Below, piece after piece: positions 1 to 64,000 of a stretch of 64,000 nt of DNA (position 1 is its first letter; every line of letters starts with the position of its first letter). The stretch is from positions 1-64,000 of the forward strand of contig NZ_JAQBIE010000002.1 in NCBI RefSeq assembly GCF_028294535.1. The letters run 5' to 3'. Under the pieces are notes generated by a model. The model was given only the letters and a program-made list of their open reading frames with translations, was not told the DNA's origin and searched no databases. Source of the stretch: Paracoccus onchidii. Its GTDB lineage: Bacteria; Pseudomonadota; Alphaproteobacteria; Rhodobacterales; Rhodobacteraceae. Both the position numbers and the translations under genes were made by a program.

Positions 1-279
1 CCAGTGCATCCAGGGCGAACCCTGTCCGCGCCGATGTACTGACCCGCCAGCCGACGATCTGGCGCGCGTCGGCGTCGATGACGAAAGCGACATAGACGAA
101 GCCTTTCCAGGTGGCGACGTAGGTGACGTCGCTGACCCAGAGCATGTTGGGCGCCGGGACGCGGAATTCGCGGTTCACCTTGTCCAGCGGACATGGCGCT
201 TTCTTGTCGGGGATCGTCGTTCTGTGCGGCTTGATAAAATTGCATCCCTGTGCGCCTCGGTAAAATCCACCATCACGTC
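1..279 (-). pseudogene. IS3-family transposase orfB (DDE integrase), internally deleted
   Basis: On the minus strand the first part reads VMVDFTEAHRDA, the usual start of IS3 orfB. About 230-246 it jumps straight to KPHRTTIPDKKAPC and then, in another frame, to NMLWVSDVTYVATWKGF and VYVAFVIDADARQIVGWRVS. In intact family members these blocks are separated by roughly 80-100 codons (the HTH_21 region). The rve integrase core begins here with the first catalytic Asp (WVSDVTY), and the rest is cut by the window edge. The sequence therefore shows an internal deletion plus a frame change. The gene should be inactive. Confidence 0.75.
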
Positions 280-297
280 GACCGGCGGTCGAGCATT

Positions 298-633
298 TCA
301 GGCCGCGCTCGAAGCGATGCCGCTGCTGCCTTCGATCATCGCAAAATAGGCGCTCGCCTTACGCAGGATCTCGTTCGCCTGCCGGAGCTCCCGGTTCTCC
401 CGTTCCAGAGCTTTCATCTTCTCGGCCATGTCGGTCGGGGTGCCTGCGCGCTTGCAGCTGTCGACCTCGGCCTTCTTGATCCACTCGGTCAGGTTTTGGG
501 GCGCACAGCCGATCTTCGCGGAAATCGACATGACTGCCTGCCAGCGCGATCCATGCTGCCCCTCGTTGTCGAGAACCAACCGCACGGCCCGCTCGCGCAC
601 TTCAGGCGAAAACTTATTCGTGGTCTTGCTCAT
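298..633 (-). CDS. IS3-family transposase orfA (InsE/HTH_8 type)
   Basis: This 111-residue protein starts MSKTTNKFSPEVRERAVRLV and carries the helix-turn-helix of IS3 orfA proteins (residues about 8-60: ERAVRLVLDNEG, SISAKIGCAPQNLTEWIK). A leucine-zipper-like coiled coil follows (ALERENRELRQANEILRKASAYFA). It binds the element ends and normally makes OrfAB by -1 frameshifting near its 3' end. Here the downstream orfB is deleted, so no functional transposase can form from this copy. The length is normal for the family and the start ATG follows a GGATGGAGC stretch. Confidence 0.85.
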   Translation of the reverse strand: MSKTTNKFSPEVRERAVRLVLDNEGQHGSRWQAVMSISAKIGCAPQNLTEWIKKAEVDSCKRAGTPTDMAEKMKALERENRELRQANEILRKASAYFAMIEGSSGIASSAA

Positions 634-736
634 GATGCTCCATCCTGATCAGAAGTTGGAGCCGCCGAAAAACACCGAGAGGTTCAAAGCGGATCGGAGG
701 CGTTGGTGCATTTGGTTGTTGGAGTGAGCTGCCCAC

Positions 737-754
737 AGTTCTGTCGCAAAGTTT
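737..754 (+). repeat. IS6-family terminal inverted repeat (left end)
   Basis: The sequence GTTCTGTCGCAAAGTTT at about 738-754 matches the style of IS6/IS26 ends (GGNTCTGTTGCAAA). It lies some 65-80 bases upstream of the transposase remnant, as expected for the left end. No matching right end is visible before 1250. Confidence 0.55.
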
Positions 755-816
755 CCGGTTCTGTGGCATTCTCTTGTAGATCAACGTTGTCAGGTCGTTG
801 GCGAGGGACTTGCGGC

Positions 817-1177
817 GTGATCAATGTCAAAGGCGTACACTTTCCGAAGTCGGCGATCCTACACGCGGTGTTCTTCTACCTGCGCTATGCTGTTTCCTAT
901 CATGATCTCGCGGAGATGCTGGCGGAGCTGGGCGTCACCGTCGATCACGCGACCCTGAACCGCTGGGTGATCAAGTTCACTCCGCAGATCGCGGCTCGGG
1001 CGAGGAAGCGGCGGGCGGCCACTTCCTGACGGATGGACGAGACCTACATCAAGGTGAAGGGGCGCTGGATCTACCTCTGCCGAGCTGTGGGTCGCGATGG
1101 GCAAACCCTTGATTTCATGCTCTCTGAGCGCCGCGATCTGGCTGCCGCACGGCGGTTCTTCACGCGAGCGATCAGCA
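817..1177 (+). pseudogene. IS6-family transposase, nonsense-interrupted and 3'-truncated
   Basis: Translation from the GTG at 817 gives the IS6 signature block: FFYLRYAVSYHDLAEMLAEL then GVTVDHATLNRWVIKF. After RRAATS there is a TGA at 1027-1029. The same frame continues with MDETYIKVKGRWIYLCRAV, the first catalytic DDE segment. Family members have Trp at this place, so a TGG to TGA change is the simplest explanation. Similarity to IS6 stops near FFTRAIS (about 1177), so roughly the last half, with the second Asp and the Glu, is missing. The reading on to 1254 shows nothing I recognise. Confidence 0.8.
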
Positions 1178-1250
1178 CGAACGGTGTGCGAGATATACGC
1201 AAAGGCGTCGCGCCCTGTCAGTACGGAGCGGTTCGCGCGAATTTGCTGAT

Positions 1251-4200
1251 CTAGAACTCGATCTCGATTTTCTCTGCCGCAGGGACATCTGCAAGTGTCT
1301 CGTCCACCATCCTCAGTGCCTCGAGGTCGACCAGAATCATCGAGAAGGCTGCGCCACCTTGCTGAGCTACGCCTTCGGGTTCGAAGGTCAAAACGCGCCC
1401 ACAGGTAGAAGCTTGCTCGGCATAGTCCACGGGCATATCGGTGATTGCCCAATCCCAGGGCGCCGGGTGCTTCGACAGGTCCGGGGAACCGTCACCGCCG
1501 TCTCGCACTTGCCATTCGCTCACTGCCACGCGGCGCGGGAAATGCGTGCGGCAAATGGCCTGCGCCGCGCCGGGCGTGCCGTCGAACCAATACATCCGTT
1601 CACCAGCCGCCGAGTCGTCTTGTATCGACGGTGCGCCGTATTTTTCGATCAACGTTTGTTGAATCGTGTCGAAGGGCAAATCGCCGCGTGGCAGTTGAAG
1701 GCGGCGTAAAATGGCAAGTACCGGCCCCTCTGGTCCGGGCGCGGCCAGCGTAATTGCCTCGGTGCCCTCTGCGGCCACATACATCCGCTGATACAAGGTC
1801 GATCTGACCTGAGCCGTGTCGGGTTCGACTATGGGTCTTTCCAGAACGGCAAGAAGGCCGCCGCGCTCCTCAATCACGGCCTCGGCTTCGGGCAGCGTCA
1901 TTCCGGTATGCAGCCCGAGCAAATCCCAATCGCTCTTCGCAACGGTCAGGTCGGGCAATTCGGGCCAGTCATCATCTGACACCGCGGGCGCGTTCTGGAC
2001 TGGGGGCGGCGCAGTCCCGGTGGCATGTTCAAGGGTTTGCGAAACCGCATCCAAAGCGGCTACGGGTGAGGGCGCCACCTTTGCAACAGGCTGGCTGTCC
2101 ATGGCTTCGACCTTCGGGGGTGGATCGAATTCCAGCCGTGCGATGGCTGTCTCTCGGTCGAAGCTGTGCGAGACGTTCATTTGCTGGGATGGCGAACCTT
2201 CCAACGGAAACAAAAGCAGCTCTCGCATATGCGCTTGCACTGCCAGATGATCCGACACGCTTGGCGCAGATATATCAACACGGGCATAGAAATCGAGCGG
2301 ACCCGACCGCCGTCGCGCCGCCTCGAATGCGCGGGCATCATCAACGGACATCGGAATGAACAATTCCTTCGTATCGATCTTAGGCTGCACCCTGCGCGCC
2401 ACGGCGGCCTCGATGGAGTCCTGCGTTGGCAAGACAAGTTGTAGCCCATTCACAGGCCAGGCCTTGCGTTCCAGATCATAAGCGCCGAGCGTGATGCGAC
2501 CTGCGACCCACGGGGCTTCTTCCTTGGCCTGTTTGACTTGCTCGATTGCCGTTTTGGCAGCTGCTAACGCGTCAAGCCGCGCGAATGTATCACTCCTGTG
2601 CAGGTTGGCGCGATCCATCGCCGCGTTTAGATACGTGTCGATATCCTGCCCTTGCAGCTCCGCCGCTTGCGCGGCAAACCACCATGGCGTTGGCAGAAAC
2701 ACCCGATTCTGCGGATTGGCTGCGGCCTTTGACGCCGCAAGGACCGGGCGCGCGACGACCTGTCGCGCACCACCAATTCCGGACTCGGTAATTTCGAATC
2801 CTTCTGGTTGGAAGATGGCGACGAGCGCGGGCCCCGCGCTGCCTTCCATCTGCATGGGCTCCGAGATGCGGCCCAGCAGCGCGACATCTTCTTGATTTCG
2901 ACCTTGGGTAAGCGCGGGATCGATGGGTTCGCTTTCGACCGATGCGTAAGGCGCGGGAAAGATCAGGACAAGTTCAGTGTCAGGCACGCCTCGCTCGCGT
3001 GACGACAGCTGTGTCCAGGCAACATGTTCCAACGGTTGATCTGTTTGCGCCGCAATCTGGCGCGCAGGTTCCTCGGCAATGAAAAAGTTGGCAACCGACA
3101 GGCGCGCCGGCCCTTGATCGGCGGTGGGCCAGGCAGGCAGGCGAACCCTGACGCCATCGCCGGATGACGCGGGCGTCCTCAGCGCGGCCTTGAGGCGCGT
3201 TGCATCCATCTCGGGCGCGGTCTCGAACAGGCGAAAGGCTGGGCTTCCTTGCCGCAAATCAACTGCCTCGGATGGCAGGTTTCCGGTAGGTGCTTCAAAC
3301 TGTAGAACGACTTCTTGCGGCGCACCACTCCAACGCAATTCTACCGGCCCGGTGCGGCGAAGCGATTGGCTTACTTCTGTCAAGCCATCCGGTCCCGCCC
3401 GCCCATTTGGATTGCGAGCCACGGATAGCTCGGCGTCGAAGGCAAGCATCAGCGGCAGCAAACGTCCTTGGCCTTGCGCATCGTGGCCAATGTACCGCCG
3501 CGCAAGGTCTTCGACCCGTGCGGCGTCCATCTTTGACCGTTGGGGCACAGCGGCGGCAAGATCGGTGTCGGGCTGGTTGAGATGGCAGCCATTTGCGATC
3601 ATCCAAGCCCAGTCGACCGTGCTCGTATCGAAATCATAGGCGCGATCAATCGGACCAAGCGGACAGAATGCGCGGACAGCGATCGGCAGATCCAGCTGTT
3701 CGGCTTTGGCCGTGCGGGCGACAATCGTTGCTGCGACCTGCTGGAAGCGACGGCGATCGAACTCTGTCGGCAAATTCTGCGCGGCGCAGGAATAACGCGA
3801 TGCGCGCGTATTCTTGAAGCAAGAATTGTTCTCGCTATCTGTCATGCCCGAGGCGGACAAGCCGAACTGCACGATTTCGTCCTGTGCATCGCGCGGCAAT
3901 AGATCGAAATAGCGTCGCAGGGTGCCCCGCGTCCCTGCCAGCCCTTTTTCCAGATCGTCCGAGCCCGCAATCCATTGCGTATATGCAAGGCGGCGCGTCC
4001 ATTCCTGCTCGTGGTCCTGAACGCTCAGGCTGCTCAGTAAGGGAACGATCTGCCTGCCCAGATCGCTTGGGCTGTAAAGAATGCGCCCGTTCACGGTGAC
4101 AAGGCCGCCTTCGGCAGAGACCGCCATTGCTGCACCCGTTTCGGCGACTTGCGCCGTGCCATCCGTAGCCGCGGCCAGACCGGGAGATGTGGCGGGAAGC

Positions 4201-5078
4201 TCTCCGCCCAGCACACTGAGGCGCCCCTTCATCGACGCCTGCAGGCAAGCCACGTCGTCATTACAGGCGTCACGTTCGGCAAGCCAAATTCGCTGCTCGG
4301 CGAGGCGGCTGTCGGAGTTGTCGACTTGCCTTTGCGCGGTCCATGCATCTCCAAGCACACGGTCCAGCGCGGCCAGCGCAGGATCTGCACAAATTGCCTG
4401 TTCGGTCGGGGTGGCAGCACGGGCGCATTCGAAACTTGGACCGATGGCGCTTGGTATATCGCTAAGTTCTTTCCACTCGGACCGGGTCAGCGTGCCTGTG
4501 GCAGGCCGTCCGAGGCTTCGTTGGAAGGCCAGAACCGCTTCCTGCGTCTGCCGTCCGCCTTGTCCGTCAACCGGGCCTGCATCGAAGCCCAAGTTATTCA
4601 GCGCCGCCTGAATGCGCGCGGCGTTCTGATCCATTTCGGATGCCGTCAGCAATGGGTCGCCAGGATCACCGCCAGCTGCTGCTTTGCTTGGCGCAACATC
4701 CACGGTCACGTGGCTGACTTTGCCGCCACGGCTCCAGACTTCGACCTTCAGCACGGTGCCACCATCGCGCAGCGCTCGTGCCGCCGCCTGACTGATTGAT
4801 CCGCGTGCAAGAAGCGAACCCATTGCCGCCCGCTGCTTGCGCGATGAAAAGGTCGCGTCCACTGTGTCGCCGGGTTGGCGATGTCCGAAGCGATGCACAT
4901 TGGCGCGGTCCTGTGCGAGGATCGCGCCAATGTCCGTAAGCCCCGTGCCCGAGGAGTTGCGGCGATCCACCGGCGCGATTTCCGCGCGATAGGTTTCAAG
5001 AAGTGTTTGCGCATCTGCCGTCGCAGGTAAGATCGCGATCAGCGCCCCTAGTGCCGCGGCCCTCAACCGGTCAGTCAT
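1251..5078 (-). CDS. Exported multidomain protein with peptidoglycan-binding and LprI-like domains
   Basis: This 1275-residue protein begins with a signal peptide (MTDRLRAAALGALIAILPAT, then ADAQ), so it should be exported. Residues about 150-205 match a PG_binding_1 domain (RIQAALNNLGFDAGPVDGQG, then FQRSLGRPATGTLT). Residues about 215-290 match the four-cysteine LprI N-terminal (lysozyme-inhibitor-like) domain (FECARAATPTEQAICADPAL, then DAC and VAC). The remaining ~980 residues are not recognised. The start at 5078 is chosen over the upstream ATG at 5210 because it has GGAGG just before it and directly precedes the signal peptide; the GGAGG lies inside the end of the M15 peptidase gene and the two genes overlap by ATGA. 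A role at the cell wall is inferred. The 3' end touches the IS6 remnant, so the natural C-terminus may have been altered. Confidence 0.75.
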   Translation of the reverse strand: MTDRLRAAALGALIAILPATADAQTLLETYRAEIAPVDRRNSSGTGLTDIGAILAQDRANVHRFGHRQPGDTVDATFSSRKQRAAMGSLLARGSISQAAARALRDGGTVLKVEVWSRGGKVSHVTVDVAPSKAAAGGDPGDPLLTASEMDQNAARIQAALNNLGFDAGPVDGQGGRQTQEAVLAFQRSLGRPATGTLTRSEWKELSDIPSAIGPSFECARAATPTEQAICADPALAALDRVLGDAWTAQRQVDNSDSRLAEQRIWLAERDACNDDVACLQASMKGRLSVLGGELPATSPGLAAATDGTAQVAETGAAMAVSAEGGLVTVNGRILYSPSDLGRQIVPLLSSLSVQDHEQEWTRRLAYTQWIAGSDDLEKGLAGTRGTLRRYFDLLPRDAQDEIVQFGLSASGMTDSENNSCFKNTRASRYSCAAQNLPTEFDRRRFQQVAATIVARTAKAEQLDLPIAVRAFCPLGPIDRAYDFDTSTVDWAWMIANGCHLNQPDTDLAAAVPQRSKMDAARVEDLARRYIGHDAQGQGRLLPLMLAFDAELSVARNPNGRAGPDGLTEVSQSLRRTGPVELRWSGAPQEVVLQFEAPTGNLPSEAVDLRQGSPAFRLFETAPEMDATRLKAALRTPASSGDGVRVRLPAWPTADQGPARLSVANFFIAEEPARQIAAQTDQPLEHVAWTQLSSRERGVPDTELVLIFPAPYASVESEPIDPALTQGRNQEDVALLGRISEPMQMEGSAGPALVAIFQPEGFEITESGIGGARQVVARPVLAASKAAANPQNRVFLPTPWWFAAQAAELQGQDIDTYLNAAMDRANLHRSDTFARLDALAAAKTAIEQVKQAKEEAPWVAGRITLGAYDLERKAWPVNGLQLVLPTQDSIEAAVARRVQPKIDTKELFIPMSVDDARAFEAARRRSGPLDFYARVDISAPSVSDHLAVQAHMRELLLFPLEGSPSQQMNVSHSFDRETAIARLEFDPPPKVEAMDSQPVAKVAPSPVAALDAVSQTLEHATGTAPPPVQNAPAVSDDDWPELPDLTVAKSDWDLLGLHTGMTLPEAEAVIEERGGLLAVLERPIVEPDTAQVRSTLYQRMYVAAEGTEAITLAAPGPEGPVLAILRRLQLPRGDLPFDTIQQTLIEKYGAPSIQDDSAAGERMYWFDGTPGAAQAICRTHFPRRVAVSEWQVRDGGDGSPDLSKHPAPWDWAITDMPVDYAEQASTCGRVLTFEPEGVAQQGGAAFSMILVDLEALRMVDETLADVPAAEKIEIEF

Positions 5079-5920
5079 CTTCCGCCTCCTTCCAGCATCC
5101 GTCCATACAGGATCAGTTCCGGGCGGTACTCGAAATGCATACCATCGAAATGATGCCATTTTCCGCCCCATATGAAACCTGATCGTTCCATTGCCTCGAT
5201 AAGGCTCCACGGCACACGGTTGTCATAGTCACCCACCGCACCCTCGGTCGCCCCCGTCCAGCGCCAATAGCCGCCAAGCGACGCGTTTATGTCGATTGCG
5301 ATACCCCATGAATGTGGGCTCAGCCGGTCAGTGCCGGAAATCCGCCGCCAGACATAGCCGCCGCCAACAGCTTCGAAAAAGGGCGCAAGTGTCGCTCGAT
5401 GCGGCGCCAAAAGCGTGAAGGCAGCGCGGAGTTGGCAGGCCACGCCATTGCGTGCCGTTACATGGAAACGCGCGCCGCCGAAGGTAACGGTTTCCAGCTC
5501 GGCTTCCACATCGGCGGGGCTGTTGCCATAAAGCAGTGCGAAAAACGCGCCATCGCGCACGCGGCCCGGATCAAAAAACGGCTCTGTGCGATTGTCCAGA
5601 TCACGAGACAAGGGGTAAGCCGGAATGAACTGGTCACCCGTTGTCGGCGCATCAAGGTGGGCACGAGGAGATCGTCCTGTGGGACCCGACATCGGAAACA
5701 GGCTGTCATCCGGCCCAATCAAACTGTCTTTGTCTGCGCCCGGTCTCAGCGCGGGATATGCAAGCAAGATCGCACTGCGCCAGTCGGCTGTCGAAAAGTC
5801 CGTCGGAATAGGCTCGGCCAAGAAATCCCGCGGCGCACAATGCTGCGCGCTAGTACTGCTGCCAAATAAGCCCGAGACCAGGACGGCCGCGGCAAGCAAC
5901 TCTGTGAAACCTCGAAGCAC
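5075..5920 (-). CDS. Exported M15-family D-alanyl-D-alanine carboxypeptidase
   Basis: This 281-residue protein has an N-terminal hydrophobic stretch (FTELLAAAVLVSGLFG ending SAQ) that looks like a signal peptide. The C-terminal half carries VanY/M15 zinc-peptidase motifs: SPHSWGIAIDIN (His and Asp ligands) and WHHFDGMHFEYRPEL (catalytic acid and last His ligand). Such enzymes trim D-Ala or L-Ala-D-Glu bonds in peptidoglycan stem peptides in the periplasm. The GTG at 5920 is chosen because it gives the signal peptide; the same frame continues upstream only because it runs into a broken transposase. The stop overlaps the start of the 1275-residue peptidoglycan-binding protein (ATGA), so the two are probably translationally coupled. 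Confidence 0.75.
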   Translation of the reverse strand: MLRGFTELLAAAVLVSGLFGSSTSAQHCAPRDFLAEPIPTDFSTADWRSAILLAYPALRPGADKDSLIGPDDSLFPMSGPTGRSPRAHLDAPTTGDQFIPAYPLSRDLDNRTEPFFDPGRVRDGAFFALLYGNSPADVEAELETVTFGGARFHVTARNGVACQLRAAFTLLAPHRATLAPFFEAVGGGYVWRRISGTDRLSPHSWGIAIDINASLGGYWRWTGATEGAVGDYDNRVPWSLIEAMERSGFIWGGKWHHFDGMHFEYRPELILYGRMLEGGGR

Positions 5921-6036
5921 GCGTGCCCCCGTCTTGTCCCGGTTTCCCCATGAGATTGGAGCGAACTGTCGTAATAACGGCAATGATTGCACTTTAACCG
6001 CGACGAATAAAGTTTTTCGTTCAAGCTGTTTCGGGA

Positions 6037-7077
6037 TTAAGCCGCCGGCCATCTCGCGAAGACAGCCATCTCGGGCATGGTCGTTGTCATCGAGGAGGAA
6101 CTTCCGGCGCTCGTAATGGACGACGAGGCTCGCGCCGACCTGCCGCTGGTCGCGGCTGCAGAGGATGTCGTTGAGCCGCGAGGCGAGCAGGGGGGCTGGC
6201 CAAAGCGCAGGTTGTGACGCGCGATGAGACCCGGCAGGAAGGCATTGGCGGCCTCGATGTCGCCGATCCCGGCAAGGCGCAGTTCCTTGAGCAGCCGGTC
6301 CTGCAGCGTCCGGTTGGCGCGCTCGACGCGGCCCTTGGCCTGGCTGCTGTTCGCGCAAAGGATCTCGACGTTCAGCTTGCTCAGGGCGCGACCGAACTGC
6401 GTCATGCCGTGCCCGCTCCGGGCCTCTTTCCTGTTCACCCGAAAGACGCTGTGCTTGTCAGAATAGAAGGCCACCGGCAGGCCATGCTCTCGCAGATAGT
6501 CCGCGAGGGCCGCAAGATAGCTCTCGGTCGATTCCGAGCGCACGAAGCGCAGCTGCATCAGCCGGCCGGTGGCGTCGTCGATGAAGACCAGCAGCGTGCA
6601 GGCAGGGCCGCGATCCTCGAACCAGCGATGCTCCGAGCCATCGATCTGGATCAGCTCGCCCAGGGCCTCGCGCTGCAGCCGGGGCTGATGGACCTGCCGC
6701 CGCTGTGTCCGGCTCTGCCACAGGCCCGCAGCCATCATCCACTGCCGCAGGCTCTCGGACGAGACGCGGATGCCATGCCGCTCGGCCAGCTTCTCGGCCG
6801 CCAGCGTGGGCCCGAAATCCGGGTAGCCGCTGCGGATCAGCGACAGGATGTAGTCGCGCTTCAGATCGCTGATCCGGTTGTTGGACGCTCGCCCGCGCAG
6901 CTTGTGGCGCACCGCCACGGCACCGTCCACCCGGACGTCGCGCACAAGCCGCTGAACCTGGCGCTGGCTCAGACCCAGCACCTGCGCCGCCGAGGCTGTC
7001 CGCAGACTGCCATCCAGCACCTGCGCCAGAACCTCGATCTTCTGCAACTCACGTGCGCTCATCAGCAGAAATCCCAT
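6037..7077 (-). pseudogene. ISNCY-type transposase, frameshifted and 3'-truncated
   Basis: The N-terminus has a helix-turn-helix (QVLDGSLRTASAAQVLGLSQ, then RQVQRLVRDVR) as in ISNCY transposases. A DDE core follows with LIQIDGSEHRWFEDRG (first Asp), AFYSDKHSVFRVNRKE (second Asp) and KGRVERANRTLQDRL (Glu). After HNLRFGQPP the reading frame leaves the family sequence. The expected continuation (LLASRLNDILCSRDQRQ, VHYERRKFLLDDND) is found in another frame, so a one-base indel in the C-run near 6190-6197 is likely. The usual C-terminal ~60-100 residues are absent. The ATG at 7077 follows a GAGG. The copy should be inactive; it forms the right border of the envelope-protein island. Confidence 0.75.
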
Positions 7078-7245
7078 GACGCTGTCCCTCGTGATCGTTT
7101 TCCGGTGCCGCAAGCGTCATCCGTCAGACCCGAGCCGACAAATCAACTTTGCCAGTTCGCGACATTTCTATCTGGTTTCTACAAGAATTTATACAATAAT
7201 CAATCTTATGGAATATTATATGAATGATTGGTTCAGGTGTCCCTC

Positions 7246-7271
7246 ACTGTCAGATGTTTCTGATGAACAGT
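7246..7271. promoter_or_regulatory. Candidate operator in the AT-rich leader of the carbamoylase gene
   Basis: The 338-base stretch 7078-7415 has no gene. It holds the end of the ISNCY remnant and an AT-rich leader. Within it ACTG-TCAGA-tgtt-TCTGA is followed by ACAGT, an imperfect dyad with a perfect TCAGA/TCTGA core at about 7250-7263. It could be a regulator site for the gene starting at 7416, but nothing links it to a particular protein. Confidence 0.3.
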
Positions 7272-7415
7272 CAGCATATCAGTGGTCTTTGGATGCTATA
7301 AGCCATCGCTATTTGCGCTTGACTGCAATCCGTCAGAGTCTTGTGAACAAGCATTCAGCACCACGGACCGCTTCACAAGACACGGCGGCACCCTGGATCA
7401 CATGAAGGACCACCC

Positions 7416-8663
7416 ATGCCGATTACATCTGACAGCCGCGTCGATCTGGACCGCTTTTGGCACACCATCGAAACCTCGGGTCGGATCGGTCAGGGACGGC
7501 CGGGCGGCCTGTCGCGTCTGACGCTGTCGGATGCCGACAAGGAAATGCGAGACCAGTTCGTGGCCTGGTGCCAGGATGCGGGTCTCAGCGTGGAAATCGA
7601 TGAATGCGGCTCGATCTTCGCGCGGCGGGCAGGCAGCGATGACAGCCTGCCGCCGATCCTGATCGGCAGCCACCTGGACACCCAGATCAACGGCGGTCGT
7701 TTCGATGGCATCGCGGGCGTTCTGGCCGGGTTGGAGGTCGTTCGCGCCCTGAACGAGGCGAACCATGTCACCAAACGCCCCATCGTCATCGTGGACTGGA
7801 CCAACGAGGAAGGTGCCCGGTTCTCGCCGCCGATGGTCGCGTCGGGCTGTTTCGTAGGCAAATATTCGGTGGATTGGGTCCATGACCTGATCGGCGATGA
7901 CGGCACCCGATTCGGCGACGAATTGAAGCGCATCGGCTATGACGGAAGCCGCCCCTGCAAGGCGGGCGAGGTCGACGCCTATTTCGAACTGCATATCGAA
8001 CAGGGTCCGATCTTGGATACCGAGGGGCGCGATGTCGGCATCGTCACCGGCGGCTATCCGGTGCGCGGAATGCGCGCCTCGTTCGAGGGCAAGACCGCGC
8101 ATACCGGCCCGACGCCGATGGATCTGCGCCGGAACGCGCTGGTCGCGGGCGCGCGCTGGCTGACGGCGGTGGACGATATCGGTTGGGATTATGCGGTCCA
8201 TGACGGCAAGGCCACTGCCGCGCGGCTGACCGCCTGGCCGAACAAGCCCGGCATCCTGTCCGATACCGCCGAGGCCGTCTGCGACGTGCGCCATCCCGAC
8301 CCGATCACTACCCGTGTCATGGCGGAAAAGATGCGCCGCTCGGTCCACGAGGCGGCCGCCGTGGCGGGCTGCACCGCGACCATCGAGGATGAATGGGAAT
8401 GGGGCGGCGACATCTTCGATGCCGGGTTGATCGACAGCATCCGCAACCACGCGATCCGTCTGGGTGTGAACTGGCGCGATATCCAGTCGCAGGCCGGGCA
8501 TGACGCCTATTTTCTGGCGACGCATTGCCCGACCGCGATGATCTTTGCCCCCTGCAAGAACGGCATCACCCATAACAACGAGGAACATTGCGAACCGCAG
8601 GATTTCGATGCCGCGCTGAACATCCTGCTGCATGCCGTCGTGGAAAGGGCCGATCGTGACTGA
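7416..8663 (+). CDS. M20-family amidase/N-carbamoyl-L-amino-acid hydrolase
   Basis: This 415-residue protein is of the hydantoinase/carbamoylase family (AtzF-unrelated, M20 fold). Dinuclear-metal motifs are present in order: GSHLDTQ (His, Asp), GGRFDGIAGVLAGLE, WTNEEGARF (Glu-Glu), YFELHIEQGP (His) and ITHNNEEHC (last His). The central GKTAHTGPTPMDLRRNA matches the dimerisation/lid domain with the substrate-binding His and Asn/Arg. Family members cleave N-carbamoyl amino acids, ureidoglycolate or allantoate, releasing ammonia and CO2 in the cytoplasm. It is the first gene of a pair with the OCD-family gene (8-base overlap). The start has AAGGA nine bases upstream. The exact substrate is unknown. 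Confidence 0.85.
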   Translation: MPITSDSRVDLDRFWHTIETSGRIGQGRPGGLSRLTLSDADKEMRDQFVAWCQDAGLSVEIDECGSIFARRAGSDDSLPPILIGSHLDTQINGGRFDGIAGVLAGLEVVRALNEANHVTKRPIVIVDWTNEEGARFSPPMVASGCFVGKYSVDWVHDLIGDDGTRFGDELKRIGYDGSRPCKAGEVDAYFELHIEQGPILDTEGRDVGIVTGGYPVRGMRASFEGKTAHTGPTPMDLRRNALVAGARWLTAVDDIGWDYAVHDGKATAARLTAWPNKPGILSDTAEAVCDVRHPDPITTRVMAEKMRRSVHEAAAVAGCTATIEDEWEWGGDIFDAGLIDSIRNHAIRLGVNWRDIQSQAGHDAYFLATHCPTAMIFAPCKNGITHNNEEHCEPQDFDAALNILLHAVVERADRD

Positions 8664-9603
8664 CACCTTCCTGACCGAGCATCAGCTGGAAACCGCGCTG
8701 GACTGGCGACCGCTGGTCGAAGAACTGCGCGACTGGTTCGCCCGCAATGCCGTCGTCGCCCCGCCCCGTCAGGTGTTGCCGATCAGGCAGCCCGATGGCA
8801 GCGAGGCATCACTGCTGATCATGCCGGCCTGGATTCCGGGCGAATCCATTGGCGTGAAGATCGTGACCTTCTTTCCCGAAAACCCGCAACGCGGGCTGGC
8901 GACGATCAACGCGGGCTATATGCTGTTCGATGGCGAAACCGGTCAGATGAAATCGGTGATGGATGGCGATGCGCTGACCGCGCGTCGAACGGCGGCGGCA
9001 TCCGCGCTGGCGGCGGATTATCTTGCCCGCAAGGACGCGCGGAGCTTGCTTGTCGTGGGAACGGGTCAGCTGTCGCGCGCGATGGCCGCGGCCCATTCCA
9101 GCGTTCGCAGCCATGATCGCATCATGGTCTGGGGCCGCAATTGCGACAGTTCGGCCCGGATTGCGGGGGCGATGCGCAATGACGGTCTGCCCGCCGAGGC
9201 GGTCACTGATCTGGAACAGGCCTGCCGGAACGCGGATGTGATCACGACGATCACGGCGGCGACCAGCCCGATCATCCATGGCGACTGGCTGCGCCCCGGC
9301 ACCCATCTGGATCTGGTCGGTGCCTTCCGCGAGGATATGCGCGAGGCGGACGATACCGCGCTGGGTCAGGCACGGGTGTTCGTGGACAGCGTCGACGGCG
9401 CGATGAAATCGGGCGATCTGGCCCAACCCGCACGCGCGGGCCTGTTCGACCCGATCCAGATCGAGGCGGATCTGGCCGAACTGGCGCAGGGTCGTCATCC
9501 GGGGCGCGGATCGAACGCGGAATTCACGCTGTTCAAATCGGCAGGCGTCGCGATCGAGGATCTGGCCGCGGCCGAACTGGCCCACCGTCAGGTCACATCC
9601 TGA
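8656..9603 (+). CDS. Ornithine cyclodeaminase/mu-crystallin family protein
   Basis: This 315-residue NAD(P)-binding protein starts at a GTG that overlaps the end of the amidase gene and is preceded by AAAGGG. It shows the family blocks MLFDGETGQMKSVMDGDALT and ARRTAAASALAADYLA, the dinucleotide loop LLVVGTGQLSRAMAAAH, ADVITTITAATSPII, LRPGTHLDLVGAFREDMRE (catalytic Asp region) and VFVDS. Members are cyclodeaminases or reductases of cyclic imino acids (pyrroline- or piperideine-2-carboxylate), or opine dehydrogenase-like enzymes. Pairing with a carbamoylase suggests handling of an amino acid freed by it (inference). The 3' end overlaps the convergent LysR gene by 16 bases. Confidence 0.85.
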   Translation: MTDTFLTEHQLETALDWRPLVEELRDWFARNAVVAPPRQVLPIRQPDGSEASLLIMPAWIPGESIGVKIVTFFPENPQRGLATINAGYMLFDGETGQMKSVMDGDALTARRTAAASALAADYLARKDARSLLVVGTGQLSRAMAAAHSSVRSHDRIMVWGRNCDSSARIAGAMRNDGLPAEAVTDLEQACRNADVITTITAATSPIIHGDWLRPGTHLDLVGAFREDMREADDTALGQARVFVDSVDGAMKSGDLAQPARAGLFDPIQIEADLAELAQGRHPGRGSNAEFTLFKSAGVAIEDLAAAELAHRQVTS

Positions 9604-10508
9604 TACATCGGGGCCAATTCCTCGACGGTGCGGACAAAGGCACGTTCAGCCCCGCTGAGATCCTGTTTCGGGGCATGGACCAGATACACATCCGCCCCGA
9701 TGGGCCGGTCCGTGACGCGGATCGGCCATAGCACGCCTTCATCGATATCGGCCTGCACCGGATAGGTCGGCAGCAGGCCGATCCCGATGCCCGACACGAT
9801 CATGCGCTTGACCTCTTGCAGGTTTGAACTGACGCCGGTGATGCGGTTGCCGATATTCGCGCTGGCCTGAAGAACCGCCATCGGTTCTAGCCCCATCCCT
9901 TCGCTTGCGCAGGTGAACGAGATGAACGGTTCCTGCCGCAACTCGCGCTCGCTGATGCTTTCGCGACCGTAAAGCGAATGCTCGGCCCCGCAGAACAGTT
10001 TGAACTCTTCCCGAAAGAGGCGGATCGAATCCAGGTTCAGCACCGGGCGATTCAGCAGACAAAAACCGATATTGATGTTGCCCTTGCTGATATTGCGCAC
10101 GATTTCATGGCTGTTCTTCGCCTCGACATGCAACCTGACCGATGGATGGCGTTGGTGGAACAGACGCAGCAACTCATTGATCAACGGCGACGCCAGGTTA
10201 GAGATCACCTGATAGCGCACCTCGCCGCGCTCTTCTTGCAGCGGGTCTTGCGCCAATTGCGCAATGCGGTCGGCCCCGTGGAACATGTCGCGACATTCCT
10301 GATAGACCTTTTCCCCCCTCAGGGTCAGTTCAAAGTGACGGCTGTCGCGGAACACCAACTGACATCCCAACTGGCTTTCCAGCTTTTGCAAGGCGTTGCT
10401 GACCGATGGCTGCGAAATACCCAACCGTCTGGATGCCGCCGTGATGCTTTGTTCCTGGGCAATCACATAAAATGTCCGCAGCAAGTTCCAGTTCAGATCA
10501 TTTTGCAT
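9588..10508 (-). CDS. LysR-family transcriptional regulator
   Basis: This 306-residue protein has the N-terminal LysR winged helix (NLLRTFYVIAQEQSITAASR, RLGISQPSVSNALQKLE) and the C-terminal periplasmic-binding-like effector domain (INIGFCLLNRP, GIGIGLLPTYPV). The ATG at 10508 is used because an upstream in-frame extension has no ribosome site. It is divergent from the RidA gene, with 185 bases between, and convergent on the amidase/OCD pair. It probably controls the ridA-TRAP genes or the amidase operon; the effector is unknown. Confidence 0.85.
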   Translation of the reverse strand: MQNDLNWNLLRTFYVIAQEQSITAASRRLGISQPSVSNALQKLESQLGCQLVFRDSRHFELTLRGEKVYQECRDMFHGADRIAQLAQDPLQEERGEVRYQVISNLASPLINELLRLFHQRHPSVRLHVEAKNSHEIVRNISKGNINIGFCLLNRPVLNLDSIRLFREEFKLFCGAEHSLYGRESISERELRQEPFISFTCASEGMGLEPMAVLQASANIGNRITGVSSNLQEVKRMIVSGIGIGLLPTYPVQADIDEGVLWPIRVTDRPIGADVYLVHAPKQDLSGAERAFVRTVEELAPMYQDVT

Positions 10509-10609
10509 CAAAGCTGTGGGTCCCTTGTGGCAAGGCAGGCTAGATAACACAGCATATGCGGAAATACAGATGCGAACTATAGCAAATGCCTATGACAACC
10601 ACCTGTCTT

Positions 10610-10627
10610 CGGCATGCCCGAATGCCG
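10610..10627. promoter_or_regulatory. Candidate LysR operator between lysR and ridA
   Basis: CGGCAT and ATGCCG form a perfect six-base dyad with a six-base spacer in the divergent intergenic region, 67 bases ahead of the ridA start. The placement suits a LysR-type regulator binding site. No experimental support is available from sequence alone. Confidence 0.4.
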
Positions 10628-10693
10628 CTTCCCGCATAGTGTCGGAACCTGTAAAGCGCTAGGCATATTTCAGTTTCTGACATGGAGATCGCT

Positions 10694-11038
10694 ATGGACA
10701 TCAAACGCATCGGAATCGGCCCGCGCATGAGTCAGGCCGTCATTCACGGCAACACCGCGTATCTGGCCGGCCAGGTCGGCACACCGGGTGCCGATGTGGC
10801 GAGCCAGACCCGCGACTGTCTTGCAGCCGTCGACAAGCTTCTGGCCGAGGTCGGGTCGGATAAATCCAGGTTGTTGCAGGTCATCATCTGGCTTGCCGAC
10901 ATGAAGGACTTTGGCGCCATGAACGAAGTCTATGACGCCTGGATCGACCCCGCCGCACCGGCAGCACGGGCCTGCGGTGAAGCCAAGCTCGCCACGCCCG
11001 AATATCTGGTGGAATTCATTGTAACCGCCGCTGTCTGA
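10694..11038 (+). CDS. RidA/YjgF/Rid-family protein
   Basis: This 114-residue protein has the Rid fold pattern: AVIHGNTAYLAGQVG, VASQTRDCLAAVDKLLAEVG, IIWLADMKDFGAMNEVYDAW and a terminal VEFIVTAAV strand. RidA proteins are trimeric and hydrolyse reactive 2-imino acids to 2-oxo acids. The canonical Arg in the PAR motif lies in the segment APAARACGEAKLA. The second ATG (10694) is chosen because GGAG stands six bases before it. Its place beside an imino-acid-type OCD enzyme fits imine clean-up (inference). A terminator follows. Confidence 0.85.
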   Translation: MDIKRIGIGPRMSQAVIHGNTAYLAGQVGTPGADVASQTRDCLAAVDKLLAEVGSDKSRLLQVIIWLADMKDFGAMNEVYDAWIDPAAPAARACGEAKLATPEYLVEFIVTAAV

Positions 11039-11067
11039 TCTTGTCATCGGCGACCCGCCTCCCCTGC

Positions 11068-11105
11068 CCGCCCCTGCATCAGATCGATGCTGGGGCGGTT
11101 TCGTT
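11068..11105 (+). terminator. Intrinsic terminator after ridA
   Basis: A 13-base stem (CCGCCCCTGCATC against GATGCTGGGGCGG, one mismatch) with loop AGATC is followed by TTTCGTT. It lies 30 bases after the ridA stop and separates ridA from the TRAP operon. Confidence 0.7.
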
Positions 11106-11191
11106 CCAGCCTGACCCCGCTGGTCGGTCGGGCAATTGCATCTCGAATGGGCAGCTACATGACGGAACGTCGGGTCATTGACTTTGGCTGT

Positions 11192-11208
11192 GCTATTCTT
11201 GGAATAGC
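11192..11208. promoter_or_regulatory. Candidate operator upstream of the TRAP operon
   Basis: The 319-base gap between the ridA terminator and the TRAP binding-protein gene contains a perfect seven-base dyad, GCTATTC-TTG-GAATAGC. It lies just after a TTGACT hexamer at about 11178, which could be a -35 element. The dyad would overlap the promoter, consistent with repression. This is inference from symmetry and position only. Confidence 0.35.
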
Positions 11209-11424
11209 CTGCGACTATTTGCGCGTCAGGCGCGTTCAGATTTATCGTTGACCAGATCCAAAGACCAGAGGATGACCACCACGTGACGCATTCCCGATAG
11301 GCCAGGACACGCGCCGAACCAGGCCGGGTTTCCCCCCCGCGCCCCGCATTGCCCGAAAGGAATCGGGCAGCTTGCGGTCGGCAGACAAAGAACAAGACGC
11401 AAAGACAACTTGTGAGGTAACCCC

Positions 11425-12399
11425 ATGAATCGTTTGATGATCACGGCAGCGACGGCTGCACTTGTCCTTCCCGCGGCCGCGATGGCGACAGATTTGCGGA
11501 TGCTGACCAGCTACAACATGAACGCGACCTATACCAAAGAGGTCGCGATGCGCTTTATCGACATGGTCGAAGAAGCCTCGGGTGGTGAGACCAGCATCAA
11601 TCTCAGCGGTCCCGACGTCATTCCGCCCTTCGAACAGCTACAGCCTGTCGGAGCGGGCGTGTTCGACATCCTGTATACCCACGGCGCCTATCACACCGAC
11701 ACCACCGGCGTCGGCGCGGCCATGGACGCGGTGTCCGTCGATCCCGCCAAGGTCCGCGAAGCCGGCATCTGGGATCTGGTCGACGCCCATTACGCCGATC
11801 TGGGCCTGAAGCTGATCGCGGTGCCGCCGCTGGGATCGTCGGGCTTTCAATATGTGCTGGAAGAGCCGATCGAGGGATCGCCCGGTCTGGACGGTCGCCG
11901 CATCCGGGGCAGCGCGACCTATACCAACATCACCGAAGGGCTGGGCGGCGCGCCCGTGCTGATGTCGTCGGGCGATGTCTATTCGGCGCTGGATCGCGGC
12001 GTGATCGACGGGGCCGCATGGGGCCTGAACGGGGTCAAGGATCTGGGCTGGCACGAGGTTGCCGGCTATTTCTCGAAGCCGACCTTCGGGCAGACCTATA
12101 CCTATATCCTGATGAACCTGTCCAAGTTCGAATCCCTCGATCAGGCCGAACAGGCGCTGCTGCTGGAACAAGGTCGCAAACTGGAAGAAACCAATGCCGA
12201 ACTGCTGGACGGTCTGGCCGTTCAGGAATGGAAGGAACTGGAAGAGCTGGGCATGCAGCCGACCGAGTTCGCCCCCGAGGATGCCGAGCGCCTGGACGCG
12301 CTGGTCAACGAAGGCATCTGGCAGCTTGGCCTGGACAAGTCCCCCGAGACCGTCGCGCAAATGCGTGAATTGGCGCAGGAAAACGGGCTGACCGAATGA
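11425..12399 (+). CDS. dctP: TRAP transporter substrate-binding protein (DctP family)
   Basis: This 324-residue periplasmic receptor has a signal peptide (MNRLMITAATAALVLPAAAMA). It shows DctP-family blocks: FEQLQPVGAGVFDILYTHG, GLDGRRIRGSATYTNITEG (with the conserved Arg that holds the substrate carboxylate), LMSSGDVYSALDRGVIDGA and WHEVAGYFSKP. It captures an organic acid and hands it to the DctQM membrane pair encoded immediately downstream. The DctQ start overlaps its stop (ATGA). A GAGG lies ahead of the start. The substrate cannot be named from sequence. Confidence 0.9.
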   Translation: MNRLMITAATAALVLPAAAMATDLRMLTSYNMNATYTKEVAMRFIDMVEEASGGETSINLSGPDVIPPFEQLQPVGAGVFDILYTHGAYHTDTTGVGAAMDAVSVDPAKVREAGIWDLVDAHYADLGLKLIAVPPLGSSGFQYVLEEPIEGSPGLDGRRIRGSATYTNITEGLGGAPVLMSSGDVYSALDRGVIDGAAWGLNGVKDLGWHEVAGYFSKPTFGQTYTYILMNLSKFESLDQAEQALLLEQGRKLEETNAELLDGLAVQEWKELEELGMQPTEFAPEDAERLDALVNEGIWQLGLDKSPETVAQMRELAQENGLTE

Positions 12400-12932
12400 C
12401 ACAAGGCCGGACATTCGGCGCGGGGATCTGGCGCGCGCATGATGCGCTGACCCGCGCCGGGTTCCTTCTGGGCGGCGCCGCGCTTGCGGGGATCGTTGTG
12501 ACCTTCCTGATCGAGGTCGTCGCCCGTTATTTCTTCAATTCGCCGACGCTGTGGTCGGCCTCGGCGGTGGCGTATCTGCTATGCGCCGCGGCCACGCTTG
12601 CGATGCCCGAACTGGCCCGCACACGCGGCCATATCGGCATCACCATTCTGGAAGAAAAGCTGCCCACGGCGACGCAGGCCCGCTTCATCCGCATCATCGC
12701 GGCGCTGACCGCGATCGTCTGCAGCTTTGCCGCCTACATGATCTGGGTCGAGGCGATCCGGCAGGTGCAATCGGGCACCAGCACATCCTTTGCGGTCAGG
12801 ATCCCGAAGATCTGGCTGTCGGGGCTGATCTGCTACGGCTTTACCGGGACGGCGATCTACTATCTGCGGGCCGCGCTGGCACCCGACAGCCTGCCGTGGA
12901 ACGCGGACGAAGATCCGCAGGAAGGACTTTGA
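12396..12932 (+). CDS. dctQ: TRAP transporter small permease (DctQ family)
   Basis: This 178-residue membrane protein has four hydrophobic segments, as in DctQ subunits, including AALAGIVVTFLIEVVARYFF followed by NSPTLWSASAVAYLLCA and AALTAIVCSFAAYMIWVEAI. The motif VARYFFNSPTLWS is typical of DctQ helix 1. It forms the small integral part of the TRAP transporter with DctM. It overlaps dctP by four bases and ends two bases before dctM. Confidence 0.88.
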   Translation: MTQGRTFGAGIWRAHDALTRAGFLLGGAALAGIVVTFLIEVVARYFFNSPTLWSASAVAYLLCAAATLAMPELARTRGHIGITILEEKLPTATQARFIRIIAALTAIVCSFAAYMIWVEAIRQVQSGTSTSFAVRIPKIWLSGLICYGFTGTAIYYLRAALAPDSLPWNADEDPQEGL

Positions 12933-12934
12933 TC

Positions 12935-14239
12935 ATGGATTGGCAACTTGCGCTTGGCCTTGGGGTCACGTCGTTGATGGTGCTGTTCGCCCTGGGCATC
13001 CCGATCTTCGCGGCCTTCCTGACGATCAATGTCGCGGGCACGCTGTGGCTGATGGGGCCTGCGGGTTTCGGGATGTTCACCAACAGCGTCTATAACACCG
13101 TCACCTCGGAAACGCTGTCGACCATCGCGCTGTTCGTCCTGATGGGGGAATTGCTGTTCAGGTCCGGGTCGATCGACGTGATCTTCGATTCCCTCGACAC
13201 GCTGATGGGCAAGATCAGGGGCCGCCTGTATTTCTTCGTGATCGCACTGTCGACGCTGTTCGGGGCGCTGTCGGGATCGGCGCTGGCGGTGACGGCGATG
13301 CTGTCGCGGTCCGCGCTGCCGACGATGCGGGATCGCGGCTATGACGAAAAGATCTCGGTCGGGCTGATCCTTGGCGGTGCGGGTCTTGCACCGATCATTC
13401 CGCCCAGCCTGCTGGTCGTGATCATCGGCTCGCTGGTCGATGTGTCGATCGCGCGGCTGCTGATCGCGGGGATCATTCCCGGTCTGGTGCTGGCGGGACT
13501 GTTCGTCGGCTATACGCTGATCCGCATCTGGGCCGACCCGTCCAAGGCACCTGCCGGCGACGACGACCACGACCGCTCGCTGCCCGCGACCCTGGCGGCA
13601 ATCGGCAAGATGCTGCCCTTCAGCATCATCATCTTCGCCGTTCTGGGCCTGATCATGCTGGGCATTGCAACGCCGTCCGAATCCGCCGCAACCGGCGTGT
13701 TGGGCGCGATCCTGGTCGCAGCGTTCTATGGCAAGTTCTCGTTGAAGATGTCGGGTAAGGCGCTGATGTCGTCCCTGCGCATCAGCGCGATGATCATCGC
13801 CATTCTGGCCTGTTCGCAGCTGTTCAGCCAGCTTCTGTCCTTTACCGGCGCGACGCGCGGTCTGGTCGAGGCCGCGACAGAATTCGACCTCAGCCCCGCC
13901 TTGATGCTGCTGTTGCTGATGGTGATCCCGCTGATCGCCTGCATGTTCATCGACCAGATCGCCTTCATGATGGTGGTCGTGCCGATCTATGATCCGCTGG
14001 TGTCGCTGTATGGCTTCGATCCGGTCTGGTTCTGGACGCTGTTCCTGATCAACCTTGCCGTGGGCAGCCTGACACCGCCCTTCGGCTATAACCTGTTCGC
14101 CGCCAAGGGCAGCGCGCCCTGGATCCCGATGCCCTCCATCTATGCCGCCGCCATTCCGATCTGCCTCTGCTTCCTGATCGGAATCCTTCTGTTCAGTCTG
14201 TTTCCAGGGATCATTACCTGGCTGCCGGGGTTGATCTGA
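12935..14239 (+). CDS. dctM: TRAP transporter large permease (DctM family)
   Basis: This 434-residue polytopic protein has about 12 hydrophobic segments and DctM hallmarks: LFGALSGSALAVTAMLSRSA, GGAGLAPIIPPSLLVVIIG, GIATPSESAATGVLGAI and LAVGSLTPPFGYNLFA. It is the Na+-driven translocation subunit of the TRAP system. The ATG at 12935, two bases after dctQ stops, is chosen; the frame is open far upstream only as a shadow of dctQ. The stop overlaps the start of the RraA-like gene. Confidence 0.9.
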   Translation: MDWQLALGLGVTSLMVLFALGIPIFAAFLTINVAGTLWLMGPAGFGMFTNSVYNTVTSETLSTIALFVLMGELLFRSGSIDVIFDSLDTLMGKIRGRLYFFVIALSTLFGALSGSALAVTAMLSRSALPTMRDRGYDEKISVGLILGGAGLAPIIPPSLLVVIIGSLVDVSIARLLIAGIIPGLVLAGLFVGYTLIRIWADPSKAPAGDDDHDRSLPATLAAIGKMLPFSIIIFAVLGLIMLGIATPSESAATGVLGAILVAAFYGKFSLKMSGKALMSSLRISAMIIAILACSQLFSQLLSFTGATRGLVEAATEFDLSPALMLLLLMVIPLIACMFIDQIAFMMVVVPIYDPLVSLYGFDPVWFWTLFLINLAVGSLTPPFGYNLFAAKGSAPWIPMPSIYAAAIPICLCFLIGILLFSLFPGIITWLPGLI

Positions 14240-14898
14240 TGACCGCTTATACTATCGCACCCATGCCGCCGCAGATGGATCCGGCGCTGCGTGACCGCCT
14301 TGGCGGCTGCGAGCCCGCGACCATCGGGCATTTCCGCCGCAACGGCTTTGTCGATCCGCAAATCACCTGCCGCCATGCCAATGGCCCGGTGGCCGGGACG
14401 GCCGTGACGATCGCGCTGCCGCCGGGTGACGGAACGCTGTTGAACCACGCGCTGCGGCTGCTGCGTCCGGGCGATTTCCTGATCGTCGATCAGGGGGGCG
14501 ACCGCCGCCACGCCTGCTGGGGTGCCGTGCTGACCGATGTGGCCTGCCGCATCGGGCTGGCGGGTGTGGTGATCGACGGGCTGGCGACCGATGTGCTGGC
14601 AATCCGGCAGGCGGGGCTGCCCCTGTGGTCGCGCGGACTGGCCGCGCTGACGACCAAGCTGGCCAATGGCGGCGGCGCGATGAACCATCCCGTCTCGGTC
14701 GGTGGGGTCGTGGTCAATGCGGGCGATGCCGTCCTTGCGGATGAAAACGGCATCCTCATCATGCCCGCATCCGAGGCCGAGGCCGCTGCCACCCACGCAG
14801 CCGAGGTCGAGGCCGAGGAACGCCGCATCCTGGCACGTCTGGCCAATGGCGAGGTGCTGCCCGATATCAGCGGCGCGACACGACTGGTCGAGGGGTGA
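14239..14898 (+). CDS. RraA-fold (HMG aldolase-like) protein lacking the catalytic Arg
   Basis: This 219-residue protein has the RraA/4-hydroxy-4-methyl-2-oxoglutarate aldolase fold: AVTIALPPGDGTLLNHAL, PGDFLIVDQGGDRRHACWG, GLAGVVIDGLATDVLAIRQ and VVVNAGDAVLADENGILI. Active aldolases and oxaloacetate decarboxylases of this fold carry an Arg-Asp pair after the Gly-x20 spacer. Here the pair is Thr117-Asp118, so the enolate-stabilising Arg is missing. It is the last gene of the TRAP operon (one-base overlap with dctM), which argues for a job on the imported acid. It may have different chemistry or be a non-catalytic relative. Confidence 0.8.
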   Translation: MTAYTIAPMPPQMDPALRDRLGGCEPATIGHFRRNGFVDPQITCRHANGPVAGTAVTIALPPGDGTLLNHALRLLRPGDFLIVDQGGDRRHACWGAVLTDVACRIGLAGVVIDGLATDVLAIRQAGLPLWSRGLAALTTKLANGGGAMNHPVSVGGVVVNAGDAVLADENGILIMPASEAEAAATHAAEVEAEERRILARLANGEVLPDISGATRLVEG

Positions 14899-14975
14899 AC
14901 TCGACAAATAGGATGTTCGGGCGACTGTTCGAATGACGGTTGCCCGCCATCACCCCATGACATCAAAGCCCGCGA

Positions 14976-15209
14976 CTAACCCCGAAAACACGATGTCCGG
15001 TCCAGCAGCCAGTCGCGCAAGGTTTCGGATGCCGCTTTTCTGGCCGAACTGCGGGGCAGCGCGATCTGATACCAGACACAACGGACAACACGGTCGTCCA
15101 ACCTGACAAGACGATCGTCTGAAACCTCCTGTCTGCACAGGATGTCATCGGCCAGGATCACACCCTCACCGTCAACACAGAAGAAATCACCGAAGCACCG
15201 CAAAGCTAG
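14976..15209 (-). pseudogene. LysR-family regulator, C-terminal remnant
   Basis: The minus strand encodes about 77 residues that look like the end of a GcvA-type LysR effector domain: DGEGVILADDILCRQEVSDD, RLVRLDDRV and SETLRDWLLDRTSCF before a TAG stop. The DNA-binding half and most of the effector domain are gone; the homology ends at about 15204-15209. Directly there, on the plus strand, begins a headless ABC solute-binding-protein gene. The two remnants thus share a deletion junction. Confidence 0.6.
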
Positions 15210-15803
15210 GCCGATTTCTGGGATAGAGACCGTTTCGAGGCCAGCCTCGGCCTACCCAAGAGTGTGAATTTCCATGTGCTCGATGTCGTCGCCGCGACCT
15301 TTCTTGGCGGTCCCGACGCCCTGCGCAGCCATGACGGAATTGTCGCTGCCGTCGAAAAGGTCGCCGAACTGCATCAGAATGTGGCGTTGTGGTATACGGG
15401 CGAAAGCCAGATGGAACAGTCGTTGAAGAATTACGACGTCGTTGGCGGCATGTATTTCCATGACATTGCCGGGTTGATGGCCGCCGACGGACATCCGATC
15501 AAATCGCTTTTCCCCAAGGAAGGGAACGTGGTCGATTTCAACTCGTGGACCTTGACGCATGGATCGCAAAAACAGGACGAGGCGCATGAATTCATGGAGT
15601 TTTCCTGTTTGCCCGAAATTCAGGCGGCAATGTCGCGCAGCATTGGCACTGCCCCTGTCGTGAACCCGGCCATGACCGGGCTTGACACAAGCGAGTTGGC
15701 TGCCGTGACCGGAACCCCCGCCATTCACGCACCCTATGATGTCTATGTCGATGACGAGACATTCATCAATGAAGCCTGGGACCGCATGGTCGCGAAAGCG
15801 TAG
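15210..15803 (+). pseudogene. ABC transporter solute-binding protein (PotD/F-type), 5'-truncated
   Basis: From 15210 the frame reads ADFWDRDRFEASLGLPKSVN and continues to AKA-stop at 15803. It includes LWYTGESQMEQSLKNYDVVG, WTLTHGSQKQDEAHEFMEF and FINEAWDRM. This is the C-terminal ~60% of a polyamine/opine-type periplasmic receptor. The in-frame codon just before is TAG, and the signal peptide and first lobe are absent. An internal GTG at 15264 opens a 179-codon frame, but no export signal is possible from it. The downstream ATPase and permeases look intact, so this transporter has lost its own receptor. Confidence 0.75.
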
Positions 15804-15820
15804 GAATGGGAGGCGACAGG

Positions 15821-16885
15821 ATGTCTGATCTTGTACTTGAAAACCTGCGCAAACAGTTTGGCAGCTTTGTCGCCGTGGATGGCGCGGATCTGACTTTCGA
15901 AAACGGGAAACTGACGGCACTTCTTGGGCCATCGGGCTGTGGCAAAACCACCCTGTTGCGCATGATCGCCGGCCTGGAAAGCCCCAGCCGCGGAAAGATC
16001 ATGCTGAATGGGCAAGACATTGCCCCGCTGACGGCTGAACAACGAAAATTCGGGATGGTGTTTCAGTCCTTCGCGTTGTTTCCGCATCTGAATGTCGCAC
16101 GCAACGTATCCTACAGCCTGCGGATCGCTGGTGTGGATGCCAAGACACGTCGTGCCCGGGCTCAGGAATTGCTGGAGCTGGTGCAGCTGGGCGACAAAGG
16201 CCGCAACCGGATTGGCGAACTGTCTGGCGGTCAACGCCAGCGGGTCGCGATCGCAAGGGCGCTGGCCCAGAATCCCGAGATATTCCTGTTGGACGAACCG
16301 ATGTCCGCCCTCGACGCCAAACTGCGCAACGATATGCAGATGGAACTGCGCTTGCTGCAACAGCAGCTGGGTATCACGACCATCGTTGTTACGCATGATC
16401 AACGCGAGGCGATGACCATGGCCGATCGGATTGTCGTCATGAGTCAGGGCAGGATCGAACAGGTCGGCACGCCGCAGGAAATCTATCATCGCCCCGCCAA
16501 TCCGTTCGTGGCGTCATTTATCGGCAATGCCAATCTTCTGCAGGGGCGGACGATCAAGAATGGTGTGCGTGTGGATCAGACCGAACTGATCGTAAAAGGC
16601 CAGGGAGAACTTGTGCCCGGTGCAGAGGTGACCGTGTTTTGCAGACACGAGGCCGTCCGCCTGTCCACAGACAGCTTGGGGGAAAATTGCGTTCCGGGCC
16701 TGGTCACCTTCGTGCGCGATGAAGGCGTGGCCCGTGAAATACATCTTGAGACACCCGTGGGGCGTATCACGGCGGAAATCCCCGGCAGCTTCCACGAGAC
16801 CGTCCGGATCGGTGATCGACTGATCGCCGAACTCAGCCCCGACACACTACATCTTCTGCCGGTTGCCGAAGGTGTCGCAGCATGA
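15821..16885 (+). CDS. ABC transporter ATP-binding protein (PotA-like)
   Basis: This 354-residue ATPase has Walker A GPSGCGKTTLLRMIAGL, a Q-loop in FGMVFQSFALFPHLNV, the signature LSGGQRQRVAIARAL, Walker B IFLLDEPMSALD and the H-loop VVTHDQREAM. A C-terminal TOBE-type domain follows (residues about 240-350). It energises uptake by the two permeases that follow. GGGAGG lies seven bases before the ATG at 15821. It overlaps the first permease gene by four bases. Sequence style fits polyamine/opine/thiamine-type importers. The operon promoter has probably been lost in the upstream deletion. Confidence 0.9.
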   Translation: MSDLVLENLRKQFGSFVAVDGADLTFENGKLTALLGPSGCGKTTLLRMIAGLESPSRGKIMLNGQDIAPLTAEQRKFGMVFQSFALFPHLNVARNVSYSLRIAGVDAKTRRARAQELLELVQLGDKGRNRIGELSGGQRQRVAIARALAQNPEIFLLDEPMSALDAKLRNDMQMELRLLQQQLGITTIVVTHDQREAMTMADRIVVMSQGRIEQVGTPQEIYHRPANPFVASFIGNANLLQGRTIKNGVRVDQTELIVKGQGELVPGAEVTVFCRHEAVRLSTDSLGENCVPGLVTFVRDEGVAREIHLETPVGRITAEIPGSFHETVRIGDRLIAELSPDTLHLLPVAEGVAA

Positions 16886-17829
16886 CAGCATTGCCCCTGC
16901 CCGCCCGGTCACCTTTCAAACGCCTCGGCCTACTGCATGTAGCGGTCATCCTGACCCTTGCAACGATTCCGTTCCTCTTGGTTTTTGCCATCAGCTTTGG
17001 CCACAAGGTCGAAGGCGCTGCCTGGGTCTGGAGCCTGGAGTTTTCGAACTACAAGCGGTTCTTTGTCGGCAGCGATTACCCCGACACCGTGTCTTTTCTG
17101 TATCTTAAGTACCTGTGGTATTCGGTTTGGTACGCCTTGGTCGCGGCGGTGCTGGCTGTGGCCACGGCGTTTCCCTTTGTTTGGCAAATGATCCGCCTGT
17201 CCCGTCGCGCCCAAACCCTCTGGCTGGTGTTTTTCCTTTGCAGCCTGACCTTTTCCGAAGTGTTTATCGTGATGGGATGGGACATTCTGATGTCCAACCG
17301 TTCCGGATTGCCAATGCTGTTCAGGGAAACCGGCATAACCGATTGGCTGAAAGCAAATGGTGGCCTTGATCTATTGCGGGAATGGGGTCTGGCGACACCG
17401 CGAAATGTCCGTTTCAAGCCCAGCCAATTCGCCACGATCCTGACTTTGACCTATCTGGTCTGGCCTTACGCGGTAATCCTGCTTTATCCGCCAATCTCGA
17501 AGATCGAACGCGAAGTCATCGAGGCGGCACGCACAATGGGGGCCGGCCCCCTGACCGTGATGCGCACGGTGGTGACACCGATGGTGCGCACCCCACTGAT
17601 CGGGGCCGTGCTGCTGCTGTTTGTCTTTTTGCTCGGTGCCTATGTGACCATTGCCGTCTTTGCCGATCCGTCCAGCCATACCTTGTCGATTTCGGTCTAC
17701 GAGGCCGTGCGCGGCGCAACATTGAATGCACCATTCGGGGCAGCGCAGGCCGTCATCCTGCTACTGACCGCCGCCGGTGTTCTTGTCATCGGACAACGTT
17801 TCATGTCCGCAAAATCCGGGGGGCGCTAA
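16882..17829 (+). CDS. ABC transporter permease (PotB-like)
   Basis: This 315-residue inner-membrane protein has six or so hydrophobic segments. It carries the binding-protein-dependent EAA motif EVIEAARTMGAGPLTVMRTV, which docks the ATPase. Its length and long periplasmic loop fit the PotB/PotH class. It overlaps the ATPase gene (ATGA) and is followed after one base by the second permease. Confidence 0.88.
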   Translation: MTALPLPARSPFKRLGLLHVAVILTLATIPFLLVFAISFGHKVEGAAWVWSLEFSNYKRFFVGSDYPDTVSFLYLKYLWYSVWYALVAAVLAVATAFPFVWQMIRLSRRAQTLWLVFFLCSLTFSEVFIVMGWDILMSNRSGLPMLFRETGITDWLKANGGLDLLREWGLATPRNVRFKPSQFATILTLTYLVWPYAVILLYPPISKIEREVIEAARTMGAGPLTVMRTVVTPMVRTPLIGAVLLLFVFLLGAYVTIAVFADPSSHTLSISVYEAVRGATLNAPFGAAQAVILLLTAAGVLVIGQRFMSAKSGGR

Positions 17830-17830
17830 T

Positions 17831-18634
17831 ATGGGAAAGCTTCTTTCGCGCGGGTTCATGTGCGGGGCCGCCATTTGGATCATCTTTCCGATCATCGTCG
17901 TTTGCCTTGCCGCATTGAATAGTGGTCGTACGATGTTCTTCCCGCCCGAGGATCCGACCCTTGCCCGATTTACCGAGTTCTTTCTGACCGAAGAAATCTG
18001 GGTCCGTTCGCTGCGCACGTCGTTTGTCGTGGCATTTTCCAGCGCGGGATTGGCGGTTCTGGCAGCCTGGCCCATTGCCTATGGCCTGTGGCGTCGCAAC
18101 GATCGCGGCTCGAAACTGATAGCGGGGCTGGCCTTGATGCCCTTCGCCCTGCCCCCCATCGTGTTTGGCGTCGGGTTGGTCTTCTTTTGGGGTTACCTTG
18201 GCGCGCTTGGGAATATCTGGTCAGGCATAATCAGCCATGCCGTATTGTTTCCGGCGCTGCCGCTGACCACATTGTCGATCGGGCTGCAATCCATCGACCG
18301 CGCGCATCTGGATGCGGCCGCAACCATGGGCGCAAACGAGGCAACCGCCTTCCGGACCATCATCCTGCCTCAAATGCTGCCGTTTACAGCATCCGGATTT
18401 TTCTTCGCGCTGGTTCTCAGCTTCAACGAATTCATCGTGATCTTCTTCGTGTCCGCCTCGGGATATTCGACGGTCACAGTGCAGATCTTCAACTCGCTTC
18501 GGAACGGATTCACCCCCACGATGGCCGTCGGCGCCATCACTTTCCTTACCATTTCCGCCCTGGTCTTTTCCCTGATCGCGCGGTTCGGAAACCTGCCCCA
18601 GCTTCTTGGGTCGGACAGCAGCAAATCATCATGA
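17831..18634 (+). CDS. ABC transporter permease (PotC-like)
   Basis: This 267-residue inner-membrane protein carries the EAA motif HLDAAATMGANEATAFRTII and typical PotC helices (ALMPFALPPIVFGVGLVFFW, FFFALVLSFNEFIVIFF). It pairs with the preceding permease to form the channel. The ATG at 17831 lies one base after the previous stop. It overlaps the isochorismatase-family gene (ATGA). Confidence 0.88.
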   Translation: MGKLLSRGFMCGAAIWIIFPIIVVCLAALNSGRTMFFPPEDPTLARFTEFFLTEEIWVRSLRTSFVVAFSSAGLAVLAAWPIAYGLWRRNDRGSKLIAGLALMPFALPPIVFGVGLVFFWGYLGALGNIWSGIISHAVLFPALPLTTLSIGLQSIDRAHLDAAATMGANEATAFRTIILPQMLPFTASGFFFALVLSFNEFIVIFFVSASGYSTVTVQIFNSLRNGFTPTMAVGAITFLTISALVFSLIARFGNLPQLLGSDSSKSS

Positions 18635-19278
18635 CGGAGGCAGAAACATGCGAAACGGTCAATCCAACAAGCGCCCTGATCGATGGCAAAGCCGTTCTGA
18701 TTGTCATCGACATCCAGAAATCGACCTTTGCGCCCATTCCCGATGACAAACGCACGATCGCCCATATGCCCGATTACGCGCAGCGCATGGCACGCACCAG
18801 GACCGCCATCGATCGTGCACGCGAGGTCGGTATTCCCGTGGTCTTCATCCAGGAAATACACCGCGCCGACCTGGTGGATCTGGGCCGCGAAACCGACGGC
18901 GACGAAGATATCCACTGCCTCGACAACAATCCCCTGACCGAACTGGCGGTGGAAGAGCTGGGCATCCGCCCGGATGACTACAAAATCCAGAAGCGCAGAT
19001 ACTCGGCCTTTTACGGCACCGATCTGGACATCCTGTTGCGCGGCCTGAAGGCCGAAACGCTGATCCTGACGGGTGGCCTGACTGATGTCTGCGTGCACTA
19101 CACCTTTGCAGATGGACATCAGGGTGACTATTTCTGCCGGGTGATTGAAGATTGCGTCGCAGGCTCAAGCGAGATCGCCCATCAGGCTTCGCTGAAGGCG
19201 ATGGAATATCTGCAACATGGTGCAGTCCGCCCTCTGGATGAAGTGATCGCCGCCATGACGCCGCAAGCCGCTGCGTGA
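18631..19278 (+). CDS. Isochorismatase-family cysteine hydrolase
   Basis: This 215-residue protein has the family catalytic triad: Asp in VLIVIDIQKSTF, Lys in YKIQKRRYSAFYGTDLD and Cys in LILTGGLTDVCVHYTFADG, followed by the cis-peptide region. Members hydrolyse amides or C-N bonds (nicotinamidase, N-carbamoylsarcosine amidase, ureidoacrylate and similar). It is the last gene of the ABC operon (ATGA overlap), so it probably acts on the imported compound. A strong symmetric hairpin lies downstream. Confidence 0.85.
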   Translation: MTEAETCETVNPTSALIDGKAVLIVIDIQKSTFAPIPDDKRTIAHMPDYAQRMARTRTAIDRAREVGIPVVFIQEIHRADLVDLGRETDGDEDIHCLDNNPLTELAVEELGIRPDDYKIQKRRYSAFYGTDLDILLRGLKAETLILTGGLTDVCVHYTFADGHQGDYFCRVIEDCVAGSSEIAHQASLKAMEYLQHGAVRPLDEVIAAMTPQAAA

Positions 19279-19332
19279 TCGCGCCCGAGGGCACTTCCGG
19301 CGCGATACCTGACATCCGGCATTTGACATCAA

Positions 19333-19365
19333 GACGTCACCGATCTTTCACAGATCGGTGACGTC
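19333..19365. terminator. Bidirectional terminator-like hairpin
   Basis: A perfect 14-base dyad (GACGTCACCGATCT / AGATCGGTGACGTC, loop TTCAC) lies between the convergent isochorismatase (plus) and HAL-like (minus) genes. No T-tract follows on either side, so termination strength is uncertain. Confidence 0.6.
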
Positions 19366-19389
19366 ATCGCAGACAATCAGGACGTCGGA

Positions 19390-21051
19390 TCAATCCGTGC
19401 CGACGTCAAAGCCCTGCAAAACCGCAACGCCTGCCCTGATATCGTCGGTGAAGGGACGATCGGTTTCGACAAACGGCACGTCTTGGCGGTAACGCGCCAG
19501 CAGGCGCGAGGTGGCCTTTCCCAGATCCTCGGTTTCGCGCAGATCGACAGCTTGCGCCGCATGAAGCAATTGCATCGACGAGATCTTGTAGCCCAACTCG
19601 ATCAGGCTTGCGAGGTTGGCCACAGCGAGCGGCGTGTTGCTGGCAACATCCTCGATCCCCGCCGAGGTTCCCATGCCATCCAGCGATACGGGCAGCGACA
19701 ATTGCCGGGATTCGGCCAGCAATGCGGTCAGCGGAACCTGCAATGCGCCGAAAGCCAGGCCGGAATTCCCTTGTGCCGCCAGAAAGCGTGGCAGTTTCGT
19801 AAGGGACGGGTTTTCGTATCTGATGGTTTGCATCACCGCCGAGCGCATGACCCGGGCCAAGGCCAGGTTCAGTGCCTCGACCTTGTCACCGACAGGTAGC
19901 AGCTCGAAATTTGCCGTCGGGTAGATCGCACCGGCGTCACCGACCTGATATGCCTCGACCTGCGCGGACGCGCCCTCATATTGATGCCCAGAAATCGTGG
20001 CGGGATTGTCATCCGTATGGTTGATCTGGATCGTCAGCGCCGCGTTCAGCGCCTCACTGGCCTCGATTGCAGACCCCATGGCGTATGCCATCGTGCGATA
20101 GGACAACGGATCCTGCAAACCGCGGCTGTCGGACGGTTGCCACAAATAGCTGCTATCCAAGGCGTCCCGGATTTGCGCCGACGCCTTGACCATGCCCGGG
20201 AAAGGGCGAATGGTTGTGGTTTCTTCCAGGAAGGGCGCGACATTACCGTTGAACCCTTCCAATGCAAGCGCGAACGCCACGGCCTGCCTTTGAAGGTAGG
20301 CATCGGCGTCATGCGCCAACAGGGCCGCGTGGCCCGCCGTCAGCGCGTTCGAGCTGATGATCGACAGGAAATCCTTGCCGACCGGCGTGACGGGCGAAAG
20401 TTCCGCCTGGGTCAGTGCCTCGGCTGCTGGCATTCGCCTGCCCTTGTAGTCAACCTGCCATTCACCGATCATGGCCAGCCCGACATGCGCCGCCAAAGTG
20501 ATGTCTGCCTGCCCCAACGATCCCCGTTCAGGAACGACTGGCACGATGTCATGCAACAGGAACTGACGATACATCTCGGCGATATCGGGCTGGATCCCGG
20601 TTCTGCCGGTCAACATCTGGTTCAGCCGCACCACCATGCCGGCACGAACCACATCGCGATCCATTGCATCACCAAACCCCGCCGCATGCGCACGCAACTG
20701 TCCAAGGTTGAATGCGCGCGACAGGTCAAGCAATTGATCATCCAGAACCCGCTTTCCGTCCTCGACCTGGAATGCCGGGCGATCCTTGTTCCAACCGACC
20801 CCGACCGTCAGTCCATAGACCGCAACACCTTGGGTTGCGGCATCCATGACAAGATCGAAGCCGGATTGCAGCCGCTGTTGCGCTGTTGCGTCGATGGTAA
20901 TGCCCGTCGCGGGATCACGGGCAACCTCGACGACCTGTTCAATGGTCAGATTGGCGCCGTCCAACACCAGATCATCCGCAAATGCAGCCCCCGCCATCAT
21001 GGTTGCTGCGGTGACACCGGCAACCAGATTCCGAATACATGCCGAATTCAT
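19390..21051 (-). CDS. Exported HAL/PAL-superfamily lyase without MIO triad
   Basis: This 553-residue protein has a clear signal peptide (NLVAGVTAATMMAGAAFA). The rest follows the aromatic amino acid lyase fold: AVYGLTVGVGWNKD (Tyr79 region), a segment beginning RGSLGQADITLAAH, LSIISSNALTAGHAA, QDPLSYRTMAYAMGSA (Arg319), IQINHTDDNPATISGHQYEG and QGNSGLAFG. In HAL/PAL the Ala-Ser-Gly that cyclises to MIO sits in GSVGASGDLAPLAH. Here it is replaced by Gln181-Ala182, one residue shorter, so no MIO can form. Ergothionase is a known MIO-independent relative that eliminates trimethylamine. Location and neighbours suggest a periplasmic elimination feeding the urocanase-like enzyme; the substrate is unproven. 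GGAGG precedes the ATG. It is the last gene of the IclR-led arm. Confidence 0.8.
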   Translation of the reverse strand: MNSACIRNLVAGVTAATMMAGAAFADDLVLDGANLTIEQVVEVARDPATGITIDATAQQRLQSGFDLVMDAATQGVAVYGLTVGVGWNKDRPAFQVEDGKRVLDDQLLDLSRAFNLGQLRAHAAGFGDAMDRDVVRAGMVVRLNQMLTGRTGIQPDIAEMYRQFLLHDIVPVVPERGSLGQADITLAAHVGLAMIGEWQVDYKGRRMPAAEALTQAELSPVTPVGKDFLSIISSNALTAGHAALLAHDADAYLQRQAVAFALALEGFNGNVAPFLEETTTIRPFPGMVKASAQIRDALDSSYLWQPSDSRGLQDPLSYRTMAYAMGSAIEASEALNAALTIQINHTDDNPATISGHQYEGASAQVEAYQVGDAGAIYPTANFELLPVGDKVEALNLALARVMRSAVMQTIRYENPSLTKLPRFLAAQGNSGLAFGALQVPLTALLAESRQLSLPVSLDGMGTSAGIEDVASNTPLAVANLASLIELGYKISSMQLLHAAQAVDLRETEDLGKATSRLLARYRQDVPFVETDRPFTDDIRAGVAVLQGFDVGTD

Positions 21052-21124
21052 TCGACCCTCCGAAGATAGAATTTTCCTGATTTTTCGAGTCTGTCGCAGG
21101 CACCCCGCGGCGCCTGCAACAAGG

Positions 21125-22441
21125 TCAGACAATGACCGGGCCAAGATGGGCGGCGGCCACCGCCAAGGGGATGCTCAGCAGGACACGGATCGCCCAGATC
21201 AACACCAGATGTGGCACCTTGACCGGAATCTCGGTTGCCAGAATGCAGGGGATCGACCCGGCAAAGAACAACAGCCCGGATACGGATGTGACACCAAACA
21301 GGTAGCGCGACATCATTGGCGCATCCGTCAGCATGCCGGTCGGAAAGAACATCTCGGCCAGGGCCGCGGCCATCGCTTTGGCGGTCAACATCGCTTCGGG
21401 CACCTGAAGCAGCGACAGCAAAGGATAGAAAAGCAATCCGAGCCAATCAAAGACCGGAGTATACATGCTGAGCAACAACCCCAGCAATCCGACCGAAACA
21501 CCCGTCGGCAAGATCACCGAAGTCATCTTCAATCCGTCTTTGACGTTTTCCCACAGCAGGCGCAGGAAACCCGGATTTCCTTCAACACGGGTCAGCGCGG
21601 CTTGCATCGCCGCAGCAAAATATCCGGTCGCGGCGACATCATCTTCCTGGTGACCGTCTTCCGTATCATCATACCACGAGATCGGTGGTATGCGGGCCGT
21701 GATGGCGGTGACGGCGAAGGTAACAAGCAATGTCGACCAGAAATAGTAATTCCAGATCGACAACAGGCCCAGAACCTTGGCCACGACAACCATGAAGGTC
21801 ACGGAAATCGTCGAGAACCCGGTCGCAATGATAACGGCCTGTCGAAACGAATAGGATCTTGTCAGAAACATGCGATTGGTGATCAGCAACCCGATGGAAT
21901 AGCTGCCGACGAAGGATGCCACCGCATCAACCGCCGAATAGCCCGGTGTGCGCCAGATCCGCCGCATGACCGGTTCCAGAAACACGCTGCAGAACTCGAT
22001 CAGCCCATAGCAAATCAGGAAACTCAGACCGATCGCGCCGATCGGAACGATCAATCCCAGGTTCAGGACCAGCTTTTCAAACAGGAACGGCATCATGCCC
22101 GGGCTTGTGATGACCGCAGGCGCGAAACCGGCGAGATAGGCGACGGTTGCGATCAACCCCAGCACCTTGAACGCGGAAAACACCATACTGCCCCAGGACT
22201 TGCGCCAGCTTCCGTCAAGAAACGGAGCCAGCGCGCCATAAAGGATCAGCAACAGCACAAAGGCTATTGCCGCGGGGCGGGCATGATCGACGATTGCGTT
22301 GGCGATATGCACGGGCAGGATCGTCGCCGTCCCGGCTATTGGCAATTCAACGAAAAAGATGACGATCCCGATCAGGCTGAGTGAGACCATCTTGAACAGG
22401 GTCGAGCCCCTGCCCGGTCGTCGTTCCAGGGTTTTTTCCAT
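21125..22441 (-). CDS. YjiH-family (nucleoside-recognition/GATE domain) membrane transporter
   Basis: This 438-residue polytopic membrane protein has about ten hydrophobic segments and two Gate-type halves (TPGYSAVDAVASFVGSYSIG, VPEAMLTAKAMAAALAEMFF). It resembles the YjiH/concentrative-nucleoside-like transporters. GGGAG precedes the ATG. It sits between the exported lyase and the Dabb/ureohydrolase genes in one orientation, so a role in importing the lyase product (a urocanate-like acid) or its substrate is a reasonable inference. An 89-base gap with a CCGGA/TCCGG dyad separates it from the Dabb gene. Confidence 0.75.
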   Translation of the reverse strand: MEKTLERRPGRGSTLFKMVSLSLIGIVIFFVELPIAGTATILPVHIANAIVDHARPAAIAFVLLLILYGALAPFLDGSWRKSWGSMVFSAFKVLGLIATVAYLAGFAPAVITSPGMMPFLFEKLVLNLGLIVPIGAIGLSFLICYGLIEFCSVFLEPVMRRIWRTPGYSAVDAVASFVGSYSIGLLITNRMFLTRSYSFRQAVIIATGFSTISVTFMVVVAKVLGLLSIWNYYFWSTLLVTFAVTAITARIPPISWYDDTEDGHQEDDVAATGYFAAAMQAALTRVEGNPGFLRLLWENVKDGLKMTSVILPTGVSVGLLGLLLSMYTPVFDWLGLLFYPLLSLLQVPEAMLTAKAMAAALAEMFFPTGMLTDAPMMSRYLFGVTSVSGLLFFAGSIPCILATEIPVKVPHLVLIWAIRVLLSIPLAVAAAHLGPVIV

Positions 22442-22530
22442 GAGTGCTCCCGTTTCCGGAATGCCGCCGCATCCGGATTTTTGTTGTTATTCGTTTTTGA
22501 CAAGGATCCGCGCCGGCAGACGCAGTTGGA

Positions 22531-22827
22531 TCAGGCGATCACGTAGTCGGCAATCTTGGCATCAAAGATGTCTCTGGTTGCCTCCAGCACCTTCAGATGC
22601 GCGGGATGCGCACTGTATTGGGCCAGCCCGTCCGCATCGCGAAACTTCCACAAGGTTGCATAGTCCAGGGAATGCGGTTTGCACGAGGTATCCCATCCCA
22701 GTTCGGAATCCAGAACAGTGTCGATCTGACCGGGCAGTTCCTGGATCAGCTTGACCGCTTTCACGACGCGCGGATCGTCGCGTTCGATCCCGTCCTTCAG
22801 CTTGAACATGACAATATGTCTGAGCAT
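22531..22827 (-). CDS. Dabb (stress-responsive A/B barrel) domain protein
   Basis: This 98-residue protein reads MLRHIVMFKLKDGIERDD at its start and SLDYATLWKFRDADGLAQYS later, ending VIA, as in Dabb-fold proteins. These are small dimeric alpha/beta barrels, often of unknown function and sometimes catalytic (olivetolic acid cyclase type). Its start overlaps the ureohydrolase stop (TGATG), so it belongs to the operon and may be a small enzyme or binding protein of the same pathway. Confidence 0.8.
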   Translation of the reverse strand: MLRHIVMFKLKDGIERDDPRVVKAVKLIQELPGQIDTVLDSELGWDTSCKPHSLDYATLWKFRDADGLAQYSAHPAHLKVLEATRDIFDAKIADYVIA

Positions 22828-23801
22828 CAGATTGCTTCCTTCGCGGTTTGACGGCGCGACAAGGTGGCACCGATTGTGTTGCTGATCAGGCGCGTAATCG
22901 CGACCGAGGTAAGGTTGTGATTGTCGAATTCGGGGTAATGTTCTGCAAAGCCGATCCCGCGCAAATTGCAGCGTGAAACCAGATCGCGGATCATGTCCAC
23001 GCCATCATAGAATTGCAGTCCGCCGGGCAATGGAACGCTGGTGCCGGGCATAACGGACGGGTCGAACCCGTCGCAATCGATGCTGATATAGACATTCGCG
23101 CCATCAGGAAAATGTTGCAGCGCGACACCGACACCTTCGCGGACAACTTCACGGGCCGTAACGATGGCATTTCCTGCCTCAAGCGTGTCGTCGTGATCAC
23201 TGACATGGGCGCTGCCGATTCCGCGCGCACCGACATGAACAATTTTCGCGACATGCGACATCTCGCGAATGCGGCGCATCGGGCTTGAATAGCCACAGCG
23301 ATGCCCATCAACATTGTCGCGATAATCTAGATGCGCATCGATTTGCAAAACATGAATATCCGTGAAGGCATCCAGCCCTGCGCAAATCGGGATCGGGGTG
23401 GAATCGTCACCGCCCAGCACGATGGGCAGCGCCGACAAGACCGCAGCCGACCGGACTGTCTCTTCGATTATCGCGACATGCTGGCTGGGGTCATGCACCG
23501 GCCCGAAACAGTCGCCCAGATCCAGCAGACCGACCCCGGCTGGATCAAAAAACGGGCCTTGAAGGTCGAAATCATAACGTCCGGCGAATGCGTGATAACG
23601 CGCCGACGCGGATCGGATCGCATGCGGCGCCCGCGCCGCACCGGGTGCGATGCCCGGCACGGTATATGCGCTGCCAAATGGTGCGCCGATAATGGCGAAC
23701 CCGCCCGCAACGACGTCATCCACCTGACCCGCAGGGACTTGCATGAAGGTTGGCCCAGGAAAGGCCATGGCATGGCTGTTCATCAACCGGTCATTGCTCA
23801 T
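22827..23801 (-). CDS. Arginase/agmatinase-family ureohydrolase (HutG-like role possible)
   Basis: This 324-residue protein has ureohydrolase motifs: IVLGGDDSTPIP, LQIDAHLDYRD and YISIDCDGFDPSVMPG. The usual first motif is GGDHS; here Asp133 replaces the manganese-binding His. The family splits guanidino or formimino groups (arginase, agmatinase, formiminoglutamase). In a hut-like cluster a formiminoglutamase-type last step is the natural guess. The start overlaps the IclR stop (ATGA) and the stop overlaps the Dabb start. The His to Asp change may alter metal use, or mark a subfamily. Confidence 0.82.
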   Translation of the reverse strand: MSNDRLMNSHAMAFPGPTFMQVPAGQVDDVVAGGFAIIGAPFGSAYTVPGIAPGAARAPHAIRSASARYHAFAGRYDFDLQGPFFDPAGVGLLDLGDCFGPVHDPSQHVAIIEETVRSAAVLSALPIVLGGDDSTPIPICAGLDAFTDIHVLQIDAHLDYRDNVDGHRCGYSSPMRRIREMSHVAKIVHVGARGIGSAHVSDHDDTLEAGNAIVTAREVVREGVGVALQHFPDGANVYISIDCDGFDPSVMPGTSVPLPGGLQFYDGVDMIRDLVSRCNLRGIGFAEHYPEFDNHNLTSVAITRLISNTIGATLSRRQTAKEAI

Positions 23802-24487
23802 AGTTTGATCTCGATCTGACCGACCTCATCGCGCAACAGTTCGGACATGCGGATGATGTCGTCATCTGAAATACGGAATGATGGGCCGGTAATGTTGATT
23901 CCACCCAGCACCGCCCCGTCACGGGCATAAACCGGCATGGCAATTGCAGTGACATCGCGTTCGAAAGTAGCGCGCGAACTCTGGGTCTTGCCCTGTTCGC
24001 AATTGCCCGTCAGCACCGATCCGATCACCGTTCCCTTGACGGGCACACGCTCACCGACCCAGCGAACATGGCGAATGGCCATGGGGCTGTCGCTTTGCAG
24101 AAGGTATACAACTTCGTCCGGGCTGGCCAATTGCGCAAAGCAAACGGTCTCTTTCGTCAGATCCCGGAGCTTTTGCAAATGTGGCTGGATAATCTCGGTC
24201 AGCCCCGAGAACTGCGTCAGTGACAGGGCAATGCGCATCATCCTGCCGCCGGGCGCGTATAAACCATCTTCGCATTTGCGAATGTAATGCTCGCCCTCCA
24301 AGGTCTGGACCAGACGCACTGTGGTGCTGGATGGCAGATCCAGCGCGTCGGAAATCTCTTTCATCGAGAGCCGTTGTCGTTGGGGCCTGAACAGCTCGAT
24401 GATCGAGAACGCCCGCAATGCGGACCGGACACTGTCCCTGCCCCGCCTTTCCCCCGCCTGCGCCGGTGATGCCGATGCGTTCGCCAT
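23798..24487 (-). CDS. IclR-family transcriptional regulator
   Basis: This 229-residue protein has an N-terminal winged helix (RALRAFSIIELFRPQRQRLS, MKEISDALDLPSSTTVRLVQ) and the IclR effector domain (GLTEIIQPHLQKLRDLTKET, AMPVYARDGAVLGGINITGP). It leads the minus-strand arm and faces the HutI-like gene across 91 bases. That gap contains three CGGAGT/ACTCCG half-sites, the probable operator. It most likely senses an intermediate of the imidazole pathway and controls both arms. Confidence 0.88.
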   Translation of the reverse strand: MANASASPAQAGERRGRDSVRSALRAFSIIELFRPQRQRLSMKEISDALDLPSSTTVRLVQTLEGEHYIRKCEDGLYAPGGRMMRIALSLTQFSGLTEIIQPHLQKLRDLTKETVCFAQLASPDEVVYLLQSDSPMAIRHVRWVGERVPVKGTVIGSVLTGNCEQGKTQSSRATFERDVTAIAMPVYARDGAVLGGINITGPSFRISDDDIIRMSELLRDEVGQIEIKL

Positions 24488-24539
24488 ATTTCCTCCGCTT
24501 GACTTTCAAGAGGGTTTCTATACGACACGATAAGATTCT

Positions 24540-24571
24540 GCAATACGGAGTTTAACTCCGCAATACGGAGT
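24540..24571. promoter_or_regulatory. Likely IclR operator with three half-sites
   Basis: Two copies of GCAATACGGAGT (24540-24551 and 24560-24571) flank an inverted ACTCCG. This gives alternating CGGAGT / ACTCCG / CGGAGT half-sites that form overlapping palindromes. The last half-site includes the GGAG ribosome site of the gene at 24579, so binding would block both transcription and translation initiation of that arm. Confidence 0.6.
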
Positions 24572-24578
24572 AACTAGC

Positions 24579-25889
24579 ATGAACAAGACCGTGGATCTGA
24601 TCGTTGCGCATGCCGGAGAGCTGTTGACTTGTGCCGGCCCGGACACCGGTGTCGCCGGGTCGCAATTACAGGAACTGGAGATCATCAGGGACGGCGCAAT
24701 CGCAATCAAGGATGGCCGGATCGTCGCGACGGGTGCGTCAAGCGCAATCCTGTCGCAATACACTGCGACACAGCAGGTGGACGCCCAGGGGGCGTTGGTG
24801 TCACCGGCCCTGATCGATCCGCATACGCATCTGGTGCATATGGGAAGTCGTGAAGCCGAACTGGACGCCCGCGCGTCCGGCGGCGGGATCGCCAATGGCA
24901 TCTCGACCGGCGGCATTCGCGCGACGATCGAAGCGACCAGTTCGGCCAGCAACGATGCGCTGAAGCAGCGTGCCATCGGGGTTCTGGATCAGATGCTGTT
25001 GAATGGCACCGCCACGGTCGAGGCCAAGACCGGATATGGCGCAGACATGGCGCAGGAACTACGCCTGCTGAAAGTGACAAGATCACTGGATTGCGAACAT
25101 CCGGTCGAGGTCATTCCGACCTTTCTGGGCGCCCACATCCCCCCGGCCCATGACCGAGAGGGCTTTGTACAATCCGTCATCGATGCCATCCCGGCCGCCG
25201 CTGCCTTGTCAGAGTTTTGCGACATCGCCTGCGACTCGGTCTGTTTCGACTATGACGAAAGCGATCGCATTGCAGAGGTCGCCACATCTCACGGTATGAA
25301 GCTGCGCATCCATGCCAACCAGGCATCACCCTGGCGCGGGCTGGAACTTGCCGCGAAATGGAAAGCCGCAAGTGCCGATCACGGCGATTATGCCTTGCCG
25401 CAGGAATTGGCGCAGCTTGCCAAGGCGGGTGTCGTGTTGGTCTTGCTGCCGGGCGCGAATTTTCACATGCTGGAAACAACGACCGCGGTGGACGGGGATA
25501 CGATCCTGGCTGCGGCAAAGCCACATTTGCCGCAAACCGCAGCGCGCCTGATGCAGTCTGGCTGCGTGCCTTCGGTTGGCACGAATTACAATCCGGGTTC
25601 GTCCCCCTGCCTGTCGATGCAGATGATGATGCAGTTGCTGCCGCGCATGTTTCGCATCGGCTTTGCAGCGACCTGGTATATGGCAACCCTGAATGCAGCG
25701 GCCTCCCTGGGCAGAGCGACCCGGACCGGCAGCCTGCAACCGGGCAAGGACGCGAATTTCATTGTCTGGAATGTCCAGACCCATGGGCAGGTGATCAACC
25801 AGTTTGGCGGCAATCACGTTCGAGATGTCTGGATTTCCGGGCGCAAGGTCGTCTCGGACCGAAACATTTCATTCAGGACAACAGGGTGA
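24579..25889 (+). CDS. hutI: HutI-like imidazolonepropionase/amidohydrolase with an altered metal site
   Basis: This 436-residue amidohydrolase has HutI blocks: LIDPHTHLVHMGSREAEL (His82, His84), VEAKTGYGADMAQELRLLKV, VEVIPTFLGAHIPP, ADHGDY (His268) and NYNPGSSP. Canonical HutI opens 4-imidazolone-5-propionate to formiminoglutamate using one zinc held by two His, a His and an Asp in the TDFNPGSS motif. Here the Asp is Asn336. The mutation plus the loose fit elsewhere suggests a related but different ring-opening substrate. It is followed after three bases by the urocanase-like gene. GGAG of the operator serves as its ribosome site. Confidence 0.75.
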   Translation: MNKTVDLIVAHAGELLTCAGPDTGVAGSQLQELEIIRDGAIAIKDGRIVATGASSAILSQYTATQQVDAQGALVSPALIDPHTHLVHMGSREAELDARASGGGIANGISTGGIRATIEATSSASNDALKQRAIGVLDQMLLNGTATVEAKTGYGADMAQELRLLKVTRSLDCEHPVEVIPTFLGAHIPPAHDREGFVQSVIDAIPAAAALSEFCDIACDSVCFDYDESDRIAEVATSHGMKLRIHANQASPWRGLELAAKWKAASADHGDYALPQELAQLAKAGVVLVLLPGANFHMLETTTAVDGDTILAAAKPHLPQTAARLMQSGCVPSVGTNYNPGSSPCLSMQMMMQLLPRMFRIGFAATWYMATLNAAASLGRATRTGSLQPGKDANFIVWNVQTHGQVINQFGGNHVRDVWISGRKVVSDRNISFRTTG

Positions 25890-25892
25890 ATC

Positions 25893-27545
25893 ATGACAGA
25901 TCAAAGCACAAAAATCACGGCGACACGCGGGCTGGAACTGCGCTGCAAGGGCTGGCGCCAGGAAGCCATCCTGCGGATGCTGGAGAACAATCTTGAAAAT
26001 GCCGAACGCCCCGAGGATCTGATGATCTACATGTCGCGGGCCAAGGCCGCCCGGGATTGGAACGCCTATGGGAAGATCGAAAAGGCACTGATGGCAATGG
26101 ACACGAACCAGACGCTGGTCATGCAATCAGGCAAGCCGGTCGGCCTGTTCCCGACACAGGAAACGACGCCGATCGTCATCATGGCAAACGGCAATCTGGT
26201 AGGGCGCTGGACCGAGGTCGCAAAGCGGCGCAACCTCGAAGATGCCGGGCTGACCATTTTCCCGGGGATGACGGCGGCAGCATGGCAATATATCGGCAGC
26301 CAGGGCATCCTGCAGGGCACATACGAAACCTTCAAGACCGTCGGCAGGCATCATTTTGATGGCAGCATGGCCGGACGCTGGATTGTCACGGCAGGTTGCG
26401 GGGGCATGGGCGGCGCCCAGGGTCTTGCAGGCAAGCTGGCCGGGGCGGTCACCCTTGTGATTGATGTCAATCGCGCCGCGCTGGAACGACGCCTGAACAG
26501 CGGGTATCTGGATGTGATCGTCGATGATCTGGAATCCGCGCTTGAAATCTGCAACGATCACATCGCCCGAAAAACAGGTGCAGCCATTGGTCTTTGCGCC
26601 AACGTCGCGGATATTTTGACCACGCTGATCCAGCGCAATATCACCCCCGATGTCGTGACTGATCAGACCGAACCGGATGCCTATCGCGGCTATGTTCCGC
26701 AGGGAATGAGCGTTGAGCAATGCCTGCATGCCCGCAAAGCCGACCCCGAGGCATTGGCAGCAGCGGCCAACAAAACAATGCTGACGCATTTCCGCGCCTT
26801 GCTGACCCTGCGCGCACGCGGTGCCGTTTTCTTTGAATATGGCAATAACTTCAGAAGCGTGGTGTCTCAGCTGGGTGAAGAACGTGCCTTCGAGATCGAT
26901 TCCTTCGTCAAGGCCTATATCCGGCCGCTATTTTGCAAAGGGATCGGCCCGTTCCGCTGGATTGCCGCATCCGGCAACCCGGACGACATCGCCTTTATCG
27001 ATGATCTGATCCTGCAGAATTTCGCGCCGGAAACTCCGATCGCGCAATGGATCAATGTTGCCCGTGACCACGTTCAACATACCGGCCTGCCTGCACGTAT
27101 CGGCTGGCTTGGGTTTGGCGAACGTTCCAAACTGGCGGGGCTGGTCAACGAGGCGGTCCGCGATGGGCGGGTCACCGGCCCTGTCTGCTTTACCCGTGAT
27201 CATCTTGACTCGGGCTCGGCGGCACTGCCGTTTCGCGAAACGGATGGCATGAAAGACGGCTCTGACGCGGTTGCGGACTGGCCGCTCTTGAATGCCTTGC
27301 TGAATGCAAGCGCTGGGGCGGATCTGGTTGCTATTCATGAAATGGACGATTGGGCAAGATGCGCCGGTGTGACGCTTGTTGCGGATGGCAGCGATTGCGC
27401 TGCCCGCCGAATTCAGAATGTGCTGGATTGCGACCCCGGCATAGGTATCGCACGCCACGCGGATGCGGGTTATGAAAGTGCGCTGGAACTGCTGATGTCG
27501 CCGAGTTACACCCGGCGCATCATTCCGGCCACCGCCATCGAGTGA
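25893..27545 (+). CDS. hutU: Urocanase-family hydratase with an altered active site
   Basis: This 550-residue protein follows urocanase throughout: AKAARDWNAYGKIEKAL, MQSGKPVGLFPTQETTP, GSQGILQGTYETF, the NAD loop TAGCGGMGGAQGLAG, RPLFCKGIGPFRWIA and RDHLDSGSAALPFRET. Two catalytic regions differ. The Cys of the ARICW motif (Cys410 in Pseudomonas putida) is Gly404. The HHGGGVGMGYS loop is replaced by IHEMDDWARCAG around residues 482-493. Such changes are unlikely in a true urocanase. Thiourocanate hydratase is an established relative with a modified site. The neighbouring MIO-less lyase fits that idea, but the substrate is not proven. Confidence 0.78.
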   Translation: MTDQSTKITATRGLELRCKGWRQEAILRMLENNLENAERPEDLMIYMSRAKAARDWNAYGKIEKALMAMDTNQTLVMQSGKPVGLFPTQETTPIVIMANGNLVGRWTEVAKRRNLEDAGLTIFPGMTAAAWQYIGSQGILQGTYETFKTVGRHHFDGSMAGRWIVTAGCGGMGGAQGLAGKLAGAVTLVIDVNRAALERRLNSGYLDVIVDDLESALEICNDHIARKTGAAIGLCANVADILTTLIQRNITPDVVTDQTEPDAYRGYVPQGMSVEQCLHARKADPEALAAAANKTMLTHFRALLTLRARGAVFFEYGNNFRSVVSQLGEERAFEIDSFVKAYIRPLFCKGIGPFRWIAASGNPDDIAFIDDLILQNFAPETPIAQWINVARDHVQHTGLPARIGWLGFGERSKLAGLVNEAVRDGRVTGPVCFTRDHLDSGSAALPFRETDGMKDGSDAVADWPLLNALLNASAGADLVAIHEMDDWARCAGVTLVADGSDCAARRIQNVLDCDPGIGIARHADAGYESALELLMSPSYTRRIIPATAIE

Positions 27546-27658
27546 CCTGGCCCGAACTGTCAGGTGATCCACGCCAATGCAAGGCAGACCGAGCGCGAAC
27601 ATCCATGGTCACGCCCCATCCGGGACGTGCCCCCCTTCGCGTCGGATATTGTTGTGGC

Positions 27659-28294
27659 TCAGATCCTGCCGAAGGTAGCGCTCAGCTCTGACACCTGTGC
27701 CGACGACAGCGATCTTGCTGGCAGGCCACGCAAAGCGATCAGCAATTTTGCAGTTTCCTCCAGCTCTTCCGCGGCGCAACAGGCACCGAACAGGTTACGG
27801 CCGCACACAACCGTGCCATGATTGGCCAACAGAACCGCGGCATAGGCCCCGCCCAGATCACGGATCAGATCCCCGGCACGAGGATCGCCTGGCCTGACAT
27901 AAGGCACAAGCCTGACTGGCCCCACCCGCATGACGACATACGGCGTCAAGGGTGGAACGCAATTTTCGGGATCGGTATCTTCCAGGCAGGAAAGCGCCGT
28001 CGCCCATGTCGAATGCAGATGCACGACCGCGCCTGCATCGGCACGGGTTTCATAGAATGCCTGATGCAGGAACAGCTCTTTTGTGGGGCGATCACCCGCG
28101 ACATGGTTGCCATCGAAATCAACCTTGGCGATCCTTTCGGGATCGATGTCGCCAAGCGTCGCATTGGTCGGGGTCATCAAGATCCCGTCCGGAAGGCGCA
28201 CCGAAACATTGCCGGCGGTACCAACCGAGAACCCACGATCAAAGAGCGAACGGCACAAGCCCGAGATCTGTTGGCGCAATTCCGTTTCGGTCAT
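27659..28294 (-). CDS. otnC: Class II aldolase-family 3-oxo-tetronate 4-phosphate decarboxylase
   Basis: This 211-residue class II aldolase/adducin protein has SVGTAGNVSVR, TKELFLHQAFYETRAD (catalytic Glu), VVHLHSTWATALSC (His-x-His zinc ligands) and VLLANHGTVVCGRNL (third His). Next to an OtnK kinase this architecture is the OtnC decarboxylase that turns 3-oxo-tetronate 4-phosphate into dihydroxyacetone phosphate and CO2. It overlaps the kinase gene by four bases and is the last gene of the minus-strand operon. Confidence 0.85.
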   Translation of the reverse strand: MTETELRQQISGLCRSLFDRGFSVGTAGNVSVRLPDGILMTPTNATLGDIDPERIAKVDFDGNHVAGDRPTKELFLHQAFYETRADAGAVVHLHSTWATALSCLEDTDPENCVPPLTPYVVMRVGPVRLVPYVRPGDPRAGDLIRDLGGAYAAVLLANHGTVVCGRNLFGACCAAEELEETAKLLIALRGLPARSLSSAQVSELSATFGRI

Positions 28295-29568
28295 GCGCCT
28301 TCCTCCATCTTGCGTAGCGCTTTGATAAAAAAATCCCCGGTTCCGAAATTTCCCGACTTCAAGGCCAGCGCGACAGGCTCCGCCCCCTTGACGGTCAGAA
28401 CCGGCACGCCGGGATCAATTTCGGGGCCAACGGCCATCGCGGACGAGGCCAATGTATCGGCCACGGCCTGCGCGACCGCCCCCGAGGTTTCGCCCCCGGC
28501 CACCACGATCCGGCGATATCCGGACCGGACCAGATCCTGCGCGGTGTCCGCAAACAACCCGTCCAGTCGCTTGGCAACCGCCTCTCTGCCGAACCGATCT
28601 TGCAAGGCCCGGACCTGCGCCGGAGCGCCAGACGAATAGGCCAGCGGTGCCTGCCCGATATGCATTTTGTAAAACTGGGCCAACGTGGCACTGGTAATCT
28701 CGCCCGACATGACCCTCGGCACGTCAATGGCAAAGGTTGGGTGAAGTTTGGCGTGCAGGTCAATCTGCCCGCGCGTTGCCCCGGAACAGGACCCCGCAAG
28801 AATTGCTTCGGGTCCACGAACGGGTGTAAACGATGCGGCCTGTGTGGTCGCATGGCCTGCGCGAATGAAATTGCGCGCCAATCCCAACGCGATCCCCGAC
28901 GCCCCCGTAATCAATGGCGCATCGTGCAACGCTTCGGCCAGGATCAGCAGATCCGTTTCGGACAAGGCATCCGCAATGACATATGGCGCGGCCTGATTTC
29001 GCAACCAGTCCCGCAGGGCTTGTGCGCCCTGGGCGACCACCGCAGCAGGCACCAAGCCAACCTCACGGCGCGTCTGATGGCCTAGCCACCGCCTGAGATT
29101 GGCATCGGTCATCGGCGTCAGGGGATGGTTTTCCATCCCGGATTCATTCAGTAACCGGCCATTCACGAACAGATGTCCCTGATAAACCGTGCGACCGGCG
29201 GCGGGAAATGCCGGACAGAACACCACCCGTTCGGCACCCAGAGCCGCGCTCAGGGCATCGGCAACCGAACCGATATTGCCTTCGCATGTGGAATCGAAGG
29301 TCGAGCAGTATTTGAAAACGACCTGCCGGCACCCCTGATCGCGCAACCAATCCAGGGCAGACAAGCTATCGCTGACGGCGTCCGCAACAGGCGCCGTTCG
29401 GCTTTTCAAGGCTATCACCCCCGCATCAACTTCCGGTGCCGCCCGTTCGACAGGAATGCCCGAATATTGCGCGGTGCGCAGCCCGCCCTCTGGCGCGATC
29501 CCCTTGGCCAGAGTGTTGGCGATATCACTCGCGCCGGTAAAATCATCCGCAATGACACCGATCAGCAT
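28291..29568 (-). CDS. otnK: Four-carbon acid sugar kinase, DUF1537 family (3-oxo-tetronate kinase)
   Basis: This 425-residue protein opens with the DUF1537 motif MLIGVIADDFTGASDIANTL. It has the substrate-domain block VFKYCSTFDSTCEGNIGSVA and FCPAFPAAGRTVYQGHLFVN, and the nucleotide-domain block RIVVAGGETSGAVAQAV and GPEIDPGVPVLTV. OtnK phosphorylates 3-oxo-tetronate at C4. It overlaps the racemase-family and OtnC genes. The length matches the family. Confidence 0.9.
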   Translation of the reverse strand: MLIGVIADDFTGASDIANTLAKGIAPEGGLRTAQYSGIPVERAAPEVDAGVIALKSRTAPVADAVSDSLSALDWLRDQGCRQVVFKYCSTFDSTCEGNIGSVADALSAALGAERVVFCPAFPAAGRTVYQGHLFVNGRLLNESGMENHPLTPMTDANLRRWLGHQTRREVGLVPAAVVAQGAQALRDWLRNQAAPYVIADALSETDLLILAEALHDAPLITGASGIALGLARNFIRAGHATTQAASFTPVRGPEAILAGSCSGATRGQIDLHAKLHPTFAIDVPRVMSGEITSATLAQFYKMHIGQAPLAYSSGAPAQVRALQDRFGREAVAKRLDGLFADTAQDLVRSGYRRIVVAGGETSGAVAQAVADTLASSAMAVGPEIDPGVPVLTVKGAEPVALALKSGNFGTGDFFIKALRKMEEGA

Positions 29569-30287
29569 CGGCCACCTCCTCCTTGGGTTTCTATTCTGCG
29601 ACGCATCTCGATGATCGCGGACTGCGGACTTGTCAGAACCGGCAAGTCGGTTGCGGCCCGCACGGCATCGGCCGCGCCCGACATGGAAAACTGGGCTAGC
29701 ATGATCGCATCCACACCCTTGATCGACGCCGCCATTTGCGCGATCAACTGATCATGCAGGCCTGAATCACCCCGCAGTTTCGCCTCTAGCGCGCCCTCGA
29801 CGACATGCGTTGTCACGCGCGCGGAACCACCGCGGGCAAATGCGGTCTCGTGAAACTCGGCCGTCATGCCAGGGACGGCCGGAGCAAATGTGCAGATCAT
29901 CGCAATTCTGTTGCCGTGACCAAGTGCTTCGCAGAACATTGCCTCATTTGGTTTCATGACCGGAACCCCACCCCGCTCTGCCGCAAGATCGATCGCCGCG
30001 CCAAAAGCCGAACAGGTGAACAACACCCCATCGGCCCCCGCATCCTCGGCATATCGTGCCAGCCACAGGATGCGATCCATCAATTCAGATGACAGCGCGG
30101 CGGATTTCCGACGATCGACAGACAACGCCTCTTCCAGAAGCGAAACTGTCTCTGCCTCTGGCCACAGGCTGCGGGCTGCGGCTTCGACAGGATCCATCGC
30201 CAATCTTGTGGCATGGACCAGAGCCAGTCGGGGCTGACAGGGCACCGAATCCGGGTTTCGCGCATCCGGGGCGTGCGGGTCGGTCAC
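29562..30287 (-). CDS. Aspartate/glutamate racemase-superfamily protein
   Basis: This 241-residue protein has the fold pattern of the Asp/Glu/hydantoin racemase superfamily. The first catalytic Cys lies in GVLFTCSAFGAAIDLAAERG. In the second half the usual GC(A/T) motif reads AIMLAQFSMSGAAD, with no Cys, so two-base racemisation is unlikely. Single-Cys members include decarboxylases and isomerases. Being embedded in an otn operon, it probably acts on the sugar-acid or a side product. Starts and stops overlap its neighbours by four and seven bases. Confidence 0.75.
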   Translation of the reverse strand: MTDPHAPDARNPDSVPCQPRLALVHATRLAMDPVEAAARSLWPEAETVSLLEEALSVDRRKSAALSSELMDRILWLARYAEDAGADGVLFTCSAFGAAIDLAAERGGVPVMKPNEAMFCEALGHGNRIAMICTFAPAVPGMTAEFHETAFARGGSARVTTHVVEGALEAKLRGDSGLHDQLIAQMAASIKGVDAIMLAQFSMSGAADAVRAATDLPVLTSPQSAIIEMRRRIETQGGGGRC

Positions 30288-31369
30288 GCCGCGACCGCGA
30301 CCTTGGCAACTTCTTGCGCGACCAGCCGGCCAAAGGCATCGGTATTGACACTTCCGCCTAGGTCGCGCGTGCGATTGGCCGGATCGTCAATCACGGCATC
30401 CACGGCCTCCGCAATGGCCTGCCCCGCAATCATCAGCTTGTGCACGCCGCGCTGTTCACCCAGCCAAGTCAGCATCATCGCCGCCGACAGGATCAACGAG
30501 GTCGGATTGGCGACATTCCTTCCCGCAATGTCGGGGGCCGAGCCATGCTGGGCTTGCGCACAGCACAGACCTGTTTCTGCATTGGCGTTGATCGAACCCG
30601 CCAAGCCGAGCGAACCTGACAGTTCCGAGGCCAGATCAGACAAGATGTCGCCATAGAAATTGGTTGCCACGACCACATCATATTTCTGTGGATGGCGCAC
30701 CAGCAATGCGGCAAAGGCATCCACGATCAACTCCTCGGTCTCGACCTCGGGGAAGTCTTGGGCGACCTTGCGGAAACACTCAAGGAACAGGCCGTCCGTC
30801 ATCAGGAAAGAATTGGCCTTGTGAATGGCGGTAACCTTTTTCTGCCGCTGCATGGCCAGCTTGAACGCCTCGCGGCAGATCCGCATGGATCCGTGCCGGG
30901 TGATCTTGCGCACCGACAGCGCCATATCCGGGTCGGGCATCATCTCGCCCACCCCCTTGAACATGTTGCGATCAGGATAAAACCCTTCGGTTGCCTCGCG
31001 CATGATGATCAGGTCCATGCCGGGCGCCTTGTTGGAAATAAAGTCGCGGCTGCGCGCAGGTCGGACATTGGCATACAGGTCCAGCCCGATGCGGAAACCC
31101 GCAGAAACATTGCGCCCGCCCTCGGCCACTGGCGGGTAATCCATATGCGACTGCGTTCCCAGGATCACCCCGTCGAAATCATTGCGCGCGCGATCCAGAA
31201 CCTCTTCGCGCAGGGTAATTCCGTGCCTTGCAAGGCTGTCAAATCCGGATTCTTCTTCATGAAAGGACAACCCGAGATCAAAGCGCGCATTTGCCGCACG
31301 TGCCACCTCCAGCGTGGCCGCCATGATTTCAGGTCCAATTCCGTCGCAAGGCAAAGTCATGATCTTCAT
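30284..31369 (-). CDS. Isocitrate/isopropylmalate/tartrate dehydrogenase-family enzyme
   Basis: This 361-residue beta-decarboxylating dehydrogenase has LPCDGIGPEIMAATLEVA, DLYANVRPARSR, LIIMREATEGFYPDRN, TAIHKANSFLMTDGLF (catalytic Lys), TNFYGDILSDLASELSGSLG (metal Asp) and GSAPDIAGRNVANPTSLIL. It is the first gene of the otn operon. Published otn-type pathways use a 3-HIBDH-type dehydrogenase (LtnD) to make the 3-oxo acid; here this metal-dependent family seems to take that step, as in tartrate dehydrogenase. GGGAGG lies nine bases before the ATG at 31369. Confidence 0.85.
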   Translation of the reverse strand: MKIMTLPCDGIGPEIMAATLEVARAANARFDLGLSFHEEESGFDSLARHGITLREEVLDRARNDFDGVILGTQSHMDYPPVAEGGRNVSAGFRIGLDLYANVRPARSRDFISNKAPGMDLIIMREATEGFYPDRNMFKGVGEMMPDPDMALSVRKITRHGSMRICREAFKLAMQRQKKVTAIHKANSFLMTDGLFLECFRKVAQDFPEVETEELIVDAFAALLVRHPQKYDVVVATNFYGDILSDLASELSGSLGLAGSINANAETGLCCAQAQHGSAPDIAGRNVANPTSLILSAAMMLTWLGEQRGVHKLMIAGQAIAEAVDAVIDDPANRTRDLGGSVNTDAFGRLVAQEVAKVAVAA

Positions 31370-31553
31370 TATCTGCATCCTCCCGTCATGCATCGTGCAG
31401 GTTTGGCTGTTCGGATTGCTCTTTAGCATCACGATATGCACTTATCAATTCAAAAATGCACCCCGGAGTTTCACATGATCGCATCTCAACCAGCTATGGC
31501 GGATAATAGTTGCTGCATCCAGCGATGAACAATCGCCCATTATGCATTTTTAG

Positions 31554-31586
31554 TTGACAAGGTGCAAAAAATGCCTGTATTGCACC
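31554..31586. promoter_or_regulatory. Promoter/operator region of the TTT and otn operons
   Basis: The 258-base divergent gap 31370-31627 contains TTGACA at 31554-31559, a likely -35 for the plus-strand tct genes. Directly after is the dyad GGTGCAA-N12-TTGCACC (31561-31586), which overlaps the expected -10 to +1 zone. Related TGCA(C/T) words recur near 31437 and 31457 on the otn side. The SorC-type regulator encoded at 35442 is the natural candidate to bind here. Confidence 0.5.
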
Positions 31587-31627
31587 AAAGAAGATAAAAA
31601 AGCATTTCTATCCTTGGGAGGTATCAC

Positions 31628-32593
31628 ATGATCAAACGCAACGCAGCATCCTGCCTCATGGCCACGGCCCTTGCGGCCGGCCTCGCAATCCCTGCCGCGG
31701 CGCAGGATTATCCGTCGGAGCGACTAACCTATACAGTTGCCTTCGGCCCGGGTGGCGGGAATGACCGGATGTCGCGAACCGTCGTGGACATCTTGCGCAA
31801 ATACGATCTCTATGACGGCAATATCGTCGTAGAGAATCGAGAAGGTGGCAGTGGCGCCGTCGGCTTTAGCTATGTCGCCAGTAAGGCAGGCGACCCCTAT
31901 CGACTGACCTCGACCAGCGGAAACTTTATCGGCACGCCATTGGTGGCCGATACCGACTGGACCTATGCGGATTTCACCCCGATCGGCCTGCTGGCCAGTG
32001 ACGCGATGCTGATGGTTGTGCGGGCGGATTCCGAATTCACGGATGTCGACGGTTTTGTCGAGGCGGCAAAGGCCGGGCGCGTGACGATTGCGGGCAGCGG
32101 CTCGGCCGGACCAGAGCGCGTTACCGCTTCGCTTTTTGCGCGATCCGCAGACATCGAGTTCGAATATGTTCCCATCGGATCGGGAGGAGAGCTGGTGACC
32201 GCCCTGACTTCGGGCAGCGTCGATGCCGTTGTGGCCAATCCTTCCGAGGTGGCCGGCCAACTGGAAGCCGGATCGCTTCGCGCGCTGGCATTTTCGGACA
32301 CGGCGCGCAGCACGAACAATCCCGACATACCCACATTTCAGGAACTGGGGTATGATTTCACCTTTTCCCTGCCGCGTGGTGTCGTCATGCCTGACGACAT
32401 CACCCCGGAAATTCGGGACTGGTGGGTCGCCACATTGCAAGAAGTGATCCAAAAGCCCGAATGGCAGGAATATCTGGCCAAGAACGGAATGTCAGGCACC
32501 CCGATCTGGGGTGAGGAATTCGCCAGCTATCTTGAAGCCACAAGCACGCAATATCGCGACACGCTTGCCGAGATTGGCGCCATCAAGAACTAG
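31628..32593 (+). CDS. tctC: TTT transporter periplasmic receptor (TctC/Bug family)
   Basis: This 321-residue protein has a signal peptide (MATALAAGLAIPAAAQ). It also has Bug-family blocks: YTVAFGPGGGNDRMSRTV, ENREGGSGAVGFSYVASKAG, IAGSGSAGPERVTASL, YVPIGSGGELVTALTSGSVD and DIPTFQELGYDF. It binds a carboxylic acid and delivers it to TctAB. Divergence from the otn genes suggests a tetronate, tartrate or similar C4 acid (inference). GGGAGG precedes the ATG. A perfect hairpin separates it from tctB. Confidence 0.9.
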   Translation: MIKRNAASCLMATALAAGLAIPAAAQDYPSERLTYTVAFGPGGGNDRMSRTVVDILRKYDLYDGNIVVENREGGSGAVGFSYVASKAGDPYRLTSTSGNFIGTPLVADTDWTYADFTPIGLLASDAMLMVVRADSEFTDVDGFVEAAKAGRVTIAGSGSAGPERVTASLFARSADIEFEYVPIGSGGELVTALTSGSVDAVVANPSEVAGQLEAGSLRALAFSDTARSTNNPDIPTFQELGYDFTFSLPRGVVMPDDITPEIRDWWVATLQEVIQKPEWQEYLAKNGMSGTPIWGEEFASYLEATSTQYRDTLAEIGAIKN

Positions 32594-32602
32594 GCACCCA
32601 CC

Positions 32603-32637
32603 TTCTGCGCGGGCCGGGCCGCCCTGCCCGCGCAGAA
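32603..32637 (+). promoter_or_regulatory. tctC-tctB intercistronic hairpin
   Basis: A perfect 12-base stem TTCTGCGCGGGC / GCCCGCGCAGAA with an 11-base loop lies ten bases after the tctC stop, with no T-run. It probably stabilises the receptor mRNA or partly terminates, giving more receptor than membrane subunits. A similar hairpin occurs in the third TTT operon at 58092. Confidence 0.55.
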
Positions 32638-32662
32638 AGCCTTTATCGGAGAGGGAGGACCG

Positions 32663-33184
32663 ATGAAAAAATGGTTTGCCGCAGGTCTGTTGGTCATGGC
32701 CGCCGGGTATACGATTTATGGATTGAGCACGCTGACACTGGTGTCCGGATCAGGCCGTCCGGCCGCTGGGTTCTTTCCCTTGCTGATCGGGGGATTGATG
32801 GTGATTTCCTGCGCGGTCAATCTGTGGAATGACTGGCGTGAAGAAGCCATGCAAGCCGCCCCGGCGCACAGACGTCAAGCCAACGCAACGACAAAAGCGC
32901 AGGACGATGTCCCCGGCATGGACGCCCAACACATCGGAACCGGTCGTGAATACGGGCGCGATGTCTTGATCGTGTTTCTGTATATTTGTGCCTTTGTCGC
33001 GTTCCTGAAACCGTTGGGCGCCCTGCTGGCAATGGCGGTGTTCATGCTGGCCTATCTGTTCACGTTCAATCGTGCGCATCCGATCAGCAACATCATCTAC
33101 AGCCTGGCCTTGCCGGCATTTCTGTACGGGCTGTTCAAGGTCTTGCTGAATGCATCGCTGCCCATCGGTCCCCTTGGCTTCTGA
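32663..33184 (+). CDS. tctB: TTT transporter small membrane subunit (TctB family)
   Basis: This 173-residue protein has four hydrophobic segments: FAAGLLVMAAGYTIYGLSTL, FFPLLIGGLMVISCAVNLW, VLIVFLYICAFVAFLKPLGA and SLALPAFLYGLFKVLLNASL. The pattern is that of TctB. A hydrophilic stretch of about 40 residues separates helices 2 and 3. GGGAGG precedes the start. It works with TctA next door. Confidence 0.85.
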   Translation: MKKWFAAGLLVMAAGYTIYGLSTLTLVSGSGRPAAGFFPLLIGGLMVISCAVNLWNDWREEAMQAAPAHRRQANATTKAQDDVPGMDAQHIGTGREYGRDVLIVFLYICAFVAFLKPLGALLAMAVFMLAYLFTFNRAHPISNIIYSLALPAFLYGLFKVLLNASLPIGPLGF

Positions 33185-33212
33185 AACCCCCGGCAGATAA
33201 AGGATATTGCAT

Positions 33213-34727
33213 ATGCTTGCTGATATTGCCGCCAATCTTTCGTTGGGGCTAAGCGTCGCCGCCTCGCCCGAAGCGTTCCTGTTTCTTGTCATCGGCGCCT
33301 TCCTTGGGATGATCGTCGGATTGTTTCCCGGCTTTGGTCCGGCGGCAGGCATTGCCGTGCTGATCCCGATGACCTTCGGATTGCAGCCCACAGTCGCCAT
33401 TATCATGCTGGCGGGGATCTATTATGGTTCGATGTATGGCGGCACCATCACGTCGATCCTGATCAATACGCCAGGCGAATCCGCAACCGTGGCATCAACC
33501 ATCGATGGCTATCCGCTGGCGCAAAAAGGAAGGGCGGGCCCCGCATTGGTCATGCAGGCCGTCGCCTCGTTCTTTGGCGGAACGATCGGCGTGATCCTGA
33601 TTACGGCCTTGGCACCGTCACTGGCGAATTTTGCCGCGTCCTTCGGACCGTCAGAGTATTTCCTGATTATTGCCGTCGGCTTGCTGATGCTGACCACGAT
33701 GATGGGTGACAATAAATTCAAGGGCTTCATCTCGGCATTGATCGGCTTCGCCGTCGGCACCGTCGGAGTCGACGTGATGAGCGGTCAACAGAGATTTACC
33801 TTTGGCTCGCCCGAACTGATCGGTGGCGTCTATTTCGTCGCCGTCGCCATCGGGCTGTTCGGAATCGGCGAATTGCTGCATTGCATCTTTAACGGTCAAC
33901 ACCGGCAACCGGCCAAACGGCTGCGGGTCAGTTTCCGCGACAAGGAATTCTGGCCTTCGCGCAAAGACTACCACGAATCCCGCTGGACCTTCTGGCGTGG
34001 TTCGGCGATCGGGTTCATCGCAGGCGTCTTGCCTGGCTCGGGCGCCACACTGGGTTCGATTATCGGCTATTCGGTCGAAAAGAAAATCGCCAAAGATCCC
34101 GAGAATTTCGGCAAGGGCGAGATGCGTGGACTGGTCGCCCCAGAGGCTGCCAACAATGCGGCCTCGGCCGGCGCAATGGTGCCCCTGCTGTCATTGGGCA
34201 TTCCGGGATCCGGCGCGACGGCGGTTCTGCTGGGCGCATTTCTGATGTGGGGTCTGCAACCGGGACCGATGCTGATCGTCAACGACCCCGAATTTGTCTG
34301 GGGACTGATTGCCAGCATGTATCTGGGCAACATGATCCTGATCGCGATGAGCATTTTTGCCATCCCGCTCTTTGTGAAATTCCTGGACATTCCCTATGTC
34401 AATGTCGTTCCCGTCATTGTTCTGCTATGCATCATCGGTGCGTTCGCCATCAATGCCAGCATCGTCGAGACATGGATTCTGGTTGGCAGCGGACTGGTCG
34501 GCTTTGCCATGAAACGCTATGGCTATTCGCCTGCGGCAACGGTGCTGGCGCTGGTTCTGGGCGCCATGGCCGAGGAAACCTTTTTGCAGACCTACATCAT
34601 TTCGCAAGGCAGCATGAACCTTTTCTGGCAACGTCCTGTATCTTTGGTGCTTTCCTTGACTCTGCTGGCGATCATCCTGGTGCCGATCGCCATTGCGCTG
34701 CGAGGCGCGCGCCAAAAGCCGGCCTAA
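33213..34727 (+). CDS. tctA: TTT transporter large membrane subunit (TctA family)
   Basis: This 504-residue polytopic protein contains both TctA repeat signatures: [20 protein letters not shown] and [20 protein letters not shown]. It also has [40 protein letters not shown] and [20 protein letters not shown]. It forms the translocation unit for the acid presented by TctC. The ATG at 33213 with AAAGGA is preferred over the TTG six bases upstream. Confidence 0.9.
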
Positions 34728-34811
34728 ACCTGACCCGGCGTGACGCCCGGTTGCGTCGGCGCAAACGGCCAGCCCTGCCAATACGGCCATCACGTCCAAG
34801 CACCGCAACCA

Positions 34812-34838
34812 CCCGCGCCCTGACCTTCAGGGCGCGGG
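34812..34838 (+). terminator. Hairpin between tctA and mgsA
   Basis: A perfect 11-base stem CCCGCGCCCTG / CAGGGCGCGGG with loop ACCTT sits 85 bases after tctA. No T-run follows, so termination may be partial. The rest of the 242-base gap shows nothing else. Confidence 0.5.
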
Positions 34839-34969
34839 CAATGCCATCCATGACCAAACCACCCGCAAGCCGGGCTTGCCAGCCATGTTCCAAACACCCT
34901 ATTCCCGTATCGAACAGTGATGGATTGATCCCACCCGGAACCCGACTGACAACACGCGGACTTATCGAC

Positions 34970-35365
34970 ATGACCCATGACCAAGACGACCCCCGTAAGA
35001 CGATTGCGCTGATTGCACATGATCACAAAAAGGCCGAACTGGCGTCTTGGGTGCAACGCCATGCCGGCACACTTGACCGCCACCGGCTGGTATCGACGGA
35101 AACGACCGGCGGCGTCATTTCCGCGTCTGTATCGCTGGAAAACCTGACCCGGGTCAAAAGCGGCCCTCTTGGTGGTGATCAACAGATTGGCGCAATGATC
35201 GCGTTGAACCAGATCGATCTGCTGGTGTTTTTCACCGACCCGATGACCCCGCATCCGCATGATGTGGATGTCAAGGCGCTGACGCGGCTGGCGATCGTCT
35301 ATGACATTCCAATGGCCTGCAGCGTCGCGACGGCCGATCTGATCATGGCCGCAGGATTTCTGTAA
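34970..35365 (+). CDS. mgsA: Methylglyoxal synthase
   Basis: This 131-residue protein has the complete MgsA set: [40 protein letters not shown] (catalytic Asp), [20 protein letters not shown] (His and Asp) and [18 protein letters not shown]. It converts dihydroxyacetone phosphate to methylglyoxal and phosphate. Dihydroxyacetone phosphate is the product of the OtnC step encoded 7 kb away in the same locus, so it may act as an overflow valve. No strong ribosome site is visible before the ATG. Confidence 0.92.
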
Positions 35366-35441
35366 TGCGGAAGCTGCGTGAAGAAACCAGGCAACCCTTT
35401 CGCGATCTTGCCCTTTCGCCAACGAGCTGCTGAGCTGAGGC

Positions 35442-36407
35442 ATGGCACGCAATATCAAACTTGATCAGATCGACCCCGAGGAACAATTACTGGTTCGCCT
35501 GGCCTGGGCCTGCGAGATCGAGGGGCTGACCCAGGCAGAAGCCGCCGAGAGGTTCGGGATCACACGCCTTCGCGTCAACAAGGCGCTCAGCGAGGCCAGA
35601 CGCCGCGGCATCCTGCGTGTCAGCGTGGATTCCGTCTTTGCGGCCGCGGCGGGGCTGGAATGGGAAGTCCAGCAGAGATTTCAACTGAAACGCGCGATTA
35701 TCGTGCCCTCGCCCGCGGATTGCGGATCGATCACCGCGTTGGTGGCTGCAGGATTGGGGGCGTATCTGGGCGAATTGCTGCAATCTTCCGAGATGTTGCG
35801 ATTTGGCATGTCTTGGGGAAACACGCTCAATCTTGCAACGCGCTACATGCAGCCCCTGAATCGACCCGATCTCGAAATTGTGTCGATCATGGGGGGCGTG
35901 ACACGGGGGTCGGACGTCAACGGCTATGAGATCACCACCCGGCTTGCCGATCTGTGCAACGCCGAACACAGCTTCTTCACCGCCCCGCTTTTCGCCAACA
36001 GCCCGGAAAGCCGCGATCTGTTCATGCAACAGGATCTCGTTCAGGACATGCTGAAAAAGATCCTGTCCTGCAATGCCATCGCCCTTGCCACGGGAGACCT
36101 GCACAGGTCGCTGCTGGTCCGCGATGCCCTGCCCGACAGTGTCAGCCCCGCGGAACTAGAGGCCTTGGGCGGCGTTGGCGACATTACCGGATATATCCTG
36201 AACGCACAGGGCGACCTTGTCGATCATCCGGTGAACCGTCAGGTGATCGGGTTGTCTTTGGACGACATGGCCACAATCGACAATGTCATTCTGGCAGCGG
36301 GGGGGCTGCACAAGGTTCCGGTCATCAAAGCCGCAATCAAGCGAGGTTTGGTCGGCACGCTGGTGACAGACGAAAACACCGCCAAGGCCCTGTTGTCAAA
36401 GACATAG
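35442..36407 (+). CDS. SorC/DeoR-type sugar-binding transcriptional regulator
   Basis: This 321-residue protein has an N-terminal helix-turn-helix (EGLTQAEAAERFGITRLRVN, KALSEARRRGILRVSV) and the SorC sugar-binding domain (LRFGMSWGNTLNLATRYMQP, VSIMGGVTRGSDVNGYEI, GVGDITGYILNAQGDLVDHP, NVILAAGGLHKVPVIKAAI). The family binds phosphorylated sugar-like effectors. It is the obvious regulator for the otn/TTT locus. A weak GAGG lies close to the ATG. Confidence 0.88.
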   Translation: MARNIKLDQIDPEEQLLVRLAWACEIEGLTQAEAAERFGITRLRVNKALSEARRRGILRVSVDSVFAAAAGLEWEVQQRFQLKRAIIVPSPADCGSITALVAAGLGAYLGELLQSSEMLRFGMSWGNTLNLATRYMQPLNRPDLEIVSIMGGVTRGSDVNGYEITTRLADLCNAEHSFFTAPLFANSPESRDLFMQQDLVQDMLKKILSCNAIALATGDLHRSLLVRDALPDSVSPAELEALGGVGDITGYILNAQGDLVDHPVNRQVIGLSLDDMATIDNVILAAGGLHKVPVIKAAIKRGLVGTLVTDENTAKALLSKT

Positions 36408-36442
36408 GCCCCGGCGGGTCAACCAATTGCCGTGACCGGCGC

Positions 36443-37465
36443 TCAGCTCAGAAGTTCGCGGGCAATGCTGCTGACCGCATCCGGCGTCATATATCCAAGA
36501 AGCCACTCGCGCATGCGTTCCCGCGCCTGTTCCGTTGTCAGGTCGACCGGGGGATTGCTGTCCGTTTTCAGCGGAACCTGCCCCGCAAGGTATTTTTCGT
36601 TGATCTGCCGGATGTCTGCATCGGCATTCTGGCGAATGATCGATTGCAGCTGCGGATCATCAAGCTTCAGCTTGCCATGCTGCATCACTGCTTCGGATTT
36701 TCGCAATTGCTTTACAACCTCGGAGCGCCGTTCGAGGATCTTCTTGTTTACATTGCGAAAGCGGCGGTCAAGGATCTCGTTGAACGAATACATCCACACC
36801 GTCGCGGCGCCCGGCAGGCTTTGATTTACAGGGACTTCCGGGATGTCGAACTCGTCGGTGAACCCGCATATCTTCGACATGACACCAAAGAAATCCTCAA
36901 CCGCGTCACCACCGACCAAGTTCTGACGATTGAAGTTACGCGCGATCAGGGCGTTATGACCCACCGAGGACGTGAACCAGTCAGCGAATTCCAGATGGCG
37001 GAATTTATAGTCGCGCGGCGTCGGTGTCTGGCGCAGGCGCAATCCATGTCGAATGCGCTGATTGATTTCTGACACATACAGATCGACCGGATCACGGAAA
37101 TAGAAAACCCCGGTGATCCTGTCAAAACTCTTCTTGAAACGCTCCAGCAGCTCATCTCGCTGCTTGGCCGCAGGAATGTCTTCACTGGAAACGATCACCG
37201 TATCAAAGCGTTTTTCATGAATTTCAGCCTCGAACTCTTCCCAGCTCTGCTCTGACTGGGTTCGAAGTTGTTCAAGCGAGCCAAATCGCCGCTCCATATT
37301 CGGGGGCAGCCTGCCGTCGTAACGATATCAAAAGCACAGGCTGTGCCCGGTTGTGTTTGTCAGATGCACACCGTGATCGCTCAGACGCTGACGATTTTTT
37401 CGTATTGCCGTCTGAATCGCTGAAGAACCTGTTTTTGAAGGGCCAAGATGAAGGATCAGGTGCAT
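36443..37465 (-). pseudogene. Sulfotransferase-like gene split by an in-frame stop
   Basis: From the ATG at 37465 the frame reads MHLILHLGPSKTGSSAIQTA, a P-loop-like 5'-phosphosulfate-binding motif of sulfotransferases, up to TGHSLCF and a TGA at 37328-37330. The same frame continues YRYDGRLPPNMERRFGSLEQ and on to the stop at 36443. That part includes ITGVFYFRDPVDLYVSEINQ, the 3'-phosphate-binding Arg/Ser region. The whole would be 341 codons with one nonsense codon. No selenocysteine machinery or SECIS-like context is evident. Either a pseudogene or a base-call error. Confidence 0.65.
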
Positions 37466-37735
37466 ACGGTCTCTCGCATTTGTCTCGATTACATAAGGGT
37501 CGGCGGCGGCCATCGCCAAGCTTATAGCGCTTTCTAGTTGCAGAATGGAACAGAGGCACGACCTGCCATTCGGATCACGCAGAGGACGAAAGCCGAACTC
37601 GACGCCCCCGCCGATAGCGATCGGCACAAATTCCCTTTGCGACTAAATCTGCGTCGAGATCCTGCTTGGGCGGAATCGCGAATCTGGTGCAACGCGATTC
37701 TGTATCTGCCCAGTGCCACGCTGCACAAGCCCCAT

Positions 37736-37747
37736 CCCCCCCCCCCC
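37736..37747 (+). repeat. Run of 12 cytosines upstream of the dgcA-like gene
   Basis: The 485-base stretch 37466-37950 has no gene I can support. It contains a C12 homopolymer, then an AT-rich segment (37765-37920) that should hold the promoter for the gene at 37951. Homopolymers of this length are prone to slippage and to sequencing error. Confidence 0.7.
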
Positions 37748-37950
37748 GCATCGCGCCCCGCAATAAAACTGAGTCAGTGGAGATTATTTTTAATATTATC
37801 AATACACTAATATGATCCCCGTTTAGCCGGACAACAGCGACTCCGGGGCTCGGAAAATACAAAATGTTCGTTATTGACAATTAAATATACACTCATGCAC
37901 ATTTATCGCGTTACACGAACTTCATGCCAACGCCACAATGCAGGTTCCGG

Positions 37951-39987
37951 ATGTCGAACGACCCGCTATTGCAGCCCTTCCAACTGAAACATCTGACGCT
38001 GCGCAATCGCATCATGATTACCAGCCACGAACCCGCCTATCCCGAGGACGGGATGCCCAAGGACCGTTATCGCGCCTATCATGTCGAACGGGCCAAGGCA
38101 GGGGTGGCGCTGACGATGACCGCGGGCTCGGCCTCGGTGTCGCGCGACAGTCCGCCGGTTTTCAACAACATCCTGGCCTGGAAGGACGAGGTCGTCGGCT
38201 GGATGAAGAAGATGACCGACGAATGCCACGATCACGGCTGTGCGGTGATGATCCAGCTGACCCATCTGGGTCGGCGCACCCGCTGGGACAAGGCCGACTG
38301 GCTGCCCGTCGTCTCGCCCAGCCATGAACGCGAGGCCGCGCATCGGTCCTTTCCGAAAAAGATCGAGGATTGGGACATTCAGCGCATCATCACCGATTAT
38401 GTCGATGCGGCCGAACGGATGAAGGATGCGGGTCTGGATGGGCTGGAACTGCAGGCCTATGGCCATCTGATGGATCAGTTCTGGTCGCCGCTGACCAATG
38501 AGCTGGACGGTCCTTACGGCGGCGATCTGGACAACCGCCTGCGTTTTACCTTCGATATCCTGCGCGGCATCCGCGAACGCTGTGGCGAGGATTTTCTGCT
38601 GGGCGTGCGCTATACCGGCGATGAATGCCTGCCGGGCGGTTTCGGCGCACAGGACGGCATCGCCATTTCGCAAAAGCTGAAGGCCAGCGGTCTGGTCGAT
38701 TTCCTGAATGTCGTACGCGGTCATATCGACACCGATGCCGGGCTGACCGATGTGATCCCGGTGCAGGGCATGCGCAACGCGCCGCATCTGGAATTCGCAG
38801 GGCAGATCCGCAAGGCGACCGATTTCCCGACCTTCCATGCCGCCAAGATCCCCGATGTACCGACCGCGCGTCACGCCATCGCCAGCGGTCTGGTCGATAT
38901 GGTCGGCATGACCCGCGCGCATCTGGCCGACCCGCATCTGGTCCGCAAGGTGATCGAAAAGCGCGAGGATGATATCCGCCCCTGCGTCGGCGCGAATTAC
39001 TGTCTGGACCGGATCTATCAGGGCGGCATGGCCTTCTGCCTGCACAATGCCGCCACCGGCCGCGAAGAAACGATGCCCCATGCCATCCCGGCCACCGACA
39101 CGCCGCGCCGCGTCACCATCATCGGCGCCGGCCCCGGCGGGATGGAAGCCGCGCGCGTCGCCGCCGAACGTGGCCACAAGGTCACCGTGTTCGAGGCCGC
39201 GGATCAGCCCGGCGGCCAGATCCGCCTGACCGCGCAACAGGAACGGCGGCGCGAGATGATCTCGATCATCGCTTGGCGCTTTGACCAATGCACGAGGCTG
39301 GGCGTCGATTTCCGTTTCAACAGCTTTGCGGACGAGGGCGACGTTCTGGCGACCTCGCCCGATGATGTCATCATCGCGACCGGCGGTCTGCCCCATACCG
39401 AGGTCCTGACCGAGGGCAATGATCTGGTCGTGTCGGCCTGGGACATCCTGTCGGGCGATGTGAAACCCGGCAGCAACGTGCTGATCTATGACGATGCGGG
39501 CGATCACGCCGCGCTGCAGGCCGCCGACATGATCTCGGCCAGCGGGGCCAGGGTCGAGATCGTCACCCCCGATCGCAGCTTTGCGCCCGAAGTGATGGCG
39601 ATGAATCTGGTGCCCTATATGCGCGCCCTGCAACAGCGCGATACGACCTTTACCGTGACCTGGCGTCTGCAGACGGTCCATCGCAGCGGCAATATGCTGA
39701 CCGCCACGCTCGGCAGCGATTATGGCGACGTGACCCGTCAGCGTCAGGTCGATCAGGTCGTCGTCAATCACGGCACCCGCCCGCTGGACGAGCTGTATTT
39801 CGACCTGAAGCCGCAATCCAGCAATCTGGGCGAGGTCGATTACGAGGCGCTGGCCACGGGCGGGTTGCAGCGTGTCAGCACCAATCCCGACGGCGCCTTC
39901 CGCCTGTTCCGGATCGGCGATGCGGTCGCGGCGCGCAATACCCATGCCGCCATCTATGACGCCCTGCGCCTGATGAAGGATATCTGA
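37951..39987 (+). CDS. DgcA-like FMN/FAD oxidoreductase (trimethylamine-dehydrogenase family)
   Basis: This protein has about 678 residues. The N-terminal OYE-like TIM barrel (residues 1-370) reads FQLKHLTLRNRIMITSHEPA, QLTHLGRRTRW, YGGDLDNRLRFTFDILRGIR and RPCVGANYCLDR (Fe-S Cys region partly retained). The C-terminal part has FAD/NAD loops (VTIIGAGPGGMEAARVAAER, DDVIIATGGLPHTE, ending FRIGDAVAARNTHAAIYDAL). Size and architecture match DgcA, the dimethylglycine demethylase, and stachydrine/trimethylamine-type demethylases. It stands 38 bases before a GbcA-like Rieske gene. The ATG at 37951 has GCAGG upstream; an ATG at 37924 is the alternative. Confidence 0.82.
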   Translation: MSNDPLLQPFQLKHLTLRNRIMITSHEPAYPEDGMPKDRYRAYHVERAKAGVALTMTAGSASVSRDSPPVFNNILAWKDEVVGWMKKMTDECHDHGCAVMIQLTHLGRRTRWDKADWLPVVSPSHEREAAHRSFPKKIEDWDIQRIITDYVDAAERMKDAGLDGLELQAYGHLMDQFWSPLTNELDGPYGGDLDNRLRFTFDILRGIRERCGEDFLLGVRYTGDECLPGGFGAQDGIAISQKLKASGLVDFLNVVRGHIDTDAGLTDVIPVQGMRNAPHLEFAGQIRKATDFPTFHAAKIPDVPTARHAIASGLVDMVGMTRAHLADPHLVRKVIEKREDDIRPCVGANYCLDRIYQGGMAFCLHNAATGREETMPHAIPATDTPRRVTIIGAGPGGMEAARVAAERGHKVTVFEAADQPGGQIRLTAQQERRREMISIIAWRFDQCTRLGVDFRFNSFADEGDVLATSPDDVIIATGGLPHTEVLTEGNDLVVSAWDILSGDVKPGSNVLIYDDAGDHAALQAADMISASGARVEIVTPDRSFAPEVMAMNLVPYMRALQQRDTTFTVTWRLQTVHRSGNMLTATLGSDYGDVTRQRQVDQVVVNHGTRPLDELYFDLKPQSSNLGEVDYEALATGGLQRVSTNPDGAFRLFRIGDAVAARNTHAAIYDALRLMKDI

Positions 39988-40025
39988 TCACCGCCCTGCA
40001 ACATCATTCAGGAAGGTCCGCCACC

Positions 40026-41261
40026 ATGATGCCGAATTCCGAACTGCTTTCGCTTCTGGGCAGCCGCCAGCCCTGGCACACGCTGCCCCAGCCCTTCTAT
40101 AACGACCCCGCCCTGTTTCAGGCGGACCTAGCCCATATCTGGTATCGCGATTGGGTCTTTGCGGTCACCTCGGCTGAACTGCCCAAGGTCGGCAGCTATG
40201 TGACCGTTCGCATCGGCGATCATTCCGTGATCGTGGTGCGCGGGTCGGACCGCGTGATCCGTGCGTTTCACAATTCCTGCCGCCACCGGGGCAGCCATGT
40301 CTGCACCGCCGAGCGCGGCACCGCGCCGAAACTGGTCTGTCCCTATCATCAATGGACCTATGATCTGGACGGCAAGCTGTTGTGGGCGCGCGATATGGGC
40401 CCTGATTTCAAGCCGCAGGATCACGGGCTGGGCATGGTGCATTGCCGCGAGGTCGAGGGCATGGTCTATCTGTGCCTTGCCGATGATGCCCCCGATATCG
40501 AGCCTCTGGCCGCCAGCGCGCCGGGTTATATGGGCCCCCATGATCTGTCCAACCTGAAGGTCGCCCATGTCGCCCATAGCGTTGAGCAGGCGAACTGGAA
40601 GCTGGTGATGGAAAACAATCGCGAATGTTACCATTGCAGCAGCAACCACCCCTCGCTGTGCGTGACCTTCCCGGATGATCCGAACCTGTTCGGCTCGGAC
40701 GATGTCAGCGGCTCGAACGCGGGGATGCAGCACATCGCGCGTTGCGAGGCTGCGGGGCTGCCCTCGAAATACCTGCTGGGGCCGGACGGTCAGTGGCGTT
40801 TTGTGCGCATCCCGTTTTTGGGCGATGCGGTCAGCTATACGATGGATGGCAAGCAGGCCGTGAACCGCCGCATCGGCACCCTGCCCTTTGACAATGCCGG
40901 GTCCTGCCTGCTGTACCACTATCCGAACAGCTGGAACCATTTTCTGTCGGATCAGGCCCTGACCTTCCGCATCCTGCCGGTCGGTCCGCAGGAAACCCAT
41001 CTGGTCACCACCTGGCTGGTCCACAAGGACGCGGTCGAGGGCGTGGATTACGATCTGGACCGCCTGACCAAGGTCTGGCTGGCGACCAATGACGAAGACC
41101 GGCGCATCTGCGAACAGAACCAGCGCGGCGTCAACACGCCGGGCTATCGCCCCGGCCCCTACAGCCAGACGCATGAGGGCGGCGTGAACCAGTTCGTCGA
41201 CTGGTATTGCGATACATTGTCCCGCCGCCTGCAGGGTCGGCAGGCCATCGCCGCAGAATAG
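40026..41261 (+). CDS. GbcA-like Rieske non-heme iron oxygenase, large subunit
   Basis: This 411-residue protein has a Rieske centre CRHRGSHVC...CPYHQWTYDL in the N-terminal third. The mononuclear iron site is ENNRECYHCSSNHP, the pattern of glycine-betaine and stachydrine demethylases; NDEDRRICEQNQRG near the end supplies the carboxylate region. It would oxidatively demethylate a quaternary ammonium compound, feeding the DgcA-like enzyme. No partner reductase (GbcB) is encoded nearby, so electrons must come from elsewhere. AGGAAGG precedes the tandem ATGs. Confidence 0.85.
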   Translation: MMPNSELLSLLGSRQPWHTLPQPFYNDPALFQADLAHIWYRDWVFAVTSAELPKVGSYVTVRIGDHSVIVVRGSDRVIRAFHNSCRHRGSHVCTAERGTAPKLVCPYHQWTYDLDGKLLWARDMGPDFKPQDHGLGMVHCREVEGMVYLCLADDAPDIEPLAASAPGYMGPHDLSNLKVAHVAHSVEQANWKLVMENNRECYHCSSNHPSLCVTFPDDPNLFGSDDVSGSNAGMQHIARCEAAGLPSKYLLGPDGQWRFVRIPFLGDAVSYTMDGKQAVNRRIGTLPFDNAGSCLLYHYPNSWNHFLSDQALTFRILPVGPQETHLVTTWLVHKDAVEGVDYDLDRLTKVWLATNDEDRRICEQNQRGVNTPGYRPGPYSQTHEGGVNQFVDWYCDTLSRRLQGRQAIAAE

Positions 41262-41324
41262 AGAACGCATCGCACAAGAAGAAATTCTACAATCAAAAAC
41301 AATCAACAAGGGGGAATATCTATA

Positions 41325-43148
41325 ATGACGATCAAGCCGCCTTTCACAGATCTGGAAATCCAGACCGCCAACAAGGGGTTCTATCAGGGCCACAATATCG
41401 GCGTTGCTTTTCCCAGCAAGCTGATCATGGTTCTTCTGGTGATCTGGGCGCTGATCTGGCCAGCCAACGCGGTCGGAACCCTGGGAAGCTTCAACGCCAG
41501 ACTTCTGGAGGTGTTCAACAGCTTCTACATCATCGTCACAGGGTTGTTCATGTTCTTCCTGTTTGCCATTGCACTTATTCCGGCAACCGGGAAACGCATT
41601 CTCGGCAAACCCGGAGAGAAACCGGAATTCAGAAATTTCTCTTGGTTTTCCATGATGTTCGGGGCAGGACTTGGCGTTGGATTGATGGTCTTCGCCACTG
41701 CGGAACCCCTGGGCCTCTGGGGCTCGAACCCGATGACAGTATCTGGCGAGGTCGCCCCCAACAGCATCGAAGCGATTTCGCCGGCATATCGCTATACTTT
41801 CGCGCATTATGGCTTTCACGCCTGGGGCGTCTATGTGCTGACCGGGCTGTGTCTTGCCTATTATGCCTACACGCGCGACATGCCCCTGACCATCCGCACT
41901 GCTTTGACGCCATTGTTCGGCGGATACATGAACGGCGGATTGGGTAATCTGGTCGATATCATGGGCGTCGTCGCAACCATACTTGGGGTCGCCGTCACCA
42001 TCGGCTTTGGGGTTTCTCAGTTGATTGACGGGGTATACGCAATCTTTGGTGTCGAATGGCTGATGGACCTCACCGGAGAGGTTGCACGCCCCAGCGTGGC
42101 AGGAATGCTGGCGGGGCTTTTGACCATCATGTGCCTGTCGATCCTGTCGGCGGTGTCGGGGGTGGGTCGCGGCATCAAGATCCTGTCCGACCTCAATCTG
42201 GTACTGTCGATAATTCTGCTGTTGGTCTTTGTTATATTTGGATCTTTTCTATTCGCGATGACGACCTACGCGACCGCTCTGTTCGATTACGTCCTACATC
42301 TGCCGGCACTTAGCTTTGCAGCCCATCCGCCTCAGGATCTGCCTGCATTCACCATGTCCCTGCCCGAAGCCGCACGCCCCTTCGCCGCGGATCTCTTTGC
42401 AGCTGCGACCAATCCCTGGGGTTCGGCTGCGTCATTCCAGTCCAGCCTTACGGGCGGAGCGGCAGAACTGTCCAAGGAAATCCAGCTGGCGGCATATGCT
42501 GCCGGAACGCCCGGACGAGAGTTTGGCTGGCAGTCAGGCTGGACGACATTTTACTGGGCATGGTGGATTGCCTTTGCACCATTTGTCGGCCTGTTCCTGG
42601 CGCGTATTTCGCGCGGTCGCAGCCTGCGGGAATTCGTTCTGGGCTGCGTGATATTGCCATCGCTGGTCTGCTTTGGCTGGATGACGATACTGGGTGCCAC
42701 GGCCATCGACCTTGAACTTGGCGGCGAAGCAGGCGGCGCGATCATCGCAGCGGGGAGCACGGCCAAACTGTTCGTGACATTGCAACAGATGATCTCTGGG
42801 CCCTTGCTGTCGGCCGTATCCTCTATGTGCGTGATATTGGTTCTGACCTTCCTGATCACGTCGGCAGATAGCGGAATCCTGGTGATGAACACCATCATGT
42901 CAGGCGGAGACGAAGGCAGCGGACTGCGCCATCGCATCATCTGGGGCGTGATCCTGACGCTGGTCATTGCCACTTTGCTGGTGGCAGGAAAGCTGGGCGA
43001 CTCGAACCCGATGGATGCGGTCAAAAGTGCAATGATCATTGGCGCTCTGCCGTTCACGATCATCATGACCTTCATGATGATCGCTTTGACCAAGGCGCTG
43101 TACCGCGACAACCAGCGCGAAAAGACCTATCTGGTACAGGGCACCTGA
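41325..43148 (+). CDS. BCCT-family betaine/carnitine/choline/DMSP transporter
   Basis: This 607-residue protein has 12 hydrophobic segments and BCCT signatures: MMFGAGLGVGLMVFATAEPL (Gly-rich helix 3) and WTTFYWAWWIAFAPFVGLFL followed by ARISRGRSLREF (the tryptophan-box of helix 8 and the conserved loop). ADSGILVMNTIMSGG follows. The family imports trimethylammonium and dimethylsulfonium compounds with Na+ or H+. Its position between a GbcA-like oxygenase and DddP suits betaine and/or DMSP. GGGGGAA precedes the ATG. A strong terminator follows. Confidence 0.9.
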   Translation: MTIKPPFTDLEIQTANKGFYQGHNIGVAFPSKLIMVLLVIWALIWPANAVGTLGSFNARLLEVFNSFYIIVTGLFMFFLFAIALIPATGKRILGKPGEKPEFRNFSWFSMMFGAGLGVGLMVFATAEPLGLWGSNPMTVSGEVAPNSIEAISPAYRYTFAHYGFHAWGVYVLTGLCLAYYAYTRDMPLTIRTALTPLFGGYMNGGLGNLVDIMGVVATILGVAVTIGFGVSQLIDGVYAIFGVEWLMDLTGEVARPSVAGMLAGLLTIMCLSILSAVSGVGRGIKILSDLNLVLSIILLLVFVIFGSFLFAMTTYATALFDYVLHLPALSFAAHPPQDLPAFTMSLPEAARPFAADLFAAATNPWGSAASFQSSLTGGAAELSKEIQLAAYAAGTPGREFGWQSGWTTFYWAWWIAFAPFVGLFLARISRGRSLREFVLGCVILPSLVCFGWMTILGATAIDLELGGEAGGAIIAAGSTAKLFVTLQQMISGPLLSAVSSMCVILVLTFLITSADSGILVMNTIMSGGDEGSGLRHRIIWGVILTLVIATLLVAGKLGDSNPMDAVKSAMIIGALPFTIIMTFMMIALTKALYRDNQREKTYLVQGT

Positions 43149-43158
43149 CACCAAACGC

Positions 43159-43190
43159 AACCGATTGAAGCAGATATTCTTCAATCGGTT
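43159..43190 (+). terminator. Intrinsic terminator after the BCCT gene
   Basis: A perfect 12-base stem AACCGATTGAAG / CTTCAATCGGTT with an eight-base loop is followed by an AT-rich TATATATA tail. It lies ten bases after the BCCT stop and separates it from dddP. Confidence 0.75.
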
Positions 43191-43356
43191 TATATATATG
43201 TATCAAATAATTAATTGAGCATCCAAGAATACAGGTAAGGATATGGCCCGCCTTGCCGCCAGCTTCACGGACAACGCTCCGGCCCTTCATCCGCCCGATC
43301 CCGGCAATGACCGCTACCACGCACCGGGACAGCTATTTCTCAGGAGATATCACAGC

Positions 43357-44697
43357 ATGCTTCAGCATTTCAGGGATCGACGAAAAATCGATCCGACCCG
43401 CGAAGATGTTCTGGCCGACGGATCACCAAATGACGCCGACCGGGTCGAAATCGGCCCGACCGCCCTGGCATTTTGCGAATGGGACACCGTCGGGCTGGTT
43501 GCCCCGGATCTTGCGCGGATGCGTTGGTATCGCTGGGACAGGCTTACCAGCCATATCGTCGCGCGCGATTTCGGGGCCGTGTTGATGTTTGACCCGTTGA
43601 ACATTCGCTATGCGACCGATTCAACCAATATGCAGCTTTGGAACACGCATAACCTGTTCCGGGCGGTCCTGCTCTGTGCCGATGGATATATGGTGATATG
43701 GGATTACAAAAGCGTACCGTTCCTGTCGGAATTCAACCCGTTGATACGGGAGCGACGTTCCGGGGCAGATCTGTTCTACTTCGACCGCGGTGACAAGGTG
43801 GCCGAAGCCGCCGCGCGTTTTGCACAAGAGCTGCGCGATCTGGTTGACGAGCATGGTGGCGGCAATATGCGGCTGGCGGTCGACAAGATCATGCTGCATG
43901 GCCTGAGGGCGCTGGAGGCCAAGGGTTTTCAGGTTCTGGATGGCGAGGAACTGACCGAGAAATGTCGCGCGATCAAGGGGCCGGATGAAATTCTGGCCAT
44001 GCGTTGCGCATCACATGCCTGCGAACAGGCTGTCGCGGCGATGGAGATAGCGGCCCGAACCGGTGTTCCGGGGGGTGCCATGTCCGAGGACGACATCTGG
44101 GCCGTGCTGCACGCCGAAAACATCCGGCGCGGCGGCGAGTGGATCGAGACGCGATTGTTGACATCTGGGCCGCGCACCAATCCCTGGTTTCAGGAATGTG
44201 GCCCGCGGATCGTCCAGAATAATGAAATCGTCGCTTTCGACACCGATCTGATCGGATGTTACGGCATATGTGTCGATATCAGCCGTACCTGGTGGATCGG
44301 CGATCAGGCTCCGCGTGCCGATATGGTGGATGCGATGAAGCTGGCGCGCGAACATATCGACCACAACATGGCGATGCTGAAACCCGGCACGGCCTTTCGC
44401 GATCTGGTGATGAACGGCCATCAGCTGCCTGACAGCTGCCAGAAACAGAAATACGGGTTGATGATGCATGGTGTCGGCCTGTGCGACGAATGGCCGTTGA
44501 TCGCCTATCCCGACCAACATGTCGAGGGTGCGTTCGAAGACATGCTGCACCCCGGCATGGTTCTGTGTGTCGAAGCGTTGGTGTCGCCCGAAGGCGGTGA
44601 TTTCTCGATCAAACTGGAAGATCAGGTTCTGATTACCGATACCGGTCACGAAAACCTGACACGCTATCCTTTTGATGAACGGCTCATGGGGAACTAG
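43357..44697 (+). CDS. dddP: DMSP lyase DddP (M24 metallopeptidase fold)
   Basis: This 446-residue protein matches DddP of roseobacters nearly end to end from memory: VLMFDPLNIRYATDSTNMQL, GYMVIWDYKSVPFLSEFNPL, SGADLFYFDRGDKV, MRLAVDKIMLHGLRALEA, RGGEWIETRLLTSGPRTNPW, FDTDLIGCYGICVDISRTWW (metal Asp pair), MMHGVGLCDEWPLIAYPD (metal His), CVEALVSPEGGDFSIKLEDQ (two metal Glu). It cleaves dimethylsulfoniopropionate to dimethyl sulfide and acrylate in the cytoplasm. The ATG at 43357 follows GGAG and gives exactly the usual length. It ends overlapping the convergent TetR gene. Confidence 0.93.
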   Translation: MLQHFRDRRKIDPTREDVLADGSPNDADRVEIGPTALAFCEWDTVGLVAPDLARMRWYRWDRLTSHIVARDFGAVLMFDPLNIRYATDSTNMQLWNTHNLFRAVLLCADGYMVIWDYKSVPFLSEFNPLIRERRSGADLFYFDRGDKVAEAAARFAQELRDLVDEHGGGNMRLAVDKIMLHGLRALEAKGFQVLDGEELTEKCRAIKGPDEILAMRCASHACEQAVAAMEIAARTGVPGGAMSEDDIWAVLHAENIRRGGEWIETRLLTSGPRTNPWFQECGPRIVQNNEIVAFDTDLIGCYGICVDISRTWWIGDQAPRADMVDAMKLAREHIDHNMAMLKPGTAFRDLVMNGHQLPDSCQKQKYGLMMHGVGLCDEWPLIAYPDQHVEGAFEDMLHPGMVLCVEALVSPEGGDFSIKLEDQVLITDTGHENLTRYPFDERLMGN

Positions 44698-45341
44698 TTG
44701 TCAGCTGAACCACCATCATCATATCCGATATTTGCACGAAAACGTGCCAGTTCGCGGGAATGTGGAAGTTTGCCGGTATAGATCTCGACATAGCCGGGAA
44801 TTCGGGTCAGGCGCGTGGCCGCATCCTCGCGCACCTGCATCGAGATATACCCGATCTGCACCAGATAAATGGTGCGCGCGCGAACATCCGCGTCCTGCTC
44901 ACTATGCCCCCATTTCATCAGCAACTGGCCAATCGTTTCCAGCCGTTCAATATCGGCGGCCTGCAAACGCTGCATGATGGCATCATCCTGCAACGCCCAA
45001 CTGCGTACCGCAAATTCCAGCCGATCGTCGAATTCGCCGGGTTTCAGAAAGCAGGCAAGCAGGTTCAGCATCGCCTCGGTTTCCGTGTCGGCATAGGCGC
45101 GCGCCGCCGCGATCAACGGCATCGTCGTGCGCGTGGACCAATAATCGGCCAATGCCGTCAACAATTCGTCCCGGTCATTGAAAAACCAATAGAAACTGGT
45201 GCGCGACAATTTCAATCTGTTGGCCAGCGGCATGATCTTGACCGCATCAATGCCGCCTTCGATCAAGGCGTCATAGGCGGCCTCCAGCCACCCTTCGCGC
45301 GAACCGCGCCAGCCGGTTTCGGATGCAACCTGTTTTGACAT
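44694..45341 (-). CDS. TetR-family transcriptional regulator
   Basis: This 215-residue protein has the TetR N-terminal helix-turn-helix (WLEAAYDALIEGGIDAVKIM, PLANRLKLSRTSFYWFFNDR, DELLTALADYW). The C-terminal effector domain is not recognisable as a subgroup. It is convergent with dddP (four-base overlap) and upstream-adjacent to a LysR gene in the same orientation. It may regulate dddP or the BCCT/demethylase genes. The ATG at 45341 is preferred because it begins MSKQVASETGWRG, just before the HTH; the upstream extension has no ribosome site. Confidence 0.85.
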   Translation of the reverse strand: MSKQVASETGWRGSREGWLEAAYDALIEGGIDAVKIMPLANRLKLSRTSFYWFFNDRDELLTALADYWSTRTTMPLIAAARAYADTETEAMLNLLACFLKPGEFDDRLEFAVRSWALQDDAIMQRLQAADIERLETIGQLLMKWGHSEQDADVRARTIYLVQIGYISMQVREDAATRLTRIPGYVEIYTGKLPHSRELARFRANIGYDDGGSADN

Positions 45342-45382
45342 GCAGAAAGCCCTATCCCAACACCGGATCGGCGACAAGTTGT

Positions 45383-46321
45383 TCATGCATCACCGCGATC
45401 ATCCCTTGTTCCCGACAGCTTGCCAGCCGCCAACATCGCGTCGATTTCAATGGGCAGCATATCACGCAGGGCCGATGTCGCCGGTGACATTACCCTGTCA
45501 CGCAACCAGCACAGGGAATGGGTGCGCGTAATGCGAGGATTGTTGACCGGCTGCACGTTCAGGTTTCCGCTCGATATCTTGTCCAGCCAGAAGGTCAGGG
45601 GCACGATCGTGCCGGCCAATCCTTCCTCGACCAACTTGCTGACAACATTCACGCTGCCGGTTTCATATTTGACATTGGGCACAACGCCGATGGCACGCGC
45701 CGTTTCCTCGATCCTGCGGCGCAGGTCGCGATTGACGAAAGGCAACACCAGTGGGCGCGAAACAGCATCCGCGAACGAAATCGGCGTGCTGCGCGCACCC
45801 GGCGTATGGCGTTCGATATAGTGGAATGTCTCTTCGAACAGAGGAATGGACCCCGCATCCGGCAGATCGGTCGCAGCATTGGGGATAAGCGCCAGCTCGG
45901 CATCGTGACGCTGCAAGGCATGCCGTGCGCGATCGGAAGGATAATCCATGATCCGCAAACGCAGTTTGGGAAATTTGCGTTCGACACGCGGATAGATTTC
46001 GCCGGCGATTGCCGCCGCAAGCGAGGGTATGACCGCCAATGCGACTTCGCCGGTGACACTTTCGCCGGCATCGTGCACCGCTTGCTTCAGCATTTCCATG
46101 CGCCGCAAGAGGTCAGCGGCCTCTTCGCGCAAACGCTCGCCTGCGCGGGTCAGCGATACACCGCGTGAATGGCGCTGAAACAGGCTGACGCCCAGTTCAT
46201 GTTCCAGCTGGGCGATCTGCTTGCTGAGCGCGGGCTGGGCGATCCGCAGGCTTTGAGCTGCGGCGGACATCGACCCCAACCGGCACACCGCAAGAAACTG
46301 GAACAGTTGGCGCGGGCTCAT
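45383..46321 (-). CDS. LysR-family transcriptional regulator
   Basis: This 312-residue protein has the LysR HTH (LFQFLAVCRLGSMSAAAQSL, RIAQPALSKQIAQLEHELG) and a NAC/Cbl-like effector domain (VALAVIPSLAAAIAGEIYPR, VVSKLVEEGLAGTIVPL). GAGG precedes the ATG at 46321. It faces the second TTT receptor gene across 121 bases and most probably controls the TTT/sulfatase/hydroxyacid-oxidase operon. Confidence 0.87.
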   Translation of the reverse strand: MSPRQLFQFLAVCRLGSMSAAAQSLRIAQPALSKQIAQLEHELGVSLFQRHSRGVSLTRAGERLREEAADLLRRMEMLKQAVHDAGESVTGEVALAVIPSLAAAIAGEIYPRVERKFPKLRLRIMDYPSDRARHALQRHDAELALIPNAATDLPDAGSIPLFEETFHYIERHTPGARSTPISFADAVSRPLVLPFVNRDLRRRIEETARAIGVVPNVKYETGSVNVVSKLVEEGLAGTIVPLTFWLDKISSGNLNVQPVNNPRITRTHSLCWLRDRVMSPATSALRDMLPIEIDAMLAAGKLSGTRDDRGDA

Positions 46322-46442
46322 TCTGCCTCGGTATAACCTCAAGGATATAGCCTTTATGCCATCTTTATATTTCTGGGTCTACCCGTTTGCGCGTATGCTC
46401 TGCGATACCCGGTATGGAGGCCGGTCACAGGGGAGGAAAGTC

Positions 46443-47384
46443 ATGAAAAGCTTTTTGCTGGCCGCAAGCGTGGTGGCTGTCTGCGCAGGTGCCGCCAATG
46501 CCGAATGGACGCCGGACGGCCCGGTCAAGATGATGATCGGCTTCAAGGCCGGTGGCGGGGCCGACACGCTTGCCCGCATGCTGGCAGAAGACATTCAAAG
46601 CCAGCAGGGCTGGAACCTGCTGCCAGTCAATGTCGACGGCCGAGGCGGCGCAATCATGGCGCGTGAACTGAAAGACTCTCCATCCGACGGCATGACGATC
46701 GGCGTCGGCATCACCGACACATTCGCCTATGGCCATCAGGCAATGCGCGATCCCGGCTATGCCCCCGAAGATTTCGATTTTCTTGCCACTCTGGCCGGAA
46801 CACAGATGGGTATCGTCGCCAAATCCGATCGTGGCTGGAAGGATTTGGGCGACGTGCTGGAGGCGGCAAAAGCCGGCGAGGAAATCTCGTTCGGCACGAT
46901 GACCCCACGGCTTGCGGATGGTGCCTATTACATCGGCAAGGTCAACGAGGTCGATTTCAGTATCGTCAGCAATTTCTCGGGCGGACAGGATGTCCTGAAC
47001 GCAATCAATGCAGGCGACATCGATATTGGCTGGGTCGCAGGGCCGCAAAAGGCCGGGGTTGTCTCGGGCGATCTGATCAACCTGGCAAATGGCGAACATG
47101 AGACACTGGAAATGTCGCCTGACACACGCGGCCTCTCGGATTTCGGCGTCGACTTCGGCTTTGGCACGACCTTTCTGGTCTTTGCCCCGGCCGGGCTTTC
47201 TGACGAAGCCAAGGCAGCATGGTCCGAGGCCATCATTGCCGCCGTCGACAACCCGGACAGCAAGGTCCGCAGTTTCATCGACCGGTTGTTCGTCGCAAAA
47301 ACGCTGAACGCGGATGAAGCCAGTGCCTATGTGGCAACCGAGGCCGACGAAGCGCTGCAATTACTTGACGCTACGGCAGAATAG
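46443..47384 (+). CDS. tctC: TTT transporter periplasmic receptor (TctC/Bug family)
   Basis: This 313-residue protein has a signal peptide (MKSFLLAASVVAVCAGAANA) and Bug-family blocks: KMMIGFKAGGGADTLARMLA, VNVDGRGGAIMARELKDSPS, ISFGTMTPRLADGAYYIGKV and GFGTTFLVFAPAGLSDE. GGGGAGG precedes the start. Only ten bases separate it from tctB and there is no hairpin, unlike the other two TTT operons. The context (sulfatase, 2-hydroxyacid oxidase) suggests a sulfated or hydroxylated acid as ligand. Confidence 0.88.
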   Translation: MKSFLLAASVVAVCAGAANAEWTPDGPVKMMIGFKAGGGADTLARMLAEDIQSQQGWNLLPVNVDGRGGAIMARELKDSPSDGMTIGVGITDTFAYGHQAMRDPGYAPEDFDFLATLAGTQMGIVAKSDRGWKDLGDVLEAAKAGEEISFGTMTPRLADGAYYIGKVNEVDFSIVSNFSGGQDVLNAINAGDIDIGWVAGPQKAGVVSGDLINLANGEHETLEMSPDTRGLSDFGVDFGFGTTFLVFAPAGLSDEAKAAWSEAIIAAVDNPDSKVRSFIDRLFVAKTLNADEASAYVATEADEALQLLDATAE

Positions 47385-47394
47385 GTCCGGGCGG

Positions 47395-47955
47395 ATGTCA
47401 CCCAACCCTCGCAGAGTGGATCTTGCATTCGGGCTGCTTGGCCTGTGCCTGGGCCTGGCAACGCTGTTTGTCTGGATACCGGCGGATATCGATACCGGCG
47501 TCATCGACACATGGCGGCGTGTTACCCGGATCGGGGATTCCATGCTGCCTGCATTTGCGACCATCGGTGTCCTGCTGTCATGCCTTGGCATCACCGTCAA
47601 AGCCCTGACAAGCCGCGCCAACCCGACCTGGCCACCCTTGCATGGGTCGGTTCTTTGTGTCGTGGCGGCAATCCTGGCGGTCAGCATCGGGTTGATGATG
47701 GTTACGGGTCCGATACTGGCCTGGGTCATTTTGGGCCCGGACCACCCCTATCGCGCCCTGCGCGACGATCTGCCCTGGAAATACACGGGCTTTCTGACCG
47801 GGGGCACATTTCTGGTCGTCGCGCTTCAGGCACTGGCCACGCGTCGAATCCACTGGCGCATGATCGGCCTGGCCTTTCTGTCCACTTTTGTCATCGCGAT
47901 GATCTATGGGCTGCCATTCGAAGATCTGCTTCTGCCCCCGAACGGAGATTTCTGA
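47395..47955 (+). CDS. tctB: TTT transporter small membrane subunit (TctB family)
   Basis: This 186-residue membrane protein has four or five hydrophobic segments (LAFGLLGLCLGLATLFVWIP, MLPAFATIGVLLSCLGITVK, VLCVVAAILAVSIGLMMVTG, LAFLSTFVIAMIYGLPFEDL). It is recognised mostly by position and topology. The stop overlaps the tctA start (TGATG). Confidence 0.8.
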   Translation: MSPNPRRVDLAFGLLGLCLGLATLFVWIPADIDTGVIDTWRRVTRIGDSMLPAFATIGVLLSCLGITVKALTSRANPTWPPLHGSVLCVVAAILAVSIGLMMVTGPILAWVILGPDHPYRALRDDLPWKYTGFLTGGTFLVVALQALATRRIHWRMIGLAFLSTFVIAMIYGLPFEDLLLPPNGDF

Positions 47956-49532
47956 TGGGCGTTCTGGATTACGTGCTGGCGGGCATTGCCGAGGCACTGA
48001 CCGGTAACCCGGCCCTGACATTGGGGCCGCTGGTGCTGTCATGGCCGGTGCTGATGGTTTGCTCGGGCTTCTTCGTCGGTGTGCTGATCGGCGCCACGCC
48101 TGGTCTGTCGGGGCCGTTCGCAATGGCGCTGGCATTGCCGATCCTGATTTCCTCTTTCGGCTTCACCCCTGACGCATTGTTGCCGGTAATGGGCTTTCTG
48201 GTCGGCATCATGAAAGGCGCGACGGTTGGCGGCGCCGTCCCGGCCATCCTGTTCAACATGCCCGGCACCCCGGATGCGTTCATGACAACGCTGGATGGCT
48301 ATCCGATGGCCCAAAAAGGCCAGGGCCGCAAGGCGCTGCGGGTGGCACAATTCGCTTCGGTCACCGGCGACAGCTTTTCCGATCTGGTGTTGTTCGTCTG
48401 CGCCCCGTTTCTGGCCATATCGATCGAATTGTTTCTGGGCCTGTCTGAAAAGGCCTCGCTGATGATCCTGTCGCTATCCTTCGTGGCGGTTGTCGTCGGC
48501 AGGGACAGTTTTCGCGGTTTGCTGGCGGCCAGCCTTGGATTGTTTGTCGCCGCGATCGCGACGGGGGCGGATTCCTATCCCCGCTTGTCCCTTGGCAGCG
48601 ACATCCTGGCTGCGGGGTTGCCGACGATCCCGGTTATCATCGGCGTTCTAGTGGTCAGCGAAATTCTGGTCAGTCTGGCCGAGATGCGTCGGGAAACCCT
48701 GCAAGCAAGGCGCGCAAGCGTCCCTCAGAACCAGGATGCGCGGCTGAGTTGGTCCGAACGACGCGCCCTGCTGCCATATATCGGCGTTTCCATGGGCGTG
48801 GGCACCGCGATCGGGGCCTTGCCGGGCATCGGATCAACCCTGGCCGCTGCATTGGGCTATACAGCGGGGCGCAAGATGCACAAAGGTGCCATTCCGTTCG
48901 GCCAGGGGGCCCCGGAAGGCATCGCATCCTGCGAAGCCGCGAACAGCTCGGTCTCGGGGGCGAACCTGATCCCTGCCCTCAGCCTGGGCATTCCGGGCAA
49001 CATATCCGCAGTGTTCCTGATACTTGCCGCCAATAGCATCGGCGGGTTCAATCCGGGGCCATCGGTCTTTCGTTTCACCGCCGATCAGGTCAATCCGGAA
49101 CTGGTCATCGCCTTTGGCCTGTTCACGTTGATGGTTGTTGCCAATCTTCTGAACTGGACGACCGGTGCGGGCGCAATGCGGGTTCTGGGCGGCCTGGTGC
49201 GCGTGCCGCGCCAGATCCTGCTGCCGATTGTCCTGCTGCTGACCATCACTTCGGTCTATGTCGAAAGCGGCGCCATCAGCGATGTGATCACGCTTCTGAT
49301 CTTTGGCTTCATCGGTTGCCTGATGCGTTGGTCCGGTGTTCCGATCCTGCCCTTCGTCATTGCCTATATCCTGGCGCTGCCGCTGGAAACCACCATTCGC
49401 AATGCATTCGAGGCCAGCGGCGCAGACCCCTGGTTCCTGTTCCACGGCATCTTTTCGCCCGCCTGCCTGGCGCTGGCCGTGGGTATCGTCGTCTGTTCCG
49501 GCTGGCTGCGCGCCGGTCGCCCGGCCGCCTGA
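47955..49532 (+). CDS. tctA: TTT transporter large membrane subunit (TctA family)
   Basis: This 525-residue polytopic protein has TctA signatures: GFFVGVLIGATPGLSGPFAM, KGATVGGAVPAILFNMPGTP, GVGTAIGALPGIGSTLAAAL, ASCEAANSSVSGANLIPALS and LGIPGNISAVFLILAANSIG. It overlaps tctB by one base. A sulfatase gene follows after 31 bases, so transport and hydrolysis are probably co-expressed. Confidence 0.9.
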   Translation: MGVLDYVLAGIAEALTGNPALTLGPLVLSWPVLMVCSGFFVGVLIGATPGLSGPFAMALALPILISSFGFTPDALLPVMGFLVGIMKGATVGGAVPAILFNMPGTPDAFMTTLDGYPMAQKGQGRKALRVAQFASVTGDSFSDLVLFVCAPFLAISIELFLGLSEKASLMILSLSFVAVVVGRDSFRGLLAASLGLFVAAIATGADSYPRLSLGSDILAAGLPTIPVIIGVLVVSEILVSLAEMRRETLQARRASVPQNQDARLSWSERRALLPYIGVSMGVGTAIGALPGIGSTLAAALGYTAGRKMHKGAIPFGQGAPEGIASCEAANSSVSGANLIPALSLGIPGNISAVFLILAANSIGGFNPGPSVFRFTADQVNPELVIAFGLFTLMVVANLLNWTTGAGAMRVLGGLVRVPRQILLPIVLLLTITSVYVESGAISDVITLLIFGFIGCLMRWSGVPILPFVIAYILALPLETTIRNAFEASGADPWFLFHGIFSPACLALAVGIVVCSGWLRAGRPAA

Positions 49533-49563
49533 GCGCCGGTTTCCGTTTCCTGAAGGAGTTTCC

Positions 49564-51090
49564 ATGTCCCGTTCCGACAAACGCCCCAATATCCTGTTCA
49601 TCACATCGGACCAGCAGCGCGGGGACTGCTATGGCTTTCGGGGGCGAAAGGTGCAGACGCCGCATCTTGACCTGCTGGCCAGCGAAGGCACCAGCCTTGA
49701 AACCGTGGTCACGCCCTGCTTGGTCTGCCAGCCGGCCCGCGCCTCGATCCTGACGGGGCTTTTGCCACGCACGCATGGGGTCCATGACAATGGTATCGAT
49801 CTGGACCCGGACCTGGGCGAAAAGGGCTTTGCCGGATCGCTGTCGGCGGCGGGCTATCACACGGCCAAGATCGGCAAGGCGCATTTTTCGACCTATCACG
49901 TCTTTGAAGAGACGGGTCGCCCCGAAAGCATCCCCGGTTCGGCCAAGGTGCCGTCGGGCTGGCGCGGCCCCTATATGGGCTTTGACCATGCGGAACTGGT
50001 GCTGGTGGGGCATAACTGGTGGCTGCCTGAACAGCCGCCGCGCGGCCTTGCCTATGAGGAATGGTATTATTCCGATGGCCGGGGCGAGATGAAGAACAAA
50101 CTGCTGTGGGAAAGCGCGCGCGATCACAAGGGCGCGCCGCAGGTCTGGTCATCGAAACTGCCGGTGGCCTGGCATAACTCGACCTGGATCGCGGATCGCG
50201 CCATCGACTATCTGAAGCGCGACCACGATCAGCCCTTCTGCCTGTGGGTGTCATTCCCCGATCCGCATCACCCCTTCGATGCGCCCGAACCCTGGGCCAG
50301 CCTGCATCGCCCCGAGGATGTGGACCTGCCCGAACATCGCAGCCGCGATTTCAGCAAGCGGCCCTGGTGGCATCAGGCGGCCTGCGAATCCGAAATTCCC
50401 AGCGAACATGCCGAGATCCGGCAGAAATATTCGCGTATGCCGGAATTGTCCGACGATCACCTGCGCGAGGTCATCGCCAATACCTATGGTCAGATCGCAC
50501 TGATCGACCATTCCGTCGGTCGCATTCTGACCGCGCTGGAAGAACAGGGTTTGGCCGATAATACCTATATCGTCTACACCGCCGATCACGGGGATTGGCT
50601 GGGCGATCACGGTCTGGTTCTGAAAGGTCCGATGCCGTTCGAGGGGCTGTTGAACGTGCGCGCCATCGTCAAGGGTCCCGATGTGCCCGTGGGTGCGGTC
50701 AAGGATCAGCCGCTTTCGACACTGGATCTGGGGGCAACCTTCATGGACTGGGCGGGCGTCGAAAGCCTGATGCCGATCCATGGCAAATCCATGCGCGACG
50801 TAATCTCCGGGGACGGCACCCGCGACGGGGCGCTGTCGGAATGGGAATTGCTGCCGGGCCGCGTCGGGGTGGGGCTGTCCCTGCGGACCGTCCGCAGCCG
50901 CACGGCCAAGCTGACGATGGACCTGAAATCCGGCGCGGGCGAGATGTATGACCTGACCAGCGACCCCGCCGAGCTGGACAACATCTTTGACGATCCGGCC
51001 CATGCCGCCCTGCGCGACACGCTGACCGCGATCCTGATGTCACGCCCCGACGACATGCGCCCGAACCAGACCCCGGTCGGCATGGCATAG
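49564..51090 (+). CDS. Type I sulfatase
   Basis: This 508-residue alkaline-phosphatase-superfamily enzyme has RPNILFITSDQQRGDCYGFR (first metal Asp pair), the formylglycine motif CQPARASILTG (Cys to be oxidised), GYHTAKIGKAHF, VSFPDPHHPFDAPEPW and YTADHGDWLGDHGLVLKGPM (second metal pair). It hydrolyses sulfate (or possibly phosphate/phosphonate) esters. No signal peptide is visible, so it acts in the cytoplasm on an imported substrate. AAGGAG precedes the ATG. It is not of the choline-sulfatase type by its active-site context. Confidence 0.88.
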   Translation: MSRSDKRPNILFITSDQQRGDCYGFRGRKVQTPHLDLLASEGTSLETVVTPCLVCQPARASILTGLLPRTHGVHDNGIDLDPDLGEKGFAGSLSAAGYHTAKIGKAHFSTYHVFEETGRPESIPGSAKVPSGWRGPYMGFDHAELVLVGHNWWLPEQPPRGLAYEEWYYSDGRGEMKNKLLWESARDHKGAPQVWSSKLPVAWHNSTWIADRAIDYLKRDHDQPFCLWVSFPDPHHPFDAPEPWASLHRPEDVDLPEHRSRDFSKRPWWHQAACESEIPSEHAEIRQKYSRMPELSDDHLREVIANTYGQIALIDHSVGRILTALEEQGLADNTYIVYTADHGDWLGDHGLVLKGPMPFEGLLNVRAIVKGPDVPVGAVKDQPLSTLDLGATFMDWAGVESLMPIHGKSMRDVISGDGTRDGALSEWELLPGRVGVGLSLRTVRSRTAKLTMDLKSGAGEMYDLTSDPAELDNIFDDPAHAALRDTLTAILMSRPDDMRPNQTPVGMA

Positions 51091-51100
51091 GGGCTGCGTC

Positions 51101-52234
51101 ATGACCACCATCACCTGTGTCGAGGATTTCCGCCGTCTGTATCGCCGCCGGGTGCCACGGATGTTCTACGACTATGCCGAAAGCGGGTCCTATACCGAAT
51201 CGACGTTCCGCCGGAACGAAAGCGATCTGGCCGCGATCCGCATCCGGCAGCGCGTCGGCATCGACATCACGCGGATCGACACGGCGACCACCATGGCCGG
51301 CGCTGCGGCCCGGATCCCTGCGGGTTTCGCACCGGTCGGCATGCTGGGCATCCAGAACGCTGCCGGTGAAATCAAGGTGGCGCGCGCCGCCCGCGATTTC
51401 GGGGTGCCCTTCACGCTGTCCACCATGTCGGTCTGTTCGATGGAACAGGTCGCCGAGGCCACGGGAACGCCGTTCTGGTTTCAGCTATATGTCGTCAAGG
51501 ATCGCGGCTTTGTCCGCGACCTGATCCACCGCGCCAGGGCCATCGGCTGTTCGGGGCTGGTGGTGACGATGGACCTGTCGATGCTGGGACAGCGCCACAA
51601 GGACATCAGGAACCGGCTGTCGATCCGCCCCGACCTGCGCAACCTTCTGAACATCGCCACGAAACCGCGTTGGGCATGGGAAATGGCCCGCACGCCCTAT
51701 CGCAGCTTTGGCAATGTCGTGGGTCATGCCAAGGGCGTCGACGATCTGGCCAGCCTGTTGGTCTGGGCGTCCGAAATGGTCGATCCCGCGCTGGATTGGC
51801 ACGATATCGAATGGATCCGCAAGGAATGGGGCGGCCCGATCATCCTGAAAGGCATCATGGACAGCGAGGATGCCCGCATTGCCGCGGATATGGGCATCGG
51901 AACGATCGTCGTGTCGAACCATGGCGGTCGGCAACTGGACGGGGCGGGCAGCACGATTTCATGGTTGCCACGCATCAAGGATGCCGTCGGTGATCGCTGT
52001 GAACTGATGCTGGATTCCGGAATCCGCACCGGCATGGATATTTTCCGTGCCTGCGCCCTGGGGGCATCGGGCGTGCTGCTGGGGCGGGCGATGGTCTATG
52101 CGCTTGGCGCCATGGGGCAGCCGGGGGTCGAACGATTGCTGACGATCTTGGAAAAAGAGCTTCGCACGACGATGGGCCTCGCGGGCAAATGCGATACAGG
52201 CTCGATTGGCCTTTCCGATCTGGATCTCCCCTGA
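51101..52234 (+). CDS. FMN-dependent 2-hydroxyacid oxidase/dehydrogenase (LldD family)
   Basis: This 377-residue TIM-barrel flavoenzyme has MFYDYAESGSYTESTFRRN, PAGFAPVGMLGIQNAAGEIK, LSTMSVCSMEQVAEATGTPF followed by WFQLYV, VVTMDLSMLGQRHKDIRNRL, VVSNHGGRQLDGAGSTISWL (catalytic His, substrate Arg) and LMLDSGIRTGMDIFRACALG. It oxidises an L-2-hydroxy acid to the 2-oxo acid. It follows the sulfatase after ten bases, consistent with oxidation of the desulfated alcohol. A terminator-like hairpin lies downstream. Confidence 0.88.
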   Translation: MTTITCVEDFRRLYRRRVPRMFYDYAESGSYTESTFRRNESDLAAIRIRQRVGIDITRIDTATTMAGAAARIPAGFAPVGMLGIQNAAGEIKVARAARDFGVPFTLSTMSVCSMEQVAEATGTPFWFQLYVVKDRGFVRDLIHRARAIGCSGLVVTMDLSMLGQRHKDIRNRLSIRPDLRNLLNIATKPRWAWEMARTPYRSFGNVVGHAKGVDDLASLLVWASEMVDPALDWHDIEWIRKEWGGPIILKGIMDSEDARIAADMGIGTIVVSNHGGRQLDGAGSTISWLPRIKDAVGDRCELMLDSGIRTGMDIFRACALGASGVLLGRAMVYALGAMGQPGVERLLTILEKELRTTMGLAGKCDTGSIGLSDLDLP

Positions 52235-52257
52235 CGCCCCCCCCCTTCGAACGCGCG

Positions 52258-52287
52258 GCACGCGCAGGCTTTCGTTCCTGTGCGTGC
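52258..52287 (+). terminator. Terminator after the 2-hydroxyacid oxidase gene
   Basis: An 11-base stem (GCACGCGCAGG / CCTGTGCGTGC, one G-T type mismatch) with an eight-base loop is followed by TTTCTAT. It lies between convergent genes. Confidence 0.65.
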
Positions 52288-52290
52288 TTT

Positions 52291-53028
52291 CTATATCAGC
52301 AATTCTCGCGCCAGCAGGCTGGCGCCCGAGACGAATGTCAGGCCAATCAGCAACCTGCGAAACGAGTCATCCGCCAGCCGCCGGAAGGCCGCAATGCCCA
52401 GCTGCGCCGACATCAAGGATACCGGCAGCGCAATCGCCAGAAAGCCCAGGGTTTCCGTGTCATACAATCCGCGAAAGAACAGCATGACACAGGTCAGACC
52501 CAGAACCGCAACGTTGAAGGGCTGAAGTACGGCACGGGTTTCGGCCTTGGGCCAGGGGCGCATGGAACACCACATCGTCGGCAACGCACCCGACAAAGAT
52601 GCCGCGCCACCCAGAACCCCGCCCAGAAAACCGACAATGACATCGGTGACCGGGGTCGGCCGTTCGAATTTGGGCAGATTACGTTTCAGACTGAAATAGC
52701 CGCCATAAACCAGCAGCAGGCACGCCACGAACATCTTCAGCGATGCCGGATCGATCGAGGACAGGATCATGATACCCATCGGAATGCCCGGCACCGCAGG
52801 CAACAGGAATCTGGCCAATCTGCGCGGGTTGTCGAAAATGGCCTGCCGCACGATCCACAGCCCCTGAAGCCCGGTGACAGTAGACAGCACGACAATGATT
52901 GCCACAGCTTGCTGTGGCGGCATGAACTGCAACCAGAAGCCAAGCGCGAACAGCGCCGTGCCAAAACCTGCCAGCCCGTTGATGAACCCGCCCGCAGCGG
53001 CGCCTGCAATGAACAAGGGCCAGTTCAC
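52291..53028 (-). CDS. TSUP (TauE/SafE) family permease
   Basis: This 245-residue membrane protein has seven to eight hydrophobic segments and the TSUP repeat motif in both halves: [20 protein letters not shown] and [20 protein letters not shown]. The family moves sulfite, sulfonates or other organic anions. The GTG start overlaps the LysR stop (GTGA), so the two form one operon. Its nearness to a sulfatase operon hints at sulfur-compound traffic, but it is separated from it by a terminator and opposite orientation. Confidence 0.85.
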
Positions 53029-53924
53029 AGGACACCGCCCGGCAGGATATGCCCGATGTCGACCGCTCGCAGAAGCACCCTTTCCAACTCATCTATCATT
53101 CGCCCGCGTGCGGTGTCCTTGCGCGCGATCAACCCCAATGAACGAACAGGCGCCGTGTCCCCCAGTGACAATCTCTTCAACGGCAGGGGGTGATAGTTCG
53201 AAACGGCGAGCCGAGGCATGATCGAGACGCCAAGATTGCAATATACAAGACTGGAAATGGCTTCGGTTCCTTCAAGCTCCATCGCGTCCTTGACGCGAAT
53301 TCCGGTTTCCATCAGCCAGTTCTCGATCATGGCGCCGGTTACCCCGTTTCGCGACACGCGAATGAAAGGCATCGTGGCCAGCATTTCGAATGGCTCATCG
53401 CTTTCGACCTGCGTCGATGCGACCAGTTGAAACGGCTCTTTCGCGATTTCTTCCCAATCGACGGTCAAAGGCAGCAGATTCGGCCTTGCGATTACGGCCG
53501 CATCCAGTTCGTTGCGCTCGACCTGCGTCACCAGAAGCGGAGTCAGAGCCGGATAGACCTGCACGTGCAGATCCGGATAATCCGCCTTGAGCATGGCAAT
53601 AGCCGACGGGATAAGTCCGGTCATATGCGTGGGCAGCGCACCTATCTTCAGAACGCCACGCAGACCGTCATCGCCCAGCACGCTTGGGACGATTTCGTCA
53701 TAGGCCCGCACAACCTCGCGCGCCTTTTCAAGGATGGCCCGACCGACCGGCGTGAATTCGGGTGTGCGTTTTGATCGGTCGAAAATCGCCACCCCCCATT
53801 CTTCCTCCAACGCCTTCATCTGCTGTGAAACGGCAGCATGTGTCACAAAGACCGCGCTGGCGGCACCGCTGAACGTGCCATGTTCGGCCACAGCAATCAG
53901 CGTCTTGAGAATACGGATCGACAC
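53025..53924 (-). CDS. LysR-family transcriptional regulator
   Basis: This 299-residue protein has the LysR HTH ([39 protein letters not shown]) and an effector domain ([34 protein letters not shown]). It starts with GTG. It is divergent from the ThDP-enzyme gene and cotranscribed with the TSUP permease, so it probably controls both. The effector is unknown. Confidence 0.87.
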
Positions 53925-54036
53925 GCATCTGCCCCATATGCATAATATAATTTTTTCTTACATAGGATGAAAGTTTTAGCCTATGGATTAAATCTTTCTA
54001 ACCAAATACTCAGATAAGGTCAAAGGTATTTCCGAC

Positions 54037-54055
54037 CCGATCTTATCCGGATCGG
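54037..54055. promoter_or_regulatory. Candidate operator between lysR and the ThDP-enzyme gene
   Basis: CCGATC-N7-GATCGG forms a six-base dyad in the 238-base divergent gap 53925-54162. The rest of the gap is AT-rich near the LysR start. Placement fits a LysR-type site. Confidence 0.35.
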
Positions 54056-54162
54056 TTCGGATTGTCGCATCGGTTGGCCCCGGAAAAACGGATGCGCATC
54101 AAACTATCGGGGTATTTCATACCGCTGCATGGGCGGTTGATCGGCCAGAGGGAGAGAATGGC

Positions 54163-55764
54163 ATGCGTGGCGCAGATCTGATCGTGAAATCATTGGCCAA
54201 GACCGGTGTGACCCGGATATTCTCGCTATCGGGAAACCAGATCATGCCGATCTATGACGCCTGCCACGACGCCGGGGTCGAGATCGTGCATACTCGCCAC
54301 GAAGCCGCCGCCGTCTATATGGCCGAAGCCTATGCACAGCTGACCGGCCGGGTCGGGGTTGCAATGGTGACGGCGGGCGCGGGTGCTGGCAATGCGGTCG
54401 GTGCGCTGCTGGTCGCCAGTGAAAGCGAAACCCCCCTCTTGCTGCTGACAGGTGACAGCCCCGTCATGCAGGACGGCATGGGTGCGTTTCAGGAAATGCC
54501 ACAGGTGCAGATGACGGCGCCGCTGACCAAGCTGTCCCTGCGACCGAGCAAGGCCGCCGATCTGGGACAAACCGTGGCCCGCGCCATCCGCGTCGCGCAA
54601 TCCGGCCGGCCGGGTCCCGTCCATCTGGCACTGGGTTTTGACGTTGTGAACGAGCGCGTTGACGATGCTGCGCTGCCTGCAGGTCCCGCATTCCAAAGGG
54701 TGCCTCAACATCCCGGTCAGGGCGATGTCGCCAGCATCCTGCAGGCCGTTGGCGCCGCCAAGCGCCCGGTCGTGATCTGCGGTCCTTTGATGAATGAAAC
54801 ACGATTTGACCGGCTGCGCACCCTTGCCGATGCGCTGGACGCGCCGGTCATCCCGATGGAAAGTCCGCGCGGCCTCAGGGATCCGGCGCTTGGCAATATC
54901 GGCTCGGTTCTCGGTCAGGCGGATCTGATCGTGAATCTGGGAAAGCGACTGGATTTCACCCTGGCTTTCGGCAAGGAAACGGCCTTCGCACAGGATATGC
55001 GCTGGATCGACATCCAACCTGATGAGGCCGAACACGCCCGCACCTGCCGAAACCTGGGAAAACGCCTGTCGCTCGGCATTGCAGCCGACATTCGGGATAC
55101 CGCCGCGGCACTGATTGCCGCCGGTCAGGGCAAAGCCAGGAATGCCGAATGGCGCAAGCAGGTCGAGGCCGCCCTTGCGCTGCGCCAGAACGGCGGCGGG
55201 CAGTCGGGGCAGATCACGTCGGCGCAGCTTTGCGAGGCCGTGCAAAAACACATCGCGCATGCCAACAATTCAGTCGTGATATGTGACGGAGGAGAATTTG
55301 GCCAATGGGCGCAGGCCATGACCAAAGGCGACGCACGGGTCGTCAACGGCGTTTCCGGCGCGATCGGCGGCGGGCTGTGCTACGGGCTTGCCGCCCGCCT
55401 CGCCCGCCCCAACGCCACTGTCTTTGCGTTGATGGGGGATGGAACGGTCGGGTTTCACCTTGCCGAATTCGAGACCGCCGCGCGCGTCGGCGTGCCCTAT
55501 GTGGTCGTGATCGGCAATGACATGCGCTGGAATGCCGAACACCAGATACAACTGCGCGACTATGGCAAGGACAGGTTGATCGGCTGTGAACTTAGCGGCG
55601 CGCGCTATGATCTGGCGGCAATGGCGCTTGGCGGGCATGGCGAATACGTGACTGATCTTGCCGACCTTGACAATGCACTGACCCGCGCCGTGCAAAGCGG
55701 CAAGCCTTCCTGCGTCAATGTCATGATCGAAGGCTTGCCCGCCCCGTCAGGCGCGGCGCATTGA
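54163..55764 (+). CDS. Thiamine-diphosphate-dependent enzyme (acetolactate synthase-like)
   Basis: This 533-residue protein has the three-domain POX/AHAS layout. The N-terminal pyrimidine-binding domain has the catalytic Glu (IVHTRHEAAAVYMAEAYAQL). A central domain (ICGPLMNETRFDRLRTLADA) follows. The C-terminal pyrophosphate domain carries the ThDP motif ALMGDGTVGFHLAEFETAAR through VIGND. Candidate reactions are 2-oxo-acid decarboxylation or carboligation. It lacks the sequence style of sulfoacetaldehyde acetyltransferase. The start follows GGGAG. It is controlled presumably by the divergent LysR. The substrate is unknown. Confidence 0.85.
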   Translation: MRGADLIVKSLAKTGVTRIFSLSGNQIMPIYDACHDAGVEIVHTRHEAAAVYMAEAYAQLTGRVGVAMVTAGAGAGNAVGALLVASESETPLLLLTGDSPVMQDGMGAFQEMPQVQMTAPLTKLSLRPSKAADLGQTVARAIRVAQSGRPGPVHLALGFDVVNERVDDAALPAGPAFQRVPQHPGQGDVASILQAVGAAKRPVVICGPLMNETRFDRLRTLADALDAPVIPMESPRGLRDPALGNIGSVLGQADLIVNLGKRLDFTLAFGKETAFAQDMRWIDIQPDEAEHARTCRNLGKRLSLGIAADIRDTAAALIAAGQGKARNAEWRKQVEAALALRQNGGGQSGQITSAQLCEAVQKHIAHANNSVVICDGGEFGQWAQAMTKGDARVVNGVSGAIGGGLCYGLAARLARPNATVFALMGDGTVGFHLAEFETAARVGVPYVVVIGNDMRWNAEHQIQLRDYGKDRLIGCELSGARYDLAAMALGGHGEYVTDLADLDNALTRAVQSGKPSCVNVMIEGLPAPSGAAH

Positions 55765-56016
55765 GGTCGCGAAAACAAAAGTCGCCGCCTCATCCACTGG
55801 GGTGGCACGCACACCCGTAACAACAACACCTGCCTGACCACCAACTTACCGGCTGACCGCTATGACCTGCCTGTCGGAATCGCCCGGTGGAACAGTCTGG
55901 CCGGATCTGCCAGCAAACAGAGCGTTCTGTTGGTCCGCATGATCTATGCAATCAGCACGCCAACGCTGACGCAGCCAACTTCCGAACCAAAAGCCTGAAA
56001 TCACCTTGCACGGCGA

Positions 56017-56044
56017 AAGGCGCGGGCCTCGATGCCCGCGCCTT
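56017..56044 (-). terminator. Terminator after the third tctA
   Basis: A perfect 11-base stem AAGGCGCGGGC / GCCCGCGCCTT with a six-base loop lies 30 bases beyond the tctA stop on the minus strand and is followed there by TTTCG. The rest of the 309-base convergent gap 55765-56073 shows nothing I can support. Confidence 0.65.
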
Positions 56045-56073
56045 GTTGCCATCTGCACCCTGCCCGGGGCTCG

Positions 56074-57582
56074 TCAAGAGGAGGTCTTGACCCTGACCTT
56101 GTCCTGCACGCCGCGAAAACCCGCCCGTGCGACGGCGACCAACGTCACTGCGGTCAAGACCCAGAAGAACCATGTGATCGGTCCGCGCACCAGGATCTGC
56201 GGATCACCGCCAGACATCAACATCGCCTGCCTGAAATTATCCTCGAGAAGTGGTCCGAGAATGAAGGCAATCAGGAATGGCGCGGCAGGAACATGATAGC
56301 GCATCATCAGAAAACCGACCCAGCCCATGACGAACATGACCCCGACATCAAAGAGGTTGTTGTTCACGGCAAAGACCCCGTAAATGCACAGGATCAGAAC
56401 GCCGGGTATCAACAATCGGCGGGGAATGTCAGCCACATATTTGAACCCCCTGATCGCAACGGACCCGATCATGAACAACAGGGCCGAGCTGAGGATCAGC
56501 CCGATGAACAGACCATAGATGATGTCGATGTTCATCACGAACATCGTTGGCCCCGGCTGCAATCCATGCACCATGAAAGCCCCGATGATGATCGCGGTGA
56601 TAACATCCCCCGGCACACCCAAAGCCAGCAAGGGGATCAGGGTCGCACCGGCAACCCCGTTGTTACCTGCTTCGGCGGCGGCGACGCCTTCGACCTCGCC
56701 CTTGCCGAAAGCCTCTTTGTTCCTGGATGTGCGGCGTGCCTCGGAATAGGACAGAAATGCCGATGGCGCAGCGCCGATCCCCGGTATCGACCCCAGTGCC
56801 ACCCCGATAAAGCTGCCCCTGACGATCGATTTGAACGACCGGCGGTAATCCGCAAAGGTCACCCAGTTCTTTCCGATACTGCGGGTCTTGCCCAGATGTC
56901 CGGTCGGGTTCAACACCATGGCCAGCACCTCGGGGATGGCAAACAGGCCAATCAGCACTGCGATAAAGTTCAACCCACCCATCATGTTGGGATCACCAAA
57001 GGTGAACCGGTTGGTCCCATAGACAAGATCCAACCCCACCGTGGCCAAAAGCAGGCCAAGCAATGCAGCCAGGGCGCCTCGCAGCAGGCTTTCGCCCGAC
57101 ACGCCGGCAATGATCGTCAGCGAAAACAGGATCAGCGTAAAGAATTCGGGCGGGCCGAAATTCATCGCGAATGATGCCAGCCAGCCTGCGAACAGGATCA
57201 GCGCCAGATTCGAGATCAGATCCGCGGTGCAGGATGCCCACAGCGCCATCCCGAGGGCGCGGCCGGCCTCGCCACGTTCGGCCATCGGATAGCCGTCCAG
57301 AATGGTTGCCGATGACGCGGGCGTGCCGGGTGTCTTGATCAGGATCGCAGGGATCGATCCCCCGAAAATGCCCCCCTTGTACACCCCCAGCAACAGCAGC
57401 AGCGCGGGGATCGTTGGCATTGCGAATGTAAAGGGCAATGTCAGCGCCACGGCCATCGTCGCCGACATTCCGGGAATGGCCCCGCCGATAACGCCGACGG
57501 CCACACCGATGGTCAAAGCAAGAACGGCTTGGATATTTCCAACGAGCGATAGGCCCGCCATCAGGCTGTCAAATGCATTCAT
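56074..57582 (-). CDS. tctA: TTT transporter large membrane subunit (TctA family)
   Basis: This 502-residue polytopic protein has TctA signatures: GVAVGVIGGAIPGMSATMAV, GGIFGGSIPAILIKTPGTPA, GVALGSIPGIGAAPSAFLSY, EAGNNGVAGATLIPLLALGV and PGDVITAIIIGAFMVHGLQP. It overlaps tctB (ATGA) and is the last gene of the third TTT operon. It faces a divergent SDH-like/fumarase operon through the shared control region, which suggests a C4-C5 dicarboxylate as substrate. Confidence 0.9.
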   Translation of the reverse strand: MNAFDSLMAGLSLVGNIQAVLALTIGVAVGVIGGAIPGMSATMAVALTLPFTFAMPTIPALLLLLGVYKGGIFGGSIPAILIKTPGTPASSATILDGYPMAERGEAGRALGMALWASCTADLISNLALILFAGWLASFAMNFGPPEFFTLILFSLTIIAGVSGESLLRGALAALLGLLLATVGLDLVYGTNRFTFGDPNMMGGLNFIAVLIGLFAIPEVLAMVLNPTGHLGKTRSIGKNWVTFADYRRSFKSIVRGSFIGVALGSIPGIGAAPSAFLSYSEARRTSRNKEAFGKGEVEGVAAAEAGNNGVAGATLIPLLALGVPGDVITAIIIGAFMVHGLQPGPTMFVMNIDIIYGLFIGLILSSALLFMIGSVAIRGFKYVADIPRRLLIPGVLILCIYGVFAVNNNLFDVGVMFVMGWVGFLMMRYHVPAAPFLIAFILGPLLEDNFRQAMLMSGGDPQILVRGPITWFFWVLTAVTLVAVARAGFRGVQDKVRVKTSS

Positions 57583-58070
57583 GGCAGTCTCACCAGGTTA
57601 CCTTGCGGGATCGCGACACTCGCGACATGGGCGAAAAAGGCATACAGGACCAGCGGCAGCAAAATGCCACAGATGACCGCCGCAACGGGATGCCTTGTAC
57701 GCACAAGGGCCGCGGTCGCGACAAAGGCGGCCATGCTCATCCAGACCATGCCGATGGCGGCCGTGCCGACCGTGACGACAACCATGATCACTGTCATCAG
57801 TCCAAGGCGCAGATAGGCCCGCCCGCGATCCGCGATTGGCGGATCATAGGCAGCACCGTCCCGCTGTTCACGCAATGCGGCCAAGACAAGGCCCGCCCCC
57901 ACAAGCCCCGTCAACCCCGCCAGAACATAGGGCCAGAAACTGGGCGAAAGAACGATATTCTGAATGCCGCCCGGCGTCGTAACCCAAGCTGGAATTGCGA
58001 CGAACAACAAAAAAGCGGATGCCGCGATCGCCAAAAGGCCAAGACGCAGCTGGATAATATAGGCGTTCAC
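57579..58070 (-). CDS. tctB: TTT transporter small membrane subunit (TctB family)
   Basis: This 163-residue protein has four hydrophobic segments (LGLLAIAASAFLLFVAIPAW, FWPYVLAGLTGLVGAGLVLA, LGLMTVIMVVVTVGTAAIGM, AVICGILLPLVLYAFFAHVA). FWPYVLA is a common TctB motif. It is separated from tctC by a 75-base gap holding a hairpin. Confidence 0.85.
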   Translation of the reverse strand: MNAYIIQLRLGLLAIAASAFLLFVAIPAWVTTPGGIQNIVLSPSFWPYVLAGLTGLVGAGLVLAALREQRDGAAYDPPIADRGRAYLRLGLMTVIMVVVTVGTAAIGMVWMSMAAFVATAALVRTRHPVAAVICGILLPLVLYAFFAHVASVAIPQGNLVRLP

Positions 58071-58091
58071 GACACCTCTCCCCCCGATACT

Positions 58092-58126
58092 GAAGATGCC
58101 GCACGAAGCATGAGCGCGGCATCTTC
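58092..58126 (-). promoter_or_regulatory. tctC-tctB intercistronic hairpin
   Basis: A perfect 11-base stem GAAGATGCCGC / GCGGCATCTTC with a 13-base loop lies 19 bases after the tctC stop on the minus strand, with no T-run. It parallels the hairpin at 32603 and probably raises receptor mRNA over the membrane-subunit mRNA. Confidence 0.55.
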
Positions 58127-58145
58127 CGAATATGTCAGAGCAAAC

Positions 58146-59123
58146 TCAACCTTCGATGCGCATGCCCAACTCGTCTGCAAGAGCGCGGAAGGTATTGTAT
58201 TGCCCTTCGATAAAGGCACTGGCCTCTTCGGGGCTCATCAGTTCGACGATCGAGCCAAAGGATTCCATGCTTTCGACAAACCCGGGATCGGCGGTCGCTT
58301 CGGCCATCCATTCGCCCCATTTGACGGCGATATCGTCTGGCAGATCGGCGGGCCCTGCAATTCCCGTCCATCCGACCAGCTGTTCCAGCTCGGGCTTGCC
58401 GAGATCGGCGGCCGAAGGCGCATCAAAGCCCGCAACCGGCTCGGCGGTGGTCACAAGAATCGGCTTCAACTGATCATTGGCGACAAAGCTCGACAAAGCG
58501 GATGAGTTGGTGCAAACGAATGTCGTCGTGCCGTTCAACACCGCCGTGGCCGCCGCGCCGCCGCCCTTTTGGGGAATATGTGTCACCTTGTTCAGCGGGT
58601 CTTCCACGCCGAATTCATCCAGAACCATGACCGCGGCGATATGCAAAAGCGTGCCCACGCCGGAACTGCTGTAGGACACGCCGCCCTCTTCGACCTTGGC
58701 GATCAGGTCATCGATGGTTTCGATGCCTGAATCGGGACGGACCGCGCAGACGACGGGGTTGATTTCGTAAACGGTAACGAAACGGAAATCGTCCAGTCCA
58801 TATGGCAGTGTTGCCTTCATCGCCGGGCTGACCGTATGCGAACCGACACGCGCGAACAGCATCTTGTAACCATCGGCCTTGGCATTCTGCACCGCGACCG
58901 ATCCCGTGGCACCTCCGGCCCCGGTGACATTTGACATGACCAGAGCTTCGCCGACGGCATCACCCAGCGGCTTGGCGATCGTACGGGCGGAAATATCGGT
59001 TGCGCCACCCGCACCGAACGGAATGACCATGGTGATGGGTCTTTCAGGATACTCGGCCAGGGCGGCGGTCGCCGCGAAAGTCAGAGGGATCGCGCTGGCG
59101 ATAGCTAGGGCTTTCGATCTCAT
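58146..59123 (-). CDS. tctC: TTT transporter periplasmic receptor (TctC/Bug family)
   Basis: This 325-residue protein has a signal peptide (LAIASAIPLTFAATAALA) and Bug-family blocks: YPERPITMVIPFGAGGATDI, SNVTGAGGATGSVAVQNAKA, VSYSSSGVGTLLHIAAVMVL and HIPQKGGGAAATAVLNGTTT. GGGAGG precedes the ATG. It is divergent from the SDH-like operon with 376 bases between, so both are likely induced by the same dicarboxylate. Confidence 0.9.
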   Translation of the reverse strand: MRSKALAIASAIPLTFAATAALAEYPERPITMVIPFGAGGATDISARTIAKPLGDAVGEALVMSNVTGAGGATGSVAVQNAKADGYKMLFARVGSHTVSPAMKATLPYGLDDFRFVTVYEINPVVCAVRPDSGIETIDDLIAKVEEGGVSYSSSGVGTLLHIAAVMVLDEFGVEDPLNKVTHIPQKGGGAAATAVLNGTTTFVCTNSSALSSFVANDQLKPILVTTAEPVAGFDAPSAADLGKPELEQLVGWTGIAGPADLPDDIAVKWGEWMAEATADPGFVESMESFGSIVELMSPEEASAFIEGQYNTFRALADELGMRIEG

Positions 59124-59229
59124 TCAGTCCTCCCAGAGATTGCGCTGCACGGTCTTGCCATTTGGCTGAACACCTTGGTGCAGTCTTTCTTGTAGGGAAA
59201 ACTATAGGAAGAAGGCCATCTTACAAGAA

Positions 59230-59244
59230 GTAATTAATAGTTAC
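59230..59244. promoter_or_regulatory. AT-rich divergent control region, third TTT operon and SDH-like operon
   Basis: The 376-base stretch 59124-59499 has no gene. It contains the near-palindrome GTAATTAATAGTTAC, and TCTTAC/GTAAGA words recur around it (59218-59256). It is far more AT-rich than the flanks and should hold both promoters. No local regulator gene is present to pair with it. Confidence 0.35.
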
Positions 59245-59499
59245 CTGTCTCGTAAGAAATTATTACCTTCAGGTCGGATCGCACAAGGTGTCAGGCCCCA
59301 CGGGGCCCTAAATATCCGCCAGCGTATGACTTGTGCGGATGGAACTATCTGCGCAACTTCGCACTCTTTTCCGTTGCTCACGGCGCGCAACATCAACGGC
59401 GTAATGTAACATTTACTTACTTTACTATTTAGAATTTGCGTTCTTACGTTAGCAAACAAAAAGGATATATGCTGAACCAAGTTCGACTTTCTGGGAATT

Positions 59500-60234
59500 A
59501 TGACGTTGTCCAATAGCGATACAAATCTGGAGGTCTCGGTCTGGCGGACCCGGAACGGCACAGGTCTCTATGAAACATTCGAGGTTCCGGCCCATGACAA
59601 CCAGACAATTCTGGATGTCGTCAGCTGGATCCAGCAGAATGCCGACCCGACACTGACCTATCGTTTTGCCTGCCGGGTGGGGATGTGCGGCTCTTGTGCG
59701 ATGATGGTCAATGGCGCCCCCCGCTGGACATGTCGAACCCATGTCAACAAGGTACTCAAGCACAACAGGCTGAAGATAGCGCCATTGCGGAACCTGCCGG
59801 TGATCAAGGATCTGGTCACGGATATGGATCCGTTCTTTGACAAATGGGTCAGCGCAGGCGGGCGCCATGAGCCAACGCGCACAAGGCACGACCCGATCGA
59901 GGAAATCCAACCGGCGAACGAACAGCGCGCCGCCGCTGATGCGGGGATCGAATGCATCAATTGCTCGGTTTGCTACGCGGCCTGCGATACTGTCGCCAAC
60001 AATGCAGACTATCTTGGCCCCGCCGCATTGCAGCGCGCCTGGACGATCGTGAATGATGAAAAACACGGTGATCGCCAGGATGTTCTGGACACGGTTTCAG
60101 CTGCTGGCGGATGCCAAAATTGCCATTCGATGGGGAACTGCACCGCACTCTGCCCCAACGGGCTGGACCCGTTGTCGGCGATTGCCGGCCTGAAACGCGC
60201 GACGATGCGCCAGTTTTTCAAGCGAGGCAATTGA
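59500..60234 (+). CDS. Succinate dehydrogenase/fumarate reductase-like iron-sulfur subunit
   Basis: This 244-residue SdhB/FrdB-type protein has the plant-type 2Fe-2S motif FACRVGMCGSCAMMVNGAPR ending WTC. The 4Fe-4S motif is GIECINCSVCYAAC. The third cluster motif is CQNCHSMGNCTALCPNGLDP. It carries electrons from the flavoprotein to the membrane subunits. It is unusual in being the first gene (order B-C-D-A). Its stop overlaps the next start (TGATG). The ribosome site is weak. Confidence 0.88.
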   Translation: MTLSNSDTNLEVSVWRTRNGTGLYETFEVPAHDNQTILDVVSWIQQNADPTLTYRFACRVGMCGSCAMMVNGAPRWTCRTHVNKVLKHNRLKIAPLRNLPVIKDLVTDMDPFFDKWVSAGGRHEPTRTRHDPIEEIQPANEQRAAADAGIECINCSVCYAACDTVANNADYLGPAALQRAWTIVNDEKHGDRQDVLDTVSAAGGCQNCHSMGNCTALCPNGLDPLSAIAGLKRATMRQFFKRGN

Positions 60235-60566
60235 TGTTGGATCTTCGTCTCTATCTTGCGCAGCGCCTTAGTGCGATGGTGATGGTGCCGTTCGTTTTCG
60301 TGCATCTGGGTGTGATGATCTATGCGATCCAGGGTGGTTTGAGCGCATCCGAAATTTTGGGCCGCACACAGGGATCGCTTTTCTGGTTCCTGTTTTACGG
60401 GATGTTCGTGGTGGCGTCTTCCCTGCACGCGGCGATCGGCTTGCGAGTGATCGTCCATGAAGTCACTGGCCTGCGCGGACTGCTGCTGGCGGCGCTGACC
60501 TGGGGCGGCTTTGTTGTATTCTTTTTTCTGGGGGCGCGCGCAGTAACAGCCGTGACGATGATATGA
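60234..60566 (+). CDS. SdhC-like cytochrome b membrane anchor
   Basis: This 110-residue protein has three transmembrane segments. LRLYLAQRLSAMVMVPFVFV contains the quinone-site Arg/Ser pattern of SdhC, and MFVVASSLHAAIGLRVIVHE has the heme-ligand His. It anchors the catalytic subunits and passes electrons to or from quinone. The start at 60234 overlaps the iron-sulfur subunit stop. Confidence 0.8.
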   Translation: MLDLRLYLAQRLSAMVMVPFVFVHLGVMIYAIQGGLSASEILGRTQGSLFWFLFYGMFVVASSLHAAIGLRVIVHEVTGLRGLLLAALTWGGFVVFFFLGARAVTAVTMI

Positions 60567-60904
60567 AGGGACATTACCGCAATCATCCGCTGTGGTTCGC
60601 CTTTTTGCTGCATCGCCTGTCGGGGCTGGGCCTGGCGCTGTTCCTTCCCGCGCATTTTTATGTTCTGGGCATGGCAATCAGATCGCCCGAAGCGCTGGAC
60701 GGGTTCCTGCATTGGACCGACATGCCCATCGTCAAGATAGCCGAATTCGGGCTGGTCTTCCTGCTGGCAGTTCATTTCTTTGGCGGCCTGCGCCTGCTGG
60801 CGCTGGAATTTCTGCCCTGGCCTGCCCCCCACAAGACCCTGGCCGCTGGCGCCGTCGCCGGAGCCTTTCTGGTATCCGGGGTATTCTTTCTGAACGCGGT
60901 GTAG
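60563..60904 (+). CDS. Second SDH/FRD-like membrane anchor
   Basis: This 113-residue protein has three hydrophobic segments (LLHRLSGLGLALFLPAHFYV, EFGLVFLLAVHFFGGLRLLA, AAGAVAGAFLVSGVFFLNAV) with His residues in helices 1 and 2 that could ligate heme. The HRLSG motif is typical of SdhC/D proteins. It overlaps the previous gene by four bases and is followed after three bases by the flavoprotein. Confidence 0.8.
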   Translation: MKGHYRNHPLWFAFLLHRLSGLGLALFLPAHFYVLGMAIRSPEALDGFLHWTDMPIVKIAEFGLVFLLAVHFFGGLRLLALEFLPWPAPHKTLAAGAVAGAFLVSGVFFLNAV

Positions 60905-60907
60905 GAC

Positions 60908-62671
60908 ATGCCATTGAAAATCGAGATCGATCGCCACGACACCGACATCCTGATCCTTGGTTCAGGCGGCGCGGGATTGTTCGCAGCGCTTCACGCCCAG
61001 CACGCCGCGCCACCGGGAACCCGTGTCACCATCGCCGTCAAGGGGCTGATCGGGAAATGTGGCTGCACACGCATGGTTCAGGGTGGTTACAACGTTGCGC
61101 TTGGCCATGGTGACAGCGTCGAGCGCCACTTCATGGATACGATTCACGGCGGTAAATGGCTACCGGATCAGGACATGGCCTGGAAGCTGTGCGAACAGGC
61201 CGTCATCCGCGTTCGCGAGCTGGAAAACGAGGTGGGGTGCTTCTTTGACCGCGAGGCAAATGGCCAGTTGCACCACAAGGCTTTTGCGGGTCAAACCGCA
61301 GACCGAACGGTCCACAAAGGCGACCTGACCGGGATCGAGATCATCAATCGCCTGATGGAACAGGTCCTGTCGCGACCGATTGAAAGGCTTCAGGAACATC
61401 GCGCCATCGGCCTGATCCCGACGGCAGATGGCACGGCCCTGTCTGGCGTTTTGTTCATCGACATGCGCAGCGGAAGGTTCCGCTTTGTGCGCGCCAAGAC
61501 CGTCATGATGGGAACCGGCGGCGGCCCCACCATGTATAAATACCATACCCCGTCAGGGGACAAGACGATGGACGGCCTGGCAATGGCGCTGCGCCTTGGC
61601 CTGCCTCTGCGCGATATGGAAATGGTCCAGTTCCATCCCACGGGCCTTCTGGCCGGCGAACATACCCGGATGACGGGAACCGTGCTGGAAGAAGGCCTGC
61701 GTGGCGCGGGCGGGCAATTGCTTAACGCGCGCGGCGATCGGTTCATGTTCGACTATGATACCCGCGGCGAACGCGCCACACGCGATGTTGTCAGCCGCGG
61801 AATCTATGCCGAAATGCGCAAGAACAACGACCCCGATCAAGTGGGCATGTTCATTTCCATGGCTCATCTTGGCCCTGACAATGTCCGCCGGAAATTCAAG
61901 GGCATGGTCAAGCGATGTGCCGATAGCGGCTTTGATCTGGCTGCCGGCAAGGTCGAGGTCGTGCCGACGGCGCACTACTTCATGGGTGGTGTGGTTGTCG
62001 ATCCTGACACCCGCACCGCGATAGAGGGGCTGTATGTCGCGGGCGAAGATGCCGGCGGTGCGCATGGTTCCAACAGGTTGGGCGGCAATGGCGTTGCAAA
62101 TTCCACGGTCTATGGCGGTGTGGCCGGCGACGTGATGGGGGTCGATATCCGCAGAATGACCGCATTGCGGCCTGCAGATGAAACCGTGCTGGCCGCCGAG
62201 ATCGAGCGCGCCCTGCACCCGCTGCGCAAAACGCCCGGACATGTTCCGGGCCTGCGCGCCAAACTGCAGGAAGCGATGTGGGAAGATGTGGGCGTGATGC
62301 GTACCGGCGCCGGAATGGAGCGTGGGTTGAAACGCATTTCCGAGATCAGAGAAGAACTGTCAGAAACTGGGGTGGACCCCTCGAATCTGGCCTTCAATCT
62401 GACCTGGCATGACTGGCTGAACATGGCATCTCTGACCGAGATATCAGAGGTCATCACCAAAGCCGGGATCGCACGCGAAAATTCTCGTGGCGCACATTTC
62501 CGCGAAGATTACCCGGAAGCCGGGGATCTCGAGGCATCCTATTTCACAATGGCACGCCAACAAAACGGCGTGGTCGATGTCAACAGGGTCCCGGTCAAAT
62601 TCACCATCGTCCGGCCAGGTGAAACAATCCTGCCCGAGGGCGAACCAGAAACACTGGTGGCGCAGACATGA
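60908..62671 (+). CDS. Succinate dehydrogenase/fumarate reductase-like flavoprotein subunit
   Basis: This 587-residue protein has the FAD loop TDILILGSGGAGLFAALHAQ. Dicarboxylate site residues are kept: MVQFHPTGLLAGEH (His), RATRDVVSRG (proton-transfer Arg), PTAHYFMGGVVVDP (His) and GAHGSNRLGGNGVANSTVYG (Arg). The His that covalently binds FAD in SdhA (SHTVSAQGG) is Cys53 in GCTRMVQGGYN, so FAD should be non-covalent or differently attached. That and the B-C-D-A order argue against the housekeeping complex II. It probably oxidises a succinate analogue. The stop overlaps the fumarase alpha start (ATGA). Confidence 0.87.
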   Translation: MPLKIEIDRHDTDILILGSGGAGLFAALHAQHAAPPGTRVTIAVKGLIGKCGCTRMVQGGYNVALGHGDSVERHFMDTIHGGKWLPDQDMAWKLCEQAVIRVRELENEVGCFFDREANGQLHHKAFAGQTADRTVHKGDLTGIEIINRLMEQVLSRPIERLQEHRAIGLIPTADGTALSGVLFIDMRSGRFRFVRAKTVMMGTGGGPTMYKYHTPSGDKTMDGLAMALRLGLPLRDMEMVQFHPTGLLAGEHTRMTGTVLEEGLRGAGGQLLNARGDRFMFDYDTRGERATRDVVSRGIYAEMRKNNDPDQVGMFISMAHLGPDNVRRKFKGMVKRCADSGFDLAAGKVEVVPTAHYFMGGVVVDPDTRTAIEGLYVAGEDAGGAHGSNRLGGNGVANSTVYGGVAGDVMGVDIRRMTALRPADETVLAAEIERALHPLRKTPGHVPGLRAKLQEAMWEDVGVMRTGAGMERGLKRISEIREELSETGVDPSNLAFNLTWHDWLNMASLTEISEVITKAGIARENSRGAHFREDYPEAGDLEASYFTMARQQNGVVDVNRVPVKFTIVRPGETILPEGEPETLVAQT

Positions 62672-63621
62672 TCTCGATCGATCTTATACAGAACACAGCC
62701 CGAACCCTGATGGACAAGGCTGCAATCGAAATCCCGCAGGACTATCTTGACGGATTGCAGGCCGCCGCCAAGACCGAGGATGGCGACCTGTCATCCTTTG
62801 TCCTGCAGGCGATGCTCGACAACTACGAAGCCGCGAAAGAAGATCGCCGCGCCATGTGCGGAGATACCGGCGTGCCGCGCTGGTTCGTGAAGATGGCGAA
62901 TGACGCCCGGATCGAGGGCGGCATGTGCGCCCTTGAAACCGCCCTGCGCCGCGCCACCGCCGAGGCAACGAACGGCGTACCGCTGCGCCCGAACAGGGTG
63001 CACCCGCTTTGGCGCACGGATCACAACAACAATGTCGGCATCGGCGCGCCAGAGATCGAATACGGCTTCGAGCCCGAAGGGGATTGGGTGGATCTGATCA
63101 CGGTCCACAAGGGCGGCTTGTTCGGCACCGATTACCGGATGCTGTTCCCGTCAGATGGTATCGAGGGGATCAAGCGGTTCTATCTGGACAGCCTTGTTGC
63201 ATTCGGCAAGCGCGGTCTGGCCTGCCAGCCCGCGATCATCGGCATCGGGCTGGGCGGGTCCAAGGATACCTGCATGGTCCTTGGCAAACGCGCGTCCGTC
63301 CTTAGAACCGTGGGCAGCCGCAATTCCGATCCGCGCATAGCCGCCCTTGAGGATGAGTTGAAGCAGCTTGGAAACTCGATCGGGATGGGCGCCATGGGGT
63401 TCGTGGGAAAGAACATGGTGATCGATTGCAATATCGAGGTGGGATACTGTCACACCGGGGGCATGCAGATGTCGGTGCATGCATTCTGCCTGTCATCACG
63501 CCGCGCTGTCGCACGCCTGTTTCCTGACGGGCGGGTCGAATATCGCACCGACCCCGACTGGTTCACCCCCTATCAGCGGCGCGAAACCGTTGAATGGGAA
63601 CCTGCAATGGAGGATGCGTGA
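62668..63621 (+). CDS. Class I fumarase/tartrate dehydratase/mesaconase family, alpha subunit
   Basis: This 317-residue FumA N-terminal-domain protein has iron-sulfur Cys residues in RRAMCGDTGVPRWFVK, GLGGSKDTCMVLGKRA and IEVGYCHTGGMQMSVHAFCL. It also has HPLWRTDHNNNVGIGAPEIE. Split alpha/beta versions serve as fumarase, L(+)-tartrate dehydratase or mesaconase. Coupling to an SDH-like oxidase suggests hydration of the unsaturated product. It overlaps the beta gene (TGATG). Confidence 0.87.
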   Translation: MISIDLIQNTARTLMDKAAIEIPQDYLDGLQAAAKTEDGDLSSFVLQAMLDNYEAAKEDRRAMCGDTGVPRWFVKMANDARIEGGMCALETALRRATAEATNGVPLRPNRVHPLWRTDHNNNVGIGAPEIEYGFEPEGDWVDLITVHKGGLFGTDYRMLFPSDGIEGIKRFYLDSLVAFGKRGLACQPAIIGIGLGGSKDTCMVLGKRASVLRTVGSRNSDPRIAALEDELKQLGNSIGMGAMGFVGKNMVIDCNIEVGYCHTGGMQMSVHAFCLSSRRAVARLFPDGRVEYRTDPDWFTPYQRRETVEWEPAMEDA

Positions 63622-64000
63622 TGAAACCTCGTGAAGTTGTTCTCAGCACGACGCCGACCGCCGAAGATATCGCCGCGCTGCGATTGGGGGACATCGTTTA
63701 TCTGGACGGGCTTATGTATACGGCCCGTGAAGGCGTTTACATGCGTGCGCTTGAAGGGCAGGCCAATATCCCGATGGAGCTACCTTCGGAAAGCGCGGCG
63801 AATTTTCATTGCTCTCCGGCGGCAACGATCCGGGAAGATGGCACCTTCGATCTGGGGGCGGTCACGGCGACAGCTTCATTCAGATTCGCAAAGTGGTTGC
63901 CGGAATGGATGGCCAAGACCGGCGCAAGGCTGATCATCGGCAAGGGTGGCATGTCTTCCAGGGATTACAAGAACTACTTCGTGCCCAACGGGGCCGTATA
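63621..64000 (+). CDS. Class I fumarase/tartrate dehydratase/mesaconase family, beta subunit (partial)
   Basis: The first ~126 residues are present; the gene runs off the window. They show VLSTTPTAEDIAALRLGDIV, YTAREGVYMRALEG and LIIGKGGMSSRDYKNYFVPN, the Fe-S hydro-lyase beta-subunit pattern (TtdB/FumA C-terminal domain). The start overlaps the alpha stop. It completes the heterodimeric hydratase. Confidence 0.85.
   Translation, partial: MKPREVVLSTTPTAEDIAALRLGDIVYLDGLMYTAREGVYMRALEGQANIPMELPSESAANFHCSPAATIREDGTFDLGAVTATASFRFAKWLPEWMAKTGARLIIGKGGMSSRDYKNYFVPNGAV

Follow-up and report, generated by a model that had tools for sequence, protein, structure and literature searches.

The urocanase homologue encoded at positions 25893-27545 of the analyzed window (64,000 nt of Paracoccus onchidii, contig NZ_JAQBIE010000002.1 of assembly GCF_028294535.1, positions 1-64,000, forward strand) is, as judged by its sequence, a further member of a structurally solved family, the S-methylthiourocanate hydratases, and the unusual part of the locus is the partner gene set, not the enzyme family. 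Members of this recently solved family probably degrade compounds related to the antioxidant ergothioneine instead of histidine. In the best explanation, to which we give an even chance, the enzyme would hydrate a ring-substituted urocanate, likeliest S-methylthiourocanate, within a shortcut route opened by a HutI-like enzyme and finished by an arginase-like enzyme. It is very probably an NAD+-dependent hydratase of some substituted urocanate, and the scales are about level on whether the ring substituent would be S-methyl. The hydratase gene belongs to a block of the following seven genes, given in map order:

19390-21051, minus strand: ergothionase-like lyase without MIO triad (GSLGQADITL); apparent signal peptide MNSACIRNLVAGVTAATMMAGAAFA; 273 bits to 6s7j
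21125-22441, minus strand: YjiH/Gate-domain membrane protein, candidate transporter; PF07670 45 bits; 88% to the P. seriniphilus YjiH protein
22531-22830, minus strand: Dabb-domain protein, 99 aa; PF07876 62.4 bits; 79% to the P. seriniphilus neighbour
22827-23801, minus strand: arginase/agmatinase-superfamily hydrolase (arginase-like protein); Pfam Arginase 174 bits; best structure agmatinase 1wog
23798-24487, minus strand: IclR-family regulator, divergent from the HutI-like gene; Pfam HTH_IclR and IclR_C
24579-25889, plus strand: HutI-like amidohydrolase of a divergent HutI clade; TIGR01224 302.8 against a cut-off of 298.15; 2bb0 245 bits
25893-27545, plus strand: short-loop urocanase homologue (S-methylthiourocanate hydratase family); Gly404, loop 480-493 AIHEMDDWARCAGV; NF058531 912.4; 8q9v 663 bits; model Z 57.3

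Sequence, fold and family of the hydratase

The hydratase ORF comprises 550 aa with an ATG start, its N-terminal, Rossmann and C-terminal urocanase domains were all identified with Pfam, and it was the sole urocanase homologue detected genome-wide in P. onchidii (one match). The original prediction described a urocanase homologue with a rebuilt active site, in which Cys410 has become Gly404 and the HHGGGVGMGYS loop is replaced. Both changes were borne out by an alignment of 181 rows (182 BLAST hits, from which three window copies and a short hit were removed, and three PDB segments), comprising 82 HHGG, 11 HNGG, 52 HSGGGGY (thiourocanate-hydratase type) and 34 short-loop proteins as well as two with other loops. 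The rebuilding is thus real, but already known, since the solved Variovorax enzyme 8q9v carries both changes. The Cys410 column holds Cys in 81 of the 82 HHGG and all 11 HNGG urocanases, whereas Gly, Ala and Cys occur in 35, 15 and 2 of the thiourocanate-hydratase-type proteins and in 32, 1 and 1 of the short-loop proteins, respectively. The P. onchidii loop is four residues shorter than that of canonical urocanase (AIHEMD----DWARCAG versus SVHHGGGVGMGYSIHAG of 1x87). The NAD loop, described as intact, is kept as TAGCGGMGGAQG, but the near-invariant Pro177 is changed to Gly (Ala in P. seriniphilus; Pro in 32 of the 34 short-loop rows).

That the rest of the fold is intact agreed with an AlphaFold2 model built from a 36-row alignment (mean pLDDT 89.5, pTM 0.89). 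The predicted structure matched 8q9v with a Z value of 57.3 (1.4 Å, 543 residues, 56% identity) and the thiourocanate hydratase 7ned with 56.9, canonical urocanases reaching about 55 with the same model. Because 8q9v and 7ned are tied, the subfamily cannot be chosen from the fold alone. Among the NCBIfam models, NF058531 ('S-methyl thiourocanate hydratase') was passed (912.4; cut-off 880), as was the broader HutU model TIGR01228 (642.6; cut-off 375), and NF058530 (thiourocanate hydratase) was missed (658.5; cut-off 930). The closest solved chains are 8q9v and 8q9u, titled S-methylthiourocanate hydratase from Variovorax sp. RA8, the ligands of 8q9v being NAD+ and imidazolone propionate by its title. 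By alignment, Arg448 corresponds to Arg450 of 8q9v, the residue exchanged in the R450A variant 8q9u; every one of the 34 short-loop rows has Arg at this position, and all 52 thiourocanate-hydratase-type rows have Ile. A thiourocanate hydratase proper was ruled out by the NF058530 cut-off, the loop and Arg448.

A comparison with thiourocanate hydratases in a tree had been proposed along with the original prediction. In the tree of 47 hydratase rows, the 34 short-loop proteins formed one clade (support 100/99), which contains the P. onchidii enzyme together with 8q9v and lies apart from the long-loop 7ned. The pN/pS value of 0.18, obtained over 550 codons relative to the P. seriniphilus homologue, indicates purifying selection; together with the single short-loop clade, it implies that the active-site changes are not due to chance. 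Within the clade, the hydratases of P. onchidii and P. seriniphilus (82% identical) pair on a long branch (0.73), beside a Bradyrhizobium-type group (98/93) and outside the 8q9v subclade. The Paracoccus pair features private changes at eight positions (Ala263, Phe320, His396, Val431, Cys432, Asp451, Cys490, and Ile507), which are 94-100% constant in the other 32 short-loop rows. Its placement on a long branch and these changes suggest that it may use a different substrate than 8q9v does. In total, 25 distinct loop strings were counted among the 34 proteins of the short-loop clade; since the loop by which canonical, thio- and S-methyl-type hydratases are told apart is this variable, substrate prediction becomes testable.

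The NF058531 cut-off was passed by eight of ten scored proteins (window, P. seriniphilus (L091), Agrobacterium (L093), L096, L098, L109, L111, and L113) and missed by two, narrowly by the short-loop protein of L126 (858.6) and more clearly by the long-loop protein of Blastococcus (L129; 760.8). The S-methylthiourocanate hydratase type is rare: the cut-off was passed in 2 of 341 genomes of the order and in 1 of 398 genomes of the phylum (the window itself), and a search of 125 genomes of the genus (E 1e-165) returned three matches, namely the window, one whose coordinates are those of P. seriniphilus, and a long-loop protein. Elsewhere, a 2.7-Mb genome (G086; loci L176, L177, and L178) was found to harbour four hydratase copies, 53-55% identical to the window protein, two of which are in tandem and have an even shorter loop; at the L178 copy, five consecutive adjoining frames match histidine ammonia-lyase at 22-28%. 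The P. seriniphilus record annotates its hydratase as plain urocanate hydratase, a label by which such a genome would be credited with histidine use, although the lyase and the hydratase of the block were the sole members of their families found in the P. onchidii genome.

Gene block and partner enzymes

The HutI-like gene stops 3 bases short of the hydratase gene. All seven genes recur in unchanged order on a P. seriniphilus plasmid, where a small hypothetical frame is added, and pN/pS values between 0.15 and 0.27 were determined for the seven block genes against this species (six over the aligned length, the lyase over a C-terminal piece). The P. seriniphilus lyase (L091, 9710-11318) is split into two overlapping frames, representing either a real disruption or a sequencing error. 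Directly downstream of the hydratase, on the minus strand (27659-31441), a 3-oxo-tetronate 4-phosphate decarboxylase and a 3-oxo-tetronate kinase, both above NCBIfam cut-offs, are encoded together with a dehydrogenase. About 10 kb from the hydratase, the region 37924-44697 encodes an OYE-type flavoenzyme (687 aa) with a glycine betaine monooxygenase-like Rieske oxygenase (490.6; cut-off 670), a BCCT-family transporter and the DMSP lyase DddP (849.6; cut-off 600); by its gene content, it is a putative quaternary-amine and DMSP catabolic region.

The lyase has ergothionase 6s7j as its best PDB match, the next chain reaching 142 bits. No NCBIfam cut-off was passed by this protein, the best model being histidine ammonia-lyase (264.6 versus 524), and the MIO-less enzyme is closer to 6s7j than to HAL. 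It was the only member of its family found in the P. onchidii genome. Signal-like N-termini, as judged by eye, also occur in its relatives from P. seriniphilus, P. denitrificans, P. saliphilus, Sinorhizobium meliloti and Achromobacter, and none was seen in those from Paenibacillus and Cohnella (L122, L132, and L143). In P. denitrificans, the relative (60% identical) is located about 1.6 kb behind a long-loop hydratase, at whose locus ErtD-, ErtE- and desulfurase-like genes were identified by BLAST. In P. saliphilus (L184, 9911-11599), an exported-looking relative (58%) directly follows a canonical hut operon, an arrangement representing a candidate hercynine pathway. Since these settings differ, the lyase points to a histidine betaine without fixing which one, and a substrate of this class is suggested for the P. 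onchidii enzyme. Among ten genomes with short-loop or related hydratases, a close relative of the lyase was detected only in Achromobacter (41%, 282 bits); seven genomes yielded matches of 27-32% (77-155 bits) and two nothing, the four betaproteobacterial genomes being at 28-29% or without a match.

The HutI-like protein retains the HTH and His motifs of HutI, and its TNYNPGSSP motif (TNFNPG in P. seriniphilus) differs from TDxNPGSSP of HutI by an exchange of Asp for Asn. We take this Asp to be metal ligand and base in HutI, and its loss makes hydrolysis by the HutI-like enzyme doubtful. In a tree of 18 rows, for which the program warned of long branches, seven HutI-like proteins (window, P. 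seriniphilus, L109, L110, L118, L126, and L129) formed one clade (100/99) apart from canonical HutI; the other five members have Asp at the position in question. Each of the seven genes is found at the locus of a non-canonical urocanase and on its strand (next to it in three cases, approximately 4-5 kb away in four), with an IclR gene nearby; as the loci were retrieved via their urocanases, this co-occurrence holds within that sample. A search of 385 genomes of the class (E 1e-75) matched the HutI-like protein only in the P. onchidii genome.

No NCBIfam cut-off was passed by the arginase-like protein. GGDDS replaces GGDHS in the arginase-like proteins of the window, P. seriniphilus, L109, L110, L118, and L126, whereas the motif is GGDH or GGEH in the four solved relatives that were aligned. 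In Rhizobium tumorigenes, the source of the one more distant plasmid relative inspected, it reads GGDCS, and the gene has no hut-like neighbours.

Pathway genes in the genome and at related loci

The described Ert route proceeds via a desulfurase, a hydantoinase (ErtD) and a carbamoylase (ErtE). None of the three genes was found near the P. onchidii hydratase, and PF06032 (desulfurase, NF058532) had no match anywhere in the genome. The Pfam name S-Me-THD was read as S-methyl thiohydantoin desulfurase, in agreement with the NCBIfam name of the Agrobacterium protein. The four best ErtD- and ErtE-like proteins of the P. onchidii genome scored 118-199.5 (ErtD cut-offs 600 and 650) and 294.6-327.8 (ErtE cut-off 520). 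The ErtD relatives, 28% identical, score as dihydropyrimidinase and dihydroorotase, and the ErtE relatives are 33-35% identical, one of them being an M20 hydrolase at window positions 7416-8663.

Gene neighbourhoods at other loci were determined by BLAST against chosen proteins. Using the Agrobacterium genes, a PF06032-type (DUF917) neighbour was identified at 25 and a GST neighbour at 20 of 33 short-loop hydratase loci, some of which lie on short contigs. The Agrobacterium neighbours themselves exceeded the cut-offs for desulfurase (537.9 versus 450), ErtD (782.8 versus 600) and ErtE (576.1 versus 520). At one locus (L179 of G426, 7713-12706), short-loop hydratases with the loops HSHGDRSQSAG and HGLGGRGVSAG flank a single desulfurase-like/GST pair, which suggests, from the gene arrangement, that two substrates may feed one route.

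The four betaproteobacterial loci (L109, L110, L118, and L126) feature an arginase-like and an IclR gene on the minus strand and a HutI-like gene on the plus strand, followed by transport genes and a short-loop hydratase. PF06032 was present in 6 of 10 compared genomes (all five of the desulfurase type and Blastococcus) and absent from all four betaproteobacterial genomes with the HutI-like/arginase-like set, several of the compared genomes being bins that may be incomplete. L109 and L118 also encode a urocanase with canonical loop on the minus strand, across the HutI-like gene from the short-loop hydratase, and L126 has a urocanase fragment at the locus edge. HutI at these three loci may therefore serve ordinary histidine breakdown, so that the betaproteobacterial support is ambiguous. 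In the free tree, the hydratases of the Paracoccus pair did not group with the betaproteobacterial four; a single origin of the hydratases sharing a locus with HutI-like and arginase-like genes was not rejected by the AU test (p 0.062).

Proposed route, alternatives and known systems

The sequence establishes the family, the fold, the gene block and the lack of a PF06032 match, and from these we infer the substrate, the export of the lyase, the order of steps and their products. The lyase (21051-19390), probably exported, would remove trimethylamine from a histidine betaine, for example S-methylergothioneine, and the YjiH-type membrane protein may import the resulting acrylate. The hydratase would add water to the acrylate, yielding a 2-substituted imidazolone-5-propionate, the ring of which would be opened directly by the HutI-like enzyme. 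Finally, the arginase-like enzyme would cleave the resulting isothiourea- or amidine-type glutamate. In this way, the HutI-like and arginase-like enzymes would replace the desulfurase, the ErtD hydantoinase and the ErtE carbamoylase of the described route. Thiohydantoin or hydantoin requires a desulfurase and a hydantoinase, 2-substituted imidazolone can be opened directly by a HutI-type enzyme, and isothiourea- or amidine-type bonds are of the sort cleaved by the arginase superfamily. Given that direct opening of this kind is possible, a substituted non-thione ring, as in S-methylthiourocanate, is preferred.

It is possible, and here put forward tentatively, that P. onchidii and P. seriniphilus encode an undescribed histidine-betaine module, in which an exported MIO-less trimethylamine lyase, a further remodelled hydratase, an Asp-less HutI-like protein and a ureohydrolase-type protein with GGDD would bypass desulfurase, hydantoinase and carbamoylase, the substituent perhaps not being S-methyl. 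A literature search by title and opening abstract, with the primary papers of the family outside its scope, returned no description of a HutI/arginase branch and hence represents a weak negative. PMC13405746 reports, from another paper, that gut bacteria release hydrogen sulphide from thiourocanate, and the five-step ergothioneine pathway of Beliaeva et al. is named in the reference list of PMC9732360. If the proposed route is true, it would give bacteria a second means of degrading ergothioneine that is S-methylated or modified in another way, with the histidine-use scheme of HutI followed by an arginase-like enzyme employed again.

The lack of PF06032 in P. onchidii and in the four betaproteobacterial genomes with the same set suggests a sulfur-free substrate and could favour N-methylurocanate, derived from N-methylated histidine or its betaine, in which case the HutI-like and arginase-like enzymes would act on N-methylated imidazolone and formimidoyl intermediates. 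The private pocket changes of the Paracoccus pair fit this proposal, as does L109, where an MIO-type HAL fragment and a canonical urocanase could let modified histidines feed in. However, the P. onchidii lyase is ergothionase-like and MIO-less, and a literature search by title yielded no characterised N-methylurocanate hydratase, so that we regard this substrate as unlikely. Plain urocanate would be converted if lyase, hydratase, HutI-like and arginase-like enzymes formed a hercynine (trimethylhistidine) pathway leading to glutamate. The imidazolone propionate in 8q9v, bound according to its title, implies that the family probably handles the unsubstituted ring, the HutI-like protein narrowly exceeds the HutI cut-off, and in P. 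saliphilus the lyase relative directly follows the hut operon; yet the urocanase there is of the ordinary Cys/HHGGG type, and hydratase, HutI-like and arginase-like proteins are all altered at active-site motifs, which plain urocanate would not require. The hercynine proposal thus appears distinctly unlikely.

Family score and fold would also suit an ordinary member of the S-methylergothioneine (Ert) route with its other genes elsewhere, the HutI-like and arginase-like genes being unrelated passengers, and related chemistry is offered by a dihydropyrimidinase (596.3; cut-off 393.25) with an adjoining M20 hydrolase on another contig and by the second M20 hydrolase in the window (7416-8663). This proposal is highly improbable: these proteins are far below the ErtD and ErtE cut-offs, PF06032 is lacking despite a genome completeness rating of 99.99%, P. 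seriniphilus has kept the block, and betaproteobacteria also show the arginase-like/IclR/HutI-like arrangement. The original prediction saw not a decayed urocanase but an enzyme that works on a different substrate, and both sequence and model support this view through the open frame, the confident fold, purifying selection, the conserved block and the family placement. A decaying urocanase copy, to which the missing active-site Cys and loop and the two-frame P. seriniphilus lyase might point, is scarcely credible and was ruled out by the frame, fold and selection, the identical two changes in the solved 8q9v also opposing it.

Among known systems, the Variovorax sp. RA8 S-methylthiourocanate hydratase (8q9u, 8q9v) shares with the P. 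onchidii enzyme the Gly at the Cys410 position, the loop shortened by four residues, Arg448/450 and the whole fold. The two differ in the loop (HEMDDWARCAG versus HSNGDKSASAG of 8q9v), the eight private changes and the separate long branch. A further difference is that, by the tests made, the P. onchidii genome is without desulfurase, ErtD and ErtE genes. Thiourocanate hydratase 7ned (NF058530) resembles the enzyme in fold and in the Gly at the Cys410 position, but its HSGGGGYAGYMTSAG loop is long and the position of Arg448 is occupied by Ile. With HutU (1uwk, 1x87, 2fkn; TIGR01228), the hydratase shares fold, domains and a score above the cut-off, whereas Cys410 and the HHGGGVGMG loop are missing. 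The HutI-like partner, just over the TIGR01224 cut-off and in this respect similar to HutI 2bb0, departs from it by the exchange of Asp for Asn in TDxNPG and by forming its own clade. Similar to ergothionase (6s7j and 6s7q, presumably from Treponema denticola), its closest solved structure, the lyase lacks the MIO triad and contains the GVGWNKD motif; unlike ergothionase, it features an apparent signal peptide, and its GLTVGVG replaces GLNRGVG.
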